From NCBI RefSeq assembly GCF_000421265.1, contig NZ_ATWN01000002.1:496001-560000 (forward strand): a stretch of DNA of 64,000 nt, given 5' to 3'. The notes under the pieces were generated by a model. The model was not told the origin of the DNA, did not search any database, and worked only from the letters and a program-made list of their open reading frames with translations. The stretch's first letter is position 1, and the number at the start of each line of letters is the position of its first letter. Source of the DNA: Thalassospira lucentensis MCCC 1A00383 = DSM 14000 (lineage in GTDB: Bacteria; Pseudomonadota; Alphaproteobacteria; Rhodospirillales; Thalassospiraceae). This document shows, piece after piece, positions 1 to 64,000 of this stretch. The translations under genes and the position numbers were made by a program.

Positions 1-1742
1 ACTGCTTTGGCTGTGGGGCGCATGGCGATGTCATCAGCTTTGTGATGAATACCCGTGGCCTGACCTTTGTCGAGGCGGTCGAAGTGCTGGCCAATCAGGC
101 TGGCATGGATGTGCCCAAGCAATCGCGCGAAGCCCAGGAACGCGAACAAAAAGCCAAAACCCTGTATGAGGTGATGGAAGTCGCCTGTGTGTTCTTTGAA
201 CGCATGCTGCGCATGCCCGAGGGCAAGGAAGGTTTGGAGTATTTCCGCCGACGCGGTCTGGATGATAAAACCATTGGCGATTTCCGCCTTGGCTTTGCGC
301 CCGATAATCGTGGGGCGCTGAAGGCCGCACTTAAGCGCGAAGAAATCGACGAAAAGCTGATGATCGAAGCCGGACTTTTGATCGAACCCGAAGATAGCGG
401 GCGGCAAAGCTATGACCGGTTCCGTGGCCGGGTGATGTTTCCCATCCTTGATCGTCGGGGTCGCGTGGTGGCCTTTGGTGGTCGTGTCATGGGGGATGGC
501 AAGCCAAAATACCTCAACAGTCCGGATACGCCGTTGTTTCATAAGGGGCGGTTGTTGTATGGCCTGCCGCAGGCGCGCGAAGCATCGCAGAACGATGCAC
601 CGATTATCGTGACCGAAGGTTACATGGATGTCATTGCCCTGCACCGGGCGGGATATCGCGGGGCCGTCGCCCCACTCGGCACAGCGGTCACCGAAGAACA
701 AATCGGCGAGCTTTGGAAAATGACCAACGAGCCGGTGATGTGTCTTGACGGTGATGCGGCGGGCAAACGGGCGGCTGTACGTGCCGCAGAACGCGCACTG
801 CCGATCCTGCGCCCCGGCAAGTCACTGGTGTTTTCCATCCTGCCCGAAGGCGAAGATCCTGATACCATGATGGCCGCCCCCGACGGGTTTGCGACGTTCC
901 AGAAAATTATTGATACGGCAGTTCCGTTGGCCGAGTTGATCTGGCGCATGGAATTGTCGGGGCGCAAGATTGATACCCCCGAACGGCGTGCTGCCCTTGA
1001 GGCCGACCTTCATCAGCGGATTTCCGTGATTGCCGATGACGCGGTTAAATCGCAGTACCGATCCATGTTTAATGATCGCACGTGGAAATTGTTTAAGGGC
1101 GAAAAACCCGGAAAACCGACCGGTCGTGGTGGTTATGGCGGTGGATTTTCGGGGGGCTCGGCGGGCGGTTATCAAAATAAAAAACCGGGCCGGGCTGGCA
1201 AACGCGGGAAAAATGACCATTTCTGGGGTCCGGCCGGTAAAGCGGTGCCGGGGATGTCGCGTCCACCCATGCAAAAGAAGCGTGACCTGCAAGACTCGAT
1301 CCTGCTGGTGACGCTGATCAACCATCCTCATCTGCATGATGAGGTCGGTGAACAGCTCGGAATCTACAGTTGTGCAGACTCCGAGCTTGACAATCTTCGT
1401 CGGGCCGTCTTAAAGCTGCTTGACGATGATCCTGGACTTGATTCTGATACGATCAAGGCCCAATTGAAGCGCGACGGGCTGTCAGAGACAGTTTTGCGGG
1501 TGGTTAGTGCGGATATTATAGCGCACGCTGCTTTCGCCAAGTCCGAAACGCCGCTTGAACGGGCCCGAACGGGTTGGAAACAGGTTTTTTCCATGGCTGT
1601 AAGCTCCCTGGAGGACGAAGAGGCAAAATACGCCGTCCGACAGTTGGCAGCAGATACCAGCGAGGAAGAATGGGAGAGGTTTTCTCACAGACGTGAGGAT
1701 CTCGCTCGTCGCCGGGAGAAAGTGTTTAAGCTCGACGACTGA
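1..1742 (+). CDS. dnaG: DNA primase (5' end outside window)
   Basis: DnaG makes the RNA primers for replication. The window opens inside the gene; the reading frame starts at base 3 and continues the zinc-binding domain (CFGCGAHGD). The TOPRIM catalytic core follows, with EGYMDVIAL and LDGDAAG, the acidic metal-binding motifs. A glycine-rich linker near 1125-1200 separates the core from the C-terminal DnaB-binding region. An internal ATG at 42 is not the true start, because the zinc motif lies upstream of it. It is followed by rpoD, the dnaG-rpoD order common in alphaproteobacteria. Certain apart from the missing N-terminus. Confidence 0.97.
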   Translation, partial: CFGCGAHGDVISFVMNTRGLTFVEAVEVLANQAGMDVPKQSREAQEREQKAKTLYEVMEVACVFFERMLRMPEGKEGLEYFRRRGLDDKTIGDFRLGFAPDNRGALKAALKREEIDEKLMIEAGLLIEPEDSGRQSYDRFRGRVMFPILDRRGRVVAFGGRVMGDGKPKYLNSPDTPLFHKGRLLYGLPQAREASQNDAPIIVTEGYMDVIALHRAGYRGAVAPLGTAVTEEQIGELWKMTNEPVMCLDGDAAGKRAAVRAAERALPILRPGKSLVFSILPEGEDPDTMMAAPDGFATFQKIIDTAVPLAELIWRMELSGRKIDTPERRAALEADLHQRISVIADDAVKSQYRSMFNDRTWKLFKGEKPGKPTGRGGYGGGFSGGSAGGYQNKKPGRAGKRGKNDHFWGPAGKAVPGMSRPPMQKKRDLQDSILLVTLINHPHLHDEVGEQLGIYSCADSELDNLRRAVLKLLDDDPGLDSDTIKAQLKRDGLSETVLRVVSADIIAHAAFAKSETPLERARTGWKQVFSMAVSSLEDEEAKYAVRQLAADTSEEEWERFSHRREDLARRREKVFKLDD

Positions 1743-1822
1743 TCTTTGGGTGCGGTGCACGCCGGATCAGCGATCGGGCTATTTGTGATTTGCGCTGAGA
1801 ATACAGTGCTTGGGACAACAAC

Positions 1823-1839
1823 GGTACAGAACATGTACC
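1823..1839. promoter_or_regulatory. Palindrome upstream of rpoD
   Basis: GGTACA and TGTACC flank a 5-base spacer, a perfect 6+6 inverted repeat ending 20 bp before the rpoD ATG. It could be an operator or a short hairpin in the rpoD leader. No regulator is implied by the sequence. Confidence 0.3.
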
Positions 1840-1859
1840 CAGCGGGAAACGGGGAATAG

Positions 1860-3953
1860 ATGTCGTCTAAGACTTCGAACGCTGAAGAGAAAAAGAACTC
1901 TTCTGAAAACGCAGACGGACCTCTTCTCGATACATATAAGTCGGCCATCAAAAAGCTCATTGCCAAGGGCAAAGAGAAAGGCCACATCTCGGTCGATGAA
2001 TTGAATGCGGCATTGCCGTCAGAGCATTTCTCGTCGGAACAAATCGAAGACGTGATGAGCAATCTCAATGAGATGGGCATCAATGTTATCGATGGTGACG
2101 ATTCAGATGATAACGACAGCGAGGAAGCAGAAGCTGATCCGCGTGGTAATATCTCTGAAGACGATGTGGGCCGTACCGATGATCCGGTGCGTATGTATCT
2201 GCGCGAAATGGGCAGTGTCGAGCTGCTGTCGCGCGAAGGCGAAATTGCCATTGCCAAACGTATCGAGGCCGGTCGTGACATGATGATTGGCGGGATTTGC
2301 GAATCCCCGCTGACCATTCGCGCGATTGTCAATTGGCATGACCAGCTTCAGGCTGGTGAGCTTTTACTGCGCGATGTCATTGACCTTGAGACCACCTATG
2401 GCGGTGGCCCGGATGCGGAAATTGCCGCACAGGAAAGTGACGGCGAAGAAGCCGATGCCGAGGAAGTCGATCCGGAAGCAGATGTCGAAAGTTTCGACAG
2501 TGCCAATGACGACGACGATGATGAGGCCGAAACCGAAACCCCGCACACCATTGGTGAAGAGGAAGAGGAGGACGACGAAGACGAGTCCGAGACTTCTGAA
2601 AAATCCGATGATGATGACGAGGAAGAAGAACAGGCTCAGGGTCCACGCGACAGCGATGAAGACGATGACGAGAACGAGCAGGTCAATGTCTCTCTGTCCA
2701 AAATGGAAGAAGAGCTGACCGAGCAGGTTCTTGAGAAGTTTGAGCTGATTGCGAAGACCTACGAGAAACTCCATAAAGCCCAGGAACAGCGTCTTGTTGC
2801 GCATAATAAGGGCGAGGCCGTGCCGGCCGCGACCGAAAAGCGCTACAACAAGCTTAAGAACGAGATGGTCGACCTGATGGAAGATGTTCATCTGAACAAC
2901 TTCCGGATTGAAGAGCTTCTCGATCACCTGACCGGCTTGAATAACCGTTTGCTTGGCCTTGAAGGTAAGCTTCTGCGCTTTGCCGACCGCTGCAAAATCA
3001 AGCGTCCTGATTTCGTTAAACAGTATCAGGGCAACGAGCTTGACCCGAACTGGATGGAACGTGTTTCGGGTCTGCCGGGCAAGGGCTGGAAAGCCTTTAT
3101 CGAACGCTATCCGGATGAAATTGCCAATTTGCGCGAAGGCATCGGTGGTGTTTCCGCCGAAGTTGGTTTGCCGATTGGTGAATTCCGCCGCGTTTATGGC
3201 GTGGTGAACAAGGGTGAACGCGAAGCAGGCCGCGCAAAGAAAGAGATGATCGAGGCCAACCTGCGTCTTGTGATCTCGATTGCCAAAAAATACACCAACC
3301 GTGGTCTTCAGTTCCTCGACCTTATTCAGGAAGGCAACATCGGCCTGATGAAGGCGGTGGATAAATTTGAATACCGCCGTGGGTATAAATTCTCGACCTA
3401 TGCGACCTGGTGGATCCGTCAGGCGATCACGCGTTCTATTGCCGATCAGGCCCGTACGATCCGTATTCCGGTTCACATGATAGAGACCATCAACAAACTT
3501 GTGCGCACCTCGCGTCAGATGTTGCATGAAATCGGCCGTGAACCGACCCCCGAAGAGCTGGCTGAAAAACTTCAGATGCCGCTTGAAAAGGTTCGCAAGG
3601 TTCTGAAAATTGCCAAAGAGCCTATCTCTCTCGAAACCCCGATCGGGGACGAGGAAGACAGCCATCTGGGCGATTTCATTGAGGATAAAAACGCTGTTCA
3701 ACCGCTTGATGCGGCGATCCAGGCAAACTTGCGTGAAACTACCACGCGGGTTCTGGCGTCCCTCACCCCGCGTGAAGAACGTGTTCTGAGGATGCGTTTC
3801 GGGATTGGTATGAACACCGATCACACGCTCGAAGAGGTTGGTCAGCAGTTCTCTGTGACCCGTGAACGTATTCGTCAGATTGAAGCAAAAGCGCTGCGGA
3901 AGCTCAAACATCCGTCACGCTCACGCAAATTGCGTTCGTTCCTCGATTATTAA
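1860..3953 (+). CDS. rpoD: RNA polymerase sigma-70 factor (housekeeping)
   Basis: This is the primary sigma factor directing RNA polymerase to housekeeping promoters; 697 residues. The N-terminus holds region 1.1. The [11 protein letters not shown] motif of region 1.2 is near residue 110. A long, very acidic D/E-rich stretch (about residues 195-270) sits in the non-conserved region. Regions 2 to 4 are complete: the region 2 core reads [17 protein letters not shown], and region 4 ends in the [16 protein letters not shown] helix-turn-helix. The start at 1860 follows a G-rich ribosome site (ACGGGGAAT). The gene is closed by the terminator at 4007. Confidence 0.98.
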
Positions 3954-4006
3954 GAAATAACACGACGTTCGGGCTTGACCTTGGCCCGAAAATCGCTAGT
4001 TTTCGG

Positions 4007-4037
4007 GACCGCACCAGTAATCTGGTGCGGTCTTTTC
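4007..4037 (+). terminator. Rho-independent terminator of rpoD
   Basis: GACCGCACCAG (4007-4017), loop TAAT, CTGGTGCGGTC (4022-4032), then TTTTC. This is a perfect 11-bp stem with a short T-run, 53 bp after the rpoD stop codon. Confidence 0.93.
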
Positions 4038-4059
4038 TATACCCCGTCTTGTTTCTTGG

Positions 4060-4136
4060 GGGCCCGTAGCTCAATTGGTTAGAGCCGACCGCTCATAACG
4101 GTCTGGTTGGGGGTTCAAGTCCCTCCGGGCCTACCA
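4060..4136 (+). tRNA. tRNA with CAT anticodon (Met or Ile2)
   Basis: A 77-nt cloverleaf with encoded CCA. The acceptor GGGCCCG pairs with CGGGCCT (one G-T pair). The anticodon stem GACCG/CGGTC encloses the loop CTCATAA, with anticodon CAT at 4094-4096, and the T-arm holds TTCAAGT. CAT can mean elongator methionine or, after lysidine modification, isoleucine-2; sequence alone does not decide, and it does not look like an initiator. It begins only 22 bp after the rpoD terminator, so its promoter must overlap that hairpin or it depends on read-through. The Tn7-like element is inserted 9 bp beyond its 3' end. Confidence 0.95.
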
Positions 4137-4140
4137 TTTT

Positions 4141-4145
4141 TTCGA
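4141..4145 (+). repeat. Target site duplication, left copy
   Basis: TTCGA immediately before the transposon terminus. The identical pentamer is at 23177-23181 immediately after the other terminus. Five bases is the duplication length made by Tn7-family transposases. Confidence 0.9.
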
Positions 4146-4224
4146 TGTCGAGTGCCACAAAAGTTGAAATTTTCGCCAGAGAAGATGAAATTCTCGCCGG
4201 AAATGATGAAACTGGCACTCGACA
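4146..4224 (+). repeat. tnsA-proximal transposon end (Tn7 right-end equivalent)
   Basis: Three 17-bp TnsB-type sites lie head to tail with an exact 21-bp period: TGCCACAAAAGTTGAAA (4153), CGCCAGAGAAGATGAAA (4174) and CGCCGGAAATGATGAAA (4195). Such close packing is typical of the Tn7 right end. The terminal 12-mer TGTCGAGTGCCA is repeated in inverted orientation at 4213-4224 (TGGCACTCGACA), so this segment is itself bounded by a perfect inverted repeat. Confidence 0.85.
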
Positions 4225-4960
4225 ATGCCTCTGTTGGCAAAAGAGCTTTGGATAAATAAAGCTCGTTTCCCGTGATCATAATTCACTATCTTCGTTGGCC
4301 GAATTGTATGGCCGATCTTAAATGATCGGTTCCCTTACCTTTGTGTGAACGAATATTCAGCTCCGGTCTGATGGGCATTCACGGACAATTTTCTGCATTT
4401 AAGCGAAATTGTTTCTTCGAGTCCCTACCTATTCCCAAACCTCTGAAAATTTTGATGCCGAAATAATTGTCCCAGGCAAAATTTTTTTGATCTCAATATC
4501 GGAGCGTCTGAGAGAACGTTCTGGCTTTTTGTCGCGCTATATTCTGAATTTTGAATAGGAGGCTGATACGTCTCTTACAATGTATCAACCTCTCGAAATT
4601 GGGGACGAAGACCGCAGCTTCCCATCCTGTCTTTTCGCAAAATGCAAAAAGACATTGTATCGCTACCTTCTCAAAAAAATACCAGTTCACGCATAAAGAA
4701 CGGCCATCGAAACGGCTCAGAAAATTGTGAGTGGTGTGGGTAAGGTCGTATGGAAATGAGGGGGCCTTGACCTTTAGGTGATCAGCCGGAAACATTCTTT
4801 CCAACGAAAACAACCCATGAGGCCCAAAACGCAAAAACCGCCCCAGAATGTCTGAGACGGTTCGTTACGTCGCTAACGCGAGTATGTGTGACAACTTCTC
4901 CTTTAGCACGTTCCCTCCGCTCAGGCAAGCATTGCGTGTCAAGCACGCCACAGGACCACT
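4225..4960. other. Non-coding leader between transposon end and tnsA
   Basis: About 735 bp without a convincing gene. The only longer open frame here (4493-4834, minus strand) has no recognisable protein and no good start. A 10-bp palindrome AGAACGTTCT lies near 4513 and could be an operator. The tns promoter must lie in this region. I see no CRISPR repeat or guide-like array. Confidence 0.5.
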
Positions 4961-5629
4961 TTGCCTAAATTCAGCGATGAGGAGAATGATATTCACAAGC
5001 CAGGACGGAGGGTAGTAACCCCCAGTAAAGGCCGTGTCGTAGGCCGTTTCTTTAGCAGCAGGAACAGGCGTTCAGTTCCATGGGAATCTCAGCTCGAACG
5101 GGATTGCATGAGAATTTTGGATATCCTGCCCGAGGTGGAGGCGTACTGGTCGCAGCCGGGCGGGTTCATTTACGAGTTTGCCGGGAAACAGCGGATTTAC
5201 TACCCGGATATCGAGGTCAAAACTCGCACGGGACGTAAATTCATCGAAGTCAAGCCGAACGATAAACTCTTAAAAGGTGACACATTCGATAGGTTTGAAG
5301 TCATCCGGCTTGTACTTCAGGGTGAGGGATATTCTTTCGAAGTATGGACTGAAGACCAAATTCGCCCAGAACCCTTGGTCTCAAACGTTGACCTCCTGCA
5401 ACCTTATCGTCTGCTAGGTGGAACAATATATTCCACCATTTCGATCGCACGTGCCTTCGGTGGAAGAAAACGGATATCAATCGGTGAACTTGCGCGGCAA
5501 ATAAGTGCGGATAACGCATTTGAGGCCGTATTGCCTTATATCGCGGAAGGCAAACTTTGTGTCGATCTCAACAAGCCTATAACCGCGGACAGCCTCGTAT
5601 GGTTTTACGACGGGGAGATCGAACAATGA
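4961..5629 (+). CDS. tnsA: TnsA-like transposon endonuclease
   Basis: TnsA cuts the 5' strands at the transposon ends, so that with TnsB the element is excised and pasted. The 222-residue protein has the restriction-enzyme-like active site: the helix WESQLERD near residues 41-48, then YYPDIEV with D83, and FIEVK with E96 and K98. A C-terminal domain for contact with TnsC follows. The start is a TTG with AGGA six bases upstream; the first in-frame ATG would cut into the nuclease domain. The stop overlaps the tnsB start (ATGA), indicating translational coupling. Presence of TnsA predicts cut-and-paste rather than replicative movement. Confidence 0.88.
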   Translation: MPKFSDEENDIHKPGRRVVTPSKGRVVGRFFSSRNRRSVPWESQLERDCMRILDILPEVEAYWSQPGGFIYEFAGKQRIYYPDIEVKTRTGRKFIEVKPNDKLLKGDTFDRFEVIRLVLQGEGYSFEVWTEDQIRPEPLVSNVDLLQPYRLLGGTIYSTISIARAFGGRKRISIGELARQISADNAFEAVLPYIAEGKLCVDLNKPITADSLVWFYDGEIEQ

Positions 5630-7716
5630 CAATGATCCATATTCCCGTGAACTCTCGAGTTCGTTTAGACGAGGCAGTTTATAAAGTCACTTGCCACACC
5701 GAAACCGGTGAGTTGAACCTCACATGTTGTCAAACAGGTAAGCCTCTTCTGATCTCCACGCGCGAAATGGTGGAAAAAATCATCGACGGTGAAGCGTCAA
5801 TAGAGCAGCAAGTTCCTGAAACGATGCTCAAGTTAAAAGGTCAAATTGAAAAACGGTTTGATGCTTTTAATGAGAGGGACAAGGCAGTTGCGCGCGAACG
5901 GCTAAGTTATGTTGAAAAAGTCGATGAGCATCTTGCCGAGAGCAACTTAACAACAGCCATAAATGACGTGATCCAGAGCGCAGTGACGGGCGGGATTTCC
6001 TTGCCGCCAAGTTTCACTGCAATTTGGAGATGGTATGATGCCTGGATTAAAGGTGGGCGGAACATCACGGCCCTCCTTCCTCGGCACCATGCGAAGGGGC
6101 GACGACCGACATGTCTGTGCAACCGGTCGTTTGAAATACTTCAGGAAGTTATCGAGGATCACTACCTCATCCGAACCCCGAAGACGAAACTCAGCGTTTT
6201 CAAGCTGTTTAAAGGCCGGTTGGTAAAAGAGAACAAGCTTCATCCAGAAGCTGGACGCATGCACATACCCTCTTCACGAAGCATCTACCGTTTTCTTGCG
6301 GGGCTTGATCCCTATGAAGTGATGGCAGCCCAGAAGGGACGAAAGGAAGCAGACAAGGTTTTCGCTCCCGTCGGGTTAGGCCTCGTCGCCAGATTTCCTT
6401 TGCACATTGTGGAGGTGGATCATCACTTTATTGACCTCACTCTGAGCTCACAAGTAGGCGATGTCATAGGAAAGCCTTGGTTGACGCTGGCTGTAGATGT
6501 TTACAGTCGAATGCCAGTGGGGCTCTACATTAGCTTCGAAGCGCCGAGCTATGTTTCGGTTATGCATTGTTTGAAGAATGCAATCCTGCCCAAAGAACAA
6601 TACCTTGAGCGGGTGTTGGAGCAATTCAAAGCCCAATCCGCTACGGTGCTGGACGCCAAGTTCTCGTCGGACTGGCCGTGTTTTGGTTTGATGGACACTT
6701 TGGTGCTCGACAATGGTTTGGAATTCCATTCGCAAGATTTACAGGATAGTTGCAGTCAACTAGGTGTTTCGCTGGAGTACAACCCAGCTCGAAAACCTCA
6801 CTATAAGGGTGTAGTTGAGCGTTTTTTCGGAACGTTAAATACCAAGCTGATCCACACCTTGCCCGGCACAACATTCTCCAATCCTCGACAGAGAGGTGAC
6901 TATCCGTCTGAGAAGGCTGCTTGTTTAACGATTGAGGATTTGGAGTTCCTGCTAACCAAATTCATCGTCGATGATCATGCTCTGACAATTCACTCTGAGT
7001 TGGATCAGCTTCCGCTGAAGAAATGGCAGGCTGGCGTGCAGAAACATCCGGTTCGCTTCATCTCCGACCAGCAAGACCTGTCAGTATTGCTGTTCAAGGT
7101 GAACCTAAGAAAGCTGACCCGAGCCGGTATCAAGATCATGGGGTTGAGCTATCAGTCGGATGCCGTGCAGATGCTTCGGCAGCGTCTGATGAAAAATGGA
7201 TCAGGGAAGAAAGTAAACCCGAACGTTCGCGTCAAATTCGATCCCGAGGACTTGTCGACGATCTTTGTCGAGGACCCTCATGCGAAGGTTTTCCTCCCAG
7301 TCACATGCATTTATGAGACATATGCGTTGCAACTATCGATTTGGCGTCATCGCATTATCCGCAAAGCGATGCTCAAGCAAAAGCTCGACCTGAGAAAATC
7401 CTCGGAAGATGAATTTCTCGAAGTGCGGCAGTCATTGTTCGAAGTGGCTGAAGATCTCATTAAAAGTCGCCAGAAAAGGAAACGCAAGGCGGCCAATCGT
7501 GTCAGCAGCGAGGAAAGGAAAGCCGGCAACGAGAATGGTCCGCTGCCTGCTTCGGACGAGTCTTCTGAAGATGACAATGACGATTTCATGCCAGATACCG
7601 AATTTACTTCACCATTTCAGTCGCCTGAAGAACTTGACGAGGAATTGAAACGACGGGGATGGAGGTCTTCTCGTGCGGGAAGGCAAAGCCGTGATGGGGG
7701 TGAAGCTGATGCATGA
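5626..7716 (+). CDS. tnsB: TnsB-like DDE transposase
   Basis: TnsB binds the end repeats and joins the 3' ends to target DNA. I place the start at ATG 5626, overlapping the tnsA stop, giving 696 residues; an upstream in-frame ATG at 5557 lies inside tnsA. The integrase core has a complete DDE triad: D265 (VEVDHH), D362 (LVLDNGLEF) and E398 (GVVERFFG), the last two separated by 35 residues. N-terminal helix-turn-helix regions for end recognition and a Mu-type C-terminal beta-barrel flank the core. The tail (after about residue 600) is charged and low-complexity, as expected for the part that contacts TnsC. Confidence 0.93.
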   Translation: MTMIHIPVNSRVRLDEAVYKVTCHTETGELNLTCCQTGKPLLISTREMVEKIIDGEASIEQQVPETMLKLKGQIEKRFDAFNERDKAVARERLSYVEKVDEHLAESNLTTAINDVIQSAVTGGISLPPSFTAIWRWYDAWIKGGRNITALLPRHHAKGRRPTCLCNRSFEILQEVIEDHYLIRTPKTKLSVFKLFKGRLVKENKLHPEAGRMHIPSSRSIYRFLAGLDPYEVMAAQKGRKEADKVFAPVGLGLVARFPLHIVEVDHHFIDLTLSSQVGDVIGKPWLTLAVDVYSRMPVGLYISFEAPSYVSVMHCLKNAILPKEQYLERVLEQFKAQSATVLDAKFSSDWPCFGLMDTLVLDNGLEFHSQDLQDSCSQLGVSLEYNPARKPHYKGVVERFFGTLNTKLIHTLPGTTFSNPRQRGDYPSEKAACLTIEDLEFLLTKFIVDDHALTIHSELDQLPLKKWQAGVQKHPVRFISDQQDLSVLLFKVNLRKLTRAGIKIMGLSYQSDAVQMLRQRLMKNGSGKKVNPNVRVKFDPEDLSTIFVEDPHAKVFLPVTCIYETYALQLSIWRHRIIRKAMLKQKLDLRKSSEDEFLEVRQSLFEVAEDLIKSRQKRKRKAANRVSSEERKAGNENGPLPASDESSEDDNDDFMPDTEFTSPFQSPEELDEELKRRGWRSSRAGRQSRDGGEADA

Positions 7717-8659
7717 GTTCGAGAAACTTCTTACCGAAGAGCAGGCTATTAAACTTGCAGCATTTCGGGATCGCAGGATTGCACATGATGCCTTTCAGGA
7801 TGCGCTGACCAAAATTGCGAATTTCCATCAAACAGGACGTCATGCTGCCCGGCCAGGAATTCTGACAATGGTAGGTGAAACAGGTGCGGGAAAGACATCC
7901 ATCATTGAAGATTACTGCAATCTTCACAACGAGAGCGGCCAATTCAAGAAGGTACTGTTCGTTATTGTACCTGAGAGTTGTACGATCAAGAACCTTGCCG
8001 CGAGCATACTCATGGCTCTAGGAGACCTGTCGAGTGTGAAAGGCACCCGGCAGGACATGGAGCTTCGGATCAAAGACTACGTTGATCGCACGGGTGTCGA
8101 GATGCTGATCTTTGATGAGTTTCAGCATCTGACCAACCGCGGGAGTGCAAAACGACAGTACGATGCGGCAGACTGGTTAAAAACTCAGGTAGAGATATTG
8201 CGCAAACCGATCGTGTTTGCGGGGTTACCTGAAGTTCATAACATTTTCGCACTGAACCCTCAGCTCGAGACGAGAAGAAACGGCAAGATAGGCATTGTGC
8301 CCTTTGATCTTGATACGGACGAAAACCGCAGGTCCGTCTTCCTATTCTTTCATATGCTGAACAAGCACTTGCCACTCCCAAGGCCTGAGCTTTCAGCTTT
8401 GAATGATCCAAACGCGATCAAATATGTGGTCGACGAGAATAAAGGACTTCTCGGTCACATGATGAAAGCTGTCTATCGTGCGACCGAGAAAGCAGTGATT
8501 GAGGGAGATGAGACACTCCGGTTTCGCCATCTACAAGATGCTGTGCAGGAATTGGGACCTGTGACCTTCGAGGTTGGGCAAGCAACGATCCGTCCTGGGA
8601 AAAAGAAGAAACCAAGGGACAAAGATGGAGGAAAGGCCGATATCTATGACCTCCTCTAG
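7709..8659 (+). CDS. tnsC: TnsC-like AAA+ ATPase
   Basis: TnsC is the ATP-dependent matchmaker that assembles on target DNA marked by TniQ/TnsD and recruits TnsAB; it also gives target immunity. The 316-residue product has Walker A GETGAGKT (about 56-63) and Walker B MLIFDEFQ with D136-E137, followed by an arginine-containing sensor region. I choose ATG 7709 because GGGGGTGA lies just upstream; in-frame ATGs at 7694 and 7673 are possible. It overlaps the tnsB stop, as expected in a tightly coupled tns operon. Confidence 0.92.
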   Translation: MHEFEKLLTEEQAIKLAAFRDRRIAHDAFQDALTKIANFHQTGRHAARPGILTMVGETGAGKTSIIEDYCNLHNESGQFKKVLFVIVPESCTIKNLAASILMALGDLSSVKGTRQDMELRIKDYVDRTGVEMLIFDEFQHLTNRGSAKRQYDAADWLKTQVEILRKPIVFAGLPEVHNIFALNPQLETRRNGKIGIVPFDLDTDENRRSVFLFFHMLNKHLPLPRPELSALNDPNAIKYVVDENKGLLGHMMKAVYRATEKAVIEGDETLRFRHLQDAVQELGPVTFEVGQATIRPGKKKKPRDKDGGKADIYDLL

Positions 8660-10199
8660 ATCCCTCCTTTTTAAATCGCCTCCGATCCAAAACGAGAGTC
8701 TGGTCGGCTATCTGATCAGAATAGCTGAACTGAACCGGTATCCACGCATGTCTTGGATCGGAAACTTGGCCGGGGTTAATCTCACGGAAGAAACCTTGTC
8801 CAAGATGAGTAACCGTCTCGGGCGCTTAGCTAAAGTTGTTGGCGCTTCGGATGCGGAGATGAAGTCCCTCTGCTACTACGTAAGTGCGAAGGGAAACAAT
8901 CTACACGTTATCCTGTCGATGGGAGAAATTATCCCCAAACAATACCTTTACTGGCCAAGTCAACGTGTCTGTTTTTCATGCTTGCGCGAAAAAGGCTTCG
9001 TTTCGGGTTTGTGGGATCTGAAAGCCGTTACGCACTGTCCGGAACATGGTGAATTGTTGCGTGACGCCTGTCCTGCTTGCAAGGAGCCCGTAACTTTCAA
9101 CAGGGGGCGCATAGCCCCCTGTCTACCCGGGTGTCAGTATAGAGGTCACGGAAGTGAGTGCCCGGACTCAGTCAGAGCACTCATGCAACTCATCTCCAAC
9201 AAGTTCCTTGGTACCAAATTCGATTTGACCGAGTTCGGCTTTCCTAAACAGGTTGTGGATGGTGATCTTTATACGCTTCTACAGACCATATCCTTCTTGG
9301 CGATGCGCTCCTGGCGTGGAGAAGGCGATATCGACCATGGATGGTTGGAAGTAAGACCAGAAACCATGATTGAAAAGATGGATCATGCTTCCGGCGCATT
9401 GGTTAACTGGCCTTCCGGGTATTTCAAATTCCTAGATGATGTCTGTGCGGGTAAAGGTGCGCCCAATGGTGCAATTGTGATGCACTGGATGTTCGGTGGT
9501 TTTTACAAAAGCTTGGTTTCACGGCAAAAGGAGTTGGGGTTCCTGTTTGACGGGCTTCAGGATTACATGAACCGTCGACTGAAGGATCGCATTTTGACAG
9601 GCAGAGGGTGTCCTTCTGTACTGAAGAAGCGTGACCGACGGATTTATGTGCCGGGCTTTATTGCTCGAAAGCAATTGGGCGTTGGTCGTCAGGAATTTAA
9701 ACGCCTTGTCGACCGGCATTACCTTCAGAGCAAACCTTTCGACACCAGCTATGGTAAGATGATCTGTGTGCATCGTGACAGCGTGCGGGAATATGCCGAA
9801 ACCAGATCACGTTTTGTCGGAAGAAAGGAGCTTGCAGAAGAGCTCGGTCTGTCCCTTCACTCGCTCTACAGTCTGAGTACCGGAAGCATTCTTAATCCAT
9901 TTCATTCGCCCGAAAAGGACGGTTGGCAAAAGTGGTGGTATGACAGGAAAGCCGTCGATGAATGGTTGGATGGTTTGCGAGAAAACGCCAAGCGACCGCC
10001 TAAAGGCAAAAGAACGATCCAGTTGTCTCGAGCTGTCGCCAAGTACAATCATATGGGCCTGACATATAGCAAATTGTTCAATGCCATAAATCACGGGGCG
10101 CTGAGATTATATCGTCGGCGACTGGATACTGAAAATCTGCTGGAATATTATTCCTTGGACGAGGCTCAACTAAGTAAGTGGTACCTGGCTCGCGGCTAG
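8646..10199 (+). CDS. tniQ: TniQ/TnsD-like target-selection protein
   Basis: TniQ-family proteins choose the target site and load TnsC; TnsD of Tn7 is the glmS-specific member. From ATG 8646 (overlapping the tnsC stop) the product is 517 residues; ATG 8625 is an alternative start. The N-terminus has the family pattern (ESLVGYLIRIAE). A zinc-finger set follows: C109-x2-C112, H130/C131-x2-H134 and C142-x2-C145. The C-terminal 200 residues contain repeated helix-turn-helix-like segments (for example RKELAEELGLSLHSLYSL), suitable for reading a specific DNA site. As the only target selector in the element, it is the likely reader of the adjacent tRNA gene. That target is inferred from position only. 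Confidence 0.85.
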   Translation: MTSSRSLLFKSPPIQNESLVGYLIRIAELNRYPRMSWIGNLAGVNLTEETLSKMSNRLGRLAKVVGASDAEMKSLCYYVSAKGNNLHVILSMGEIIPKQYLYWPSQRVCFSCLREKGFVSGLWDLKAVTHCPEHGELLRDACPACKEPVTFNRGRIAPCLPGCQYRGHGSECPDSVRALMQLISNKFLGTKFDLTEFGFPKQVVDGDLYTLLQTISFLAMRSWRGEGDIDHGWLEVRPETMIEKMDHASGALVNWPSGYFKFLDDVCAGKGAPNGAIVMHWMFGGFYKSLVSRQKELGFLFDGLQDYMNRRLKDRILTGRGCPSVLKKRDRRIYVPGFIARKQLGVGRQEFKRLVDRHYLQSKPFDTSYGKMICVHRDSVREYAETRSRFVGRKELAEELGLSLHSLYSLSTGSILNPFHSPEKDGWQKWWYDRKAVDEWLDGLRENAKRPPKGKRTIQLSRAVAKYNHMGLTYSKLFNAINHGALRLYRRRLDTENLLEYYSLDEAQLSKWYLARG

Positions 10200-10372
10200 A
10201 TATGTGGCATCGATTTTCACATAGCAAGCATTCGCTAGTTGGAAATATCTGAGCTTTGAATAGCTTTTTTGACGATCCTTATTCGTATATTTGTCAATAA
10301 ATCCATATCTTATTGTTGAGTTTGTCCAAAAAATGCTTGGGCTATTCATGCTTATTGGCGGAATTGTTGTAT

Positions 10373-11851
10373 ATGCAGTCGTTAAAAAATCTGCCTGAAC
10401 TTTTCACGACGTCACCATCGTCGCGGCAGATTATTTCCTATGCACTAAAGACGAACAGAGTGAGATGGCTGGCGCGCGGGCTATATACCAAGGATATAGA
10501 TACACCGCTCAAGGACTATGTGCGCCGTCATCTTTGGGAAATCGTATCAAAGCTATACTCAGAACCTGTTCTTGACGGGCGCACAGCCCTTCAGAATGGG
10601 CCAGCCAATGATGGGTGCATATTTCTCGTCACCTCAACTGGCCGGGATACTGTTCTGCCTGGTTTGACCATTCATGTCCGCCGTGGACATGCGCCGCTCT
10701 CAGACGACACCAGAACCAGAAAAGGCGTATATATCCCGAGCCCGACACGCGCCCTGATCGAGAACATGGTTCCGTCCCGTGCCTCTTCGCGGCGTGTCGC
10801 GCGAACATATAATCAGGATGAACTCGAGGCGTATCTAGAAGCCTATTTGGAGCGGTATGGGGAAGACGGCCTAAGCCGGTTGCGCGGTCAGGTATCTGCG
10901 GTCGGACAGCAGTTGGGAATGACACAGGAAGCTGAAAAGCTTGATCAACTCATTGGTGCCCTGCTCGGTGCAAATAATGTGCTCCCAGAAGTTGCCAGGC
11001 GAACAGACAAGGGCGAAACCAGGATTGATGCTGATCGTGTGGTGCTGTTTGAAAAGCTATTTACGGCACTGCACGAGTTCATCCCCTCCGATCGCCCAGT
11101 CTCTGCCATAAACCCAGCCAAAAATGAGCTGAGTGCTTTCTATGAGGCTTACTTTTCTAATTTCATTGAGGGAATTAAATTCGACGTAGAGGAGGCGCGG
11201 GATATCATCTTTACAAACAAGATTCCCGAGGGGCGTTTAGAGGATGCTAAGGGCCTTTTCGGGACGTGGCAGGTGGTTTCCGGTGCGGCACACATGTCTT
11301 CGCCCCCAACGAGCTTTGACGCCTTTATTCGCCAATTAAGAACAGATCACGCTAGCGTCATGCAGGGGCATTCAGGCAAGAACCCTGGTGTGTTCAAGGC
11401 CAAAGCCAACATGGCAGGAGACTATGTATTTGTGTCTCCCGAAAAGGTGACGGGCACCCTGGAAGAGGGATTTGCCATGCTTGATGAGCTTAAGGGTGGA
11501 TTTAGGCGTGGCGTGTTTGCCATGTTCCTGATCAGTGAGGTGCATCCCTTCGATGATGGCAATGGACGGATGGCGCGCATTGCCATGAACAGAGAAATGT
11601 CGGCTGATAATCAGTCGAGAGCTATAATCCCCCCTGTATTTCGAGATACATATTTTGCTGGCTTGAGAAGTATGTCCCGAGTGGGAAATACAGCGGCCCT
11701 GATCCGTATGCTTGATTTTGCTCAGCTTTGGACATCTGAGGTGCTGTGGCAGGATTGGGCTGAAACGCGCAGCATTCTTGAGGCATGTAATGCGTTTCTG
11801 GAGCCGGAAGAGGCGAATGAGCACTATCTGCGCCTTGAACGTCCGCGATAG
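10373..11851 (+). CDS. AbiEi-like/Fic domain fusion protein
   Basis: Fic proteins transfer AMP or another nucleotide to target proteins. The C-terminal half has the complete Fic motif HPFDDGNGR starting at H391. Upstream is the class II self-inhibitory motif S262-x3-E266-G267 (SNFIEG), so activity should be autoinhibited. The first 170 residues resemble the winged-helix AbiEi/type IV antitoxin fold (RWLARGLYTKDI, then GVYIPSPTRALIEN), suggesting DNA binding or autoregulation. I chose ATG 10373; a TTG at 10313 would add 20 residues without domain sense. It follows tniQ by 173 bp as the first cargo gene. Function in defence or growth control is inferred. Confidence 0.78.
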   Translation: MQSLKNLPELFTTSPSSRQIISYALKTNRVRWLARGLYTKDIDTPLKDYVRRHLWEIVSKLYSEPVLDGRTALQNGPANDGCIFLVTSTGRDTVLPGLTIHVRRGHAPLSDDTRTRKGVYIPSPTRALIENMVPSRASSRRVARTYNQDELEAYLEAYLERYGEDGLSRLRGQVSAVGQQLGMTQEAEKLDQLIGALLGANNVLPEVARRTDKGETRIDADRVVLFEKLFTALHEFIPSDRPVSAINPAKNELSAFYEAYFSNFIEGIKFDVEEARDIIFTNKIPEGRLEDAKGLFGTWQVVSGAAHMSSPPTSFDAFIRQLRTDHASVMQGHSGKNPGVFKAKANMAGDYVFVSPEKVTGTLEEGFAMLDELKGGFRRGVFAMFLISEVHPFDDGNGRMARIAMNREMSADNQSRAIIPPVFRDTYFAGLRSMSRVGNTAALIRMLDFAQLWTSEVLWQDWAETRSILEACNAFLEPEEANEHYLRLERPR

Positions 11852-11924
11852 GTTCATCGCGTGCCATAGGCCGGACGCGGGCTCAATTCAAGCCAGCAAC
11901 TTCATTAAAGTTATATTCAGTCGA

Positions 11925-12188
11925 CTAGATGATTTCTCGTCCGACCCTGGGAGACGCTTCTAGCCATTCACTGTGTGTGTTTGCTTGTCCAAGTGCTTCT
12001 GGGTTTGTGGCGGCCAGAAGGTCGTCCAGCGAGTAACAAGGTGTGTTTCCCTGACGAAGTAGGAGTGCGCCATCCTGCACTGATGCAAAAAGGGTCTGCC
12101 CCTCTTTAAGGCTCAGTCTGGCAACCAGATCATCAGGCAATGTCAGGGCAAATTCACCATCTCGCTTTGAAATTTTACAGGGATACAT
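11925..12188 (-). CDS. AbrB/MazE-like antitoxin, no partner seen
   Basis: A small protein (87 residues from ATG 12188; a TTG at 12209 would add seven) with the swapped-hairpin AbrB fold pattern: short strands, then FALTLPDDLVARLSLKEGQ. MazE-type antitoxins of this kind neutralise an RNase toxin and repress their own operon. No MazF, PemK or PIN toxin lies on either side: the next gene downstream is the convergent Fic gene. It may be an orphan, a regulator of the Fic gene, or protection against a toxin elsewhere. Confidence 0.65.
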   Translation of the reverse strand: MYPCKISKRDGEFALTLPDDLVARLSLKEGQTLFASVQDGALLLRQGNTPCYSLDDLLAATNPEALGQANTHSEWLEASPRVGREII

Positions 12189-12503
12189 TTTGGGGTTCTC
12201 ACTGCTCAAACGTTCACGCTGACACGGATCTGATAGTCGGAGGTGCTTTTGGGTTTTAAACGCTCGGTCAATAAAGCCTCGTTGGCTGTAGGCTTCATTG
12301 GTTTACCTGAAATTCAAGCCGGGTAAGAATGGCTGAAGCTCAACCTTGTGAAGTGATAATAGCATTTCCGGTGCTTGATGGCCATTTTTCATGCGGAAAG
12401 AGATAGGGGCTTCGTGCGGCACGCAAGCACGGTTTTGTGGTAAAGTTGAACATGTCAGGAAAGCTTGCTGTTCCAACTTTAAGCATGATCAGCGACGGAG
12501 AGT
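12189..12503. other. Intergenic region between divergent antitoxin-like genes
   Basis: About 315 bp with no open frame that looks coding. It must contain the promoters for the leftward AbrB-like gene and the rightward helix-turn-helix gene. I could not identify a convincing -35/-10 pair or terminator. Confidence 0.4.
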
Positions 12504-12935
12504 ATGAGGATGATGTCAACTTCTTCGGATAAGACGAAACTACGCGATGCTATTGATGCAGCGAGAGAACGGGGACGAAAACTGTCCGCCGAGCTCCTTG
12601 CTGGTGAGGAAATGAAGACCTCTGAGGAGTTTGCTGCGCTGCTAGGAGTTTCTGTCGCAACTGTGAACAGTAAGCGACGTCGCGGGGAGCTATTAGGGCT
12701 CAAAGGTGCAGTGAAAGGATATCGCTTTCCGATCTGGCAGCTCAAAGAAGACGGAAAAACATACGGGACACTTGTCGAGCTACATGAACGTTTGGGCGGT
12801 TCTTGGTCGGTTTATCGGTTGTTGAAGCAACAGCATGGCGAACTTGATGGTTTGACGGGGCTGGAGGCGTTGCAAAAAGGTCAGGAAAATCAGGTTCTTG
12901 ATCTGGCCGAGACGGTTGGTCGGGATTTTAGCTAA
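12504..12935 (+). CDS. Helix-turn-helix protein, Xre/ParS antitoxin-like
   Basis: A 143-residue DNA-binding protein. Residues 36-60 form a clear helix-turn-helix (TSEEFAALLGVSVATVNSKR). The C-terminal part (WSVYRLLKQ, then LDGLTGLEALQKG) resembles the toxin-binding tail of Xre/MbcA/ParS antitoxins. A GGAGAG site precedes the ATG at 12504; further in-frame ATGs at 12510 and 12513 make the exact start uncertain. No RES or other cognate toxin is adjacent. It is convergent with the DUF4145 gene. It may regulate transposon cargo instead of acting as an antitoxin. Confidence 0.62.
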   Translation: MRMMSTSSDKTKLRDAIDAARERGRKLSAELLAGEEMKTSEEFAALLGVSVATVNSKRRRGELLGLKGAVKGYRFPIWQLKEDGKTYGTLVELHERLGGSWSVYRLLKQQHGELDGLTGLEALQKGQENQVLDLAETVGRDFS

Positions 12936-12962
12936 GGGGGAACTGAGCTATTTAGTCGAAGG

Positions 12963-14015
12963 TCAGGAAACTTCGTAGCTCAGTTCTAGCAAGGATGAGA
13001 TGCGTTCTATATCTTCGGATTTATTTATAGTGACCTCGAGGTCACCGGTCCCAAAGTGACCGATTTGACGGACATCTCGCATAATCTTCTCATCGATTTC
13101 GACGGCGTCTGGATCAAGGTTCAAGTAAACCTTGATAACTTTTCTCTGATTGTAAATTTGAACTGATGCGAAGTTCCTGTTGCGCCGAAAGGCCATGTAA
13201 TGCTTTTGGGCATGAACGGTCACGTCGTCTCCAAGTGTCCGGAGTTTTGCCGCAAGGTCATTGTATGCCGTTCTTAAGCCCTTTGGAGCAGCTTCTATCT
13301 TATCCTTCATAGTTACGACGGCTTTTTCGCTCTTGCCCTTTGATCCTGTTCCACGGCTTGGAACAGCTTCCTCGAGTTCCTCAGCAAGTTTCGGTAGAAC
13401 AAGAAGCCTGTGTATTAGTCCCTCAACTGTATCGAGTATGACCCTTATTTGTTCTTTTGTCGGCGCCCAGCCGCGATGGGCTGCAGCGTTACCCGCGTCG
13501 ACTACTGGGTTCAATATTTCACGTTCGTGCTGGGACAACTTACCGCTGTCCTGTAAAGCTTGAAGACCTCTTGGAAAGTTGCCCTTGTCGCCGACTGTTA
13601 GGACAATCAAGCGGTCGATTAATGTTCGAGAGCCGAACGTTGCCAAGTAGTGGGAACCTGACTGCAGTGAGTTATAGATTTCATCTGAAATTGTCCGCAG
13701 CGTTGGATCAGGTAGATCTTCGAACCAAGATGGTGGATTACGGTAGGTTACAGGTGGATAAATGACCTCATCCCACTTGCCTTCACTGTCAGGTTCTCCC
13801 GTATGCGGGTTGTCGAAATATTCAACATCTTCTGAGAATAGCGTCATCTTGACGAGTTCAAGATTCTCGCATCCGCAACATTCGATAATTAGCATGCGCT
13901 GCTTAAACCAAATTACCTCATCATCATCGTGTTTGTTGTATTCGCCACGAATAAAATGCTTCGTCTTTTGTTTGCACGCATTGCAGAAAAAACGTTCGAT
14001 CTTCTCTTCTGTCAT
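12963..14015 (-). CDS. DUF4145-like / DUF5655-like protein
   Basis: A 350-residue protein of unknown function. The N-terminus has a zinc-ribbon pair (FFCNACKQK, then ECCGCEN). A helical DUF4145-like region (about 80-200, with AGNAAAHRG, a HEPN-like R/H motif) follows. The last 100 residues resemble DUF5655 (HAQKHYMAFRRNRNFASVQI). Proteins with these domains often accompany restriction and defence genes. It is the last gene of the leftward operon; its ATG overlaps the stop of the 44-residue small gene. It could be a nuclease-like effector or an accessory factor; the domain calls are from memory of the families. Confidence 0.7.
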   Translation of the reverse strand: MTEEKIERFFCNACKQKTKHFIRGEYNKHDDDEVIWFKQRMLIIECCGCENLELVKMTLFSEDVEYFDNPHTGEPDSEGKWDEVIYPPVTYRNPPSWFEDLPDPTLRTISDEIYNSLQSGSHYLATFGSRTLIDRLIVLTVGDKGNFPRGLQALQDSGKLSQHEREILNPVVDAGNAAAHRGWAPTKEQIRVILDTVEGLIHRLLVLPKLAEELEEAVPSRGTGSKGKSEKAVVTMKDKIEAAPKGLRTAYNDLAAKLRTLGDDVTVHAQKHYMAFRRNRNFASVQIYNQRKVIKVYLNLDPDAVEIDEKIMRDVRQIGHFGTGDLEVTINKSEDIERISSLLELSYEVS

Positions 14016-14146
14016 TCTTCGCTCGCCCAGTCGTCATCTTCCTTGGAACCATCCCAATGACCACGGAGCCTTTGAGGCCCATTGGAACCCTGACCAACCT
14101 TGAGCGGATTGGATGCCGTCATCGCATCGGCGCTGAACCCGATCAT
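14012..14146 (-). CDS. Small protein, 44 residues
   Basis: An open frame between herA and the DUF4145 gene. It starts ATG 14146 with GGAG six bases upstream, 24 bp after the herA stop, and ends with TGA overlapping the next ATG (ATGA). This spacing is what a real coupled gene shows. The product starts MIGFSADAMTASNPLKVGQG and ends with an acidic, tryptophan-containing tail (KEDDDWASEE). No family is recognised. It could be an inhibitor, adaptor or simply a coupling leader. Confidence 0.6.
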   Translation of the reverse strand: MIGFSADAMTASNPLKVGQGSNGPQRLRGHWDGSKEDDDWASEE

Positions 14147-14170
14147 GGTATCTCCAAACGCCTGAACAAG

Positions 14171-15871
14171 TTACTCACCTTCGCCTTCCGCATCTTCCTC
14201 AGTTACAACAACCAATGGCGGACGCTCTTGCATCCGCCATCGCCGCACCACGTTTGCTACCAGGTCAGCTTCCGCGCCGTCTGTTTCCCATAGTGCCGCG
14301 AATGGCACATCTGCGCTATGCGGCATATGGGCTTCGTCTAGATCGTTGAAGCGCAGCCGTACAGGCACGACGGTGCCTTCACCGACAACCAAAGCTTCTT
14401 GGGTGCGTAAAGTCGGCAAGATGCTGACTAGGCTGCGCACTGAATCGGGAAGCGCGCGCTGGACAAAATTCTGATCCTGCTCGTTGCTCATGCGCAGCGC
14501 AATCAGTGTGTTGCACTGTGAGAGGATCGACTCCGCTAGCTCGGAGGGGCGCTGCGAAATCAATCCTAGCCCCACGCCGTATTTTCGTCCTTCTTTAGCG
14601 ATCCGTGACAACGCCTGTTTGGTCGGTTGGAATGCGGCATCGTCGCGGCGAGGCGCATAGCGATGTGCCTCTTCACAGATCAATACCACCGGAATCTGCA
14701 CCGGTCGTGGGCTCCAAACCGCAAAATCAAAGACCATGCGGCAGAGCACAGAGACCACCACATCGACAACATCGGACGGAACACCTGAAAGATCGATGAT
14801 GGACAGTGGTTTTTCACCAACTGGAATCCGCAAATACTGACCGACGATCTCAGCCAACTGGTCACCAACAGCTTCATCGGGAGCCATCATGAAACCAAAA
14901 CGGCTGTCCTGTTGGAGCGTTTCGGCCTTATTCTTGATCTTGAGATACGAATCCTGTTTCGAAGCCTGCGTTGGCATCGCCGCATCGATTTGCGCTAACA
15001 TGTCACCGAGACGGTACGGCACTGGTGTATCAACTGTGATCTTTTCTGGTGGGATGCCTACAGTGCCGAATTCACGTCGTGCCGCAAGTATGGCATCCTT
15101 GAGAATGTTGGTCTGACTGGTAGCGACGTGTTCCGTTTTGCCAATAAACAGCTCGACGCTCTCTTCGAAGTTTAACAGCCAATGCGGCAGATTCAGCGTC
15201 GTAGGATCAATTATTTCGGCAAGATCGGGAAATGCGCGCCGGTACTCATTATGCGGATCAAGCAATATCACATGAGCACGTGGCGCGACTTCTAAAATGG
15301 AGCGCAGCAATACCGTGACCGAACAAGATTTGCCTGATCCAGTAGTGCCCAAGATCGCGAAATGCTTGCCCAGCAACTCGTCGGTCAGCAAATAGACCGG
15401 AAGGGATGCGGCTTGCGAAAGCGTACCGACATGGACACTTGGTTTGTCGGTACGATTGTATATCCGCTGAAGCTCAACGACGCTCGCAACGAATATGCCT
15501 TGACCCGGAAGCGGGTAGGTCACCACGCCGCGCTGAAATACAAAATCGCTTTCGCCAAGACCGGTCCGTACGGCTTCGCCGAACAGTTCAATTTCCAGCC
15601 ATTTTGCGTTTGATGCACCATCTCCCACAGTCTCGCGGCCAATAACTTCCGCGCCGTCCAGCATAGTTTCGGTCATGCGAAGTGCTGTCACCACTCCGAA
15701 GACAAGCTTGTCGCCAGCTTCAATCTTTACAATTGAGCCGACCTGACCAACTGCATATCGGCGACTCTTGTAGGTGCGATGCAGGTCTTCTACCGTTCCT
15801 TCCAGCTCACCGATCACCTTAGAACCGGAGACCTCAACGACGCGGCCGATCTTTAGGATTGGATCGCTCAT
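14171..15871 (-). CDS. herA: HerA-like DNA translocase ATPase
   Basis: HerA-type ATPases form hexameric rings that pump DNA. The 566-residue product has an N-terminal HAS-barrel, Walker A GTTGSGKS (about 163-170), Walker B VVLICEEAH and an arginine-finger region near SQRPSEL. In archaea HerA works with the nuclease NurA; here the upstream partner is a SIR2 protein. This matches the known SIR2-HerA antiphage pair, in which the complex depletes NAD. TGATG overlap with the SIR2 stop indicates coupled translation. Confidence 0.9.
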   Translation of the reverse strand: MSDPILKIGRVVEVSGSKVIGELEGTVEDLHRTYKSRRYAVGQVGSIVKIEAGDKLVFGVVTALRMTETMLDGAEVIGRETVGDGASNAKWLEIELFGEAVRTGLGESDFVFQRGVVTYPLPGQGIFVASVVELQRIYNRTDKPSVHVGTLSQAASLPVYLLTDELLGKHFAILGTTGSGKSCSVTVLLRSILEVAPRAHVILLDPHNEYRRAFPDLAEIIDPTTLNLPHWLLNFEESVELFIGKTEHVATSQTNILKDAILAARREFGTVGIPPEKITVDTPVPYRLGDMLAQIDAAMPTQASKQDSYLKIKNKAETLQQDSRFGFMMAPDEAVGDQLAEIVGQYLRIPVGEKPLSIIDLSGVPSDVVDVVVSVLCRMVFDFAVWSPRPVQIPVVLICEEAHRYAPRRDDAAFQPTKQALSRIAKEGRKYGVGLGLISQRPSELAESILSQCNTLIALRMSNEQDQNFVQRALPDSVRSLVSILPTLRTQEALVVGEGTVVPVRLRFNDLDEAHMPHSADVPFAALWETDGAEADLVANVVRRWRMQERPPLVVVTEEDAEGEGE

Positions 15872-16947
15872 CAGCTCCCCCCAGCTATATAATCTACCAG
15901 ATTTTCAAACTTCCAAAGGTCAGCCTCCAAGACACCGAGGGATGATTCCACATCGAGGGCGTGCCCAATGAATCCGCCATTATCCTTGCCCCCAACGAAG
16001 ACGCTAAAGCGGGAATCACAGCGATCACAGAAGGTTTGCAAGCGCTGGTCCTGCTTGTCGCGATCTTGCTCCGGCCCCACGAAGGCTATGACTGTGAGAT
16101 TGCTTTGCGGAGAGTTTATTGCGTCGCAGATTGCCTCGTTGATGTGCTCATCGTTAAAGCTGTAGCCCAACACCACGAGGTGATTGTTGACACCGGTTCG
16201 CCGAAGCCGATTTCGGAAACGGCCAATCAGGGTTTCATATACCCCGTACTGAGTTTGCAGATACTTTTGCTCAGACGGATAAACTACTACCGGTTCATCC
16301 TTAGCATCTTCATTCGCGTTACGTCCGCGCCGAACATGACCATCCGCATCACGTGTCCAGTTAATTGAGCCATGGAGCTTGTGAATCCGGTATGCTATGC
16401 CCGGCCCGGCCTCATCAAAACTTTGCGGATCAAACCAAGCGCGATTGGTTCCGCGAAATCCGTCAGAATATGGCAGCCGGAGAGAATCTAGACTCGCCTC
16501 AAGCAGCGTATCGTAATTCAAGCTGAATATATCGCGAGGACCGCGTTCACGAGCACCACGAAGCCGTTGCAGAAAACGTTCGTGATAATCGCATGCCTGC
16601 CAGTCGTCCGCTACTTCGCTAACGATGCGCTTTTTGATTTCGTTGAGCCAAGCATCGATTTCATCGACATTAAGACCATGTGTCGCGCCCGTTGTAATTG
16701 TGCTTAGAATCTCACGATATCGGACCAGATAATTGATCAGGTCTTCGATTGTCGGAGGGCGATCAGACAGCGACTTCAACCCTGAAAATTGATCGATTAG
16801 TTTCTGATCAATTCCGTTCAGAACGTTATCAGTAAGCTTTCCGATCAGAGGCTTGTTTGCGCAGGCACTGCAACCTGCCCCAATCAGAAAGCAGGTGTCG
16901 GTGCCGGTAAGCCACTCTGTGATTTGTTCACGGGTATCACTGCTCAT
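15871..16947 (-). CDS. SIR2-family NADase (SIR2-HerA defence)
   Basis: SIR2-like defence effectors hydrolyse NAD during phage infection and cause growth arrest or death. This 358-residue protein has the NAD-binding motif LIGAGCSACAN near residues 21-31, the conserved asparagine in SLNYDTLLE, the presumed catalytic histidine in KLHGSINW, and LGYSFNDEHINEAI near the C-terminus. It is 33 bp downstream of the restriction gene and overlaps herA by one base. Pairing with HerA strongly supports the defence role; no toxin-inhibitor partner other than HerA and the small downstream gene is seen. Confidence 0.87.
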   Translation of the reverse strand: MSSDTREQITEWLTGTDTCFLIGAGCSACANKPLIGKLTDNVLNGIDQKLIDQFSGLKSLSDRPPTIEDLINYLVRYREILSTITTGATHGLNVDEIDAWLNEIKKRIVSEVADDWQACDYHERFLQRLRGARERGPRDIFSLNYDTLLEASLDSLRLPYSDGFRGTNRAWFDPQSFDEAGPGIAYRIHKLHGSINWTRDADGHVRRGRNANEDAKDEPVVVYPSEQKYLQTQYGVYETLIGRFRNRLRRTGVNNHLVVLGYSFNDEHINEAICDAINSPQSNLTVIAFVGPEQDRDKQDQRLQTFCDRCDSRFSVFVGGKDNGGFIGHALDVESSLGVLEADLWKFENLVDYIAGGS

Positions 16948-16980
16948 GTTGTGCCTCCCATTTCTAACGCCGTACTTTCT

Positions 16981-19900
16981 TCATGAAGGCACCGGCACTG
17001 ACTCAATTATCTTTAAATCGTCATCTGATAGGCCAAACAGTGCGTTCACCTGGCGCTCTAGCTGCGCCCTCGCATCCTTAGCCGTGCGTTCGCGACGTGT
17101 ACGTTCACGGGGAGTGCGCGCTGCATTCAACGCTTCCAGCGCCTTTATGAGCCCTTCAACTTGCAATTCGATGGCCGCTTTAGCAGCGTCGCTATCGGGC
17201 ACAGGGATCGGTAGATCCTGAATAAACTGCTTTCCGTGGGAATAGTAACCACCCCGGAATACGCTAGTATTAGTTCGGATCATCGCTTCACAGAGCGGAT
17301 GGTTCAGGACGGCCAGCAAATAAAGCGTAGAGATCGGTGCGTCATCTTTGACACGGATCATGTAGTACGGGCCGTTGCCGCCTCCGGTGATGATCGTGTT
17401 CGTTGTATCATACGCATAACGCGGCTCGCGGGAGAGAACGGGGAGTATGATTTTCGGCGTGTCGAACTTCGTCAGGCTTTGTGACCGTCCATACTGATAA
17501 AACTGCCGCTCGTCCGCCGCACCCCCGACAACATTGCGACCTTCGAGTGTTTCGCGACGTGCGGTAAGGTACTCAAGGCAGCGTGGATAACTTGCAGCCA
17601 TTTCATCGGGCTGCAGAAGCCGAGCGCGCAGCTTGCCCTTCGGCGTGTTCACAAGCTCGTAAGGGAAGATCATCCAGGCGTTGGCCTCGGGCTGGCCAAA
17701 TGCGTCAAGCTGCGCATCGTGAAGGCAGGGACGCAAGATGCCACGCTCTATCTGCCATTCTCGGTTGTCCCACTCGATCCAGACATGATCAACGTCAGTG
17801 CGCGTAGGGTGCAGCAAATAGATTTCATCTTTGCTGGTCTGAACGCCCACCTCAATATTTGCCAGCGCTTCCAGCCTGCCCGGAACGTCGTCCTTGATCC
17901 GTCTAAAGAGGGTGCGCGCATCTTCCTGTCCGAACGTCCAAGTCTCTTCGCTTAACTCAGCGCTAGGTACGGATGAGACCGTGCCCGCCCGCCCATAGCG
18001 CCATTCTTCCAACGGGCCAGCTTGCTCCACAGTGACCGTTTCGCGCCCTGCACGATCCATGACTAGAATGCAGGTGTAGTTGGACGTGCCACGCCCGAAG
18101 ACCGGTTTAACCCCGAAGTTCACGATCTCTTCGAGCACCGGCGAGCGGGTTAGGAGGCTGCGCAGCGCTCGGCCTGAGCGGATCGTCATGAATTTGTTGG
18201 GTACGATAACGCCGATGCGGCCCTGATCTTTGACGAGCGCCAAAGAGCGTTCGATGAACAGAGCATACTTATCAAAATTATCTTGGCGGGCGGTGCTGTA
18301 GGGTGAGCCCGCCGCATGATAAAATGCGGCCTCTTCCGGCGAGTAGGCCACCATATTCTGAATGCGGATATAGGGCGGGTTGCCCACCACGACGTCAAAA
18401 CCGCCGCCAGCTATCTCATCAGCAAACTCGTCTTCCCAACGGAAAGGATTGATCACGTCATGCAATACCGCAGGCAACGGCCCGCATGCCACCTCCCATT
18501 CCTGCGTGCTCACGAGGGAATTACCGCAACGGATTCGACTATCAAGCTCTGGCAGCGCTGCATGTTTCTTCCGACGCACATAGTCCTTCAGCGCATTCTC
18601 GCTCTCATCTTCGATAAGTTTGAGTAGCAAGCTAAACTGGGCAACCTCCACGGCATTGGGGTCGATATCGACCCCACGTAGATGCGCTAGAAGGATGCGG
18701 CGCTTCTCATCGAAGGTCAGCCGCCAACGGTTTTCACCTGTCTGATATATCGCGGTGCCTGCATGCTTATCCGGGCCATCCGCAACATACCAATCGAGAT
18801 AATGGCCTAGCAGAAAGTCATACGCGGAGAGCAAAAAGATGCCGGAGCCGCAGCATGTATCGGCCAGTGTAAAGGCCGAAAGCTCTTCCGGAGAGCGATC
18901 AGCAAGGAGAGGGCTGAGAGTGCGAGCAACAATTGCGTCGGCGATGAATCTCGGAGTGGGCACTACGCCCCCACTTTCACGGATTTCCGGCTTGCTAGTG
19001 ATGGTGACAGTGCCATCTTCCACCACAATCACTTCACCGAGGAATTGCTCATATATTTCCCCGAGCACCTCGGTTTCTACTACGGCGAACGTGTAGGGGC
19101 TGAGCGGATAATACAGCTCGGCAATGATACCTTGCAGCACATCGTCGCTGATCCGTATCCCCAACGGATCATCATCAATCAAACGAAACAGCCCTGAATC
19201 GTAGAATTCATCCGCACGGCGTAGAAGTTCCATCAGGGCATCAAAGGTGGCGTTGCCGTCAAGGTTTTTAAGCGTTTCGTATTTCTCGATCTCGCGATCT
19301 TCACAAATACGCAAAAAGACTATGCGCGAGAGAAAAAGCTGGACCCCATAGGTCAACTCCTCCGAGCTAAGGCCGGGTGTATTCTCGTGAATGTCGGCAG
19401 CAAGGCGGGCTCGCCAATCACGGACTTGATTCAGAAAGAAATCGTCGAATTGCTGCGCACCATGGCGGGTCGTATCAATGGCAAAGCGCCGGTCAAATTC
19501 GCCGGAGAGAACACTTTCCTGCGAAAGCAATGACCATAGCTCATCAAAACGTGCCTCAAATTCCTCATAACCGAATAGGTGCAGTCTTGCGACGTGTGCC
19601 TCATCGGCTTCGCGTGGCACCGGCTTGCAATCATAAATAACAAGCTGATGGAAGTTGGTGACAACCGAGATCGGCAAGCTGGCAGAGTACCCGTAGCGCC
19701 GCGTCTGAAACGCAGGGGCACGGTCTCGATCAATTCGGATGCTTGGCTTTTTCGCCTCTACGAAAATCTTGCGTTGGCGCGCAAGCCGGAGCTCATAATC
19801 TGGCCGCTTGGACAGTCGCTCTTCCCCAACCTCAACTGTCGCCTCTTCGATGACCTCACGATATATCAGCGGCAGGGCGCGTCTGTTGTGAACGTCCCAG

Positions 19901-20094
19901 CCGAACGCTTCAAGCAGCGGTGTTATAAACTCGGTGCGAGCCTGGGTTTCGTTGTACCCGGCATCGCGGTAATCAGCCTCGTTGCGACCGAAGCGCCCGA
20001 CAAGCTCAGCTACGCGGTCGCGCGCCTGTTCTTTCGCTTCTACACTTTCAATAACGCCAGGAGCTACGATTCCGGCTTCCGCATCAACACTCAT
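16981..20094 (-). CDS. Type IIG restriction enzyme-methyltransferase (Eco57I-like)
   Basis: A bifunctional restriction and adenine-methylation protein of 1,037 residues. The N-terminus has a PD-(D/E)xK nuclease (RPDYELRLARQRKIFVEAKK). The middle is an N6-adenine methyltransferase with motif I DTCCGSGIFLL and motif IV GNPPYIRIQ. The C-terminal third resembles a TaqI/Eco57I target-recognition domain. I start it at ATG 20094, two bases after the upstream methyltransferase stop; an upstream extension to 20277 would overlap that gene. With the 583-residue methyltransferase it reproduces the two-gene layout of Eco57I. The recognition site cannot be predicted. Confidence 0.87.
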   Translation of the reverse strand: MSVDAEAGIVAPGVIESVEAKEQARDRVAELVGRFGRNEADYRDAGYNETQARTEFITPLLEAFGWDVHNRRALPLIYREVIEEATVEVGEERLSKRPDYELRLARQRKIFVEAKKPSIRIDRDRAPAFQTRRYGYSASLPISVVTNFHQLVIYDCKPVPREADEAHVARLHLFGYEEFEARFDELWSLLSQESVLSGEFDRRFAIDTTRHGAQQFDDFFLNQVRDWRARLAADIHENTPGLSSEELTYGVQLFLSRIVFLRICEDREIEKYETLKNLDGNATFDALMELLRRADEFYDSGLFRLIDDDPLGIRISDDVLQGIIAELYYPLSPYTFAVVETEVLGEIYEQFLGEVIVVEDGTVTITSKPEIRESGGVVPTPRFIADAIVARTLSPLLADRSPEELSAFTLADTCCGSGIFLLSAYDFLLGHYLDWYVADGPDKHAGTAIYQTGENRWRLTFDEKRRILLAHLRGVDIDPNAVEVAQFSLLLKLIEDESENALKDYVRRKKHAALPELDSRIRCGNSLVSTQEWEVACGPLPAVLHDVINPFRWEDEFADEIAGGGFDVVVGNPPYIRIQNMVAYSPEEAAFYHAAGSPYSTARQDNFDKYALFIERSLALVKDQGRIGVIVPNKFMTIRSGRALRSLLTRSPVLEEIVNFGVKPVFGRGTSNYTCILVMDRAGRETVTVEQAGPLEEWRYGRAGTVSSVPSAELSEETWTFGQEDARTLFRRIKDDVPGRLEALANIEVGVQTSKDEIYLLHPTRTDVDHVWIEWDNREWQIERGILRPCLHDAQLDAFGQPEANAWMIFPYELVNTPKGKLRARLLQPDEMAASYPRCLEYLTARRETLEGRNVVGGAADERQFYQYGRSQSLTKFDTPKIILPVLSREPRYAYDTTNTIITGGGNGPYYMIRVKDDAPISTLYLLAVLNHPLCEAMIRTNTSVFRGGYYSHGKQFIQDLPIPVPDSDAAKAAIELQVEGLIKALEALNAARTPRERTRRERTAKDARAQLERQVNALFGLSDDDLKIIESVPVPS

Positions 20095-20096
20095 CC

Positions 20097-21848
20097 CTAG
20101 CTCCGCGTTTTCTTGCCGGCACGGCGGCGTCTTAGGCGACGGTTCCGCATTTTTTCCCAGATGCGGCGTAGCATCGTGCATTCGGCCTTTGATAGCCCGA
20201 TCTGCCTCATCAAGATGCGGCGGTTGTTTTCTTCGAGTACAGTCTGAAGCTGTCCGTCGCGGATCAATGCATCGCACTCTTCGACGGTTAAGGCGTCCCC
20301 CAGCGTTGCGGGCATAAGCAGTTTTTCGGCTTCCGTAGGTTCCAGCTCCAGAACTCCGCCGCCATAGCTACGTCCTTCAATTTCTGCTGAAGCAGCCGTT
20401 AAATAGCTGTAGCTATTGGCGACAATCGCAAGCGGATCGGCGCCATGGCTTCGCATCCGATGAATCGTGTCGGTTGCCGTCGCTTCGGCCTCATTGAGTA
20501 CAATGCGCGGAAAGTCATAAATTTGGCGGAAAACAAAAGCATCCGGGACGTAGACAGAGGGCACTGCGTACCAAGGTGTGCGCACCGAGCACTTGTAACC
20601 CTTATGCACATCCAGGCTTTCTCCATGTCTTATGTAGCTCGCAAGCGCGCCTTTGGGTTTTGTGCCGTTGATCGGTGCGAGATGCAAAAGGTGCACCCGC
20701 TGATCCTCATCGGCGAGCCTGCGCCAACCATCCTTGTCAATTTTAGCTCCGTCCATATGAGCTGAACGCCCGATTAGCGGCATTGTATAGCCGTGAAGGC
20801 CAAGCTGTTCGACTTCGCTTTCACGAAGTACAAAGAACTGGTTTTTGCCGGTTACAACCCCAACATTGACCGAAGCATATTTGCCCAACTCGGTCGTACT
20901 CTCACCAGCGCGCAATTCGCGCATGAAGGAAATCTCTTCGGCGTTCAAAAAATATTTGAGCCATTTTTCGCTGTCATGGCAAACCGTTTTTGGGGACGCG
21001 CCTTTCAAGATCTCGTGCGGTTTGCGCTTGACGATATCCGCGACCGTGTCGCTTTCCGTCAAATTGACCTTGCACGGATTGCTGGCCGAAGGCGCGGCTC
21101 GCGCCTCCTCAGCAAGCAACAGCAGCACTTCCTGCTCTGCCTTCGCGAAGAATAACTCATTGCAAGAAATCAGATCGACACGGCAAAATCGATCAGTCAA
21201 AAACGAGCGCAATTGTGCGGCGTAACTTACCTGCAAAAGCTCGGCAGGAAGCACGAGTGCCATGCGTCCGCCTTCCTTTAGCGCCGCTGCTGCTGCAACC
21301 ACAAACGGCACCCAAATGTTTGTTAGACGATTCGGAGAGAGCCCTTGCCCGTGCATGATATCCATCGCCCGGCTGCGATGGGGCTCCGGAAAGCTCTGAT
21401 AGCGAATGAAAGGCGGATTGCCTACCACTACATCAAATTCTGGACGGCTCGGACGGCTCCACCACGCAAAAAAATCGCTATTCACGACAACATCGTCAGC
21501 GCGCATACCCAAGCCATCCTTGAGACGTTTGCGGGCTTTATCAGCCTCATCTGGGATTATCTCCAATCCGCGCAAATTGTTCGCACGCGCAGGGCCTTTT
21601 TTGCCTAGCTCTTCAAGGCGCGCACTTGCCGCCTGAAGGAAAGAGCCATCACCGCAGCTTGGCTCTAGAACCATTTCTCCGGCATCGCGGATTGCCCAAG
21701 CGCACAGCCAGCGCGCTAGCTCCCCAGAGGTGTAGTAGCCGCCTCGCAGTTTATCGGTGTCAAGCGCCATGAAGCGTCCGCTGTGAGTACGCTCAAGGGA
21801 AACATCTGAAGGAGTATCTGTCGTAATGCCCTGTACGTGCTTATTCAT
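20097..21848 (-). CDS. N6-adenine DNA methyltransferase (M.Eco57I-like)
   Basis: A 583-residue modification enzyme. Motif I reads [13 protein letters not shown] and motif [11 protein letters not shown], typical of gamma-class adenine methyltransferases with a long C-terminal recognition domain. It should protect host sites from the restriction protein encoded next. ATG 21848 overlaps the stop of the ribbon-helix-helix gene (ATGA); an in-frame extension to 21920 is not needed. The separate methyltransferase plus a fused restriction-methylation enzyme is the Eco57I pattern. Confidence 0.87.
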
Positions 21849-22042
21849 CGATCTTGCCCCACATGGAACAACGGCTGCTCGTCGCGAAGCAGTCGTTCTA
21901 TGGCCTCTCGCACAACCCAAGCGACAGAGACTCTGTTTTTCTTTGCTATTTTAACTAGTTCTATGTGTTGCTCTTCGGTTAGACTCACCGACAAACGGTG
22001 TGACGCCTTAGACGACAATTTCTTTCTCGTAGCGGAAGCCAT
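21845..22042 (-). CDS. Ribbon-helix-helix (CopG-like) regulator
   Basis: A basic 65-residue protein: [21 protein letters not shown] forms the strand and first helix, and [17 protein letters not shown] the second helix, of a CopG/Arc fold. It is the first gene of the seven-gene leftward operon and overlaps the methyltransferase start. Repeated CACCAC boxes lie just upstream (22063-22085), so it is probably the operon's own repressor, timing restriction after transfer as C-proteins do. An antitoxin role is possible but no toxin is adjacent. Confidence 0.75.
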
Positions 22043-22062
22043 GGTGATCCAATCCTCTTTTG

Positions 22063-22085
22063 CACCACTCTACACCACTGTGGTG
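22063..22085. promoter_or_regulatory. Candidate operator of the defence operon
   Basis: CACCAC occurs at 22063 and 22073, ten bases apart, and GTGGTG at 22080 makes a palindrome with the second copy (one-base centre). Direct and inverted half-sites one helical turn apart, 20-40 bp before the ribbon-helix-helix gene, suit a dimeric CopG-type repressor. Confidence 0.5.
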
Positions 22086-22109
22086 AGGCGAGATACAGAA
22101 GTCTGCCAC

Positions 22110-22865
22110 CTATCCCCACAAAATTTTGTGCTTGGCATTCAGAAGGCGAGGCTCGCAGTTGCAGGAACAATGCGTGAACGGACAGCCCTTTTCGGCGCAT
22201 CCCTGCGTCTCGGCCGTGCGGCTTCCATCCCTTGTGTGATTGTCGGCGTGCTTGATGCACCCCTCTGGTTGAGCGATATCGAGGTCGTTCAAAAGGTCTG
22301 GGAGCGGGTTGGAAGCCGAATGCGTCTGGCGATTGATGGCAATAGACCATTGCCTGCACGCGACGCAATCCGGCTGAGCCGTCAGTGCTCCAACGTACCC
22401 TTTGTTTTCGAGCAACCTTGTAACACAATCGAAGAACTCATCTCGATCCGAGACCGGATTTGTCACCCTCTCTATACCGATGAAAGTGGTGACAGTCTTG
22501 AGATAGTTATTCGCTTGGTGGGTCAACGTGTTTGCGATGGTTTGGGGATGAAGGTCACTCGGATCGGTGGACTCTGGCCAATGGCAACATTTCGTGACAT
22601 CTGCGCGGTTCGAGGTTTGCCCCATACCTGTGATGATGCTTGGGGTGGGGATATCATTGCGGCCGCTTGTACGCATATTGGTGCTACCGTCGATCCGATG
22701 TTTTGCGAAGGGGTTTGGCTTGCTGCGCCGTATATTGAAGGGCATTACCATACTGAGAATAGTGTTCGCATCGAGAACGGACATATTGCTCTTCCCAAAG
22801 GCATTGGTCTTGGTGTGAAACCCGATGAGGTCTTGTTTGGGGCGCCAGTTATATCTGTGAGCTAG
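22110..22865 (+). pseudogene. Enolase-superfamily dehydratase fragment
   Basis: The open frame matches only the C-terminal barrel of a mandelate racemase/muconate lactonising-type enzyme. Metal and late motifs remain: [26 protein letters not shown] and DDAWGGDI. The N-terminal capping domain is gone, and the catalytic K-x-K strand expected before them is not visible (it reads VIVGVLD). The left border is uncertain, near 22110-22270, where sequence runs into the defence operon's control region. It resembles proline-type or sugar-acid dehydratases. Probably non-functional debris carried in the transposon. Confidence 0.7.
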
Positions 22866-22969
22866 TAAGTATCCCTCAGAGAAGCGTCAAAATAGAACGA
22901 TTTGATCGTTCTCTCTTGGCCCATTTATAGCCTCCTCCTCTTGATCAGTCTCTGGCCCAGATTGCTAAA

Positions 22970-23004
22970 GTCCTCTCCAACTGCATATGGGGAGGGCTTT
23001 TTTT
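22970..23004 (+). terminator. Terminator near the far transposon end
   Basis: GTCCTCTCC (22970-22978) pairs with GGGGAGGGC (22989-22997), partly by G-T pairs, followed by seven T. It lies inside the element, about 40 bp before the end repeats, and would block transcription from the cargo into the end. Confidence 0.7.
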
Positions 23005-23043
23005 AGTCTAGACTGAGGGCTAGGAAGGAGGGGTTGGAGAAAT

Positions 23044-23176
23044 TGTCATCTTTTCTGTCAATCCTGCAGCTTTTTGTCAGCTTATGTGTCAATCCGTGTC
23101 AACTTATCTGGCAATCGGAAATGCCAAGTTGTTGATTATGCTGTATGTCGAATGTCACCTTTTGTGGCACGTGACA
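23044..23176 (+). repeat. Cargo-distal transposon end (Tn7 left-end equivalent)
   Basis: Four copies of a 17-mer fit TGTCANCTTWTSTGKCA, at 23044, 23075, 23097 and 23153. The last is part of the terminus CTTTTGTGGCACGTGACA. Wide, uneven spacing contrasts with the packed sites at the other end, as in Tn7. On the opposite strand they match the sites at 4153-4211. Confidence 0.87.
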
Positions 23177-23181
23177 TTCGA
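23177..23181 (+). repeat. Target site duplication, right copy
   Basis: TTCGA directly after the terminal ACA, identical to 4141-4145. Confidence 0.9.
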
Positions 23182-23201
23182 AAAATTTATACCGCTTCAG
23201 T

Positions 23202-23221
23202 CCGACGCATATCTGCGTCGG
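23202..23221. terminator. Hairpin beyond the transposon
   Basis: CCGACGCA, loop TATC, TGCGTCGG: a perfect 8-bp stem. In the reconstructed empty site it would lie about 30 bp after the target pentamer and about 35 bp after the tRNA, so it may be the tRNA's original terminator, and it could also end the leftward CoA-transferase transcript. There is no long T-run beside it. Confidence 0.45.
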
Positions 23222-23282
23222 CGCGGCTATTTGTTTGTCATAATTCGGGGATATGGACCCCGGTCACTCGATTGCTTTCTTG

Positions 23283-24497
23283 CTATGTGTTTCTGATGTA
23301 GCCCTTGTTGGCCAAATCCTGGACTTTCTCAGGTGAATATCCCAGCATCTCTGTCAGGACTTCAGATGTATGTTCGCCAAGGAGGGCGGGGGCACCGGAT
23401 TGTACCGCACCTTTGCCATCAAACTGGATCGGGCCGCGGACAATGCGCATCTCGCCCGCGACCGGATGGGTGACGGTTTCAATCAGGCTCTGTTGTGCGA
23501 CGTGATCCTGTTCAAGGGCCTCACCGATGCTCAGGATCGGGGCGTTGGGGACATCGAATGTGCTGAGCCGGTCAAGCCAGTATTCGGTTGAGTCCTGTTG
23601 CATGCGGTTGAAAATCATTGGTTCGAGCTCATCCCGATTTGTCAAACGCTGTTCATATTGCGCAAAGCGCGGGTCCTCGATCAGGTCTTCCATATCAAGG
23701 CAGCGTGCAAAATTGTGCCAGAATCGTTCGGTCAGGCAGGCAACGATCACATACCCGTCCGAGGTTGGGAATGAACCGTAGGGCACGATGCTTGGGTGGC
23801 GGGTGCCAACCGGTTCCGGGCTTTTGCCGCTAACAAAATAGATCTGTGATAGGTAGCCTTGAAGTGCGATCAGGCTATCGAGCATGGCGATTTCAACATG
23901 GCGACCGTGCCCGGTTTGATTGCGTTCATGCAAAACGGCGAGAACGCCAAACAGCGAGAAGATACTGCCTGCCATGTCGCCCAAGGGAAGACCCAGCTTG
24001 TTCGGGGCCTGATCTGGTTCACGGTTGACGCTCATCACCCCTGAAAGGGCCTGGGCTACAATATCGAACGCTGGCTTGTTGCCATGCGGGCTGTTTTTGC
24101 CAAAACCCGTGATCGAGCAATAAATCAATCCGGGATTGTCGGCCTTGAGTGTCTCGTAACCCAAACCAAGCCGATCCATGACGCCGGGGCGGAAGTTTTC
24201 AAGAACAATATCGCTTTGGGCAGCAAGCTTGCGCGCAATTTCGCATCCCTCTTCGGATTTAAGATCAAGGCTGATGCTCTTTTTGCTGCGGTTCAGTGCA
24301 ATGTAGTAATGGCTTAGCGGTCCCTGAAATGGCGGGAAGTTTCGCGTTTCATCGCCTTTCTCAATCGGCTCGACCTTGATAACTTCGGCGCCAAGATCCG
24401 CCAGAACCATGCTGGCATAGGGGCCGGAAAGGATGCGGGAGAAATCAAGGACCTTGATACCCGAAAGCGGGCCGGTTGTGGAGTTTGCGGTTGTCAT
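23283..24497 (-). CDS. CaiB/BaiF family III CoA-transferase
   Basis: Moves CoA between acids without ATP, through an aspartyl-CoA intermediate. The 404-residue protein begins with the family signature LDFSRILSGPYASMVLADLGAEVIK in its first 40 residues. The presumed catalytic aspartate lies in GDMAGSIFSLFG near residue 170. It is the last gene of the leftward IclR-thioesterase-transferase unit, opposite the acyl-CoA ligase. It offers a second way to activate the substrate of the cluster, for example using a CoA ester made later in the pathway. The exact acid is unknown. Confidence 0.88.
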   Translation of the reverse strand: MTTANSTTGPLSGIKVLDFSRILSGPYASMVLADLGAEVIKVEPIEKGDETRNFPPFQGPLSHYYIALNRSKKSISLDLKSEEGCEIARKLAAQSDIVLENFRPGVMDRLGLGYETLKADNPGLIYCSITGFGKNSPHGNKPAFDIVAQALSGVMSVNREPDQAPNKLGLPLGDMAGSIFSLFGVLAVLHERNQTGHGRHVEIAMLDSLIALQGYLSQIYFVSGKSPEPVGTRHPSIVPYGSFPTSDGYVIVACLTERFWHNFARCLDMEDLIEDPRFAQYEQRLTNRDELEPMIFNRMQQDSTEYWLDRLSTFDVPNAPILSIGEALEQDHVAQQSLIETVTHPVAGEMRIVRGPIQFDGKGAVQSGAPALLGEHTSEVLTEMLGYSPEKVQDLANKGYIRNT

Positions 24498-24500
24498 AGG

Positions 24501-24917
24501 TTAGCGCGCTTTCTTGATGATCTTCATGACAGAGGTGGCCGTTGCAATCAGCGAGTTATCGGCCGTGATTTCAGCATCGACAAACATCATTGATCGGGTG
24601 GCATGACGAATGGTGACATTGGCTTCCAGAAGATCGCCAGATGTCGCTGAGGCAAGGAACCGTGTGTCCATCTGGATTGTCACCGTTGGGGATCGGTCTG
24701 CAGCTTGCCAAGCTTCCATCGCCATCACCTGGTCAAGCAAGCTGGTAATGACACCGCCATGAATGACACCGATGGCATTCTCGTGGTTGGCTGTTGTCTG
24801 CAGGCTATAGGTCTTGCGGCCATCCACTCGACGAGATCGAACAGGTCCAATCATACTGATAAAGCCGGGAATAGAGAGTTCCCGCCAGTCTTCGGTGGTC
24901 GTTGCTTTCTCTGACAC
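24501..24917 (-). CDS. PaaI-like hotdog thioesterase
   Basis: A 138-residue single hotdog protein. HGGVITSLLDQVMAMEAW (about residues 54-71) is the PaaI-type substrate and active-site helix, and TRFLASATSGDLL the following strand. These enzymes hydrolyse acyl-CoA and often rescue trapped CoA in aromatic or branched-acid pathways. The start is GTG 24917. It lies 3 bp from the CoA-transferase and 5 bp after the IclR gene, so all three are one operon. Confidence 0.85.
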   Translation of the reverse strand: MSEKATTTEDWRELSIPGFISMIGPVRSRRVDGRKTYSLQTTANHENAIGVIHGGVITSLLDQVMAMEAWQAADRSPTVTIQMDTRFLASATSGDLLEANVTIRHATRSMMFVDAEITADNSLIATATSVMKIIKKAR

Positions 24918-24922
24918 GTTTT

Positions 24923-25708
24923 TTAACTCCCTGGCATTGCTTGCATTTCGTTGATTCTGTCCCGAATGGTTTGCAATGCCTCGGCCAGTTTCGGAACTTC
25001 CTTGTTCTGTAATCTTTCACTGATGCCGATTGCCACCAGTGAGCGGACCATTTGATCATTCTGATCCAGGATCGGAACGGCGACGACGGTTACACCGGAG
25101 ATGTACGCGCCGCGGTCAACGGCATATCCCTGCTTTCGGACCTGATCGATTTCAGCCCGCCACTCTTCAAAGCTGGGCGGATGATCCCAAGCCAGTTTCT
25201 TGAACCTGGAACGCATGGTGTCTTCGTCCATCTCATTGAATGCCGCGACACAACGACCCGTCGCGGAAATCAGCAATGGGAAGCGACTGCCCAAATCGAC
25301 CTGTAGGCGGAATGGCAGGTTTGATTGCGAGAGTGCAACCACCACCATTTGGCCGGGTTCTGCAATCTGGGTGGCAATGCCCGTGACGCCAAATTGCGTT
25401 GAAAGCGCTGATAGATGCGGCTGTACAAGGGCTGAAAAGGTGTTTTTCTGAAGCGCTGACCGGGCCAGCGGCAAGATGCCGATACCAATTGAATAGCGTT
25501 TGATTTTTGGCTCAAACTCAACGAGTCCCTCATCCTGAAGAACCCGCAGAATATGCATGCATGTACTCGGGACAAGGTCCAGTTCACGGGCAATAGGATT
25601 TACACCCATCGGTTCTGGCGATTTTGCCAAAAACCTGAGGATTGCCAAGGCACGCGTGACGGCAGGGACCTGTCTTTTGTTATTCGGGGTTTCTGGCTTT
25701 TCGGTCAT
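24923..25708 (-). CDS. IclR-family transcriptional regulator
   Basis: A 261-residue regulator. The N-terminal winged helix (ALAILRFLAK, then ARELDLVPSTCMHILRVL) is followed by the IclR effector domain (about 90-255). ATG 25708 has AGAGG upstream; TTG 25723 is an in-frame alternative. It is transcribed away from the ligase operon across a 147-bp shared control region with two palindromes, so it most likely controls both directions in response to the pathway's acid or CoA ester. Confidence 0.88.
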   Translation of the reverse strand: MTEKPETPNNKRQVPAVTRALAILRFLAKSPEPMGVNPIARELDLVPSTCMHILRVLQDEGLVEFEPKIKRYSIGIGILPLARSALQKNTFSALVQPHLSALSTQFGVTGIATQIAEPGQMVVVALSQSNLPFRLQVDLGSRFPLLISATGRCVAAFNEMDEDTMRSRFKKLAWDHPPSFEEWRAEIDQVRKQGYAVDRGAYISGVTVVAVPILDQNDQMVRSLVAIGISERLQNKEVPKLAEALQTIRDRINEMQAMPGS

Positions 25709-25734
25709 CTCATCCTCTGACAACGGTAAATTTG

Positions 25735-25799
25735 TTGTCTATATACAATAAGTAAAGCGTATTGACAATAATGTTCTGATCTCCCTATCGTTGTCAACG
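25735..25799. promoter_or_regulatory. IclR operators in the divergent promoter region
   Basis: Two inverted repeats: TTGT-N6-ACAA at 25735-25748 and CGTTGTCAACG at 25789-25799. A TTGACA at 25762-25767 could be a -35 box for the rightward operon. Position between regulator and target operon supports the reading; binding is not shown. Confidence 0.5.
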
Positions 25800-25855
25800 A
25801 ACAGTTCGGGACGTCGATGACGAACCCGAAAGCAAAATTCGGGAGGAGACCGGAC

Positions 25856-27412
25856 ATGACCCGTTTGACGGATTTTCAATCCTACGCGGATGCCCAGAAG
25901 CACTTTTCACGCGATGCGCTTTGGGCGCTGTTTGATGGAAGCCGCCAGACTTTCAATATCGCCCATGAATGTGTTGATCGGCATGTAGGCACAGGCGGTG
26001 TAGCTGTGCGCGTTGCCCATTCGGATGGGCGTGATGAACTGATCCGTTTTGACGAACTGGCAAAGCTTTCTTCGCAGTTCGCCCATCTCCTGCAGGCGAA
26101 AGGGATTGGCAAGGGAGACCGCATTGCGGTCATGCTTGAGCCGTCTTTGGCATTCTATGTGGCATTGTTCGGGGCCATCAAAATGGGCGCGGTTGCTGTG
26201 CCGATGTTTACCCTGTTTGGCCCGGAAGGCATTCGTTTGCGCGCAGATGATTGCAAGCCGCGCCTCATTTTTACCAATGCTGAAAAGAAGAATGACGCGG
26301 ATGAGGCTGGCAATCTTGATGTTGTCGTTGCGGATGATGCATTCATCAAATCACTTGCCGATTTTCCAGATCATTTTGACTGCGACACGGCCGGTGATGA
26401 TCTTGCCGTTTTGCAATACACATCGGGCACAACCCGGTTGCTGCCCGCGGCTGTAAAACATACTCACCGGTCACTGGTGACATTGATGGTTGCGGCATTG
26501 TACGCAACGGGCATTCGTCCCGGTGACCGCTTCTTCTGCCCGTCGTCGCCAGCTTGGGGGCATGGTCTTTGGCACGGGACACTTGCACCGCTTGCGCTTG
26601 GTGTTTCAACCGGAACATTCAGTGGCAAGTTTGATGCGGTACGCCTGCTCAAGGCCTTGCAGGACTATAAGATTACCAACATGTCTGCGGCCGCCACCCA
26701 TTACCGCATGATGCGCAATACCGGGCAGGCGGAAAACTTCACTTATGCAATTGAAAAGCTGTCCTTTACTGGCGAACCGATTGATAGCGAAAGTGCGCGC
26801 TACATTGAAAATCTTTTCGGTACGAAGGTTTGCTCAATGTATGGCACCACCGAGATTGGTGTGATCCTGGCAAACTATCCGGGGGCGCCGGATTTTGATG
26901 TTCGTGAAGGGTCGATGGGCAAGGCTGTTCCGGGCGTTGAAGTTGAGGTCCAGGATGCCGAGGGCAACCTCGCAAAGCCAAATGTCAATGGCGAACTAAT
27001 GGTGCGCAAGCAGGGCGAATGGTTCCCGACCAAGGATCTCGCTCGGATTGATGCCGACGGATACTTTTATCATGCCGGGCGTGCCGATGACGTGATCATT
27101 TCGGCGGGCTGGACTATGAGTGCGGTTGAGATCGAGGATGCGATCCTCAAACACCCGAAGGTTGCCGAGGCAGCCGCAATCGGGGTGCCCGACAAAGTAC
27201 GTGGCCAGGTGGTCAAGGCGTTTATCGTTCTAAAAGACAGCTTCGAGGATGGCCTGACTGAGGAAATTCAGGATCTGGTCCGTACCAATCTGAGCCGTCA
27301 CGAATATCCCCGTCATGTGGATTATGTCACCGACCTGCCGAAAACCCCGGCAGGCAAGGTGAACCGCAAAACCCTTCGAGATCAGGAAGCAAAACAGGGC
27401 ACTGCCGCCTGA
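25856..27412 (+). CDS. AMP-forming acyl-CoA synthetase
   Basis: Activates a carboxylic acid with ATP and CoA. The 518-residue protein has the adenylation P-loop YTSGTTRLLPAAVKH, motif MYGTTEIG, the hinge GRADDVIISAGW and the catalytic lysine in PKTPAGKVNRK near the end. Overall it resembles the benzoate/medium-chain ligase branch. GGGAGGAGA sits seven bases before ATG 25856, so I prefer it over ATG 25817. It opens the rightward operon and probably activates the acid brought in by the TRAP transporter. Substrate is inferred only from neighbours. Confidence 0.88.
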   Translation: MTRLTDFQSYADAQKHFSRDALWALFDGSRQTFNIAHECVDRHVGTGGVAVRVAHSDGRDELIRFDELAKLSSQFAHLLQAKGIGKGDRIAVMLEPSLAFYVALFGAIKMGAVAVPMFTLFGPEGIRLRADDCKPRLIFTNAEKKNDADEAGNLDVVVADDAFIKSLADFPDHFDCDTAGDDLAVLQYTSGTTRLLPAAVKHTHRSLVTLMVAALYATGIRPGDRFFCPSSPAWGHGLWHGTLAPLALGVSTGTFSGKFDAVRLLKALQDYKITNMSAAATHYRMMRNTGQAENFTYAIEKLSFTGEPIDSESARYIENLFGTKVCSMYGTTEIGVILANYPGAPDFDVREGSMGKAVPGVEVEVQDAEGNLAKPNVNGELMVRKQGEWFPTKDLARIDADGYFYHAGRADDVIISAGWTMSAVEIEDAILKHPKVAEAAAIGVPDKVRGQVVKAFIVLKDSFEDGLTEEIQDLVRTNLSRHEYPRHVDYVTDLPKTPAGKVNRKTLRDQEAKQGTAA

Positions 27413-27456
27413 TGGCGTGTGGTGATCCAAGGTTATTTTCAGTGAGGAAATGAGAC

Positions 27457-28596
27457 ATGAACGAGATTTCGCAAAGACGTTTTCCGAAAATTACGCAAGA
27501 AGGTCTTGATGACCTGAGCAAGCGTATCGGTGTCAAAATCGAGAAAACAGTCGAGCCATGGTGCTACGAAGCAACCCGCGACAATATTCGTCACTACGCC
27601 CATGGTATCGGTGATGACAATCCGCTCTGGTGTGATCCGGAATACGCAAAGACCACCAAATATGGTGATGTGATCGCCCTGCCGAGCTTTCTGTTTGCTA
27701 CCAGCCGTATTATTTCCGGTTATGTTGGCGGTCTTCCGGGCGTCCATGCGATGTGGTCCGGTGCTGATTGGGCTTGGTACAAGCCGATCATGCGCAATAC
27801 CGAGGTCCGCACCGTCGCCCATCTGAAGGATCTGGTTGAGCACAACACACGTTTTGCCGGTCGCGCCATTCAGCAGATTTATCATGTTGATTTCTACGAT
27901 GCGAAAACCGGTGACATGCTGGCAGAAGCAGACAGTTGGTGTTTCCGTACTGACCGTGATCAGGCCCGCGAGAACGGCACGAAATACACTGAAGCGCGTT
28001 CGCGTCCGAAACGTGTTTACACCGATGAAGAGCTCGCAGAGTTCACCAAGTATTACGAGCAAGAAACCATCCGTGGGTCCGAAACCCGTTATTGGGATGA
28101 CGTCGCCGAAGGCGAAGCATTGCCGACCATGGTCAAGGGCCCGATGACGGTTACCGGCTTTGTTGCCTATGCGCAGGGTTGGGGTGGGCTTTACATCCGT
28201 GCCAATAAATTGGCGTGGCAGCTTCAGCAGAAACACCCGAATGCCGGTATCAAAAACCGCTTTGGTATCCCGGATTGCCCGGAGCGCGTGCATTGGGAGG
28301 AAGAGTTTGCCCTAGAAGTTGGCGCGCCGGGTGCTTACGATTATGGTCCTGAACGAACCTCATGGCTCCAGCACCAGGTCACGAACTGGATGGGCGATGA
28401 CGGTTTCCTCTCTCAGGCTAAATGTCAGGTCCGCCGGCACAATCCAGAAGGCGACATCATCCTGATCAATAGTGAAGTCGTCCGCAAATATGAGGAAGGT
28501 GGGCGTCACTTCGTGGAAATTCGCCAGCGTGCGGAACAGCAAGACGGTGAACTGTCGGCCATTGGTTCGGCGATCGTCGAGTTGCCCAAGCGCTAA
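27457..28596 (+). CDS. MaoC-type (hotdog) acyl-CoA dehydratase/hydratase
   Basis: A 379-residue double-hotdog protein: an FAS1-like dehydratase domain first (YAHGIGDDNPLWCDPEYA at about 47-64) and a second hotdog half with VTGFVAYAQGWGG. Such enzymes add or remove water on enoyl/3-hydroxyacyl-CoA. It follows the ligase by 44 bp. If the substrate is a 3-hydroxy branched acid, it could dehydrate the CoA ester to the carboxylase substrate; that step is inference. Confidence 0.8.
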   Translation: MNEISQRRFPKITQEGLDDLSKRIGVKIEKTVEPWCYEATRDNIRHYAHGIGDDNPLWCDPEYAKTTKYGDVIALPSFLFATSRIISGYVGGLPGVHAMWSGADWAWYKPIMRNTEVRTVAHLKDLVEHNTRFAGRAIQQIYHVDFYDAKTGDMLAEADSWCFRTDRDQARENGTKYTEARSRPKRVYTDEELAEFTKYYEQETIRGSETRYWDDVAEGEALPTMVKGPMTVTGFVAYAQGWGGLYIRANKLAWQLQQKHPNAGIKNRFGIPDCPERVHWEEEFALEVGAPGAYDYGPERTSWLQHQVTNWMGDDGFLSQAKCQVRRHNPEGDIILINSEVVRKYEEGGRHFVEIRQRAEQQDGELSAIGSAIVELPKR

Positions 28597-28629
28597 TCCT
28601 TTTCATGCTTCAACCTCAAGGAGGCTGGG

Positions 28630-29121
28630 TTGAGCGTTTTTGGAAAGATACTGCATCGGATTGAGGACATCCTCCATTGGGGAGGGTGCCTCGCCCTTGT
28701 CATCGTCGCGGTGCTGATTAATGCAGATATCGTTATGCGAATGGTTGCAGGTATCCCGGTTCAGATTCAATTCGAAATGACGGAATTGTATCTGATGCCG
28801 GCGCTGGCAGCGCTTTCGCTGTCGCGGGTCTATCGCGGCGGTGGTCATCTTGCACTCGATTTTATGACGTTTGAGTTGAAGGGGGGTATGGGAACTCTCG
28901 TCAACAAATTGCGCACGCTCATGCCGGCACTGTTCTTTGCAGCAGTGACGTACATGTCAGGGTCGTTTGCCTTGCGGGCGTTCATGCGTGGTGAAGTCGA
29001 GTACGGGGTGATTGATTGGCCCCTTGGCTGGGCCTATGCCGCAATCCCGCTGGGGTGCGGTTTGCTCTCGTTAAGATTGCTTTATGACACGTGTCAAAAA
29101 TCAACGGCCGAAGCATCTTGA
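28630..29121 (+). CDS. dctQ: TRAP transporter small permease (DctQ)
   Basis: A 163-residue inner-membrane protein with four hydrophobic segments typical of DctQ (for example LALVIVAVLINADIVMRMVAG). The start is TTG 28630 with a near-perfect AAGGAGG five bases upstream. It forms a sodium-driven importer with the next two TRAP genes. Gene order is Q-P-M here. Confidence 0.87.
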   Translation: MSVFGKILHRIEDILHWGGCLALVIVAVLINADIVMRMVAGIPVQIQFEMTELYLMPALAALSLSRVYRGGGHLALDFMTFELKGGMGTLVNKLRTLMPALFFAAVTYMSGSFALRAFMRGEVEYGVIDWPLGWAYAAIPLGCGLLSLRLLYDTCQKSTAEAS

Positions 29122-29151
29122 AACAAAGATAATGTCTGGGAGGATTACACA

Positions 29152-30162
29152 ATGAAGAATACCGGAAAGATATTGGCGATCATGGCTGGTGTTTTTGCAT
29201 TCGGTACGGATGCAAGGCCGGCTTCTGCGGAGACATTGCGGCTGGGGGATTTCCAGTCCACCAGTCATATTATCTCGATTGAAGGTACGACACGCTGGAT
29301 GTTTGCCGTTGAGCAGGCGACTGGTGGCGAAATCTCCTTTGAGCACTTCCCGGCACAGCAAGCTGCAAAATCAGCAGCCCAGCTTGATGCGGTAAATAAC
29401 GGCATTCTTGACGTATCGCTGCTTGGCGCGCTGTATCACAGCGAGGTGCTGCCGCTGAACTCTGTGGTCGGCTTGCCTGGTTTTTATGGTACTGCGGTTC
29501 AGGGAACGGAAGCTCTGCAAAGCATGCTTAAGGCAGGCCCTCTGCGCGATGAGTTCCTTGAAGCAGGTGTCATGCCGATCTTTGGTTTCGTTTTGCCGCC
29601 CTATCAGGTGCTTGCCAAAGAGCACCTTGGTGGCGTGAAAGACTGGAATGCACTTGATCTGCGCACATCAGGCTCGACCCAGGCCATGACGGCACGTGCA
29701 TTGGGTGCCGTCGGGATCTCGATCCCGGGTCCAGAAGTGTACACCGCTGTTGAGCGTGGTCGTCTTGATGGCATCCTGTTCCCGCTGGCTTCCGTGCCGG
29801 GATACAACTTGCAAGAGGTTGTCAGCCATATCTCCACCAACGGTTCTTTCGGTGGGTACAGCTTCGTCATGGTGATGGGCAAAGACAAGTTCGAAGACCT
29901 GTCATCCGACGCGCAGATAGCCATGATCGAGGAAGGTGGCAAAACCGCAACGCACCTTGCCAAGGTTCAGGATGACTCTGTCAAACAGCTGACTTTGGAA
30001 TGGGAGGCCCAAGGGCTGAATGTCTATGAGTTCACCGAAAGTGAGCTGGATGAATTGCGTAACGCAATGAAAGCGGTCAGCGCTGATTGGGTTGAACGGA
30101 TCGATAACGACAAGGCCGAAATGGTTCTTGAGGCTTACCAGGAAAAGGTCTCGGGCAACTAA
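29152..30162 (+). CDS. dctP: TRAP transporter substrate-binding protein (DctP)
   Basis: A periplasmic solute receptor of 336 residues with a signal peptide ending near ARPASAE (about 26). The DctP fold is recognisable, including the LRTSGSTQAMTARALGA stretch, which holds the conserved arginine that binds the ligand carboxylate. So the ligand is an organic acid. GGGAGG precedes the ATG. A long hairpin follows the gene (30191-30225), which should raise receptor over permease levels. Confidence 0.9.
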   Translation: MKNTGKILAIMAGVFAFGTDARPASAETLRLGDFQSTSHIISIEGTTRWMFAVEQATGGEISFEHFPAQQAAKSAAQLDAVNNGILDVSLLGALYHSEVLPLNSVVGLPGFYGTAVQGTEALQSMLKAGPLRDEFLEAGVMPIFGFVLPPYQVLAKEHLGGVKDWNALDLRTSGSTQAMTARALGAVGISIPGPEVYTAVERGRLDGILFPLASVPGYNLQEVVSHISTNGSFGGYSFVMVMGKDKFEDLSSDAQIAMIEEGGKTATHLAKVQDDSVKQLTLEWEAQGLNVYEFTESELDELRNAMKAVSADWVERIDNDKAEMVLEAYQEKVSGN

Positions 30163-30190
30163 TTCCAGGACTTCTCAGCCTGTCATTGAA

Positions 30191-30225
30191 GGGTGGCTTC
30201 CCGCATAGCGTTGTGGGAGCCACCC
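30191..30225 (+). promoter_or_regulatory. Intercistronic hairpin after dctP
   Basis: GGGTGGCTTCCCGCA pairs imperfectly with TGTGGGAGCCACCC across a short loop. No T-run follows, so it probably stabilises the upstream mRNA rather than terminating. Confidence 0.6.
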
Positions 30226-30250
30226 CCTTCACGGAGCGTGCGTTTTATTC

Positions 30251-31540
30251 ATGCTTACTTTTTTGCTTATTTTGGTCCTGCTTGCAGTTCTGATGGTTTT
30301 TCGGATGCCAATTGCATTCGCCATGGGGATTTCGGGTTTTATCGGTTTGGCGCTTCAGCTTGGCTTCAATCCAGCTATGGCTGTGCTTGAACGTGCCTTT
30401 TTTGACACGTCGGCCTCATTCATTCTTGTGTCCATTCCGCTATTTATCTTGATGGCAGAGCTACTGACTGCCGGGGATGTGACGCGCCGCGCCATCATTG
30501 CATGTCAGAACTGGGTGGGGCATTTCAAAGGTGGCTTGGCAATGGCGACGGTTGCCGCCTCTGTTCTGCTGGCGGCTCTTGTCGGAAGTTCAACCGCGTC
30601 AACTGCTGCGATGGCAGCTTCTGCATTTCCCGAGATGAAACGCCATAAGTACCATGACAGTCTTGCGGCTGCGGTGGTTTCTGTTGGCGGAACGCTTGCA
30701 GTTGTTGTGCCGCCGAGCATTGTTCTTGTTGTTTACGGGGTCCTTACCGAAACCTCGATCGGTAAGCTGTTTATTGCGGGGATCGTGCCAGGTCTTTTGA
30801 CTGCGGCCGGATTGTGTACAGTTATCAAGATTATTGCCCATCGCACGGACCATGCGCCCAAGGGCGATCCGTTCAAGTTTGGCAAGGCGGTTCGATCCAG
30901 TGTCAATGTCTTCCCGATTGCGCTTTTGATCATGGCGGTGATCGGGGCGATATATGGTGGCATTGCCTCGCCTTCGGAGGCGGCGGCACTCGGTGTGATG
31001 GGGTCGCTGATTGTTGTGTTGGCACAGGGTACCATCAGCATGCCCGGGATTGGAAAATCTCTGAGCGGTGCAATCCGTGCAACCGTGATGATTGTTGCCA
31101 TCATTGCCTGTTCTGCGATCTTTTCGAATTATCTTGCCTTTACCCGTGTGACGCAAAATCTCTTGGAATTTGTCAGCAATACCGAGATGCCACGCGAAGT
31201 CATCTTGGCGATGATGGTGCTGATCCTGCTTGTAATGGGCATGTTCATGGATCAGCTCGCGATTTTATCGCTTGCGATGCCGCTGGCCTTTCCGACTGCG
31301 ATGGCGCTTGGATATGACGCTGTCTGGTTCGGCATCATCGTTACCAAAACTGTTGAGATCGGGCTTCTTACACCGCCACTTGGGCTGAATGCCTATGTTG
31401 CGGGGGCTCAAACTGGTGTTCCGCTCGGATCTATCTTCAGGGGGTTGATCCCCTTCCTGATCATGGAGATCGTGGTTCTGATTGTGTTGATCATGATCCC
31501 GGACATCACGCTGTATCTGCCTGGCCTTATGGGGCGCTGA
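30251..31540 (+). CDS. dctM: TRAP transporter large permease (DctM)
   Basis: The 429-residue membrane pore subunit, with about 12 hydrophobic helices. The family patterns ALVGSSTASTAAMAASAFPEM and VVVPPSIVLVVYGVLTETSIG carry the sodium and substrate site. It completes the first TRAP system, placed between the ligase/dehydratase and carboxylase genes, which ties import to this pathway. Confidence 0.92.
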   Translation: MLTFLLILVLLAVLMVFRMPIAFAMGISGFIGLALQLGFNPAMAVLERAFFDTSASFILVSIPLFILMAELLTAGDVTRRAIIACQNWVGHFKGGLAMATVAASVLLAALVGSSTASTAAMAASAFPEMKRHKYHDSLAAAVVSVGGTLAVVVPPSIVLVVYGVLTETSIGKLFIAGIVPGLLTAAGLCTVIKIIAHRTDHAPKGDPFKFGKAVRSSVNVFPIALLIMAVIGAIYGGIASPSEAAALGVMGSLIVVLAQGTISMPGIGKSLSGAIRATVMIVAIIACSAIFSNYLAFTRVTQNLLEFVSNTEMPREVILAMMVLILLVMGMFMDQLAILSLAMPLAFPTAMALGYDAVWFGIIVTKTVEIGLLTPPLGLNAYVAGAQTGVPLGSIFRGLIPFLIMEIVVLIVLIMIPDITLYLPGLMGR

Positions 31541-31584
31541 GAAGGCCCAAGAAACAAAGCGGCCAGCCCTCCTTCCTCTTAGCG

Positions 31585-31604
31585 GATGCGATCAAAATCG
31601 CATC
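31585..31604 (+). promoter_or_regulatory. Hairpin between dctM and the carboxylase genes
   Basis: GATGCGAT, loop CAAA, ATCGCATC: a perfect 8-bp stem with no T-run after it. Likely a processing or stabilising element inside the operon. Confidence 0.45.
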
Positions 31605-31643
31605 TGAACGGGGGAGGCTTGCCGGAATGCATGGAGTAACCAG

Positions 31644-33251
31644 ATGACGATTATCCAAAGTACGCTTTCTGAAAGCACCCCCGGTTTTTCCGATAACCGG
31701 GATGCCTTGATGCAACAGTATGATGAGGTTGCGTCGGAAGCCGCCCGCATTATGAAGGGGGGCTCGGATGCAGCCCGCGATCGTCATGTAAAACGTGGAA
31801 AACTGCTGCCGCGTGACCGAATTGCGAACCTGATCGATCCGGGTTCTCCGTTTTTGGAAGTCGGCCTTTTTGCCGCCCACGGAATGTATAACGATGAAAT
31901 CCCGTCTGCAGGCGTTATTGCAGGAATAGGCAATGTTGAAGGTCGGCAATGCATGATCCTGTGTAACGATGCCACGGTTAAAGGCGGGACGTATTTCCCG
32001 ATGACGGTCAAAAAACATCTGCGTGCGCAAAAGATCGCCGAGGAGAACCACCTTCCCTGCATTTATCTGGTGGATTCTGGTGGGGCGAACCTGCTGAACC
32101 AGGACGAAGTTTTCCCTGATGAAAACCATTTCGGGCGGATTTTCTATAATCAGGCGCGTATGAGCGCCAAAGGAATTGCGCAAATATCGGTGGTCATGGG
32201 GTCATGTACTGCGGGCGGGGCGTACGTGCCTTCAATGAGTGATCAGACCATTATTGTTCGCGAACAAGGCACCATCTTTCTTGCCGGGCCGCCATTGGTA
32301 AAGGTCGCGACCGGTGAGGTGGTTGATGCAGAAACGCTTGGTGGTGGTGATACGCATACCCGATTGTCGGGGGTCGCCGATTATCTGGCCGATAACGACG
32401 AACATGCACTTGCCTTGGCGCGAGAAATTGTCAGTCACCTTGGTCCGCAACATCGGCCCGACGTTGATATTGCCGAACCACGGGCGCCAAAATATGATGC
32501 TGCCGAGGTTATGGGCATTGTTCCTCAGGACACCAAAACCCCTTATGACGTGCGTGAAATCATTGCTCGTTTGGTTGACGGTTCTGATTTTTCCGAATTC
32601 AAGCCGCGCTTTGGTACGTCGCTTGTGACCGGGTTTGCCCATATTGACGGGCTTCCAGTCGGGATCATCGCCAACAATGGGGTTCTTTTCTCTGAAAGCT
32701 CCCAGAAGGGTGCACATTTCATCGAACTTTGCTGTCAGCGCAAAACACCGATCCTGTTCTTGCAAAATATCACCGGCTTCATGGTTGGTTCTAAATACGA
32801 AGCCGGCGGGATCGCCAAAGATGGTGCGAAACTGGTTACAGCTGTTTCGACTGCAAACGTTCCGAAAGTCACCGTTGTAATCGGTGGATCTTATGGTGCG
32901 GGGAACTACGGGATGTGTGGTCGTGCCTTTGGGCCACGCTTTGTCTGGATGTGGCCCAATGCGCGTATTGCGGTGATGGGGGGCGCTCAGGCGGCAGGCG
33001 TGCTTGCCGATGTGAAACGTGCTGGCATCGAGGCGCGCGGTGGATTCTGGTCCGAAGAGGAACAAGCAGAATTCAAGCGTCCGACGGTCGAGATGTTTGA
33101 ACGCCAGTCTCACCCGCTTTATGCCTCTGCGCGTCTTTGGGATGACGGTGTCATTGATCCCAGAAAAACCCGTGATGTCGTGTTACTTAGTCTCAGGGCT
33201 GCATTGAATGCGCCGGTTGAAGAGACGAAGTTTGGCCTGTTTAGGATGTAA
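31644..33251 (+). CDS. liuB: Acyl-CoA carboxylase carboxyltransferase (methylcrotonyl-CoA type), beta
   Basis: Transfers CO2 from biotin to an acyl-CoA. The 535-residue protein has the two crotonase-like halves of the family; typical segments are [33 protein letters not shown] and [19 protein letters not shown]. It resembles methylcrotonyl-CoA carboxylase beta (geranyl-CoA carboxylase is the main alternative). It is followed after 2 bp by the biotin-carrying subunit, then an HMG-CoA lyase and hydratase. No isovaleryl-CoA dehydrogenase lies beside it, unlike standard leucine operons. Confidence 0.9.
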
Positions 33252-33253
33252 TT

Positions 33254-35257
33254 ATGAAACCGCTTTTTTCAAAAATTCTGATCGCGAACCGTGGTGAAAT
33301 TGCCTGCAGGGTGATTGAAACCGCCCACAAACTGGGCATTGCGACCGTGGCGGTCTATTCCGAAGCAGATGCAAATGCCATGCATGTCAACCTCTCGGAT
33401 GAAGCCGTTCGTATCGGGCCTGCGCCGGTGGGGGAAAGCTACCTGAAAGCTGATCGTATCATTCAGGCTGCCCTCGATACCGGGGCCGAGGCCATCCATC
33501 CGGGATATGGTTTCCTGTCGGAAAACCCGAACTTTGTTGAGGCCGTCCAAGCAGCTGGTTTGATCTTTATTGGGCCTTCGGCAGATGCAATTCGTGCCAT
33601 GGGGTTAAAGGATGCAGCAAAGAATCTGATGGTTGAGGCTGGTGTGCCGGTGGTGCCTGGTTATCAGGGGGAGAATCAGGACACTGCGTTTCTGGCCCGT
33701 AAAGCAGACGAAATCGGCTATCCCGTCCTGATCAAGGCCCGCGCAGGTGGTGGTGGCAAAGGGATGCGCAAAGTAGACGCGCCTGCAGACTTTGCCGAGG
33801 CTTTGCAATCAGCCATCCGCGAAGGTGAGTCTTCGTTCGGCGACGGTCATGTTCTGATTGAAAAATACGTCACCTCTCCTCGGCATATTGAGGTGCAGGT
33901 CTTTGGCGATGGTGCGGGCAATGTTGTGCATTTGTTCGAGCGTGACTGTTCTTTACAGCGTCGCCACCAAAAGGTCATAGAAGAAGCGCCGGCCCCCGGT
34001 ATGAGCCAAGAGGTCAGGTCTGCTGTAACTGCGGCTGCGGTCGCCGCGGCAAAAGCAATCGGATATCAAGGAGCTGGAACCGTTGAATTTATTGCCGATG
34101 GTTCCGATGGCCTGCGTGCAGATGGTTTCTGGTTCATGGAAATGAATACCCGCCTACAGGTCGAGCATCCGGTCACCGAGGCGATTACCGGCCTCGACCT
34201 GGTGGACTGGCAGCTCCGTGTTGCGGCGGGGCAGGACATACCGGTGACACAAGATCAGATCACGATTTCAGGTCATGCGTTTGAAGCGCGTCTTTATGCA
34301 GAAGATCCCGCAAACGGCTTCTTGCCAAGCACCGGCAAGCTGCATCACCTGCAATTTGATCCCAATGCCCGCAACGATACCGGTGTGCGTTCTGGGGATG
34401 AGATTTCGCCATGGTATGACCCGATGATTGCCAAGGTCATCGTACATGGCACAACGCGCGAAGAAGCGCTTGAGAAACTGTCAAAGTCCCTGAAGCGAAC
34501 GCACGTTGCCGGTACCGTTACCAACGCAGCTTTCCTTGATGCCTTGGTTCGCCACGAAGGGTTTGAGTCCGGTGCGTTCGATACTGGACTGATTGACAGA
34601 GACATCGAGAAACTGGTTGCCGTTGTCCCCGTTGATGAGCTTGCTGTGGCGTTTGCGTGTTTTGCGGCATTGCAAATTGATTTCGGTGCCGAGCGCGTGG
34701 GCTGGTCGCTTTGGGGGGGAGCACGCCGCACGATCAGACTGCTGCATGAGGATGAGGTCTTGGAGCGCACAATTGTGTTCGAGGACGGTGGCAAGGTCCG
34801 GGTAATTGGCGGTTCAAAAGAAGTGATGCTGTTTGACGTTCAAACGGTGGGCACAACGCTCCAGGCACGGACAGGTCAGTATAACGAGGCCGTCAGCGCC
34901 GATGCGGTTTGTGCTGATCTTACAGGTCAAACGCTAGTGTCGATCAGGTTCCGGGGCCGTGTCGTCGATTTCATCTGCCCCGATCCGTTGGCCGATAGCG
35001 GCATTAACAGTGATCAGGGCAAGCTCGTTACCGCCCCAATGACGGGGGTCGTGATCGCATTGGATGTCGAAGCAGGCGCCGCGGTTAAAGCCGGTCAACG
35101 ACTGGGCGTCATGGAAGCGATGAAAATGGAAACGGCCATTGTCGCCCCAATTGATGGCGTGGTTGAGACGGTGAATTGTCACGTTGGCGAGACCGTTGAA
35201 GGTGGTGTTGCCCTAGTGACATTCCGCGAGGACGCGATCAAAGAGGACGCGGCATGA
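33254..35257 (+). CDS. liuD: Biotin carboxylase/biotin carrier subunit (methylcrotonyl-CoA type), alpha
   Basis: Charges biotin with bicarbonate using ATP. In 667 residues: N-terminal biotin carboxylase (ILIANRGEIACRVI), ATP-grasp loop ARAGGGGKGMRKV, MNTRLQVEHPVTE, and a C-terminal biotinyl domain with EAMKME, whose lysine carries biotin. The stop overlaps the lyase start by 4 bp (ATGA). With the beta subunit it forms the carboxylase making 3-methylglutaconyl-CoA if the methylcrotonyl assignment is right. Confidence 0.92.
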   Translation: MKPLFSKILIANRGEIACRVIETAHKLGIATVAVYSEADANAMHVNLSDEAVRIGPAPVGESYLKADRIIQAALDTGAEAIHPGYGFLSENPNFVEAVQAAGLIFIGPSADAIRAMGLKDAAKNLMVEAGVPVVPGYQGENQDTAFLARKADEIGYPVLIKARAGGGGKGMRKVDAPADFAEALQSAIREGESSFGDGHVLIEKYVTSPRHIEVQVFGDGAGNVVHLFERDCSLQRRHQKVIEEAPAPGMSQEVRSAVTAAAVAAAKAIGYQGAGTVEFIADGSDGLRADGFWFMEMNTRLQVEHPVTEAITGLDLVDWQLRVAAGQDIPVTQDQITISGHAFEARLYAEDPANGFLPSTGKLHHLQFDPNARNDTGVRSGDEISPWYDPMIAKVIVHGTTREEALEKLSKSLKRTHVAGTVTNAAFLDALVRHEGFESGAFDTGLIDRDIEKLVAVVPVDELAVAFACFAALQIDFGAERVGWSLWGGARRTIRLLHEDEVLERTIVFEDGGKVRVIGGSKEVMLFDVQTVGTTLQARTGQYNEAVSADAVCADLTGQTLVSIRFRGRVVDFICPDPLADSGINSDQGKLVTAPMTGVVIALDVEAGAAVKAGQRLGVMEAMKMETAIVAPIDGVVETVNCHVGETVEGGVALVTFREDAIKEDAA

Positions 35258-36132
35258 GCGACGTTCTGATTTATGAAGTTGGACCGCGTGATGGGCTGCA
35301 AAATGAAAAAAGCATCATTCCGACTGATGCGAAAATCGCCCTGATTGATGCTTTGTCCGGTGCGGGTTTCAAGAAAATTGAAGCAACAAGCTTCGTCTCC
35401 CCAAAATGGGTGCCGCAGCTTGCCGACGCCGCCGAGGTCATGGCAGGTATCACGCGAAATCCTGCTGTGACCTATGCTGCATTGGCCCCCAATATCAAGG
35501 GGTTCGAGCGTGCAGTTGCGGCTGGTGTCACGGAAGTTGCTGTGTTTGCTGCCGCATCAGAAGGCTTCAGTCATAAGAACATTAATTGTTCGGTTGCTGA
35601 AAGTATCGAACGGTTCAAGCCGCTTTTACAGGCTGCGTCAGCCTCAAACATTGCCGTTCGTGGCTATGTCTCATGCGTTGTTGAATGTCCTTATGACGGT
35701 GCGGTTAACCCGGAAAGTGTCAAAGACGTCGCTCAGCAGTTAATTGATCTTGGCTGCTATGAGGTGTCTTTGGGCGATACGATTGGTGCAGGCACACCTT
35801 CGTCCATTCAGAAAATGCTCGATAGTGTGCTGCAATCTATCCCCGCCTGTAAGCTGGCAGGGCATTTTCATGACACAGGCAATCAGGCAATCGACAACGT
35901 CTTCGCCAGTCTTGAAATGGGTTTGCGTACCTTTGACAGTGCTGTCGGGGGATTGGGCGGTTGCCCTTATGCGCCCGGTGCGAAGGGTAATGTTGCGACG
36001 GGTGAACTCGTCGATGCGCTTGAAAAAAGCGGCTGGCAGACCGGGATTGATTTGCGCCAGCTAAGCGTAGCGGAACAGCAGATCCGAGCGCTTGTCACAG
36101 GGCACACAAACGATCAGGAGGCTGTCCAATGA
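35254..36132 (+). CDS. liuE: Hydroxymethylglutaryl-CoA lyase
   Basis: Splits HMG-CoA into acetyl-CoA and acetoacetate. The 292-residue TIM-barrel protein shows EVGPRDGLQNE at the start and the signature GGLGGCPYAPGAKGN near the end, with the flexible-loop cysteine. It overlaps the carboxylase alpha gene and the hydratase gene by 4 bp each. It is the last chemical step of the leucine-type route. Confidence 0.93.
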   Translation: MSDVLIYEVGPRDGLQNEKSIIPTDAKIALIDALSGAGFKKIEATSFVSPKWVPQLADAAEVMAGITRNPAVTYAALAPNIKGFERAVAAGVTEVAVFAAASEGFSHKNINCSVAESIERFKPLLQAASASNIAVRGYVSCVVECPYDGAVNPESVKDVAQQLIDLGCYEVSLGDTIGAGTPSSIQKMLDSVLQSIPACKLAGHFHDTGNQAIDNVFASLEMGLRTFDSAVGGLGGCPYAPGAKGNVATGELVDALEKSGWQTGIDLRQLSVAEQQIRALVTGHTNDQEAVQ

Positions 36133-36920
36133 ATTACGAAATGATCCGGCTCGATATTGATCTGCGCGGTGTGGCAACCGTTTCGCTGGCGCGCGCGGAA
36201 AAACACAACGCGATGAATGCGCGTATGATTGATGAATTGAACGATGTGGCAAAATCTCTTGCCGCGAACGGAGATGTTCGTGTCGTGGTACTGGTTGCTA
36301 ATGGCAAAACATTCTGCGCTGGTGGTGATCTTGGCTGGATGCGCGATCAAGCCGAACTCGACCGCGATGGCAAAATGACAGGCGCGAAGGCATTGTCTGA
36401 AATGCTGCACGCGTGGAACAGCTTGCCAAAACCGGTAATCGGGCGGGTTCAGGGTGCCGCATATGGTGGTGGCCTTGGCTTGATATCGGTTTGTGACATC
36501 GTGGTCATGGCGGAAAACATCAAACTTGCGCTGACTGAAACGCGCTTGGGCCTGATACCCGCAACCATTGGCCCGTTTGTTGTCCGGCGTCTGGGAGAAG
36601 CCTTCGCACGACAGGTGTTCTTCAATGCCAAGCTGTTTGGCGCCGAATTCGCATTGCGATCAGGCTTGGCGGCGGTCGTGTGTAGGGATCAAGATCTCGA
36701 CGAGAAAGTCGAACAGGAAATATCATCCCTGCTTGGCTGCGCACCGGGGGCGGTTGCTGCTGCAAAGCAAATTTGCCGGCAGTTAAGCGAGACGCCGCTA
36801 AGTGAAACCGTTGAATTAACTGCGGGGGCGTTGGCTGATCGATGGGAAACCGACGAAACCCGTGATGGTATTGCCGCATTCTTTGACCGCAAAGACCCGC
36901 CGTGGCGAAAGGCCTCATAG
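36129..36920 (+). CDS. liuC: Enoyl-CoA hydratase, methylglutaconyl-CoA hydratase-like
   Basis: A 263-residue crotonase. FCAGGDLGWMRDQAELD (about 58-74) is typical of methylglutaconyl-CoA hydratases, and VQGAAYGGGLGLISVCD forms the oxyanion hole. It would convert methylglutaconyl-CoA to HMG-CoA between the carboxylase and the lyase. It is the final gene of this operon, 42 bp from the convergent epimerase gene. Confidence 0.87.
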   Translation: MNYEMIRLDIDLRGVATVSLARAEKHNAMNARMIDELNDVAKSLAANGDVRVVVLVANGKTFCAGGDLGWMRDQAELDRDGKMTGAKALSEMLHAWNSLPKPVIGRVQGAAYGGGLGLISVCDIVVMAENIKLALTETRLGLIPATIGPFVVRRLGEAFARQVFFNAKLFGAEFALRSGLAAVVCRDQDLDEKVEQEISSLLGCAPGAVAAAKQICRQLSETPLSETVELTAGALADRWETDETRDGIAAFFDRKDPPWRKAS

Positions 36921-36962
36921 GAGCTCTATCTCATGGACGATCTATGGTTTGTTTGAGGTGTC

Positions 36963-37871
36963 TTACCGGTTGACTTGCAATGTGACGGTACCCGTGATCG
37001 TCTGTCCGGGGCTCAGAATGCAAAGCCCGGTTTCAGCCGGTGGTTCGGGCAGGGTCGCAAATGCGCCAGCAACGTGGGACGTGGGTTCGATGCACAGGTA
37101 GTCTTTTTGGCGCAGCAAAGTTAAATGTGACAAGCCGATAGTTGCAGATAACGCGATCGTGGTTCCGATACCAATCCGTGCCGTTGCATTGGACCAGTTG
37201 GCGAAATGTTCGGTTATGCCGAACTGTAGTGCGCAGCTTTCGATGCTGTGTGGCGGCTCAAACGCTTCGGGCCGGTTGGTCTCTTGGTTTTCCTGCCATT
37301 GAGTTTTGGCATCGGTGAAGACTTGGCCGTCATATGTGGGTTGAAAATATGGATGCCAGCCAAGGCCGCCGGGCATATTCACGCTGCCAGAATTGGTAAG
37401 TTCCAAGGCGACGATCAACTGGTCTTCATAAAGTTCGAAGCGCTGTCTGGCTGTAAAATGATATGGCCAGTCATGGTCGGGCGCAAAGACAAGCTCCATT
37501 GCAATGAAGCTTGTCCCCTTGTCGGTGACGTGCCATGGGCGCTGATGCGCCGGACCATGCATTGTATCGAGGCCATTCGCCGCATTGGCGCTGAGCTGGA
37601 TTTTTCGTTCATCAAGCCGGAATGCTGCGTTGCGCACACGATTGTGAAATGGAAAAAGCGGGAAAGCACCGGCTTTTGGCCATTGGGCGGGTGGAAAGGA
37701 TGCGTCGCGCAGCGAGACAATCAGATCGCCGTGATCGGCATGGCGCAAAGAAAGCATGCGCCCGCCTGCCAAGGGCTGAAACACTGCCTCGAAGGTTTGG
37801 TTGCGGAGGGTGTGGCGCGCAGATACCGGGTCTGAGAAGCGGCAATTTGACGCACCTTTGCGCGGCGTCAT
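36963..37871 (-). CDS. Aldose 1-epimerase family protein
   Basis: Interconverts the anomers of a free sugar. The 302-residue beta-sandwich protein shows FPLFPFHNRVRNAAF near residue 70, the galactose-mutarotase histidine in MHGPAHQRPW and GGLGWHPYFQPTY. The start ATG 37871 overlaps the uronate dehydrogenase stop. Coupling with that enzyme suggests it supplies the correct uronate anomer. Substrate is inferred. Confidence 0.85.
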   Translation of the reverse strand: MTPRKGASNCRFSDPVSARHTLRNQTFEAVFQPLAGGRMLSLRHADHGDLIVSLRDASFPPAQWPKAGAFPLFPFHNRVRNAAFRLDERKIQLSANAANGLDTMHGPAHQRPWHVTDKGTSFIAMELVFAPDHDWPYHFTARQRFELYEDQLIVALELTNSGSVNMPGGLGWHPYFQPTYDGQVFTDAKTQWQENQETNRPEAFEPPHSIESCALQFGITEHFANWSNATARIGIGTTIALSATIGLSHLTLLRQKDYLCIEPTSHVAGAFATLPEPPAETGLCILSPGQTITGTVTLQVNR

Positions 37872-38749
37872 GAGGGACGCCACCTTAATGTCCCGTCATG
37901 ATCAATGACGCAAAACCGTCCGCCTTGAAAATGCTCGGAAATGGTTGGCAGCGGCGATGGGAGTTCGTTTTCGGTTTCAGGACCTGCGACGGCATGTGCA
38001 CTGTCGATCGGGGTGTAGCCAAGCTTGGATGCTGTGCTGTTGTCCCACCAGCTTCCGGCAACCTCCGAAACACCGAAAACCGTCGTGCAAGTGATGTCGG
38101 GATGTTCCAGGCCAATCAAAACAAGCTGTGCCAGGTCTCTGGCGCTGACCCAGATTTTCGCAGAACGGGCGTCGGTCGGGCGTTCTCCGGCGTTGCCGAT
38201 ACGAATGTTCAATGAGCGAATGCCAAACTTGTCGAAATAAAGCCCTGCTTCGAGTTCGCCCCAGCATTTGCTCAATCCATACAGGCTATCGGGGCGCATC
38301 GGATCGGTTTCGCTGATCTTGGTTTCGCGCGGGTAAAAGCCGATGGCATGGTTTGATGAGCCAAAAACAACGCGATCAATGCCGTTTTGGCGTGCAGCCT
38401 CAAGCACATTATGGGTGCCCAGCACGTTAACGCGCAGAATGTCGTCGATCCCGCGTTCATTGGGGTGGCCTGCAAGATGAATGATGGCGTCGACATCGGT
38501 CAGGTTTTGGCTGAGCTCGGTGTGATTGGAAATATCGACCTGTGCCCAGGTTTCATCTTCCGCCAGCGGGCTGGGGTCGGCAATGTCGAGGATTTTTATC
38601 GGGCCCACTTTTCCGCTAAGCGCTTTGCGCAGTGCTTTTCCAACTCTGCCAGCGCCCCCTGTCATTGCGATGGACTTAGTGCTTTGAGCAATCGGAGGGC
38701 GAGTCATGTCCGAAGTGGCGTTTTCGTTGCGTTTTCTGGGATTTTTCAT
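37868..38749 (-). CDS. udh: Uronate dehydrogenase-like NAD epimerase/dehydratase family protein
   Basis: Uronate dehydrogenase oxidises D-galacturonate or D-glucuronate with NAD to the aldarolactone. The 293-residue short-chain-fold protein has the Rossmann motif MTGGAGRVGKAL, the family hallmark SSNHAIGFYPRE, YGLSK with catalytic tyrosine and lysine, and the substrate arginine in IRIGNAGE. It opens the leftward pair with the epimerase, divergent from the ABC importer operon across 441 bp. A later start (ATG 38707) is possible. Confidence 0.82.
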   Translation of the reverse strand: MKNPRKRNENATSDMTRPPIAQSTKSIAMTGGAGRVGKALRKALSGKVGPIKILDIADPSPLAEDETWAQVDISNHTELSQNLTDVDAIIHLAGHPNERGIDDILRVNVLGTHNVLEAARQNGIDRVVFGSSNHAIGFYPRETKISETDPMRPDSLYGLSKCWGELEAGLYFDKFGIRSLNIRIGNAGERPTDARSAKIWVSARDLAQLVLIGLEHPDITCTTVFGVSEVAGSWWDNSTASKLGYTPIDSAHAVAGPETENELPSPLPTISEHFQGGRFCVIDHDGTLRWRPS

Positions 38750-39190
38750 CCGTCATCCGCCTCCGGGCATGCGTTGTTGCGGGTCGTGAATTGGGGAAAG
38801 CATTTCAGGTCCTGATATTCCGATGTTTTATGGCGTTGTTCTGTTTATAGCGTTGATTTCGTATGGAAAACGGCATCATTTCCTTGTTCAGTATTCGCGT
38901 GTTTTCATCGCATTTGGAATGCGCAAAGCCATCAATAATGTGCGAAAATTATAAGGCCTATTTTCCTTCCAGATTCAGGAATCATCTATTTATACTAAAT
39001 TTATCAGATATTTATAGGGTTTCCTTTTTGTCTGATGATTTATAGGTACATTGAGTTTTACATGATGTCATTAAAATAATGTACTATTTTTGTTGATAAG
39101 TGTAAATTCCTGTAATAGGCTTTTTGAAGGTGCGCTGAAGAAATCCGAAAAAGTGATGCAAAGAACTCGGGCGCACGGAAATTAGGGAGG
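38750..39190. other. Intergenic region between udh and ABC importer
   Basis: An AT-rich 441-bp divergent control region. It contains the 19-bp operator-like sequence at 39073-39091. The importer gene has AGGGAGG before its ATG. A frame at 38863-39045 codes for nothing I recognise. Confidence 0.5.
39073..39091. promoter_or_regulatory. 19-bp shared operator, copy 1
   Basis: AAAATAATGTACTATTTTT, whose exact reverse complement is at 50201-50219. The core ATGTACTAT fits the GntR-family half-site style (GTAC centre). It lies 100 bp before the importer gene. Confidence 0.6.
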
Positions 39191-41149
39191 ATGAAAATGA
39201 TCCAAGATTTTAAGTCGCTGGTGTCGACGCGGGCCAGGCCTGTTATTGCCCGGTTTATGTTCGGGGCTGCTGTTTTGCCCTTTCTTACGGTGTCAGCGAT
39301 GGCACAAGAGGCAACAGCGCAGGCACCCGCGCTTATGGAGATGGTCGAAGCGGGAAACCTGCCACCAGTAAGCGAGCGTGTTGGTGAGGAGCCTGAAATT
39401 GTCGAGCCGCTGAATGCGATTGGCACCTATGGTGGCGAAATCAGAACCGGCCTGCGCGGCAGTTCTGACCATAACGGCATTTTGCGTATTGTAGGCCCCC
39501 AGGGGCTTGTTCGTTGGGACCCTCAATACTCAAAAGTTATTCCAAACGTAGCCAAGAGCTATGAAGTCGATGATGAAGGTAAGGTCTTCATTTTCCATCT
39601 TCGTAAAGGAATGAAGTGGTCAGATGGGAAGCCGTTTACCGCCGATGACGTAATGTTTAACGTCAATGATCTGCTCCTTAACGCAGACTTTGCGCCTACA
39701 CCTGCGCGCTTTACTGCCGGTGGTGAGCCGCTGAAGATCGAAAAAATAGACGATTACACGGTGAAGTTTACGTTCTCGGCGCCTTACGGGGGGTTTCTTG
39801 CCGAGCTGGCTGCGCCCCTTGGGCAGAACCCTGTGCTTTATGCCAAGCATTACTGCAAACAGTTCTTGCCGAAGTACAATGACAATGTCGAGGCATTGAT
39901 CGCGGAAAATAACGCCTCTGACTGGCGTAACTTGTTCTTGCAAAAATGTGGCGACCTTGAAGTTGCAACCCGTTGGGGTAATCCAGATCGGCCGACCTTA
40001 GATCCTTGGGTTGTCAAAGAGCCGTATGTTGGTGGTGCAACCCGGGTTGTGATGGAACGTAATCCGTATTTTTGGCAAATCGACACAGAGGGCAATCAGC
40101 TGCCCTATATTGACCAGCTTGTCATGCCGATTGGTGCTGACACTGAAAGCCTGCTTTTGGCAATCATTGGCGGTCGAATTGATTTTGGTTTACGTCACAT
40201 CGATACCCCCGATAACCGTCCTTTGCTCGCGGAAAACCGAGAAAAAGGCGACTACCACTTCTTCAAGGCTTCGCCTCCTGGCGGATCAATTATGGCTATC
40301 GACCTCAATCTGACTGCCAAAGACCCTGAGCTAAGGAAGGTCTTTAACCAAAAAGATTTTCGTATCGCGCTTTCAGTTGGGATTAATCGTCAGGAAATCA
40401 TCGACACGGTTTTGTTGGGCGAAGGTGAACCTTGGCAACAAGGACCGTTCGAGGACCATCCTTATTACTACGAGAAGATATCCAAGCAGTATCTCGACTA
40501 CGATCCAGAGAAAGCAAATGAACTACTGGATGGCTTAGGGCTCGATAAACGCAATGGAGATGGCATTCGCCTCCTCCCGAACGGGGATCCGCTTCGCTTT
40601 AAGGTCGACGTTATTCCTACTTTTGATCCGACGTGGGTCGACACACTGCAGTTGGTTCAGCAGCAGTGGGCGAAGATCGGCGTCGATGCAGAGATCAATA
40701 CCCTCGAACGGACCTTCTTCTATCAGCGCACGTCCGAAAGTAATGAACACGACGTGGCGATCTGGAATGCCAAAGCAAGCTGGGTGCCAGGACAGTTGCC
40801 TCATCAGCTGTTGCCAGTCAGTCATGACAGCCGGTACGGCATTCCTTGGGTAGAATGGTATGAGAGCCAAGGCCAAAAGGGTTCAGAACCGCCTGAGTCG
40901 ATCAAAGAGCGTCTGAGGATCTATGATAAGTCGCGTGCGACAGCAGATGCGGACAAGCACCGTGAACTGATGTTGGAAATCGCAGCTATCGCAGCCGACG
41001 AATTCGAAGTGATTGGGATTTCCAAGGCCTTGCCGACCTACGGGATCGTCAAAAACGGCTTGAAAAATGTGCCTGAAGCAATGCCGAATTTTTGGTCTGC
41101 CGGGACGCCTTCAATGACTTTGCTCCAGACTTGGTACTGGGACAAATAA
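39191..41149 (+). CDS. ABC importer substrate-binding protein, family 5
   Basis: A large (652-residue) periplasmic receptor of the peptide/nickel/opine type. The signal peptide ends near VSAMAQEA (about 37). The SBP family 5 pattern KSYEVDDEGKVFIFHLRKGM follows. Members of this size often bind oligosaccharides or plant-derived compounds rather than peptides. Here genes for uronate and aldarate breakdown lie on both sides, so a uronide or sugar-acid ligand is plausible. A hairpin follows the gene. Confidence 0.88.
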   Translation: MKMIQDFKSLVSTRARPVIARFMFGAAVLPFLTVSAMAQEATAQAPALMEMVEAGNLPPVSERVGEEPEIVEPLNAIGTYGGEIRTGLRGSSDHNGILRIVGPQGLVRWDPQYSKVIPNVAKSYEVDDEGKVFIFHLRKGMKWSDGKPFTADDVMFNVNDLLLNADFAPTPARFTAGGEPLKIEKIDDYTVKFTFSAPYGGFLAELAAPLGQNPVLYAKHYCKQFLPKYNDNVEALIAENNASDWRNLFLQKCGDLEVATRWGNPDRPTLDPWVVKEPYVGGATRVVMERNPYFWQIDTEGNQLPYIDQLVMPIGADTESLLLAIIGGRIDFGLRHIDTPDNRPLLAENREKGDYHFFKASPPGGSIMAIDLNLTAKDPELRKVFNQKDFRIALSVGINRQEIIDTVLLGEGEPWQQGPFEDHPYYYEKISKQYLDYDPEKANELLDGLGLDKRNGDGIRLLPNGDPLRFKVDVIPTFDPTWVDTLQLVQQQWAKIGVDAEINTLERTFFYQRTSESNEHDVAIWNAKASWVPGQLPHQLLPVSHDSRYGIPWVEWYESQGQKGSEPPESIKERLRIYDKSRATADADKHRELMLEIAAIAADEFEVIGISKALPTYGIVKNGLKNVPEAMPNFWSAGTPSMTLLQTWYWDK

Positions 41150-41172
41150 GTTAACGTCCAGAGAGCATTTTG

Positions 41173-41197
41173 CGGTGCCGCATGTTTTGCGGCACCG
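41173..41197 (+). promoter_or_regulatory. Hairpin after the binding-protein gene
   Basis: CGGTGCCGC (41173-41181) pairs with GCGGCACCG (41189-41197). The run after it is only GTCCTTCC, so it probably protects the upstream mRNA or causes partial termination. Confidence 0.6.
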
Positions 41198-41231
41198 TCC
41201 TTCCAAATGCGTCACCTAGGATACATAACCA

Positions 41232-42218
41232 ATGCTTTTTGCTTATATTTTGCGTCGCATGGTATGGGCGGTTCCTTTACTGTTCGCTGTGTCGCTCATT
41301 GCTTTTGCGCTGATTTCAGCGCCTCCTGGCGACTATATCACCAGTTTTGCAGCGACCCTGTCGCAGTCCGGCGATATTGTTGATCAGGCTCGTCTTGATG
41401 CCCTGCGCGAGCGGTACGGCTTGGATCAACCATTCATTGTCCAGTATTTCCAGTGGATTACGGGAGTTGTCCAGGGCGATTTCGGGATTTCATTTGAATG
41501 GCAGCAACCGGTCGGGCAACTGATTTGGGAACGTATGGCCCTGTCGGTTACGCTCGCACTTTCAACACTTGTGTTTACTTGGGCCGTCGCTCTGCCGATC
41601 GGTATTTATTCTGCCGTCCGCAAGTATTCCATCGGTGACTATATCTTTACCACCATTGGGTTCATCGGTCTTGCAACGCCAAATTTCCTGTTCGCGCTGG
41701 TTTTGATGTATGTGGCGGTGGCCTATTTCGGTGCCGATGTATCGGGCCTGTTTTCCCAGCAATATCAAGATGCGCCGTGGTCCTTTGCCAAGCTTGTTGA
41801 TCTGGCCAAGCATATCTGGATTCCAGTCGTCATCCTGGGGACGAGTGCTACGGCAAGTCTTGTACGCGTGATGCGGGCGAACCTGCTTGATGAGCTTCAT
41901 CGCCCTTATGTCACGACCGCCCGCGCAAAAGGCTTGTCTGAGTGGCGCCTCATTTTGAAGTATCCCGTGCGGATTGCGATCAATCCCTTCGTTTCAACGA
42001 TTGGATGGGCTTTTCCGCAGCTGATATCGGGGGCTGTTATTACGGCCTTTGTCCTCTCCCTGCCAACAGCTGGACCCTTGATGCTTCAGGCTTTGCTGGC
42101 ACAGGACATGTATCTGGCAGGTGCTTTCATTCTTCTTCTTTGCTGTCTTTCCGTCGTGGGGATGCTCGTATCTGACATCCTGCTTGCGGTGATTGACCCT
42201 CGAATTCGTTTCCGGTGA
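41232..42218 (+). CDS. ABC importer permease, DppB-like
   Basis: A 328-residue membrane subunit with six hydrophobic helices, the N-terminal FAYILRRMVWAVPLLFAVS typical of DppB, and the EAA-loop stretch YVTTARAKGLSEWRLILKY. It overlaps the second permease gene by 4 bp (GTGA). Confidence 0.9.
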   Translation: MLFAYILRRMVWAVPLLFAVSLIAFALISAPPGDYITSFAATLSQSGDIVDQARLDALRERYGLDQPFIVQYFQWITGVVQGDFGISFEWQQPVGQLIWERMALSVTLALSTLVFTWAVALPIGIYSAVRKYSIGDYIFTTIGFIGLATPNFLFALVLMYVAVAYFGADVSGLFSQQYQDAPWSFAKLVDLAKHIWIPVVILGTSATASLVRVMRANLLDELHRPYVTTARAKGLSEWRLILKYPVRIAINPFVSTIGWAFPQLISGAVITAFVLSLPTAGPLMLQALLAQDMYLAGAFILLLCCLSVVGMLVSDILLAVIDPRIRFR

Positions 42219-43363
42219 GCCAAATGACTGCTGAAATCGACCCTCGTGCCTCTTCGCAATCACCTGAAGACTTTGCTTCACAGTGGCGTCTGATCTGGTT
42301 TGCGTTCCGCCGGCATCGTCTGGCCATGACCGGTGTGGTTATTGTCCTGCTGTTCTATTTTGTAGGTGCCTTTGCGGAAATTCTTGCGCCGTATGACCCC
42401 AACTCTGCATCATCGAAAGACATATATCATCCGCCGCAGATGGTGCATTTTATCGATTACGACGACGATAATGGCTGGTCTTTTGGTCCTTACGTCGTAG
42501 CAATGAACGCCGAGCGTGACCCTTTCACGCTTCAAACGACCTACACAGAAAGTCCGGACGAGAAAATCTATCTGGATTTCTTTGCCAAGGGGCAGCCCTA
42601 CGAACTATGGGGGATTATTCCCATGGAACGTCATTTCCTGACAACCGAAGACCCCAATCAACGTTTCTTTCTGATTGGTGCTGACCGCCTGGGAAGAGAT
42701 ATGCTGAGCCGTACGATTTACGGTACGCGCATCTCCATGTCCATCGGCCTGATCGGTGTAAGCATGAGTCTGTTGCTTGGCCTGATTCTTGGTGGGATAT
42801 CGGGCTACTGGGGTGGTCGGGTTGACATGTTGATCCAGCGTGTTGTGGAGTTGGTGATTTCATTGCCAACGATCCCGATCTGGCTGGGGTTAAGTGCTGC
42901 CCTGCCGCAGGATTGGTCACCCATAACTCGCTATTTTGCGATTACAATTATCCTGTCACTGGTTGCCTGGACCGAGCTTGCGCGTGTAGTGCGTGGGCGG
43001 TTCTTGGCGCTGCGCACAGAAGATTTCGTTACGGCCGCGCGATTGGATGGCTGCCGTCCCCGTAGGGTGATCTTCCGACACATTATGCCCTCGCTGGTTA
43101 GCCACATCATTGCTTCTGTCTCCCTCGCGGTTCCAGTGATGATTATTGCGGAGACTTCACTTTCTTTCCTTGGGCTGGGTCTTACACCGCCAACAATTTC
43201 GTGGGGCGTATTGTTGAAAGAAGCTCAGAACGTGCGAACCATGTCACAGGCGCCTTGGTTGTTTGCGCCGGGGGCCGCTGTGTGTATTGCCGTCCTTGCT
43301 CTGAATTTCTTGGGAGATGGTCTGCGTGACGCAGCTGACCCCTATGCGCAGGACAATAATTAA
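42215..43363 (+). CDS. ABC importer permease, DppC-like
   Basis: A 382-residue permease. The first helix (MTGVVIVLLFYFVGAFAEI) is followed by an unusually long periplasmic insert of about 100 residues, then the DppC core (GADRLGRDMLSRTIYGTRIS) and the EAA loop DFVTAARLDGCRPRRVIF. GTG 42215 or ATG 42224 starts it. The stop overlaps the ATPase ATG by one base. Confidence 0.9.
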   Translation: MSQMTAEIDPRASSQSPEDFASQWRLIWFAFRRHRLAMTGVVIVLLFYFVGAFAEILAPYDPNSASSKDIYHPPQMVHFIDYDDDNGWSFGPYVVAMNAERDPFTLQTTYTESPDEKIYLDFFAKGQPYELWGIIPMERHFLTTEDPNQRFFLIGADRLGRDMLSRTIYGTRISMSIGLIGVSMSLLLGLILGGISGYWGGRVDMLIQRVVELVISLPTIPIWLGLSAALPQDWSPITRYFAITIILSLVAWTELARVVRGRFLALRTEDFVTAARLDGCRPRRVIFRHIMPSLVSHIIASVSLAVPVMIIAETSLSFLGLGLTPPTISWGVLLKEAQNVRTMSQAPWLFAPGAAVCIAVLALNFLGDGLRDAADPYAQDNN

Positions 43364-45120
43364 TGAGCACGACCGACATGAATACAAAAGCCAATACAAC
43401 GGTTCTTGAGATCAAGAACCTAAGCACCGAATTTGTCAGCAAACGTGGTCCGTTTCGCGCAGTGGATGACGTTTCGCTTGAACTGCATGCCGGCAAGACG
43501 CTTTGCGTTGTTGGCGAAAGTGGATCGGGCAAAAGCGTTATGTCGCGGTCTATCCTGCAGATCGTAGATCCGCCCGGGCGTGTTTGTGGTGGCGAAGTCT
43601 TGCTGCACCGTCATCGCACCGCACGCGGTATGGGTGAGGAAGAGACGATCGATCTTTTGAAGCTCAATCCCAAATCATCTGCAATCCGGAACCTTCGTGG
43701 CCGGGACATTGCAATGATTTTCCAAGAACCAATGAGTTCGCTTTCGCCCGTGCACAGGATCGGCGATCAGGTTGGCGAGGCCATCCGGCTACATGAGCGT
43801 GTTTCAAAGAAAGAAGCACGTGAGCGGACGCTTGAATTGCTGCGCAAGGTCGAAATTCCGAGGCCGGAAAAGGCGATTGACCAATTCCCGTTTGAGTTTT
43901 CCGGCGGAATGCGTCAGCGCGCAATGATTGCTATGGCACTCGCCTGCAATCCCACCGTTTTGATTGCGGATGAACCGACAACGGCTCTGGATGTGACCAT
44001 CCAGGCGGAAATTCTGGATTTGATTCGATCGATTCAGAAAGAGAGCGACATGGCCGTTCTGTTCATTACCCACGATATGGGGGTTGTGGCAGAGATTGCC
44101 GATGAGATTGCAGTGATGCGGTTCGGCAAAGTGGTTGAGACCGGGGACGTTTACGAGATATTCGAAAATCCCAAACATCCCTACACCCAACGTCTGCTCA
44201 ATTCTGTGCGGGAACTTGATCGCCCGTCTGAACGTCGGTTGGCGATGCGTGAAAAACGACCCGTCGGGGAGCCTTGCCTGGTTTCTGATGGGGTTCGCAA
44301 GGTTTTTGGTGCAAGCAAAAGCTGGTTTAAAAAAGAAGTCAGTGGTGGTCTTGTTGCGGTGAACGATGCGTATCTTGAACTGCGAACCGGCGAGAACCTT
44401 GGTATTGTCGGCGAAAGCGGTTCGGGAAAAACAACGCTGGGTCGCTGCTTGCAGCGTGTGCATGATGTAACGTCTGGTCACATTCTTTATACCAATGCAT
44501 CGGGACAAGAACTTGATCTTGCCCCGATGAGCGAAGGCGAACTGGCCCAGCCATGGCGGGATATTCGAACCGTTTTTCAGGATCCTTTTTCGTCCCTGAA
44601 CCCGCGTATGACAATCGGTCAGATTATTTCCGAACCACTGATTGTCGAAGGCAAGCTATCAGGGAGTCAGATTCGCGAACGTGTTTACGAACTGCTTGAG
44701 CTTGTCGGGTTGCCCGCATCGGCTTTCATGCGTTACCCGCACGCCTTTTCCGGTGGGCAGCGCCAGCGTGTTTCGATTGCGCGTGCGATCGCCCCTAATC
44801 CGCGGATCATCATCGCAGACGAAGCAACATCTGCGCTGGATGTAAGCCTGCGAACCCAAATTCTTGACCTGCTTCTTGATCTTCAGGAACGCCTTGATCT
44901 GAGCTTTATCCTGATCAGTCATGATATCGCGGTCATCCGTTATTTCTGTGATCGTATTGCGGTGATGTACCGAGGACGCATCGTTGAAACCGGCGATACC
45001 GAAGAAGTCTGCACGACACCAAAACATGAATATACGCAGTCGCTGCTTTCGGCTGTGCCAGTTGCCGACCCACGCGTACGTGGGCAAAAGCAACGTGTTC
45101 GTTACCATGAAGCGACCTGA
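43363..45120 (+). CDS. ABC importer fused double ATPase (DppD-DppF-like)
   Basis: One 585-residue protein carries both nucleotide-binding domains of the importer. The first has GESGSGKS, the signature SGGMRQR and VLIADEPT; the second has [15 protein letters not shown] and IIIADEAT. Both contain the oligopeptide-family C-terminal region ([16 protein letters not shown]). The fused form replaces two separate genes. Confidence 0.93.
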
Positions 45121-45129
45121 GGATATCCA

Positions 45130-46338
45130 ATGAAAATAACAGACATAAAAACGTATCTGATGCAGGTGGGCCCACGTCCGGGCATGCCCGCTGGCGAAGG
45201 GTCTTTTCGTGGCTCGCGCAACTGGTTGTTTGTGAAAATCGAAACCGATGAAGGTGTATACGGGATCGGCGAATGTTCCGGTTGGCCGCGTGTTATTGAA
45301 CGTGCCGTTCAGGATGTAACCAGCATCCTGATTGGTGAAGATCCGAGCAACATTGATCGCTTGTGGCATCGTGTTTATGCCGCGTTGATGGGGCATGGCA
45401 TGACTGGTACGGTCGGCGGCGGTACCTTGACCGGGATAGAGATGGCTCTGTGGGACATCAAGGGCAAGGTGTTGGGCCAGCCTGTGTGGAATCTGCTGGG
45501 TGGCAAGTTCCGCGACACGGTTCCTGTTTATGGGCACGCAAAAACGCCGGAGCGCGCGCGTGAATTGATGGATCGCGGCTATAGCGCGATCAAAGTCGGC
45601 TTTACCGGCGGTGTTGACATCGATCTGGTGTCGTCGATCCGTGATACTGTTGGGCCAAATGTCGATCTGATGGTGGATGCACATGGGCCGTCATGGATGA
45701 CGGCGACCGATGCGATCCTTGTCGGGCGTGAGTTGGAGAAGCTGGATCTTCTGTTCTACGAGGATCCGGTCGCGCCAGAGAATCTCGACGCCTTGCAGCG
45801 GGTGCGGGATGCTGTGGATGTCCCGCTGGCGGCGGGGGAGAGGGTCAGCACGATTTGGGGTATTCGTCCTTATATCGAACGCGATCTTGTTGATGTCATT
45901 CAGCCCGATACCGGCCGTGCCGGTGGCATTACCCAGATGCGCAAAATGGCGGCAATGGCTGAGTCTCATTACATCACCATGGCGCCACATTCGGGATCGC
46001 TTGGGCCGGTCGCCGAATTTGCGGCGTTGCACGTATTGGCGACGATTCCAAATGCCTTGATGCTTGAACGTATCGAATTTGATTGGTCCGGTCGTTACGA
46101 AGTCGTTTCGCCTGCTTTGAAGTCAGAAAACGGCGCACTGAAAGTTCCAGATGCGCCGGGCCTGGGTGTGGAACTGGTCGAAGAAGAGATCGAAAAGTAC
46201 CCTAGTGACCGCAACGTGACGGATATGCCAACCAACGAAAACGCATACGAACCTGGAACCGTCGGTGAGTGTGTCTATTTCCAGACTCGCCTTCGTCGTC
46301 GTGCGCGTCTGCGGCTGACTCAGACAGACCAAAATTAG
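45130..46338 (+). CDS. Enolase-superfamily sugar-acid dehydratase
   Basis: Removes water from an acid sugar to give a 2-keto-3-deoxy acid. The 402-residue protein has the capping domain, then the barrel with YSAIKVGF, metal ligands in VDAHGP, YEDPV and GERVS, and the base in MAPHSGS, as in the galactonate/mannonate-type dehydratases. The C-terminal arginine-rich tail after residue 360 is unusual. GAGG precedes the ATG. Its place after the importer and before a lactonase suggests an aldarate substrate, but the exact acid cannot be read. Confidence 0.85.
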   Translation: MKITDIKTYLMQVGPRPGMPAGEGSFRGSRNWLFVKIETDEGVYGIGECSGWPRVIERAVQDVTSILIGEDPSNIDRLWHRVYAALMGHGMTGTVGGGTLTGIEMALWDIKGKVLGQPVWNLLGGKFRDTVPVYGHAKTPERARELMDRGYSAIKVGFTGGVDIDLVSSIRDTVGPNVDLMVDAHGPSWMTATDAILVGRELEKLDLLFYEDPVAPENLDALQRVRDAVDVPLAAGERVSTIWGIRPYIERDLVDVIQPDTGRAGGITQMRKMAAMAESHYITMAPHSGSLGPVAEFAALHVLATIPNALMLERIEFDWSGRYEVVSPALKSENGALKVPDAPGLGVELVEEEIEKYPSDRNVTDMPTNENAYEPGTVGECVYFQTRLRRRARLRLTQTDQN

Positions 46339-46348
46339 GAGCGAGACT

Positions 46349-47380
46349 GTGCAACCGACCAACAGCACCGCTCCTGAGGTTGCAGGTGCGTCTCTTCTGG
46401 TGATCGGCCTTGCCGGGGAAGGCGCGCTTGCGCTCTGTGAGTTAAATGCTCAAACGGGCGATATTTCTCTGCTTGATAAAGTGCGGTTGCCCGATGTTGA
46501 GGGCGGCTGTGCGGGGATGCCGATTTCGGTGAACTGTGCAGGCAGTCGGGTATATGCCGGCTGGCGTGGTGAGAAGCCAAGAGTTTTCAGTTTTGAACTT
46601 GACCGTCAGGCGCGCAGCTTGTCCTGCCTTGGCCAAGCTGATCTGCCAGAAGGTGTTTGCTATACGGTGCCGACATCATGTGAAAGTCGCCTGCTGAGTA
46701 GTTCCTATAAAGGCAGCAAAATCGCCATCAGCCCGATTGATGCGAAAGGAAAGGTCGGGGAGCCGGTCATGATCAAGGACGCGCAGCACGCGCATTGCTT
46801 GATCGAGGACCCCAATGGTTTTGTGTATGCAACCAGTCTGCGTGGAGATTTTATCCAGACTTATGCGTTCGACGATACGCGCAATTCACTTCGACCGGTT
46901 GCCCGCCGTGAAGTTCCGAGCGGCTCCGGCCCGCGTCATATTGTGTTCTCTGATGATGGAGCGGTCGCCTACCTGGTGTCTGAATTCGTCGGTACCTTAA
47001 CGCTGTTTGACGTCGGGGCGAAAACGGGGGCGCTTATTCCCAGGCAAACGGTCGCGCTTTTGCCCAAAGGCGAAAAGGCGTGGGCGTCTGAGATTTGCCT
47101 GACCCCAAACCGGGACTTTCTGTATGCGTCAGAAAGAAACAGCTCGCAAATTTTTGGCTACCGTTTGAAAGCCAATCGGGAAATGGAGCGGGTATGTGCT
47201 GTTAAGGCGCCGGATTGCCCGCGTGCGTTTTGTGTTGATCTTTCTGGTCGGGTGCTTGTCGCCTTGGGGGAAAAAAGCGGTGAAGTCTGGACTTATCAAA
47301 TTGGAACCAACGGGGATCTAGATTTTGTCAACCGCGTCAATGTTGGCGTTGCACCAAGCTGGGTTGTGGCAGTGCCGTGA
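46349..47380 (+). CDS. Lactonase, 6-phosphogluconolactonase (YbhE) family
   Basis: A seven-bladed beta-propeller lactonase of 343 residues, with typical blades such as SGPRHIVFSDDGAVAYLVSE and RDFLYASERNSSQIFGY. It starts at GTG 46349 with AGGAGCG upstream. In this setting it probably opens the aldarolactone formed by uronate dehydrogenase, rather than acting on a phosphorylated sugar. Confidence 0.83.
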   Translation: MQPTNSTAPEVAGASLLVIGLAGEGALALCELNAQTGDISLLDKVRLPDVEGGCAGMPISVNCAGSRVYAGWRGEKPRVFSFELDRQARSLSCLGQADLPEGVCYTVPTSCESRLLSSSYKGSKIAISPIDAKGKVGEPVMIKDAQHAHCLIEDPNGFVYATSLRGDFIQTYAFDDTRNSLRPVARREVPSGSGPRHIVFSDDGAVAYLVSEFVGTLTLFDVGAKTGALIPRQTVALLPKGEKAWASEICLTPNRDFLYASERNSSQIFGYRLKANREMERVCAVKAPDCPRAFCVDLSGRVLVALGEKSGEVWTYQIGTNGDLDFVNRVNVGVAPSWVVAVP

Positions 47381-47410
47381 TCGTATTTCTAGGGATTTAA
47401 GGATCGGACG

Positions 47411-48154
47411 ATGAAAGAAAGCACACGCGAAAAATTTATGCACATATCGGTCGCGACAATTGCAACAGCACTTTACAAACGGGGCCTGCGCAATCAGGTA
47501 ATCCAGGGTGTTGGTCCTGTTGGCAACAAGGGGCGCAACATGGTCGGGCCGGCATTTACCCTGCGCTACATGCCCGCGCGTGAAGATCGCAATCAAATTG
47601 ATGTCTTCCGCAATCCCGAGCATCCCCAACGTGTTGCCATTGAAACCTGTCCTGTGGGCCATGTGCTGGTTATGGACAGTCGCAAACAGGCCAACGCGGC
47701 CTCGGCTGGTGATATTCTGTTGACCCGTCTGATGAAGCGCGGCGGTGCCGGTGTCGTGACAGATGGCGGTTTTCGGGATGCTGCGACGATTGCGGGTCTT
47801 GATATCCCGGCCTATCATACCCGCCCATCAAGCCCGACTAATCTCACCAATAATGAGGCTATTGCCATCAATGAACCGATCGGCTGTGGTGATGCGCCGG
47901 TTTTTCCCGGTGATGTTATTGTTGGCGATGCGGATTGCGTCATTGTGATCCCTGCAGAGATTGCTGACGATGTCGCCGATGAATGTATCGAGATGACAGC
48001 CTACGAAGAATTTGTCGCCGAACAGGTGGCCGAAGGCGAAACCATAATCGGTCTTTACCCCTGCACCAAAGATGAGAACCGTTCGTCCTATGAGGCTTGG
48101 CTCTCGACCAAGGGGGCCGACTATTTCTATCATCGGATCAAGCAGAATGCTTAA
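47411..48154 (+). CDS. RraA-family aldolase/regulator-like protein
   Basis: A 247-residue member of the RraA fold, which includes HMG/CHA aldolases that cleave 4-hydroxy-2-oxo acids to pyruvate and a second product. Typical motifs GDILLTRLMKRGGAGVVTDGGFRD carry the arginine and aspartate of the active site. No classical ketodeoxyglucarate aldolase (GarL) is present in the window, so this protein is a candidate for that step. It overlaps the next gene by 8 bp. Confidence 0.8.
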   Translation: MKESTREKFMHISVATIATALYKRGLRNQVIQGVGPVGNKGRNMVGPAFTLRYMPAREDRNQIDVFRNPEHPQRVAIETCPVGHVLVMDSRKQANAASAGDILLTRLMKRGGAGVVTDGGFRDAATIAGLDIPAYHTRPSSPTNLTNNEAIAINEPIGCGDAPVFPGDVIVGDADCVIVIPAEIADDVADECIEMTAYEEFVAEQVAEGETIIGLYPCTKDENRSSYEAWLSTKGADYFYHRIKQNA

Positions 48155-49223
48155 AGGTGGCGGACAAGAAAGTCCTGTTCAGGGAGGTTCGGTTTACCGA
48201 TATTTCCGGTGGGCTTTTCTTGTCACAGTGATCGGATTGTGTTTGGGCGGCGTTGTCGGCTGGCAGGCGACGGGAACATTGGGCGGTACTGCGACGATCT
48301 TTATGATTACCGCCGTATTGGCCGTGCTTGAGATCAGCTTGTCGTTTGATAATGCGATTGTGAATGCCAACAAGTTAAAAACAATGTCGCAGGTCTGGCA
48401 ACGTCGGTTTCTGACTTGGGGCATTTTGATTGCTGTTTTCGGCATGCGTATCCTTTTCCCGCTGCTGATTGTCGTGTTGGCGGCGCATGTTGGTCCGTGG
48501 CAAGCATTGCTGCTGGCATTGACGCAGCCTGATGAATACGCTCGGATCATGCAGGATGCCCATCTGCCCATTGCGGCGTTTGGCGGCACATTTCTGATGA
48601 TGGTTGGTCTTAGTTTTTTCTTTGACCACGAAAAAGACGAGCATTGGATGCATTGGCTGGAACTCAAAATGGTGAGCGCTGCTGGCATCCGTGGCTTCGA
48701 GATCATGATCGTCCTGTTGATCGTTCTTGGGTTCGCATCGCTTCAGACGAGTGCAGATCACTCATATGCCTTCTTTGTCTCGGCGATCTGGGGGCTGGTA
48801 ACCTTTCTGATTGTCGAGGTTATCGGTGCTTTGCTTGACCAATCGCAAACGGCGATGAAAGGTGCGGCCCAAGGTGGACTGGGGGCGTTCCTTTATCTTG
48901 AAGTGCTTGATGCATCGTTTTCGTTTGATGGCGTGATTGGGGCATTTGCGCTTTCGCAGAACCTTTTGGTGATTGCGATCGGTCTTGGTATTGGCGCGAT
49001 GTATGTGCGCTCTATGACCATCATGCTCGTCGAGCGCGGTACGTTAAAGCAATATCGATATCTTGAGCACGGTGCGTTCTACGCGATCATCACGCTTTCA
49101 ATTATCATGTTCGTACAATCCATCGTGCACGTTCCAGAAGTCGTTACCGGAATCGGCGGTGTCGCGATCATTGGATTGGCGCTGTGGTCCTCGGTCCGTC
49201 AAAATCGGGCTGTTCATTTTTGA
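48147..49223 (+). CDS. DUF475/TerC-like integral membrane protein
   Basis: A 358-residue protein with about nine membrane segments. ISLSFDNAIVNANKLK and DASFSFDGVIGAFALS are the paired acidic motifs seen in TerC-like and DUF475 proteins, perhaps metal-ion sites. I start it at ATG 48147, overlapping the RraA stop. Why such a protein sits in a sugar-acid operon is unclear; it may export a metal or be a passenger. Confidence 0.75.
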   Translation: MLKGGGQESPVQGGSVYRYFRWAFLVTVIGLCLGGVVGWQATGTLGGTATIFMITAVLAVLEISLSFDNAIVNANKLKTMSQVWQRRFLTWGILIAVFGMRILFPLLIVVLAAHVGPWQALLLALTQPDEYARIMQDAHLPIAAFGGTFLMMVGLSFFFDHEKDEHWMHWLELKMVSAAGIRGFEIMIVLLIVLGFASLQTSADHSYAFFVSAIWGLVTFLIVEVIGALLDQSQTAMKGAAQGGLGAFLYLEVLDASFSFDGVIGAFALSQNLLVIAIGLGIGAMYVRSMTIMLVERGTLKQYRYLEHGAFYAIITLSIIMFVQSIVHVPEVVTGIGGVAIIGLALWSSVRQNRAVHF

Positions 49224-49387
49224 AATCGATTTGAACACGGCGCGTGTGATGATTTGCAGGAATCATGTATTATGTTAAATGCTGACAGTTCAGTTCTAGC
49301 GGGCACCACGCCTGCGATGTGATCAAAAGCCATATAAAACGCTTTGCGATGCTGGGATGCAGGAGTCCTGCCGGTAAGAGGAATAAG

Positions 49388-50107
49388 ATGACGCAGGCAA
49401 CAAAAACAAAACAGGACGGCACTACTTCTCGAACCAAGAATAAAAAGGTGCGTGAACCAGGATACGTCCGTTTGGTCCAATCGATTCGAGAAGAAATTTT
49501 CAACGGTAGAGTTGCGGCAGGTTCACGCCTTAAAGTATCCGAAATTGCAAAGCGCTATGGAACAAGTACAAACCCGGCACGAGAGGCACTTCAGGTGTTG
49601 GAAGGTGAAGGGCTCGTCACCATCGAACCAAACCGTGGTGCCAGTGTTCGCGAAATTAGCGAAGATATGCTCCACAATGTTTTCGAGCTTCGGGCCATTC
49701 TGTGGGCTTATATTGTCAGGTCATTTGTCGAATTCGCACGGTCAGAAGATATCGCCGAGCTAAGACGCTATCAGGAAGGCTGCGAGAAGGCGGCCCAACA
49801 TAGCGATTATTCATCCTACCGTGAATATAACCTGAAATTTCACGATCTGATCGTCAATCATCACTTCAATAGTGAAGCCATTGCAATCATCCGTAAACAC
49901 GACAGCTGGCTTAGGGCGCTTTCTAAAACAGAACCTTTGAATGTCGCGCAAATGCGCAGATCTGTTGCAGAACACTGGCGCATTGTTGAGGCCGTCGAAA
50001 AAGGTGAAGTAGACGAAGCAGTGCGTGCGATCGAAGAGCATACCCGCAATGCTCATACGATCTTCCGGGATCGATTGCGCCGCAAGCGCCTCGATAAGCC
50101 CGCGTAA
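49388..50107 (+). CDS. GntR-family regulator, FCD type
   Basis: A 239-residue repressor. The winged helix is at residues 40-90 (KVSEIAKRYGTSTNPAREALQVLEGEGLV). An all-helical FCD ligand domain follows, with the metal-binding pattern FHDLIVNHHFN. AGAGGA precedes ATG 49388; an upstream GTG is possible. It is the best candidate for binding the 19-bp sites at 39073 and 50201, the latter just behind its own gene. Confidence 0.87.
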   Translation: MTQATKTKQDGTTSRTKNKKVREPGYVRLVQSIREEIFNGRVAAGSRLKVSEIAKRYGTSTNPAREALQVLEGEGLVTIEPNRGASVREISEDMLHNVFELRAILWAYIVRSFVEFARSEDIAELRRYQEGCEKAAQHSDYSSYREYNLKFHDLIVNHHFNSEAIAIIRKHDSWLRALSKTEPLNVAQMRRSVAEHWRIVEAVEKGEVDEAVRAIEEHTRNAHTIFRDRLRRKRLDKPA

Positions 50108-50200
50108 GCGTCAAAGAATAACGAAAATATGAACTTGAAAGTTACGTGATCGCCACTTTCTGACCGACAGTTGCGATGCCCTGCTTGTTTTTTTGTTGGA

Positions 50201-50219
50201 AAAAATAGTACATTATTTT
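50201..50219. promoter_or_regulatory. 19-bp shared operator, copy 2
   Basis: AAAAATAGTACATTATTTT, the exact reverse complement of 39073-39091. It lies about 110 bp before the hydroxyacid dehydrogenase start. Confidence 0.6.
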
Positions 50220-50326
50220 AACTTTATAATGTGTGATATTTTTGCGATTTTGTGCAAATTGCAACCAACGAGCCTTCTTTCCGGCTTCTTTAATAAACGT
50301 TGAAACAAAACAGGATAACGCCCGTC

Positions 50327-51319
50327 ATGTCGTCTTTTGTCACCCTTGCTTCTCACGATCTTCCGTTTGACCCAAGTCAGTGGGCGCGCCTGGAATCTGC
50401 GATTGCCCCGGGCAAAATGATCAAGGTTGATACGGCGGATAATGATGCTGTTGCTGTTGCTTTGGCCGAAGCCGAGGTCGCCATTCTCAAAGGGGACCTC
50501 GACGCGCGCTTTCTGTCTGCTCCCTATCTTAGATGGATACATTGCGATCATGCCGGTTTGACCAAGTCCGCCACACCCGAGGTGTTCGAAAAAGGTTTGA
50601 CCGTGACCGGATCAGCCGGTCGTTCTGGTCCAGCGCTGGCCGAACATGCCATGATGTTCGCGCTTTTACTGTGCTCCGGGTACCGGGATTTCTATGAGGC
50701 ACAGAAACGCCATGAGTGGCGTCGGGTTCCTGAGATGGCGAACTTGCGCGCTCTGAGTGGCCGCACGATGGGCATCATTGGCATGGGCCATACCGGCAAG
50801 GCGCTGGCCGTGCGGGCGAAGGCATTTAACATGAATGTCCTGGGCTATCGACGCCGTGATGAGGAGACCCCCGAAGGCGTGGATCGCATGTATTGCAGTG
50901 ATCGTGGCGAAGGGATTGATGAAATACTTGAGCAGGCCGATATCGTTGCGCTTGTGATTAACCTTTCGGATGCCACGCATCACATGATCGGGGCCAAACA
51001 ACTGGCAAAAATGAAAAAATCCGCCGTGTTGATCAATTTGTCGCGCGGCCCGGTTGTCGACCAGGCCGCACTGATTGACGCACTTGAAAATGGCGGCATT
51101 GCAGGCGCAGGCCTCGACGTTACGACCCCGGAACCGCTGCCAGAGGGGCATAAGTTATGGGATATGCCGAACGTACTTATCACGCCGCATTTTACAGCCT
51201 CTTTGCCAGATCGCTCGGAACGTTCATTGAAGATGATTCTCGACAATCTGCAGCGTTACCGCGCCGGCGAGAGCATGCTTAATCAGATCAGTCAGGAAGA
51301 TCTGTGGTCGAAAAGCTGA
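50327..51319 (+). CDS. D-2-hydroxyacid dehydrogenase
   Basis: A 330-residue NAD(P)-dependent enzyme of the phosphoglycerate/hydroxypyruvate dehydrogenase type: Rossmann motif GMGHTGKAL, NLSRGPVVDQAAL with the catalytic arginine earlier (INLSDATHH), and a final histidine in LITPHFT. It could reduce hydroxypyruvate or glyoxylate, or oxidise a hydroxy acid of the pathway. ATG 50327 is preferred over TTG 50300. It begins a new unit after the operator at 50201. Confidence 0.85.
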   Translation: MSSFVTLASHDLPFDPSQWARLESAIAPGKMIKVDTADNDAVAVALAEAEVAILKGDLDARFLSAPYLRWIHCDHAGLTKSATPEVFEKGLTVTGSAGRSGPALAEHAMMFALLLCSGYRDFYEAQKRHEWRRVPEMANLRALSGRTMGIIGMGHTGKALAVRAKAFNMNVLGYRRRDEETPEGVDRMYCSDRGEGIDEILEQADIVALVINLSDATHHMIGAKQLAKMKKSAVLINLSRGPVVDQAALIDALENGGIAGAGLDVTTPEPLPEGHKLWDMPNVLITPHFTASLPDRSERSLKMILDNLQRYRAGESMLNQISQEDLWSKS

Positions 51320-51380
51320 ACCGACGATCTACCGGTTCGGACAGGTAAACATCAAACATAGTAAAAAAGGTAGGATCAAA

Positions 51381-52270
51381 ATGAATATCGGATTCATTGG
51401 TTTGGGTGTAATGGGGCAACCGATGGCTGGCACCTGATTTCAGCAGGACATAGCGTTCAGCTTCATCGGATAAAAGACAAATCCCGTCATTTGGTAGAAA
51501 TGGGCGGTCAGGAAGCCAAATCGGCAAAGGATGTTGCCAAGGCATCGGACATTATCATCCTGATGTTGCCTGATACGCCTGATGTTGAGGCTGTCCTGTT
51601 TGGCAAGAGCGGCGTGGCTCAGGGGCTTGATGCGGGTAAAACTGTCATCGATATGAGTTCGATTTCTCCGGTTGCAACCAAAGAATTCGCCAGCCATATT
51701 TCTGACCTTAACTGTGCGTATCTTGATGCGCCGGTGTCCGGCGGTGAAGCCGGTGCCAAATCTGCAACCCTTTCCATCATGGTTGGTGGCACGCAAGAGG
51801 ATTTCGACAAGGTCCTACCTGTCCTTAAAGTCATGGGCAAAAACATTAATCTTGTCGGGGGGGGGGGGGCGTTGGTGATGGGCAAACGGCCAAAGTTGGC
51901 CAATCAGATCATTGTCGCACTGACCATCAATGCGGTGTCTGAAGGTTTGCTGTTCGCGTCAAAAGCGGGGGCTGATCCGGCAAAGGTGCGTGGCGCATTG
52001 ATGGGTGGATTTTCATCCTCAAAGATCCTTGAAATGCATGGTCAGCGTATGATTGATCGCAATTTCGAGCCAGGATTTCTCATTCCACTGCATCAAAAAG
52101 ACATCAACAACGCCCTTGATGCCGCAAGAAGTATCAAACTCTCACTCCCATCGACATCACTGGTTCAGGAACTGTTCAATGTCTGCGGTGCATTGGGGCA
52201 TGGAGAGGAAGATCATTCGGCACTCGTACGGGCTCTGGAAACGATGGCCGCCCATCAGGTGAATTCCTGA
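51381..52270 (+). pseudogene. Tartronate semialdehyde reductase-like gene, frameshifted
   Basis: The gene starts well (MNIGFIGLGVMGQPMAG, the NAD-binding motif; GGTAGGATC before ATG 51381), but the frame stops at 51435-51437. One base is missing at about 51430; the correct frame resumes as HLISAGHSVQLH. A run of 13 G at 51857-51869 and one extra G near 51896 shift the frame and shift it back, turning the expected VGDGQTAKVANQ into an unrelated stretch. The rest is intact (DAPVSGGEAGAKSATLS). It is a decayed paralogue of the gene at 53868, a phase-variable gene, or affected by sequencing error. Confidence 0.8.
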
Positions 52271-52362
52271 TCAGTAATTCGGTTTTGCCGTGAGCGCTGC
52301 TTGCGGCAAAATCCCCGTATATGCGGGGCAAGAGTATAAGAGTGTTCGTTTGCTAACGTGCT

Positions 52363-52830
52363 TCAGTATGGTTGTTCGTCAAGTTCTAACGCAGTTCCTG
52401 CACCGTCCCAGTGCCGGGTTGATTGGCTGCAACGAGACAGATGCATACGCATCGCATGGCGCGCCCCAGCATCATCGCGTCTTTCTATGGCATTAAAAAC
52501 GGCAAGGTGTTGTTGGCGGATTGCCATGCCTTTCATTTCTGCTGAAAGACCTGATGGGGCGATAGCAAGCACCATGCCGCTGCGAATCTCTGGCAGCATA
52601 GTTTCCAGACAGCTTAGGAAAAAGTTGTTATGCGTGGCACGGGCGACAGAGAGATGGAATTCGAAATCCACTTCAAAGGAGAATTGTGACGTTTGGTGGA
52701 GCTTTTCGAGGTCGGACATCGCTTTCTTCAGGCGCGCAATATCCGTTTCGGTGCGGTATCTTGCTGCCGCCGCTGCGGCCTCACCTTCAATGCCAATTCT
52801 GTATTCGAAACAAAAATTTCGCGGGTTCAT
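52363..52830 (-). pseudogene. GntR-family regulator fragment (FCD domain only)
   Basis: The 155-residue frame aligns with the FCD domain of the intact regulator next to it (YRIGIEGEAAAAAARYRTETD against FREGVEGESAALAAERRTD; FHLSVARATHNNFF). The DNA-binding N-terminus, about 80 residues, is missing. It therefore cannot bind DNA. It looks like a leftover of a duplicated regulator. Confidence 0.75.
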
Positions 52831-52899
52831 CTATCGATGCTCCAAACTTCCATGCACGGTATGGTTTTGTCTATCTTGCTGCTCTGATGACATATCTCG

Positions 52900-53595
52900 T
52901 CAGGATTTTCCTGTCTGTCCTTCCATCAGTCGCTTATGAGACGAGCATACATGGTGACGCATCGCGGTGCGTGCACGCTCTGGGTCTTTGGCTTCGATGG
53001 CGTCAAAAATCTCCTGGTGCTCGTGATTTACAGCTTTATTAAAGTCGGAACTGAAAGCCGCAATATTCCATGTAAGATTCATGCATAATTGTATTTGTGT
53101 ACGAAGTGACAGCAGTGTGTTGACGTAGAATGGGTTGCCTGATGCCTCGGCAATGCCGACATGAAATTTGAAATCTCTGCCTGCGCTATCCTCAATTGAA
53201 TCTCCCGGCTGGCAGGTCGATACGCTGCGCAACATTTCCAGTTGCTTGTCAGTGCGGCGCTCAGCTGCAAGAGCTGCCGACTCACCCTCCACACCCTCGC
53301 GGAAGCTGGAAAAGGGAGCAATGTCTGCAATACTGGCAATTACCGGAAACTGTACGTCTGAAGACGGCTTTCGCGTAACGAAGCTACCCGATCCGCGACG
53401 TGATAAAATAAGCCCCTCAGTACGGAGCCGTGCAAGCGCTTGTCGGATCACCGGACGCGAAACGTTGAACTGACGTGCCATCTCGTTTTCGGAAGGCAGA
53501 CGTGAATTTTCTGCCCAGGTTCCGTTACGGATGAGATCAAACATTTCACGGTACGTAATGTCAGACAGCTTGTCTGCGACTTCATCAACCGTCAC
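52900..53595 (-). CDS. GntR-family regulator, FadR/FCD type
   Basis: A 231-residue regulator. The winged helix SRLPSENEMARQFNVSRPVIRQAL is followed by the FCD domain with FHVGIAEASGNPF metal ligands. GTG 53595 with GGGAGGA upstream is preferred over a longer frame from 53733. It is divergent from the reductase gene at 53868, with a palindrome between, so it probably controls that gene and the operon behind it. Confidence 0.87.
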   Translation of the reverse strand: MTVDEVADKLSDITYREMFDLIRNGTWAENSRLPSENEMARQFNVSRPVIRQALARLRTEGLILSRRGSGSFVTRKPSSDVQFPVIASIADIAPFSSFREGVEGESAALAAERRTDKQLEMLRSVSTCQPGDSIEDSAGRDFKFHVGIAEASGNPFYVNTLLSLRTQIQLCMNLTWNIAAFSSDFNKAVNHEHQEIFDAIEAKDPERARTAMRHHVCSSHKRLMEGQTGKS

Positions 53596-53832
53596 GTTTA
53601 TCCTCCCAATCTGATGCTTTGGATATTTAGCACGCCCGTCGGAAAAGACATCATTGGGCACTTTGACCCTTGCCTTAAAAACAGCGTGTGGCGGTGCAAT
53701 TTTTTCCGACCTTACCAGCTTCCAAGCTAGCAAAATTGCATTGTTATCGCAAGCGAGTTGGAAAATTTGTAAAAATCTGTTACTTCCGTTTGGCCAATCA
53801 GGCGAAAATGATATCCGGTTATCCCGGAGTGC

Positions 53833-53842
53833 ATACGCGTAT
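53833..53842. promoter_or_regulatory. Palindrome in the gntR/garR control region
   Basis: ATACGCGTAT, a 10-bp perfect palindrome lying 26 bp before the reductase ATG. Candidate operator for the adjacent GntR regulator. Confidence 0.45.
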
Positions 53843-53867
53843 CATAATCACGACGGAGGAAACTATC

Positions 53868-54749
53868 ATGGCAAAAATTGGCTTCATCGGGCTTGGCACT
53901 ATGGGGTGCCCAATGGCTGAGCGCTTGATCAAAGCGGGGCACGAATTGCGGATTACGCGGGTAAAAGATGCGTCGCGTTATCTGGTTGATCTCGGTGCGA
54001 CTGCCTGCGAAACGCCTGCAGAGGTCACGCAAGGAAGCGAAATCGTTATTTTGATCGTTCCAGATACGCCAGACGTTGATTCGGTTCTGTTTGGCGATCG
54101 GGGGGTTGCCTCCACGCTTGGTTCCGGCGCGATCTTGGTTGATATGAGTTCGATATCGCCGCTGGCAACCAAGGAATTTGCCTCAAAAATCAATGCCCTT
54201 GGTGCTCAATATGTTGATGCTCCTGTGTCTGGTGGCGAAACTGGCGCACGGGAAGGAACTCTCTCGATCATGGTTGGTGGAACCCGGGATGCGGTGGCTT
54301 CTGTACGTCCAGTGTTGGAGGCAATGGGGAAAAATATCACTCACGTCGGCGATATAGGGGCAGGGCAAACAGTCAAGGTTGCCAACCAGATCGTGGTTGG
54401 TCTGACGATCCAAGCTGTCAGCGAAGCCTTTCTTCTTGCGAAAAAGGCTGGTGTCGATCTACAGGTCGCTCGTGACGCCATGCTGGGCGGCTTTGCTCAG
54501 TCGCGAATCCTCGAATTGCATGGACAACGGATGATTGATGAAACCTTCGACCCTGGTTTCAAAATCGCCCTGCACCGCAAAGACTTGAATATCGCGCTGA
54601 CAAATGCGGGGCAGCTAAATGTCGCGCTTCCGAATACTGCTGGTGTGGTTCAGATCATGAATGCCGCGATCGCACAAGGCGAGGGGCAGAGTGACCATTC
54701 CGCACTATTCCGGGTGCTTGGCGCAATATCCGGTTCAGATTCTGAATAG
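53868..54749 (+). CDS. garR: Tartronate semialdehyde reductase (beta-hydroxyacid dehydrogenase)
   Basis: Reduces tartronate semialdehyde to D-glycerate. The 293-residue protein has IGFIGLGTMGCPMAERL, the substrate motif DAPVSGGETGAREGTLS and the catalytic lysine in GQTVKVANQIVV. CGGAGG precedes ATG 53868. It feeds the glycerate kinase at 60008. A related 3-hydroxyisobutyrate dehydrogenase function cannot be ruled out, but context favours the aldarate route. Confidence 0.85.
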   Translation: MAKIGFIGLGTMGCPMAERLIKAGHELRITRVKDASRYLVDLGATACETPAEVTQGSEIVILIVPDTPDVDSVLFGDRGVASTLGSGAILVDMSSISPLATKEFASKINALGAQYVDAPVSGGETGAREGTLSIMVGGTRDAVASVRPVLEAMGKNITHVGDIGAGQTVKVANQIVVGLTIQAVSEAFLLAKKAGVDLQVARDAMLGGFAQSRILELHGQRMIDETFDPGFKIALHRKDLNIALTNAGQLNVALPNTAGVVQIMNAAIAQGEGQSDHSALFRVLGAISGSDSE

Positions 54750-54904
54750 TCGGCGTGTGATCAGGCAGTGCGCATTATCAAGATATAGATAGTGTTGACA
54801 AATTATTACAAATTTACCAAGCTGTGATAGCTGAGCATGGTGTCGAGGCACTGAAAGCGTCGCTGCGCCATGCTCGGCAAACGCCTAAATATAAGGAAAA
54901 TAAG

Positions 54905-56977
54905 ATGTCAGGGGAAAACGAGCGGGATCGTAAATCTGGTGGAACATCTTTCACCGGAGAAGATGGGTGGTGGCGCCGTCCCTTTTCTGTGTTCCAAACC
55001 AATCTGCAAGAGATCGACGCAACTATGGATGTTGAACAGACTCTTGATAGAATTGAGGCTCAGGGTGCGACGACGTGGCTGATTAATACCGGCGGAATCT
55101 CTTCGTTTTATCCGACTGATCTGCCCTATCAGACTCGCAATCCCTTTCTGGCAGACCGACCGTCAGGAGATCTGATTGGTGATGCTGTTGCCGCTGCAAA
55201 GAGACGCGGGATCAAAGTCCTGTCACGCCTCGATTTTTCCAAGGTATCCCCACGTATTGCCAAGGAACATCCGGAGTGGTTGTTTGTATCGCCGAAGGGC
55301 GAGCCGCAGATTTACAACACGCTTTATAGCACCTGTCCGAACCGTGATTATTATCAGAACCGGTCGTTAGACATTCTGGATGAGGTCATTGATCGCTATC
55401 CGATTGATGGGTTCTTTTTTAACTGGTTCGATTTTTCCGAAATGGATTACAGCCGGGTCTATCACGGCGTTTGCAGTTGCAATGTTTGCCAAGAGCGCTT
55501 TGCGACATACTCCGGTGGCAAGGAGCTTCCCGATGGTCCGGGGCGCCCGAACTATGCGCAGTGGTTGAGTTTTGCAAATGATGTCGTAACCACACTGTGT
55601 GCCAAGATCTCGGACCATATCAGCGCCAGACGTCCGGATGCGGCGCTTGTTCTCAAACGCGGTGCGCCGATTGTCTACTACGAGGCAAACAACGCATTCG
55701 GGCGAGAGCCATGGCACCATAACACCTCAGAGAATGTCGGCGCGCATATGACTGGTCTGCCCGAGATTTCCCTGTTGGTGAACTCGGTATCTTTCATCGA
55801 TATGCCCTATCGGATGTCTGGCGAGCAGCCTGAAATGTTCGCGCAATATTTGCTGCAGGCAATCGCGCGCGGCGGAAATCCGTCGACATATATCATGGGT
55901 GCACCGGGCCGTATTCCCTATGCAAACCTGCCTGTGGCAGGCCAAATTCAGTGCTTTCATCGCAACCATCATGAAATTTATCGCGGTCTTCGACCCGCCT
56001 CGAATATTGCGTTGGTTCGGCCTGATCCGGTGCGCCGCGCTGAACCAGGTTATGCACAAAATGTTTCTGAATTCCGTGGGCTTTTCTCTGGCTTGACGGA
56101 GCGTAACCTGCCGTTTGACGTGGTGGCGGTCGAATGCATTTCCAAGATCGCTGAAGAAGGTCGTCTCAGTCAGTTCCAGATGATCATTTTACCTGACCTT
56201 GGTCAGGTTGGATCTGATACGGCATCGGCTTTGGACGCCTATGTGGCGGCTGGTGGGAATGTTGTGCTGACCGGAGGCAGTGCAATAACCGACGAGGGCG
56301 AAGGCGAACTTGCCACAGGCCCTGCTATCATGCGCGCTGGTAATGTTTTGACCGGTTCCGACTTGTGGTCGACATTCGTGACCGATGCTGAACAAACGCA
56401 ATCTGATGCGTTTTGTTTTGCGCCGCGTATGGTGGCCGTTTACGGCACCTATGCCAATTACGTTTGGAAGCCGCGTGCCGAAAAGATGGGCCGTCTTGCA
56501 CCGCAAGCGCCGTTCGGCCCACCCGAAAAGTGTTATGGCCATATCCTTAGCGACCACCCAGCTGCGGTTCGGTTGATCAATGGTGGCAGTGTTACCCAGT
56601 TTCCGTGGACCATTGGTCATACCTATCGCGAATTCGGGACGACCGAAATCAGGGATTTCTTCCTCGATTGTGTTGCCGATCTTGCGACCCCGACGGTCAC
56701 GGCTGAGTTGCCAGATCAGGTTGAAATTGTCGTTGGACGGTCGGATGCAGGCCTGGTCATTCATTTGATCAATCAAAGCGGGATGCGAACCCGATCCGTT
56801 GGACCGCACTTGCCAATCTCGGGCGGTGTCCTGCGGATAAAGGATGGTGTCGGTCCGGCGCGGCTTCTGAAGTCGGATAAAGAAATTGAAGGCCAAACTG
56901 AAGATGGCGCGCTCGTGCTTGAGCTGCCTGAGCTTGGACTTTACGAGGTCGTCGTGCTGCCCGAAGCAGCGCAATGA
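54905..56977 (+). CDS. Predicted glycoside hydrolase (GHL6-like) with trimerisation domain
   Basis: A 690-residue protein. The first 300 residues form a TIM-barrel like hypothetical glycosyl hydrolase 6 (DGFFFNWFDFSEMDY with likely catalytic acids; a cysteine pair CSCNVCQERF). The middle resembles the beta-galactosidase trimerisation domain (LDAYVAAGGNVVLTGGSA). A beta-sandwich ends the protein. There is no signal peptide, so it acts in the cytoplasm on an imported glycoside. AAGGAAAA precedes ATG 54905. Its place between garR and a TRAP transporter suggests that it frees a uronic acid. Activity is unproven. Confidence 0.75.
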   Translation: MSGENERDRKSGGTSFTGEDGWWRRPFSVFQTNLQEIDATMDVEQTLDRIEAQGATTWLINTGGISSFYPTDLPYQTRNPFLADRPSGDLIGDAVAAAKRRGIKVLSRLDFSKVSPRIAKEHPEWLFVSPKGEPQIYNTLYSTCPNRDYYQNRSLDILDEVIDRYPIDGFFFNWFDFSEMDYSRVYHGVCSCNVCQERFATYSGGKELPDGPGRPNYAQWLSFANDVVTTLCAKISDHISARRPDAALVLKRGAPIVYYEANNAFGREPWHHNTSENVGAHMTGLPEISLLVNSVSFIDMPYRMSGEQPEMFAQYLLQAIARGGNPSTYIMGAPGRIPYANLPVAGQIQCFHRNHHEIYRGLRPASNIALVRPDPVRRAEPGYAQNVSEFRGLFSGLTERNLPFDVVAVECISKIAEEGRLSQFQMIILPDLGQVGSDTASALDAYVAAGGNVVLTGGSAITDEGEGELATGPAIMRAGNVLTGSDLWSTFVTDAEQTQSDAFCFAPRMVAVYGTYANYVWKPRAEKMGRLAPQAPFGPPEKCYGHILSDHPAAVRLINGGSVTQFPWTIGHTYREFGTTEIRDFFLDCVADLATPTVTAELPDQVEIVVGRSDAGLVIHLINQSGMRTRSVGPHLPISGGVLRIKDGVGPARLLKSDKEIEGQTEDGALVLELPELGLYEVVVLPEAAQ

Positions 56978-57156
56978 CAGAGGGGGTGTCATGCCCGGAC
57001 GGCTAGGTACGGGCATGACTTCCAGAACAGCGAACCAACTGTTTGAAACGCGCCATCCATAAAGGATCAGGCGCATAACCAAGTCTATTAGACGAAAGCG
57101 GGGCCATCGCCCAAGCATAACAAGACTTTCGCATAGACATCAGTGGAGGAAACAAG

Positions 57157-58125
57157 ATGAAACACTTTATTATCGGTGCGGCGATTGCCTTCGCGCTTTC
57201 CACACCAGTGCAGGCCGCACAGCAACTTATCCTTGGCACAATTACTTCCGAGACCTCGCATTTCGGCGTTGGCGCCGAAGCATTCTTTGACAAGCTTGAA
57301 GAGCTTTCTGGTGGTGAGTTTACCGGAATACAGGCACCTGCCGGTCAGCTTGGCGGCGAGCGCGACCTGATCGAAGGGCTGCAGATCGGCTCGGTTGATC
57401 TGGCCATGGTGTCGACCGGGCCGCTTGGCAACTTCGTTCCCGAAGTTTACGCCTTTGATCTACCGTTCCTGTTCCGCGACTATGATCATGCCCGCAAGGT
57501 GCTTGATGGAGAGATCGGTCAGGAATTACTCAAAAAGGTCGATGAGAATAATCTGGTTGGCCTGGCATGGGCCGAAAATGGCTTTCGTCATGTTACCAAC
57601 AATGTTCATCCTGTGAAAACGCCCGGTGATCTGGATGGTCTTAAGCTGCGCACCATGGAGAACAAAGTCCATATGGCCGCCTTTTCGGGCATGGGGGCCG
57701 CGCCAACACCGATGGCATTTCCGGAAGTGTTTAGTGCCCTGCAGCAAGGCGTTGTTGATGGTCAGGAAAACCCGGTTACCGTGATCTCGGCTTCTAAGTT
57801 CTGGGAAGTGCAGAAATACGCATCTCTGACTGGTCATGTCTATTCACCGGCCATTTTCCTTGCATCACCTGCCTTGTTCGAGGGGCTGAGTGATGAACAA
57901 AAAGGTTGGTTCTACGAGGCAGCGAAGGCAGGGGTTGAAGCGAACCGCGCTGAGGTCAACCGTCTTGAAGATAGCGGGGTCGCCATGATGCGCGAACACG
58001 GTATGGAGGTTCTGACTGACGTCGATAAGGCACCGTTTGCAAAACTGGCAGAAGAAGCATCCTACGCCGTTTATACAGACCAATATGGTTCTGAGATGAT
58101 CGAGCGGATCAAGGCCGTCAAATAA
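57157..58125 (+). CDS. dctP: TRAP transporter substrate-binding protein (DctP)
   Basis: A 322-residue periplasmic receptor; signal peptide ends at VQAAQ (about 21). DctP features include GERDLIEGLQIGSVDLAMVSTG and LKLRTMEN, which holds the carboxylate-binding arginine. GGAGGAAACAAG precedes the ATG. It belongs to the second TRAP system, in the aldarate block, and probably binds a uronate or aldarate. The terminator-like hairpin after it should raise its output over the permeases. Confidence 0.9.
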   Translation: MKHFIIGAAIAFALSTPVQAAQQLILGTITSETSHFGVGAEAFFDKLEELSGGEFTGIQAPAGQLGGERDLIEGLQIGSVDLAMVSTGPLGNFVPEVYAFDLPFLFRDYDHARKVLDGEIGQELLKKVDENNLVGLAWAENGFRHVTNNVHPVKTPGDLDGLKLRTMENKVHMAAFSGMGAAPTPMAFPEVFSALQQGVVDGQENPVTVISASKFWEVQKYASLTGHVYSPAIFLASPALFEGLSDEQKGWFYEAAKAGVEANRAEVNRLEDSGVAMMREHGMEVLTDVDKAPFAKLAEEASYAVYTDQYGSEMIERIKAVK

Positions 58126-58142
58126 CGCCTGATTTTGTGACC

Positions 58143-58173
58143 GGACCAGCGCGCCATGCGCTGGTCCTTTTTT
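58143..58173 (+). terminator. Attenuating terminator between dctP and dctQ
   Basis: GGACCAGCGC (58143-58152), loop GCCAT, GCGCTGGTCC (58158-58167), then TTTTTT: a perfect 10-bp stem with a T-run, inside the operon. Partial termination is likely. Confidence 0.88.
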
Positions 58174-58194
58174 CTTTTTGGAAGAAACGTTCGG

Positions 58195-58695
58195 ATGAAG
58201 CTTTTTTTGCGTGTCGAGACGGCCGCGACGCAGTTCGCTCTTGTGTGTGCCATTGCATTTTTGCTGATCGCAGCCGGGCTTGCAGTTTATCAGGTATCCA
58301 CCCGTTTCATTTTTGGCCACCCGTCTACCTGGACGGAGGTTATCACACGGTTTGCTATGATTTGGGGGGTATTTATGGGCGTGGCCCCTGCGATCCGCGA
58401 GGGCGGTATGATTGCCGTCGATCTTGTTCAGAGGGTGTTGCCGCGCAAGTTTGGTGTTGCTCTTTATCTGGTTGCCACGGCGCTGACCATCATCTTCTTT
58501 GCGATCCTGTTTTGGCAAGGCTGGGCCATGACCGGGCGCGTTGCGCGCCAAACGGTTGCCGGTCTCGATCTGTCAATGTCTTGGGCCTATGCGGCATTGC
58601 CGACGGCATCTGTCTTTATTTTGATGTCGGCACTGGGCAGTGCAATCAGGGCTATTCAACATGGTTGCGTTGATCATTGGGAGGAAGCCCAGTGA
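58195..58695 (+). CDS. dctQ: TRAP transporter small permease (DctQ)
   Basis: A 166-residue membrane protein with four hydrophobic segments (LVCAIAFLLIAAGLAVYQVS first). The stop overlaps the large permease GTG (GTGA). ATG 58195 is chosen; a longer frame would start inside the hairpin. Confidence 0.86.
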   Translation: MKLFLRVETAATQFALVCAIAFLLIAAGLAVYQVSTRFIFGHPSTWTEVITRFAMIWGVFMGVAPAIREGGMIAVDLVQRVLPRKFGVALYLVATALTIIFFAILFWQGWAMTGRVARQTVAGLDLSMSWAYAALPTASVFILMSALGSAIRAIQHGCVDHWEEAQ

Positions 58696-59972
58696 ATACA
58701 GCAATTGTTCTGTCTCTTTTGATCTTCTTTGTTGTCGGTGTGCCGATCGCGATCTCAATCGGTTTGGCGTCGGTTATCGGCATAGAGGTCCATGGCCGCC
58801 TTCCGCTGTTACTTGTGGCGCAACGGATGTTCGCCGGTCTCGACAGTTTTCCCCTGATGGCGATCCCGCTGTTTATTCTTGCCGGGAACCTTATGTCGGC
58901 GGGCGGCATTTCTTATCGTCTGGTTGAACTCGCCAAATCAGTTGTTGGCGGTATTCAGGGTGGTCTTGCTGCCTCCTGTGTTTTGACATGTATGCTTTTT
59001 GCGTCCGTTTCCGGCTCTTCGGTTGCAACGACCTTTGCCATCGGTGCGATCCTGATACCTGCAATGGTTAAGCAAGGCTACCCTGCACCTTTCGCGGCCT
59101 CCGTCCAGGCCAGCTCCGCCGAGCTTGGGGTTCTTATTCCCCCTTCCATTCCGCTCATTCTTTACGGTGTTTCCACCGAAACATCGATTGGTGACTTGTT
59201 CGTTGCAGGGCTTGGTCCAGGGATGCTGGTCGCCGGATCACTGATGGCACTGGTTCTGATTTTGTGCCGTCTTCGAGGGATCGGCAAGCTTGGCAAGGAT
59301 GATCGTCCAGGGTTCCTGAAAGCTCTGTTTTCGGCAATGCCAGCGCTTCTGGTTCCCTTCGTTATTCTTGGCGGTATCTATTCCGGGGTTTTCACTCCAA
59401 CAGAAGCCAGTGCTGCTGCTGTGGTGGCTGCACTCGTTGTTGGTGGGGTGTTCTATCGCGAACTGAAGGTGCAAAACCTTTATCCGATCCTGAGGTCGAC
59501 GGTCATTGCAACATCGGCAATCATGCTGATTATCTCGGCTGCGGCATTGTTTTCATTTTTGATTGCCCGTTCAGGCTTGCCCAATGAAATTGCCAGCTCA
59601 ATCAAGGGGATGTTTGAAAGTAAATATTCGTTCCTTCTGGCTGTGAATCTCTTGCTTCTCGTGGTCGGTATGTTCATTGAGACCGCAGCAGCGATATTGG
59701 TTTTGGCTCCGATATTGACACCAGTTGCAATGTCTTATGGCGTTGACCCGGTTCATTTCGGGCTGATCATTGTGGTTAACCTTGCGCTTGGCATGATTAC
59801 GCCCCCATTGGGCGTCAATCTTTTCGCGGCCTGTGCTGTTGCCAAGCTGCCGGTTGAGAAAATTATCCCTCAATTGCTGTGGTTTGTTCTGACAGTTTTT
59901 GCCGCCCTAATGATCATCACCTACGTGCCCGCGGTTTCACTGTGGCCGGTGGAATTCATTAACGGGTCTTAG
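58692..59972 (+). CDS. dctM: TRAP transporter large permease (DctM)
   Basis: A 426-residue pore subunit with about 12 helices, including FASVSGSSVATTFAIGAILIP and GVLIPPSIPLILYGVSTETS. GGGAGGAAG precedes GTG 58692. It completes the second TRAP transporter. Confidence 0.92.
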   Translation: MNTAIVLSLLIFFVVGVPIAISIGLASVIGIEVHGRLPLLLVAQRMFAGLDSFPLMAIPLFILAGNLMSAGGISYRLVELAKSVVGGIQGGLAASCVLTCMLFASVSGSSVATTFAIGAILIPAMVKQGYPAPFAASVQASSAELGVLIPPSIPLILYGVSTETSIGDLFVAGLGPGMLVAGSLMALVLILCRLRGIGKLGKDDRPGFLKALFSAMPALLVPFVILGGIYSGVFTPTEASAAAVVAALVVGGVFYRELKVQNLYPILRSTVIATSAIMLIISAAALFSFLIARSGLPNEIASSIKGMFESKYSFLLAVNLLLLVVGMFIETAAAILVLAPILTPVAMSYGVDPVHFGLIIVVNLALGMITPPLGVNLFAACAVAKLPVEKIIPQLLWFVLTVFAALMIITYVPAVSLWPVEFINGS

Positions 59973-60007
59973 GCAGTTGAGATGTACCAGACACATGAAG
60001 GTAGAAA

Positions 60008-61291
60008 ATGAACACCACAGATCAAGGCACCTTAGGCTCTCAGGGCATTGCAGAATTGCGGGAACATGCCAAAGACATGTTTGCCGCTGCCGTTAAAAGG
60101 GCCGATCCGGAAGAAGGTGTGCGCCGGCAACTCGCAGTAAGCCCGCTGCCCTCAAAAAAAGGGGGGCGGTGCATTGTTTTGGCGATTGGCAAGGCTGCTA
60201 TTCCAATGATGCGGGCGGCGCAAAGCGCGATACCTGATGTACATGATGCTCTTGTCGTGACGAATCCGGAAAACATGTGTGACCTCGTCGGCACGACGGT
60301 CATAGCGGGGATGCATCCGGTGCCCGATGCAGCTTCCGCGCATGCTGGCCGTTGCGTCATTGATTTTTTACAGGCGTCACGCGAGGGCGATGTTGTTGTT
60401 GCGCTGATTTCAGGCGGTGGGTCATCGCTGATGATAGCGCCTGCCGGTGGCATTTCTGTCGAAGATTACGGCAGCTTGAATGACGTGCTGCTTGCCAGCG
60501 GGCTTGCGATCAACGACATGAATCTGATTCGCCAGCAGGTTGATGATCTTAAAGGGGGCGGTCTTTTACGGTTTGCGGCGCCAGCCGAAGTGCATGCTTT
60601 ACTGCTGTCTGATGTAATCGGTGACGATTTGCGGGCCATCGCTTCTGGTCCTACCGTGGCACCGATTGGAACGCCCCAGCAGGCTGTATCGCTTATGAAG
60701 TCGTTGGGGATTTGGGATAAAGTCCCGGCCAGCATTCGCGATCATCTGGTCAAGAGCGCGCCGATAATTGATCTGCCAACGGCATCAAATCATCTGATCG
60801 GGTCAAACCGGCAAAGTCTGGAAGCGATGTTGGCTGCCGCCCCCAAAGGTTTTGACGCTCACATTGTTAGTGATGCCCTTGTTGGCGATGTCGAAAGGGC
60901 AGCGACGGAAGTTATCGCTGCAGCGCGATCTGCCAAAGGGCCGGTAGCCCTGATTTTCGGCGGAGAAACAACCGTCCAGATCAAAGGATCGGGACGCGGC
61001 GGACGCAACCAGGAACTAGCGCTTCGCTTTGCCTTGGCAGCAAAAGACACCTTGCAAGATAACTGGGTGTTCCTTTCGGGGGCGACAGATGGACGAGATG
61101 GTCCGACAGATGCGGCAGGCGCATTGGTTGACGAAGGCACGCTGAAACGGATCGCGGACGCAGGTGGGAACCTTGATGCGTTGCTCAGAAACAATGACAG
61201 CCATGAAGCGCTAAGCCGCGCACATGATCTACTGGTCACTGGTGCAACAGGCACGAACGTGGCCGACGTTCAAGTGCTTCTGCTTCCTTGA
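60008..61291 (+). CDS. ttuD: Glycerate 2-kinase (TtuD/MOFRL family)
   Basis: Phosphorylates D-glycerate to 2-phosphoglycerate. The 427-residue protein shows the GK-II N-terminal domain (VLAIGKAAIPMMRAA; VVALISGGGSSLMIAPAGG) and the C-terminal MOFRL part (GGETTVQIKGSGRGGRNQELALRFAL). AGGTAGAAA precedes the ATG. It is the exit step taking the reductase product into glycolysis and the last gene before the orphan transposon end. Confidence 0.92.
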   Translation: MNTTDQGTLGSQGIAELREHAKDMFAAAVKRADPEEGVRRQLAVSPLPSKKGGRCIVLAIGKAAIPMMRAAQSAIPDVHDALVVTNPENMCDLVGTTVIAGMHPVPDAASAHAGRCVIDFLQASREGDVVVALISGGGSSLMIAPAGGISVEDYGSLNDVLLASGLAINDMNLIRQQVDDLKGGGLLRFAAPAEVHALLLSDVIGDDLRAIASGPTVAPIGTPQQAVSLMKSLGIWDKVPASIRDHLVKSAPIIDLPTASNHLIGSNRQSLEAMLAAAPKGFDAHIVSDALVGDVERAATEVIAAARSAKGPVALIFGGETTVQIKGSGRGGRNQELALRFALAAKDTLQDNWVFLSGATDGRDGPTDAAGALVDEGTLKRIADAGGNLDALLRNNDSHEALSRAHDLLVTGATGTNVADVQVLLLP

Positions 61292-61543
61292 TTATTGTAG
61301 TTTTATCTACCTGTTCTTCTACTGTTTGACCGGCAGCGATGTTCGGTTGGTCCCGAGGAAGCATATACCTATCGAAATTTGCCCTGCATTGCAGGTCTGC
61401 GTGAGACCACTCTCAATTTCTCAAGTAGATGAACGAAGAGCTCGTCTTTATTTCGATAGGTGCGACTTCCAAGCTGCTGAGCAAAGTTGAACATGAAGAA
61501 ATCAATCAACGTCGGGAGCTGTTTTGAAGCTGGGCAATAGAAA
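61292..61543. other. Non-coding stretch before the orphan transposon end
   Basis: About 250 bp with no credible gene. A short open frame (61224-61490) overlaps the kinase end and is not protein-like. This could be remaining interior of a lost element. Confidence 0.45.
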
Positions 61544-61676
61544 TGTCAGCTTTTCTGTCAATTCTGCAGGTTTTTGTCATCTTTTGTGACAATCGATGAC
61601 AACTTATCTGGCAATTGAAAATGCTAAGGAGTTGATTTTGTAAGAAGTCAAATGTCACCTTTTGTGGCACCTGACA
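61544..61676 (+). repeat. Orphan second cargo-distal Tn7-like end
   Basis: This stretch repeats 23044-23176 with no length change at an offset of exactly 38,500 bp. It has 17-mer sites at 61544, 61575, 61597 and 61653, the last identical to its counterpart, and ends in CTTTTGTGGCACCTGACA. Orientation is the same as the first copy. Base differences between the sites show it is an older relative and not a recent copy. The five bases after it (GCAAT) do not match TTCGA, and no matching opposite end was found nearby. Confidence 0.85.
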
Positions 61677-61678
61677 GC

Positions 61679-61701
61679 AATAATCATATTATATGATTAT
61701 T
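61679..61701. repeat. AT-rich hairpin beside the orphan end
   Basis: AATAATCATA, loop TTA, TATGATTATT: a perfect 10-bp palindrome starting 3 bp after the orphan terminus. It may have been an insertion target, like the palindromic target at the first element, or a weak terminator. Confidence 0.5.
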
Positions 61702-61919
61702 TCCCATGGACGCCATTTCCCCTGATTAATCCCGCTCCGAATTCCTAACACGCCCTAAACCCCGGTTGTTATAAATTTGGGTTATGGTGCGTTAGTTTAT
61801 CGAAGTAGAGATTTCTTTCTGAACTGAAAGGAAAAGCTGCCGTTCATCTTCCTTCTGTATTGCAGATGAGTGACAGCCTTTTCCAAAATATCGAAGAGGT
61901 TCAAGGGTTACGGTCTATT

Positions 61920-62726
61920 TCAGGAAAGCCCAAAGGTCTTTCTGATACCGGAATCCACAGGACCGAAAGGCATGAACCGTCGCAACTTGCTTAGAAGCGA
62001 GGCCTCGCCTTTTGGTGTCCGTCGCATCTTCCATGTACCCAAGGCCGCATTAACGATCGTAGAAGCGACTTCATCGGGCGCGGGGGCTTTGTGGACATTC
62101 TTTTGAATGGCTTCGAATACAGTGTTGCGGTCCTTGTCATAGACGGCGATTGTCGACGCAGCTTGGGGTGCGTTGATGTCCAAATTGGTTTTGGTAAAGG
62201 ACGGTTCGACAAGCGATACCCGGATCCCGAATTTGCGGACTTCATGATCCAGAGTCTCGGAGAGACCTTCAACAGCATGCTTGGATGCTGAATAGAGGCC
62301 CATATATGGCGCCGGAAGAAAGCCCAATACCGAGCTGATGTTGACGATGCGACCAGAACGCTGTTCGCGCATATATGGCAGGACAGCTTTTGCAACGCGC
62401 AGGATGCCAAAAACGTTGGTGTCAAATAGCGCCTGCGCCTCGCTAACAGAGGTCTCTTCAGTTGCGCCCAGCAGGGTGACGCCCGCACTGTTTACAAGCA
62501 CATCAATGCGATTGGCCTGATCAATGATGGTTTGAATGCCATTTTGAACCGCCGTTTCGTCGCAAACATCCAGTTCGACCAGCTCAACGCCGTTTATAGG
62601 TTGTGTTTTTTCAATATTTCGCACGGTACCAAAAACCCTGCAGCCCTTCTGGGCAAACTTGATGGCGGTAGCGCGGCCAATACCGGACGATACGCCGGTG
62701 ACGACCACAATTTTAGAATTCGACAT
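61920..62726 (-). CDS. Short-chain dehydrogenase/reductase
   Basis: A 268-residue SDR: cofactor motif TGVSSGIGRATA near residue 10, catalytic YSASKHAVE with tyrosine and lysine, and the NSAGV strand. ATG 62726 is preferred (AGGAAAAAA upstream) over a longer frame from 62822. It is divergent from the thioesterase. Substrate is unknown. Confidence 0.87.
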   Translation of the reverse strand: MSNSKIVVVTGVSSGIGRATAIKFAQKGCRVFGTVRNIEKTQPINGVELVELDVCDETAVQNGIQTIIDQANRIDVLVNSAGVTLLGATEETSVSEAQALFDTNVFGILRVAKAVLPYMREQRSGRIVNISSVLGFLPAPYMGLYSASKHAVEGLSETLDHEVRKFGIRVSLVEPSFTKTNLDINAPQAASTIAVYDKDRNTVFEAIQKNVHKAPAPDEVASTIVNAALGTWKMRRTPKGEASLLSKLRRFMPFGPVDSGIRKTFGLS

Positions 62727-62885
62727 GGCTGTTTTTTCCTGTTTCGAGGATACGAGATCCCGATAGTTGCCCAAGTGGATTAATAGATTGCGTTCATACT
62801 CTATGTGGATTATAGATTTCAATCAAAATCTAAAAAATGCTTTGCCACACGTGTCTGGATGGCGGGTAAGAACGAGGATCAATAC

Positions 62886-63377
62886 ATGACAGGATCGTCT
62901 CGAGCGGAGATCCGCGATGGCCAAGTTTCTGTGTCCGAGTTAATGGCATGCACAGGACTTGAATGCGTTTCGAGATTGGCAGATGGCACCTTCCGTCCTC
63001 CTGCAATGGCAGAAACACTTCCCTTTAAGCTGCTTCTTCCTGAAGTGGGGAAGGTTGAACTGCGTGCTACTCCCGAAGCCCGTTTTTGCAATCTGACAAA
63101 TACCATTCACGGCGGGTGGGCGATGACAATGCTTGATACAGCGATGTCACTTGCTGCCCAGACGACGCTCGCCGCTGGTGAAGTCTGCCCGTCACTCGAG
63201 ACATCAACCAAGTTTGTCCGCCCGATATCCATTCATTCCGGTGTGATGCATGTGACGGGCTATGTGGTTGTACGCGGTCGAACCCTGATTACGCTGGAAG
63301 GCAGGATTGAGAATGCGGAAGGCAAAATCCACGCGCATGGAACGTCATCATGCATGATCATTCCCCGAAAGGCTTGA
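62886..63377 (+). CDS. PaaI-type hotdog thioesterase
   Basis: A 163-residue hotdog protein with NTIHGGWAMTMLDTAMSLAAQ, the active-site helix, and ETSTKFVRPISIHSG. GAGGA precedes ATG 62886. It is followed by the transporter gene after 5 bp. Role probably acyl-CoA hydrolysis; substrate unknown. Confidence 0.82.
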   Translation: MTGSSRAEIRDGQVSVSELMACTGLECVSRLADGTFRPPAMAETLPFKLLLPEVGKVELRATPEARFCNLTNTIHGGWAMTMLDTAMSLAAQTTLAAGEVCPSLETSTKFVRPISIHSGVMHVTGYVVVRGRTLITLEGRIENAEGKIHAHGTSSCMIIPRKA

Positions 63378-63382
63378 GTTCC

Positions 63383-64000
63383 ATGTCCACGATCATATCT
63401 CCTGATGCATCAGAGCATCGGTTGTCCAAGGGGACGATATTCCTGCTTGCGGGGCTGGCCGCACTAGGGACGCTTTCAACGAATATTATTCTCCCCGCGT
63501 TCTCTGGAATGGGCGCGAGCCTGGATGTTTCTTCGCGAGATCTTGGCCTGACTCTGAGCAGCTTCTTTGTGGCCTTTGCCTTCGGGCAGCTTCTGGCCGG
63601 GCCGCTTTCTGACCATCTGGGCCGCAAGTGGCTGGTTTTGGGAGGGCTTGGAGTGTTTGTCGTCGGGAGTGTCCTTTGCGCCGTCGCTGACAGCTTGCCC
63701 TTCCTCGTGTTTGGTCGAATCATACAGGCTTTTGGAGCTTGTGCAGCATCGGTGCTCTCGCGTGCAATTGCCCGTGACCTGTTCGATGGTGAGGTTCTTG
63801 CGCGGGCCTTATCACTCACGATGATTGCGGGGGCTGCGGCACCGGGATTTTCGCCTTTGCTTGGCAGCGCATTGGACGGATTGTTCGGGTGGCGCCCTAT
63901 TTTCCTTGTGGTGGCAGTTTTCGCTATGGTTCTTTCACTCCATTATGTGACGCATATTGGTGAAACCCTTCCGCGCCGTCGCCGGACATTGTTGAAAGTT
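63383..64000 (+). CDS. Bcr/CflA-type MFS exporter (3' end outside window)
   Basis: The frame from ATG 63383 stays open to the window edge, about 206 residues. It shows the first six helices of a major-facilitator protein with the loop motif GPLSDHLGRKWLVLGG and the drug:H+ pattern GRIIQAFGACAASVLSRAIARD typical of Bcr/CflA efflux pumps. It follows the thioesterase closely, so both may be cotranscribed. Confidence 0.88.
   Translation, partial: MSTIISPDASEHRLSKGTIFLLAGLAALGTLSTNIILPAFSGMGASLDVSSRDLGLTLSSFFVAFAFGQLLAGPLSDHLGRKWLVLGGLGVFVVGSVLCAVADSLPFLVFGRIIQAFGACAASVLSRAIARDLFDGEVLARALSLTMIAGAAAPGFSPLLGSALDGLFGWRPIFLVVAVFAMVLSLHYVTHIGETLPRRRRTLLKV

Follow-up and report, generated by a model that had tools for sequence, protein, structure and literature searches.

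Transposition of Tn7 duplicates 5 bp of target DNA. Among Tn7-like transposons, the CAST types I-B2 and I-D home to tRNA genes (PMC10293859), and Tn7-like elements with tRNA genes as targets or with metabolic cargo have been reported in two sources (PMC10293859, PMC8649781). Target immunity and the layout of the ends, with closely spaced repeats at the att-side end in many elements, have been treated elsewhere (PMC11406308), as have additive flexible genomic islands at tRNA genes and tycheposons (PMC10872708). We compared with these systems a stretch of 64,000 nucleotides of Thalassospira DNA (the window, on contig C2), in which a live element, E1, and a second, orphan transposon end lie on the same side of one tRNA gene. 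The genome set comprised 29 Thalassospira genomes, i.e., the source strain and 28 others. In much of the genus, leftover ends have accumulated 3′ of this tRNA, and many of them mark the far border of a block of other genes. The locus in the window is one case of a genus array of the form tRNA - flank - M - cargo - distal end, repeated, in which M is a motif of 21 bp (TTGTCATAATTCGGGGTTATG) that heads the units.

The live element E1 at the rpoD-linked tRNA gene

Downstream of the open reading frame at 1860-3953, which from our own reading we take to be rpoD, ARAGORN placed a tRNA gene with a CAT anticodon, and the stretch formed by the 3′ end of rpoD and this tRNA was matched in 29 of 29 genus genomes. 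The tRNA and the parts of E1 are as follows.

4060..4136, plus strand: tRNA gene, CAT anticodon, the target (att) gene
4141..4145, plus strand: left target-site duplication of E1, TTCGA, read directly
4146..4214, plus strand: proximal end of E1 with closely spaced repeats, from reading and profile
4961..10199, plus strand: tnsA (4961-5629), tnsB (5557-7716), tnsC (7673-8659), and tniQ/tnsD (8574-10199), from open frames and Pfam
10313..22865, unstranded: E1 cargo, with Fic, HerA, and SIR2 genes, a type IIG restriction enzyme, a type II methyltransferase, and others
23044..23176, plus strand: distal end of E1
23177..23181, plus strand: right target-site duplication of E1, TTCGA, read directly
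23177..23234, plus strand: tRNA 3′ flank of type B, which adjoined the tRNA before E1 arrived, from flank comparison

E1 spans 4146-23176 between its two copies of TTCGA (4141-4145 and 23177-23181), and its first base lies 10 positions past the last base of the tRNA. tnsA, tnsB, tnsC, and a TniQ/TnsD gene stand side by side, the gene set of a Tn7-like element, and gave Pfam matches above the cut-offs to TnsA N-terminal, Mu-transpos_C, TniB/AAA_22, and TniQ, with rve alone below its cut-off. Judged by their sequence, the ends likewise appear to be those of a Tn7-like transposon, with several repeats, 5′-TGT...ACA-3′ termini, and the 5-bp duplication. The cargo is defence-like. HerA and SIR2 genes are adjacent on the minus strand (window 14171-16947, PADLOC), near the type IIG restriction enzyme; a HerA-SIR2 pair acts in anti-phage defence. 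Flank type B, now to the right of E1, is also found directly 3′ of the tRNA in two relatives (G026 and G011).

The orphan distal end and the catabolic block

A whole-genome search returned a 133-bp copy of the distal end 23044-23176 at 61544-61676, with 83% identity and an E value of 2.3e-34 that rules out chance similarity. In a local alignment, 61539-61676 paired with 23038-23176 with one gap. The two ends lie on the same strand at a start-to-start distance of exactly 38,500 bp, an offset that we take as an accident. Four end repeats of ~18 bp were identified by eye (as reverse complements, TGCCACAAAAGGTGACA, TTGCCAGATAAGTTGTCA, TTGTCACAAAAGATGACA, and TTGACAGAAAAGCTGACA), and the orphan keeps all of them, with 0, 1, 3, and 1 changes, in that order, relative to the live end. 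The initial annotation had described a diverged full copy of the distal end in the same orientation, 38,500 bp further on, and a catabolic region bracketed by the two ends; both descriptions held. The features from this region are as follows.

23235..23255, plus strand: motif M (TTGTCATAATTCGGGGATATG), head of the catabolic unit, from the profile
23283..61291, unstranded: probable catabolic cargo of the older insertion, from annotation and genus searches
61544..61676, plus strand: very probable orphan distal end of an older Tn7-like element, from homology searches
61677..61709, plus strand: GCAAT (would-be duplication copy) and tRNA 3′ flank of type A (half of a hairpin), immediately behind the orphan
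61766..61786, plus strand: diverged copy of motif M that opens the next unit; that unit closes with the third distal end, beyond the window

We consider 61544-61676 to be, very probably, a worn, complete distal end of an older Tn7-like element that inserted at this tRNA. It is of full length, has the repeat layout of E1, and is followed by what appears to be an att-site flank: the orphan terminus, ...TGACA, is succeeded by GCAAT and then by AATCATATTATATGATTATTTCCCATGG. In relatives without an insertion, the tRNA is directly followed by flanks of this kind, and in G027 GCAAT lies 5 nt past CCTACC, which is the offset of the TTCGA duplication of E1. When the 60 bp behind the orphan were compared with tRNA flanks, the best score was 52 (G015), the 99% null being 27. 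This flank test covered the 60 bp behind 44 distal ends from 20 genomes against 20 tRNA flanks, with the flank of the same genome excluded; ends with a profile score of <30, on the minus strand, or in which profile position 119 was not reached were omitted, as was one duplicate locus. The score exceeded the 99th percentile of 1,000 random 60-mers for 28 of the 44 ends, orphan included. No recognisable tRNA flank stood behind the other 16, among them a third end of the source genome, where GCAATG is kept and is followed by a stretch that reads, to us, as transposase-like. Because GCAAT and the hairpin match the tRNA 3′ flanks of relatives, we conclude that the orphan end did land at this tRNA. 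The paired proximal end and matching duplication of a complete Tn7-like element are missing from the orphan: a profile of nine proximal ends found no second one in the window, and GCAAT was not found before the proximal ends of the source genome, which carry TTCGA and, on contig C20, GTTGT.

The block closed by the orphan encodes a CoA transferase, TRAP transporters, a biotin carboxylase set, a peptide ABC transporter, and a DUF4147/MOFRL protein, which is glycerate-kinase-like. In searches made with two halves of the block, in which the best 10 first-look candidates per genome were scored, the whole block was recovered from none of the other 28 genus genomes; the reading of the block as native chromosome was therefore dropped, and the conservation in all relatives that the initial annotation had named as counter-evidence was not encountered. 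Pieces do recur. The segment 23368-31534 is found at 76% elsewhere in the genus (G002 C23 and G011 C1), the stretch at ~31.8-36.0 kb is 65-75% like a carboxylase gene set present elsewhere in the genus and at C1:260.5-263.9 kb of the source genome, and the second half of the block gave only short genus matches of <700 bp. No end, M, or tRNA was seen near the shared 8.2-kb piece of G002 C23 and G011 in the stretches read, so that this piece is of no help in dating the insertion. An intact element with the catabolic-block cargo was found in none of the 29 genomes. Past the orphan, 61803-71611 is present in G028 behind a distal end and, in parts, in G006 and G007 behind another unit. That the tRNA originally adjoined the SDR at 61.9 kb was thus not borne out, as the stretch of this SDR matches units elsewhere in arrays, and no relative in the genus set was seen to have the tRNA directly followed by the SDR.

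It had also been proposed that an older element used this tRNA and lost its other end. We adopt this reading because an att-site flank follows the orphan and relatives share the architecture. The older element would have inserted beside the tRNA before E1, and its proximal end and tns genes would since have gone while the ~38-kb cargo was kept. E1 would have inserted later, between the tRNA and the older remnant, as suggested by the TTCGA duplication and the flank at 23177.

Distal ends and motif M across the genus

The third end of the source genome lies at C2:575851-575983 (window-equivalent 79851-79983), at a distance of 18.3 kb beyond the orphan and in the same orientation, with 83% identity; it sits 433 bp from the contig end. 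A fourth is found at C20:583-715 (80%), and C1 gave a weak match (71%). On C20 the distal end is followed by 11 bp and then by a proximal end (together 583-793), an order that should be expected from two insertions stacked beside one tRNA. Behind this proximal end lie acyl-CoA dehydrogenase, MarR regulator, and TRAP transporter genes, with no tns match in the 6,000 of 12,662 bases that were read; the proximal end and the acyl-CoA dehydrogenase/TRAP genes might form a cargo-only element that is movable in trans.

Distal ends were found in 23 of the 29 genus genomes (53 matches, partial ones included), with at least two in 17 of the 23, and in an order-wide sample they were found in 17 of 199 genomes, all Thalassospira. 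Eleven genomes had at least two same-strand ends (profile score of ≥30) within the stretch read behind the rpoD-linked tRNA. Close relatives of TniQ (at least 30% over most of the length) numbered six copies in five genomes (G000, G023, G001, G016, and twice in G002), apart from which a G013 fragment and four more remote copies (23-24%) were matched. Nine full proximal ends were found: seven at the tRNA (G000, G001, G009, G016, G019, G023, and G025), beginning 8-13 nt past CCTACC, and two directly behind a distal end (on C20 and on G002 C7). Distal ends thus far outnumber proximal ends and transposases, with the reserve that the proximal profile was built from these same nine ends and that strongly diverged proximal ends could escape it. 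At G002 C7:37566-37567, a distal and a proximal end are joined directly, one terminal base being missing, which resembles a circle junction or an end-to-end insertion. Decay of tnsB in four relatives was considered and rejected, as the stops lie at residues 8-12, before the likely start codon.

In four of the six tns clusters, a ~91% identical copy of the targeted tRNA is carried 0.2-3 kb after tniQ, and some of these copies are preceded by a stretch that looks promoter-like by eye. The copies are as follows.

G016 C20:377084-377165: element-borne tRNA copy
G002 C7:44495-44572: element-borne tRNA copy
G002 C21:6255-6332: element-borne tRNA copy
G001 C22:10008-10085: element-borne tRNA copy

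With a profile, we located 58 plus-strand M sites, of which 28 sit 47-90 bp past a distal end, 10 sit 63-96 bp past a tRNA (one being an element-borne copy), and 20 have neither a distal end nor a tRNA within 200 bp. The diverged M at 61766 scores 14.7; scores of >12 were reached by 60 plus-strand and 5 minus-strand hits in 1.64 Mb. The 16-bp core of M occurs once without mismatch in the source genome (23235), and on other contigs four sites match it with 2 mismatches. No M was found in E1. M is downstream of tns genes and tRNA copy in three clusters (G016, G002 C7, and G002 C21).

The arrays are mosaics of shared units in differing order, and many units are 85-98% identical between genomes. 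Twelve head families occur at two or more M sites, nine of them behind more than one left context and three behind a single one. In two pairs, G003 164-22225 with G015 50518-72580 (95.7%) and G011 172-29438 with a unit located elsewhere in G015 (96.6% over 29,281 bp), the similarity begins at M and ends at the last base of the distal end. At the second G015 location, no tRNA was found in the stretches scanned, nor were tns genes or a proximal end found at the unit; to the left of its M, ~1.2 kb are 90% identical to a stretch behind the tRNA copy of the G001 tns element. This likeness in sequence ties the second G015 unit to a putative element order of proximal end - tns - tRNA copy - M - cargo - distal end. 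Some 0.5 kb beyond the distal end that closes this G015 unit there is a gene (G015 C12:184834-186252) with a distant likeness (28%) to TnsB.

A role of M as a second end recognised by the transposase was rejected for two reasons: in the three units compared by eye (G000, G003, and G015), the 5 bp that precede M are unlike the 5 bp that follow the distal end, and M, at 63-96 bp behind the tRNA, does not coincide with the insertion point. The source genome has five tyrosine recombinases (PF00589), none of them on contig C2, so that this contig offers no candidate among them for acting on M. A dif consensus had no match in the genome, leaving no reference site for comparison with M.

Loss of the proximal side and comparison with known systems

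We propose, at a little under an even chance, that an element loses its proximal end and tns genes through recombination at M, which would spare the cargo and distal end. An incoming element would run from its proximal end through the tns genes (and, in some, a tRNA copy) to M, the cargo, and the distal end. Once it had inserted beside the tRNA, its M would recombine with the M found 63-96 bp behind the tRNA in a copy of the locus that carries no insertion, be it on a sister chromosome, in DNA of another strain, or by way of an excised circle. The product would read tRNA - flank - M - cargo - distal end - flank - M. In this way the locus would lose the transposase, keep the cargo, and regain its landing site. 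Exchange with an unoccupied copy would give equal flanks on the two sides of a unit, and different flanks would be expected if the partner came from another strain. The flank to the left of the first unit closely resembles that to the right of its distal end in G011 (55/55), G008 (53/55), G024 (46/48), and G006 (47/55); the two differ in 9 of 13 first units. The unit in the window has type B on the left and type A on the right, so that in this lineage it was not deposited by simple sister exchange. Other observations that weigh against the explanation are the 16 distal ends without a recognisable tRNA flank, the three head families with a single left context, the failure to find M in E1 or an intact element with this cargo, and the position of the five tyrosine recombinases off contig C2. 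From tRNA to M, the flanks of several genomes look by eye like intact hairpins. On this reading of the tRNA-adjacent flanks, we rejected excision of an inner element, which would leave hybrid flanks. Flank types differ between nearest neighbours when the genomes are placed on a tree built from the 1,250 bp that precede the tRNA (26 of 29 genomes), which indicates that the change arises at the tRNA and not through imports that span rpoD. We tentatively extend the proposal to a broader picture, which we rate as possible and short of even, in which Tn7-like elements feed an integron-like array at the tRNA: stripped at M, catabolic units would accumulate and be exchanged between species, and the site would be renewed.

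The same fossil end could have been left by ordinary deletion or decay of the proximal end and tns genes, the edges at M then reflecting only that M lies in tRNA flanks. Possible intermediates exist, namely, proximal ends for which no tns genes were seen within the bases read, on C20 (6,000 of 12,662) as well as next to the tRNA in G009 (60 kb) and G019 (38.6 kb), and partial distal ends are also consistent with decay. Random deletion would not, however, be expected to produce cargo-to-cargo junctions at M with no tRNA flank between them (G006, G007, and G028), a G015 unit elsewhere whose similarity starts at exactly the same M, or the flanks that by eye appear as intact hairpins to the left of units, and we regard this explanation as rather unlikely. 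Homologous recombination between strains, with crossovers in rpoD/tRNA and in a shared cargo unit, could instead have replaced the proximal side, and the shared units, many of them 85-98% identical, would supply the homology. We judge this unlikely, as flank type does not follow the preceding 1,250 bp in 26 of 29 genomes compared: different flanks are found within groups that are closely alike upstream of the tRNA (identities: G000/G005, 96.5%; G012/G023/G026, 97-98%; G018/G027, 97.4%), and the crossover would thus need to fall at the tRNA repeatedly. Recombination of the chromosomal tRNA with an element-borne copy would also remove the proximal part, and the ~91% identical copies in G016, G002 C7, G002 C21, and G001 C22 make such an event conceivable, as does the flank of the G002 C7 copy, which recurs behind a distal end in G028. 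Yet the native 3′ end is kept letter for letter in 26 of the 29 rpoD-linked tRNAs. In G014 and G020 the tRNA is another variant (97%), without the T-arm of the element-borne copies, and in G002 it is cut by the contig end. We consider this route very unlikely.

A different matter is whether the orphan end is still in use. The initial annotation had suggested that the live transposase might pair the end at 4146 with the orphan and move about 57.5 kb (4146 to 61676, 57,531 bp). In favour of this, the orphan keeps all four repeats as identified by eye, and the live end is 82% identical to that of G016, so that ends vary little while transposases vary much. The orphan groups at 91-92% with ends of G026, G020, G002 (80132), G016, and G011 (branch supports, 0.65-0.83). 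The nearest of this kin with matching duplications, the G016 element (ATAAT; its end 91% identical to the orphan), is nevertheless served by a TnsB that is only 43.7% identical to the live one, and none of the nine proximal ends was seen to pair with a more remote distal end. Three of the nine have a distal end with an equal 5-bp duplication in their own genome: the window (TTCGA), where it is the nearest end; G016 (ATAAT), where it is the only end; and G001 (CGTAT), where the pair spans two contigs. No match was found for the other six (G023, G025, G002, C20, G009, and G019), G009 and G019 being without a distal end to compare. We thus find movement of the 57.5-kb stretch very unlikely. We note that the distal ends 23044-23176 and G016 C20:354574-354706 are 82% alike while their TnsB proteins are only 43.7% alike, which suggests an exchange of ends or a strong constraint on them.

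If M-mediated stripping of Tn7-like elements is correct, catabolic islands of tens of kilobases can remain after a transposon without its transposase and would look nonmobile. Motif M on one side and the distal end on the other give a testable rule for cutting such an island into units, and Thalassospira is a genus in which one unit can be compared at different places.

Like the Tn7-like elements that target tRNA genes, E1 has TnsA, TnsB, TnsC, and TniQ, lies just past a tRNA, and is flanked by a 5-bp duplication, and it has the closely spaced repeats at the att-side end that PMC11406308 describes for many elements. In contrast to the CAST I-B2 and I-D elements, its annotated genes, which are what was compared, show no CRISPR parts; insertion 30-33 nt past the tRNA is given for the I-D system (PMC10293859), whereas the seven proximal ends at the tRNA here begin 8-13 nt past CCTACC. 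The genus further differs in that distal ends outnumber proximal ends and tns genes and that some elements carry a copy of the target tRNA, a trait of which we found no description in the mostly open-access literature searched. The additive flexible islands (PMC10872708) are likewise extended by repeated insertion at a single site and carry metabolic cargo, but their borders are repeats of the tRNA 3′ end and not, as here, a Tn7-type distal end and a 21-bp motif. The tycheposons, as described in the same source, are likewise tRNA-anchored islands with metabolic cargo; contig C2 has no tyrosine recombinase (PF00589), which sets the locus apart from tycheposons and integrase islands. In the mostly open-access literature on Thalassospira, Tn7-like elements, islands, and att sites, we found no description of M or of distal-end arrays. 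Integron cassette arrays consist of exchangeable units joined at a short conserved site, with one fixed anchor. No IntI candidate lies on contig C2, which is free of tyrosine recombinases (PF00589), but the array described here too has exchangeable units at a short conserved site and a fixed anchor; its units, in contrast, are ~8-38 kb long, and their right border is often a transposon end.
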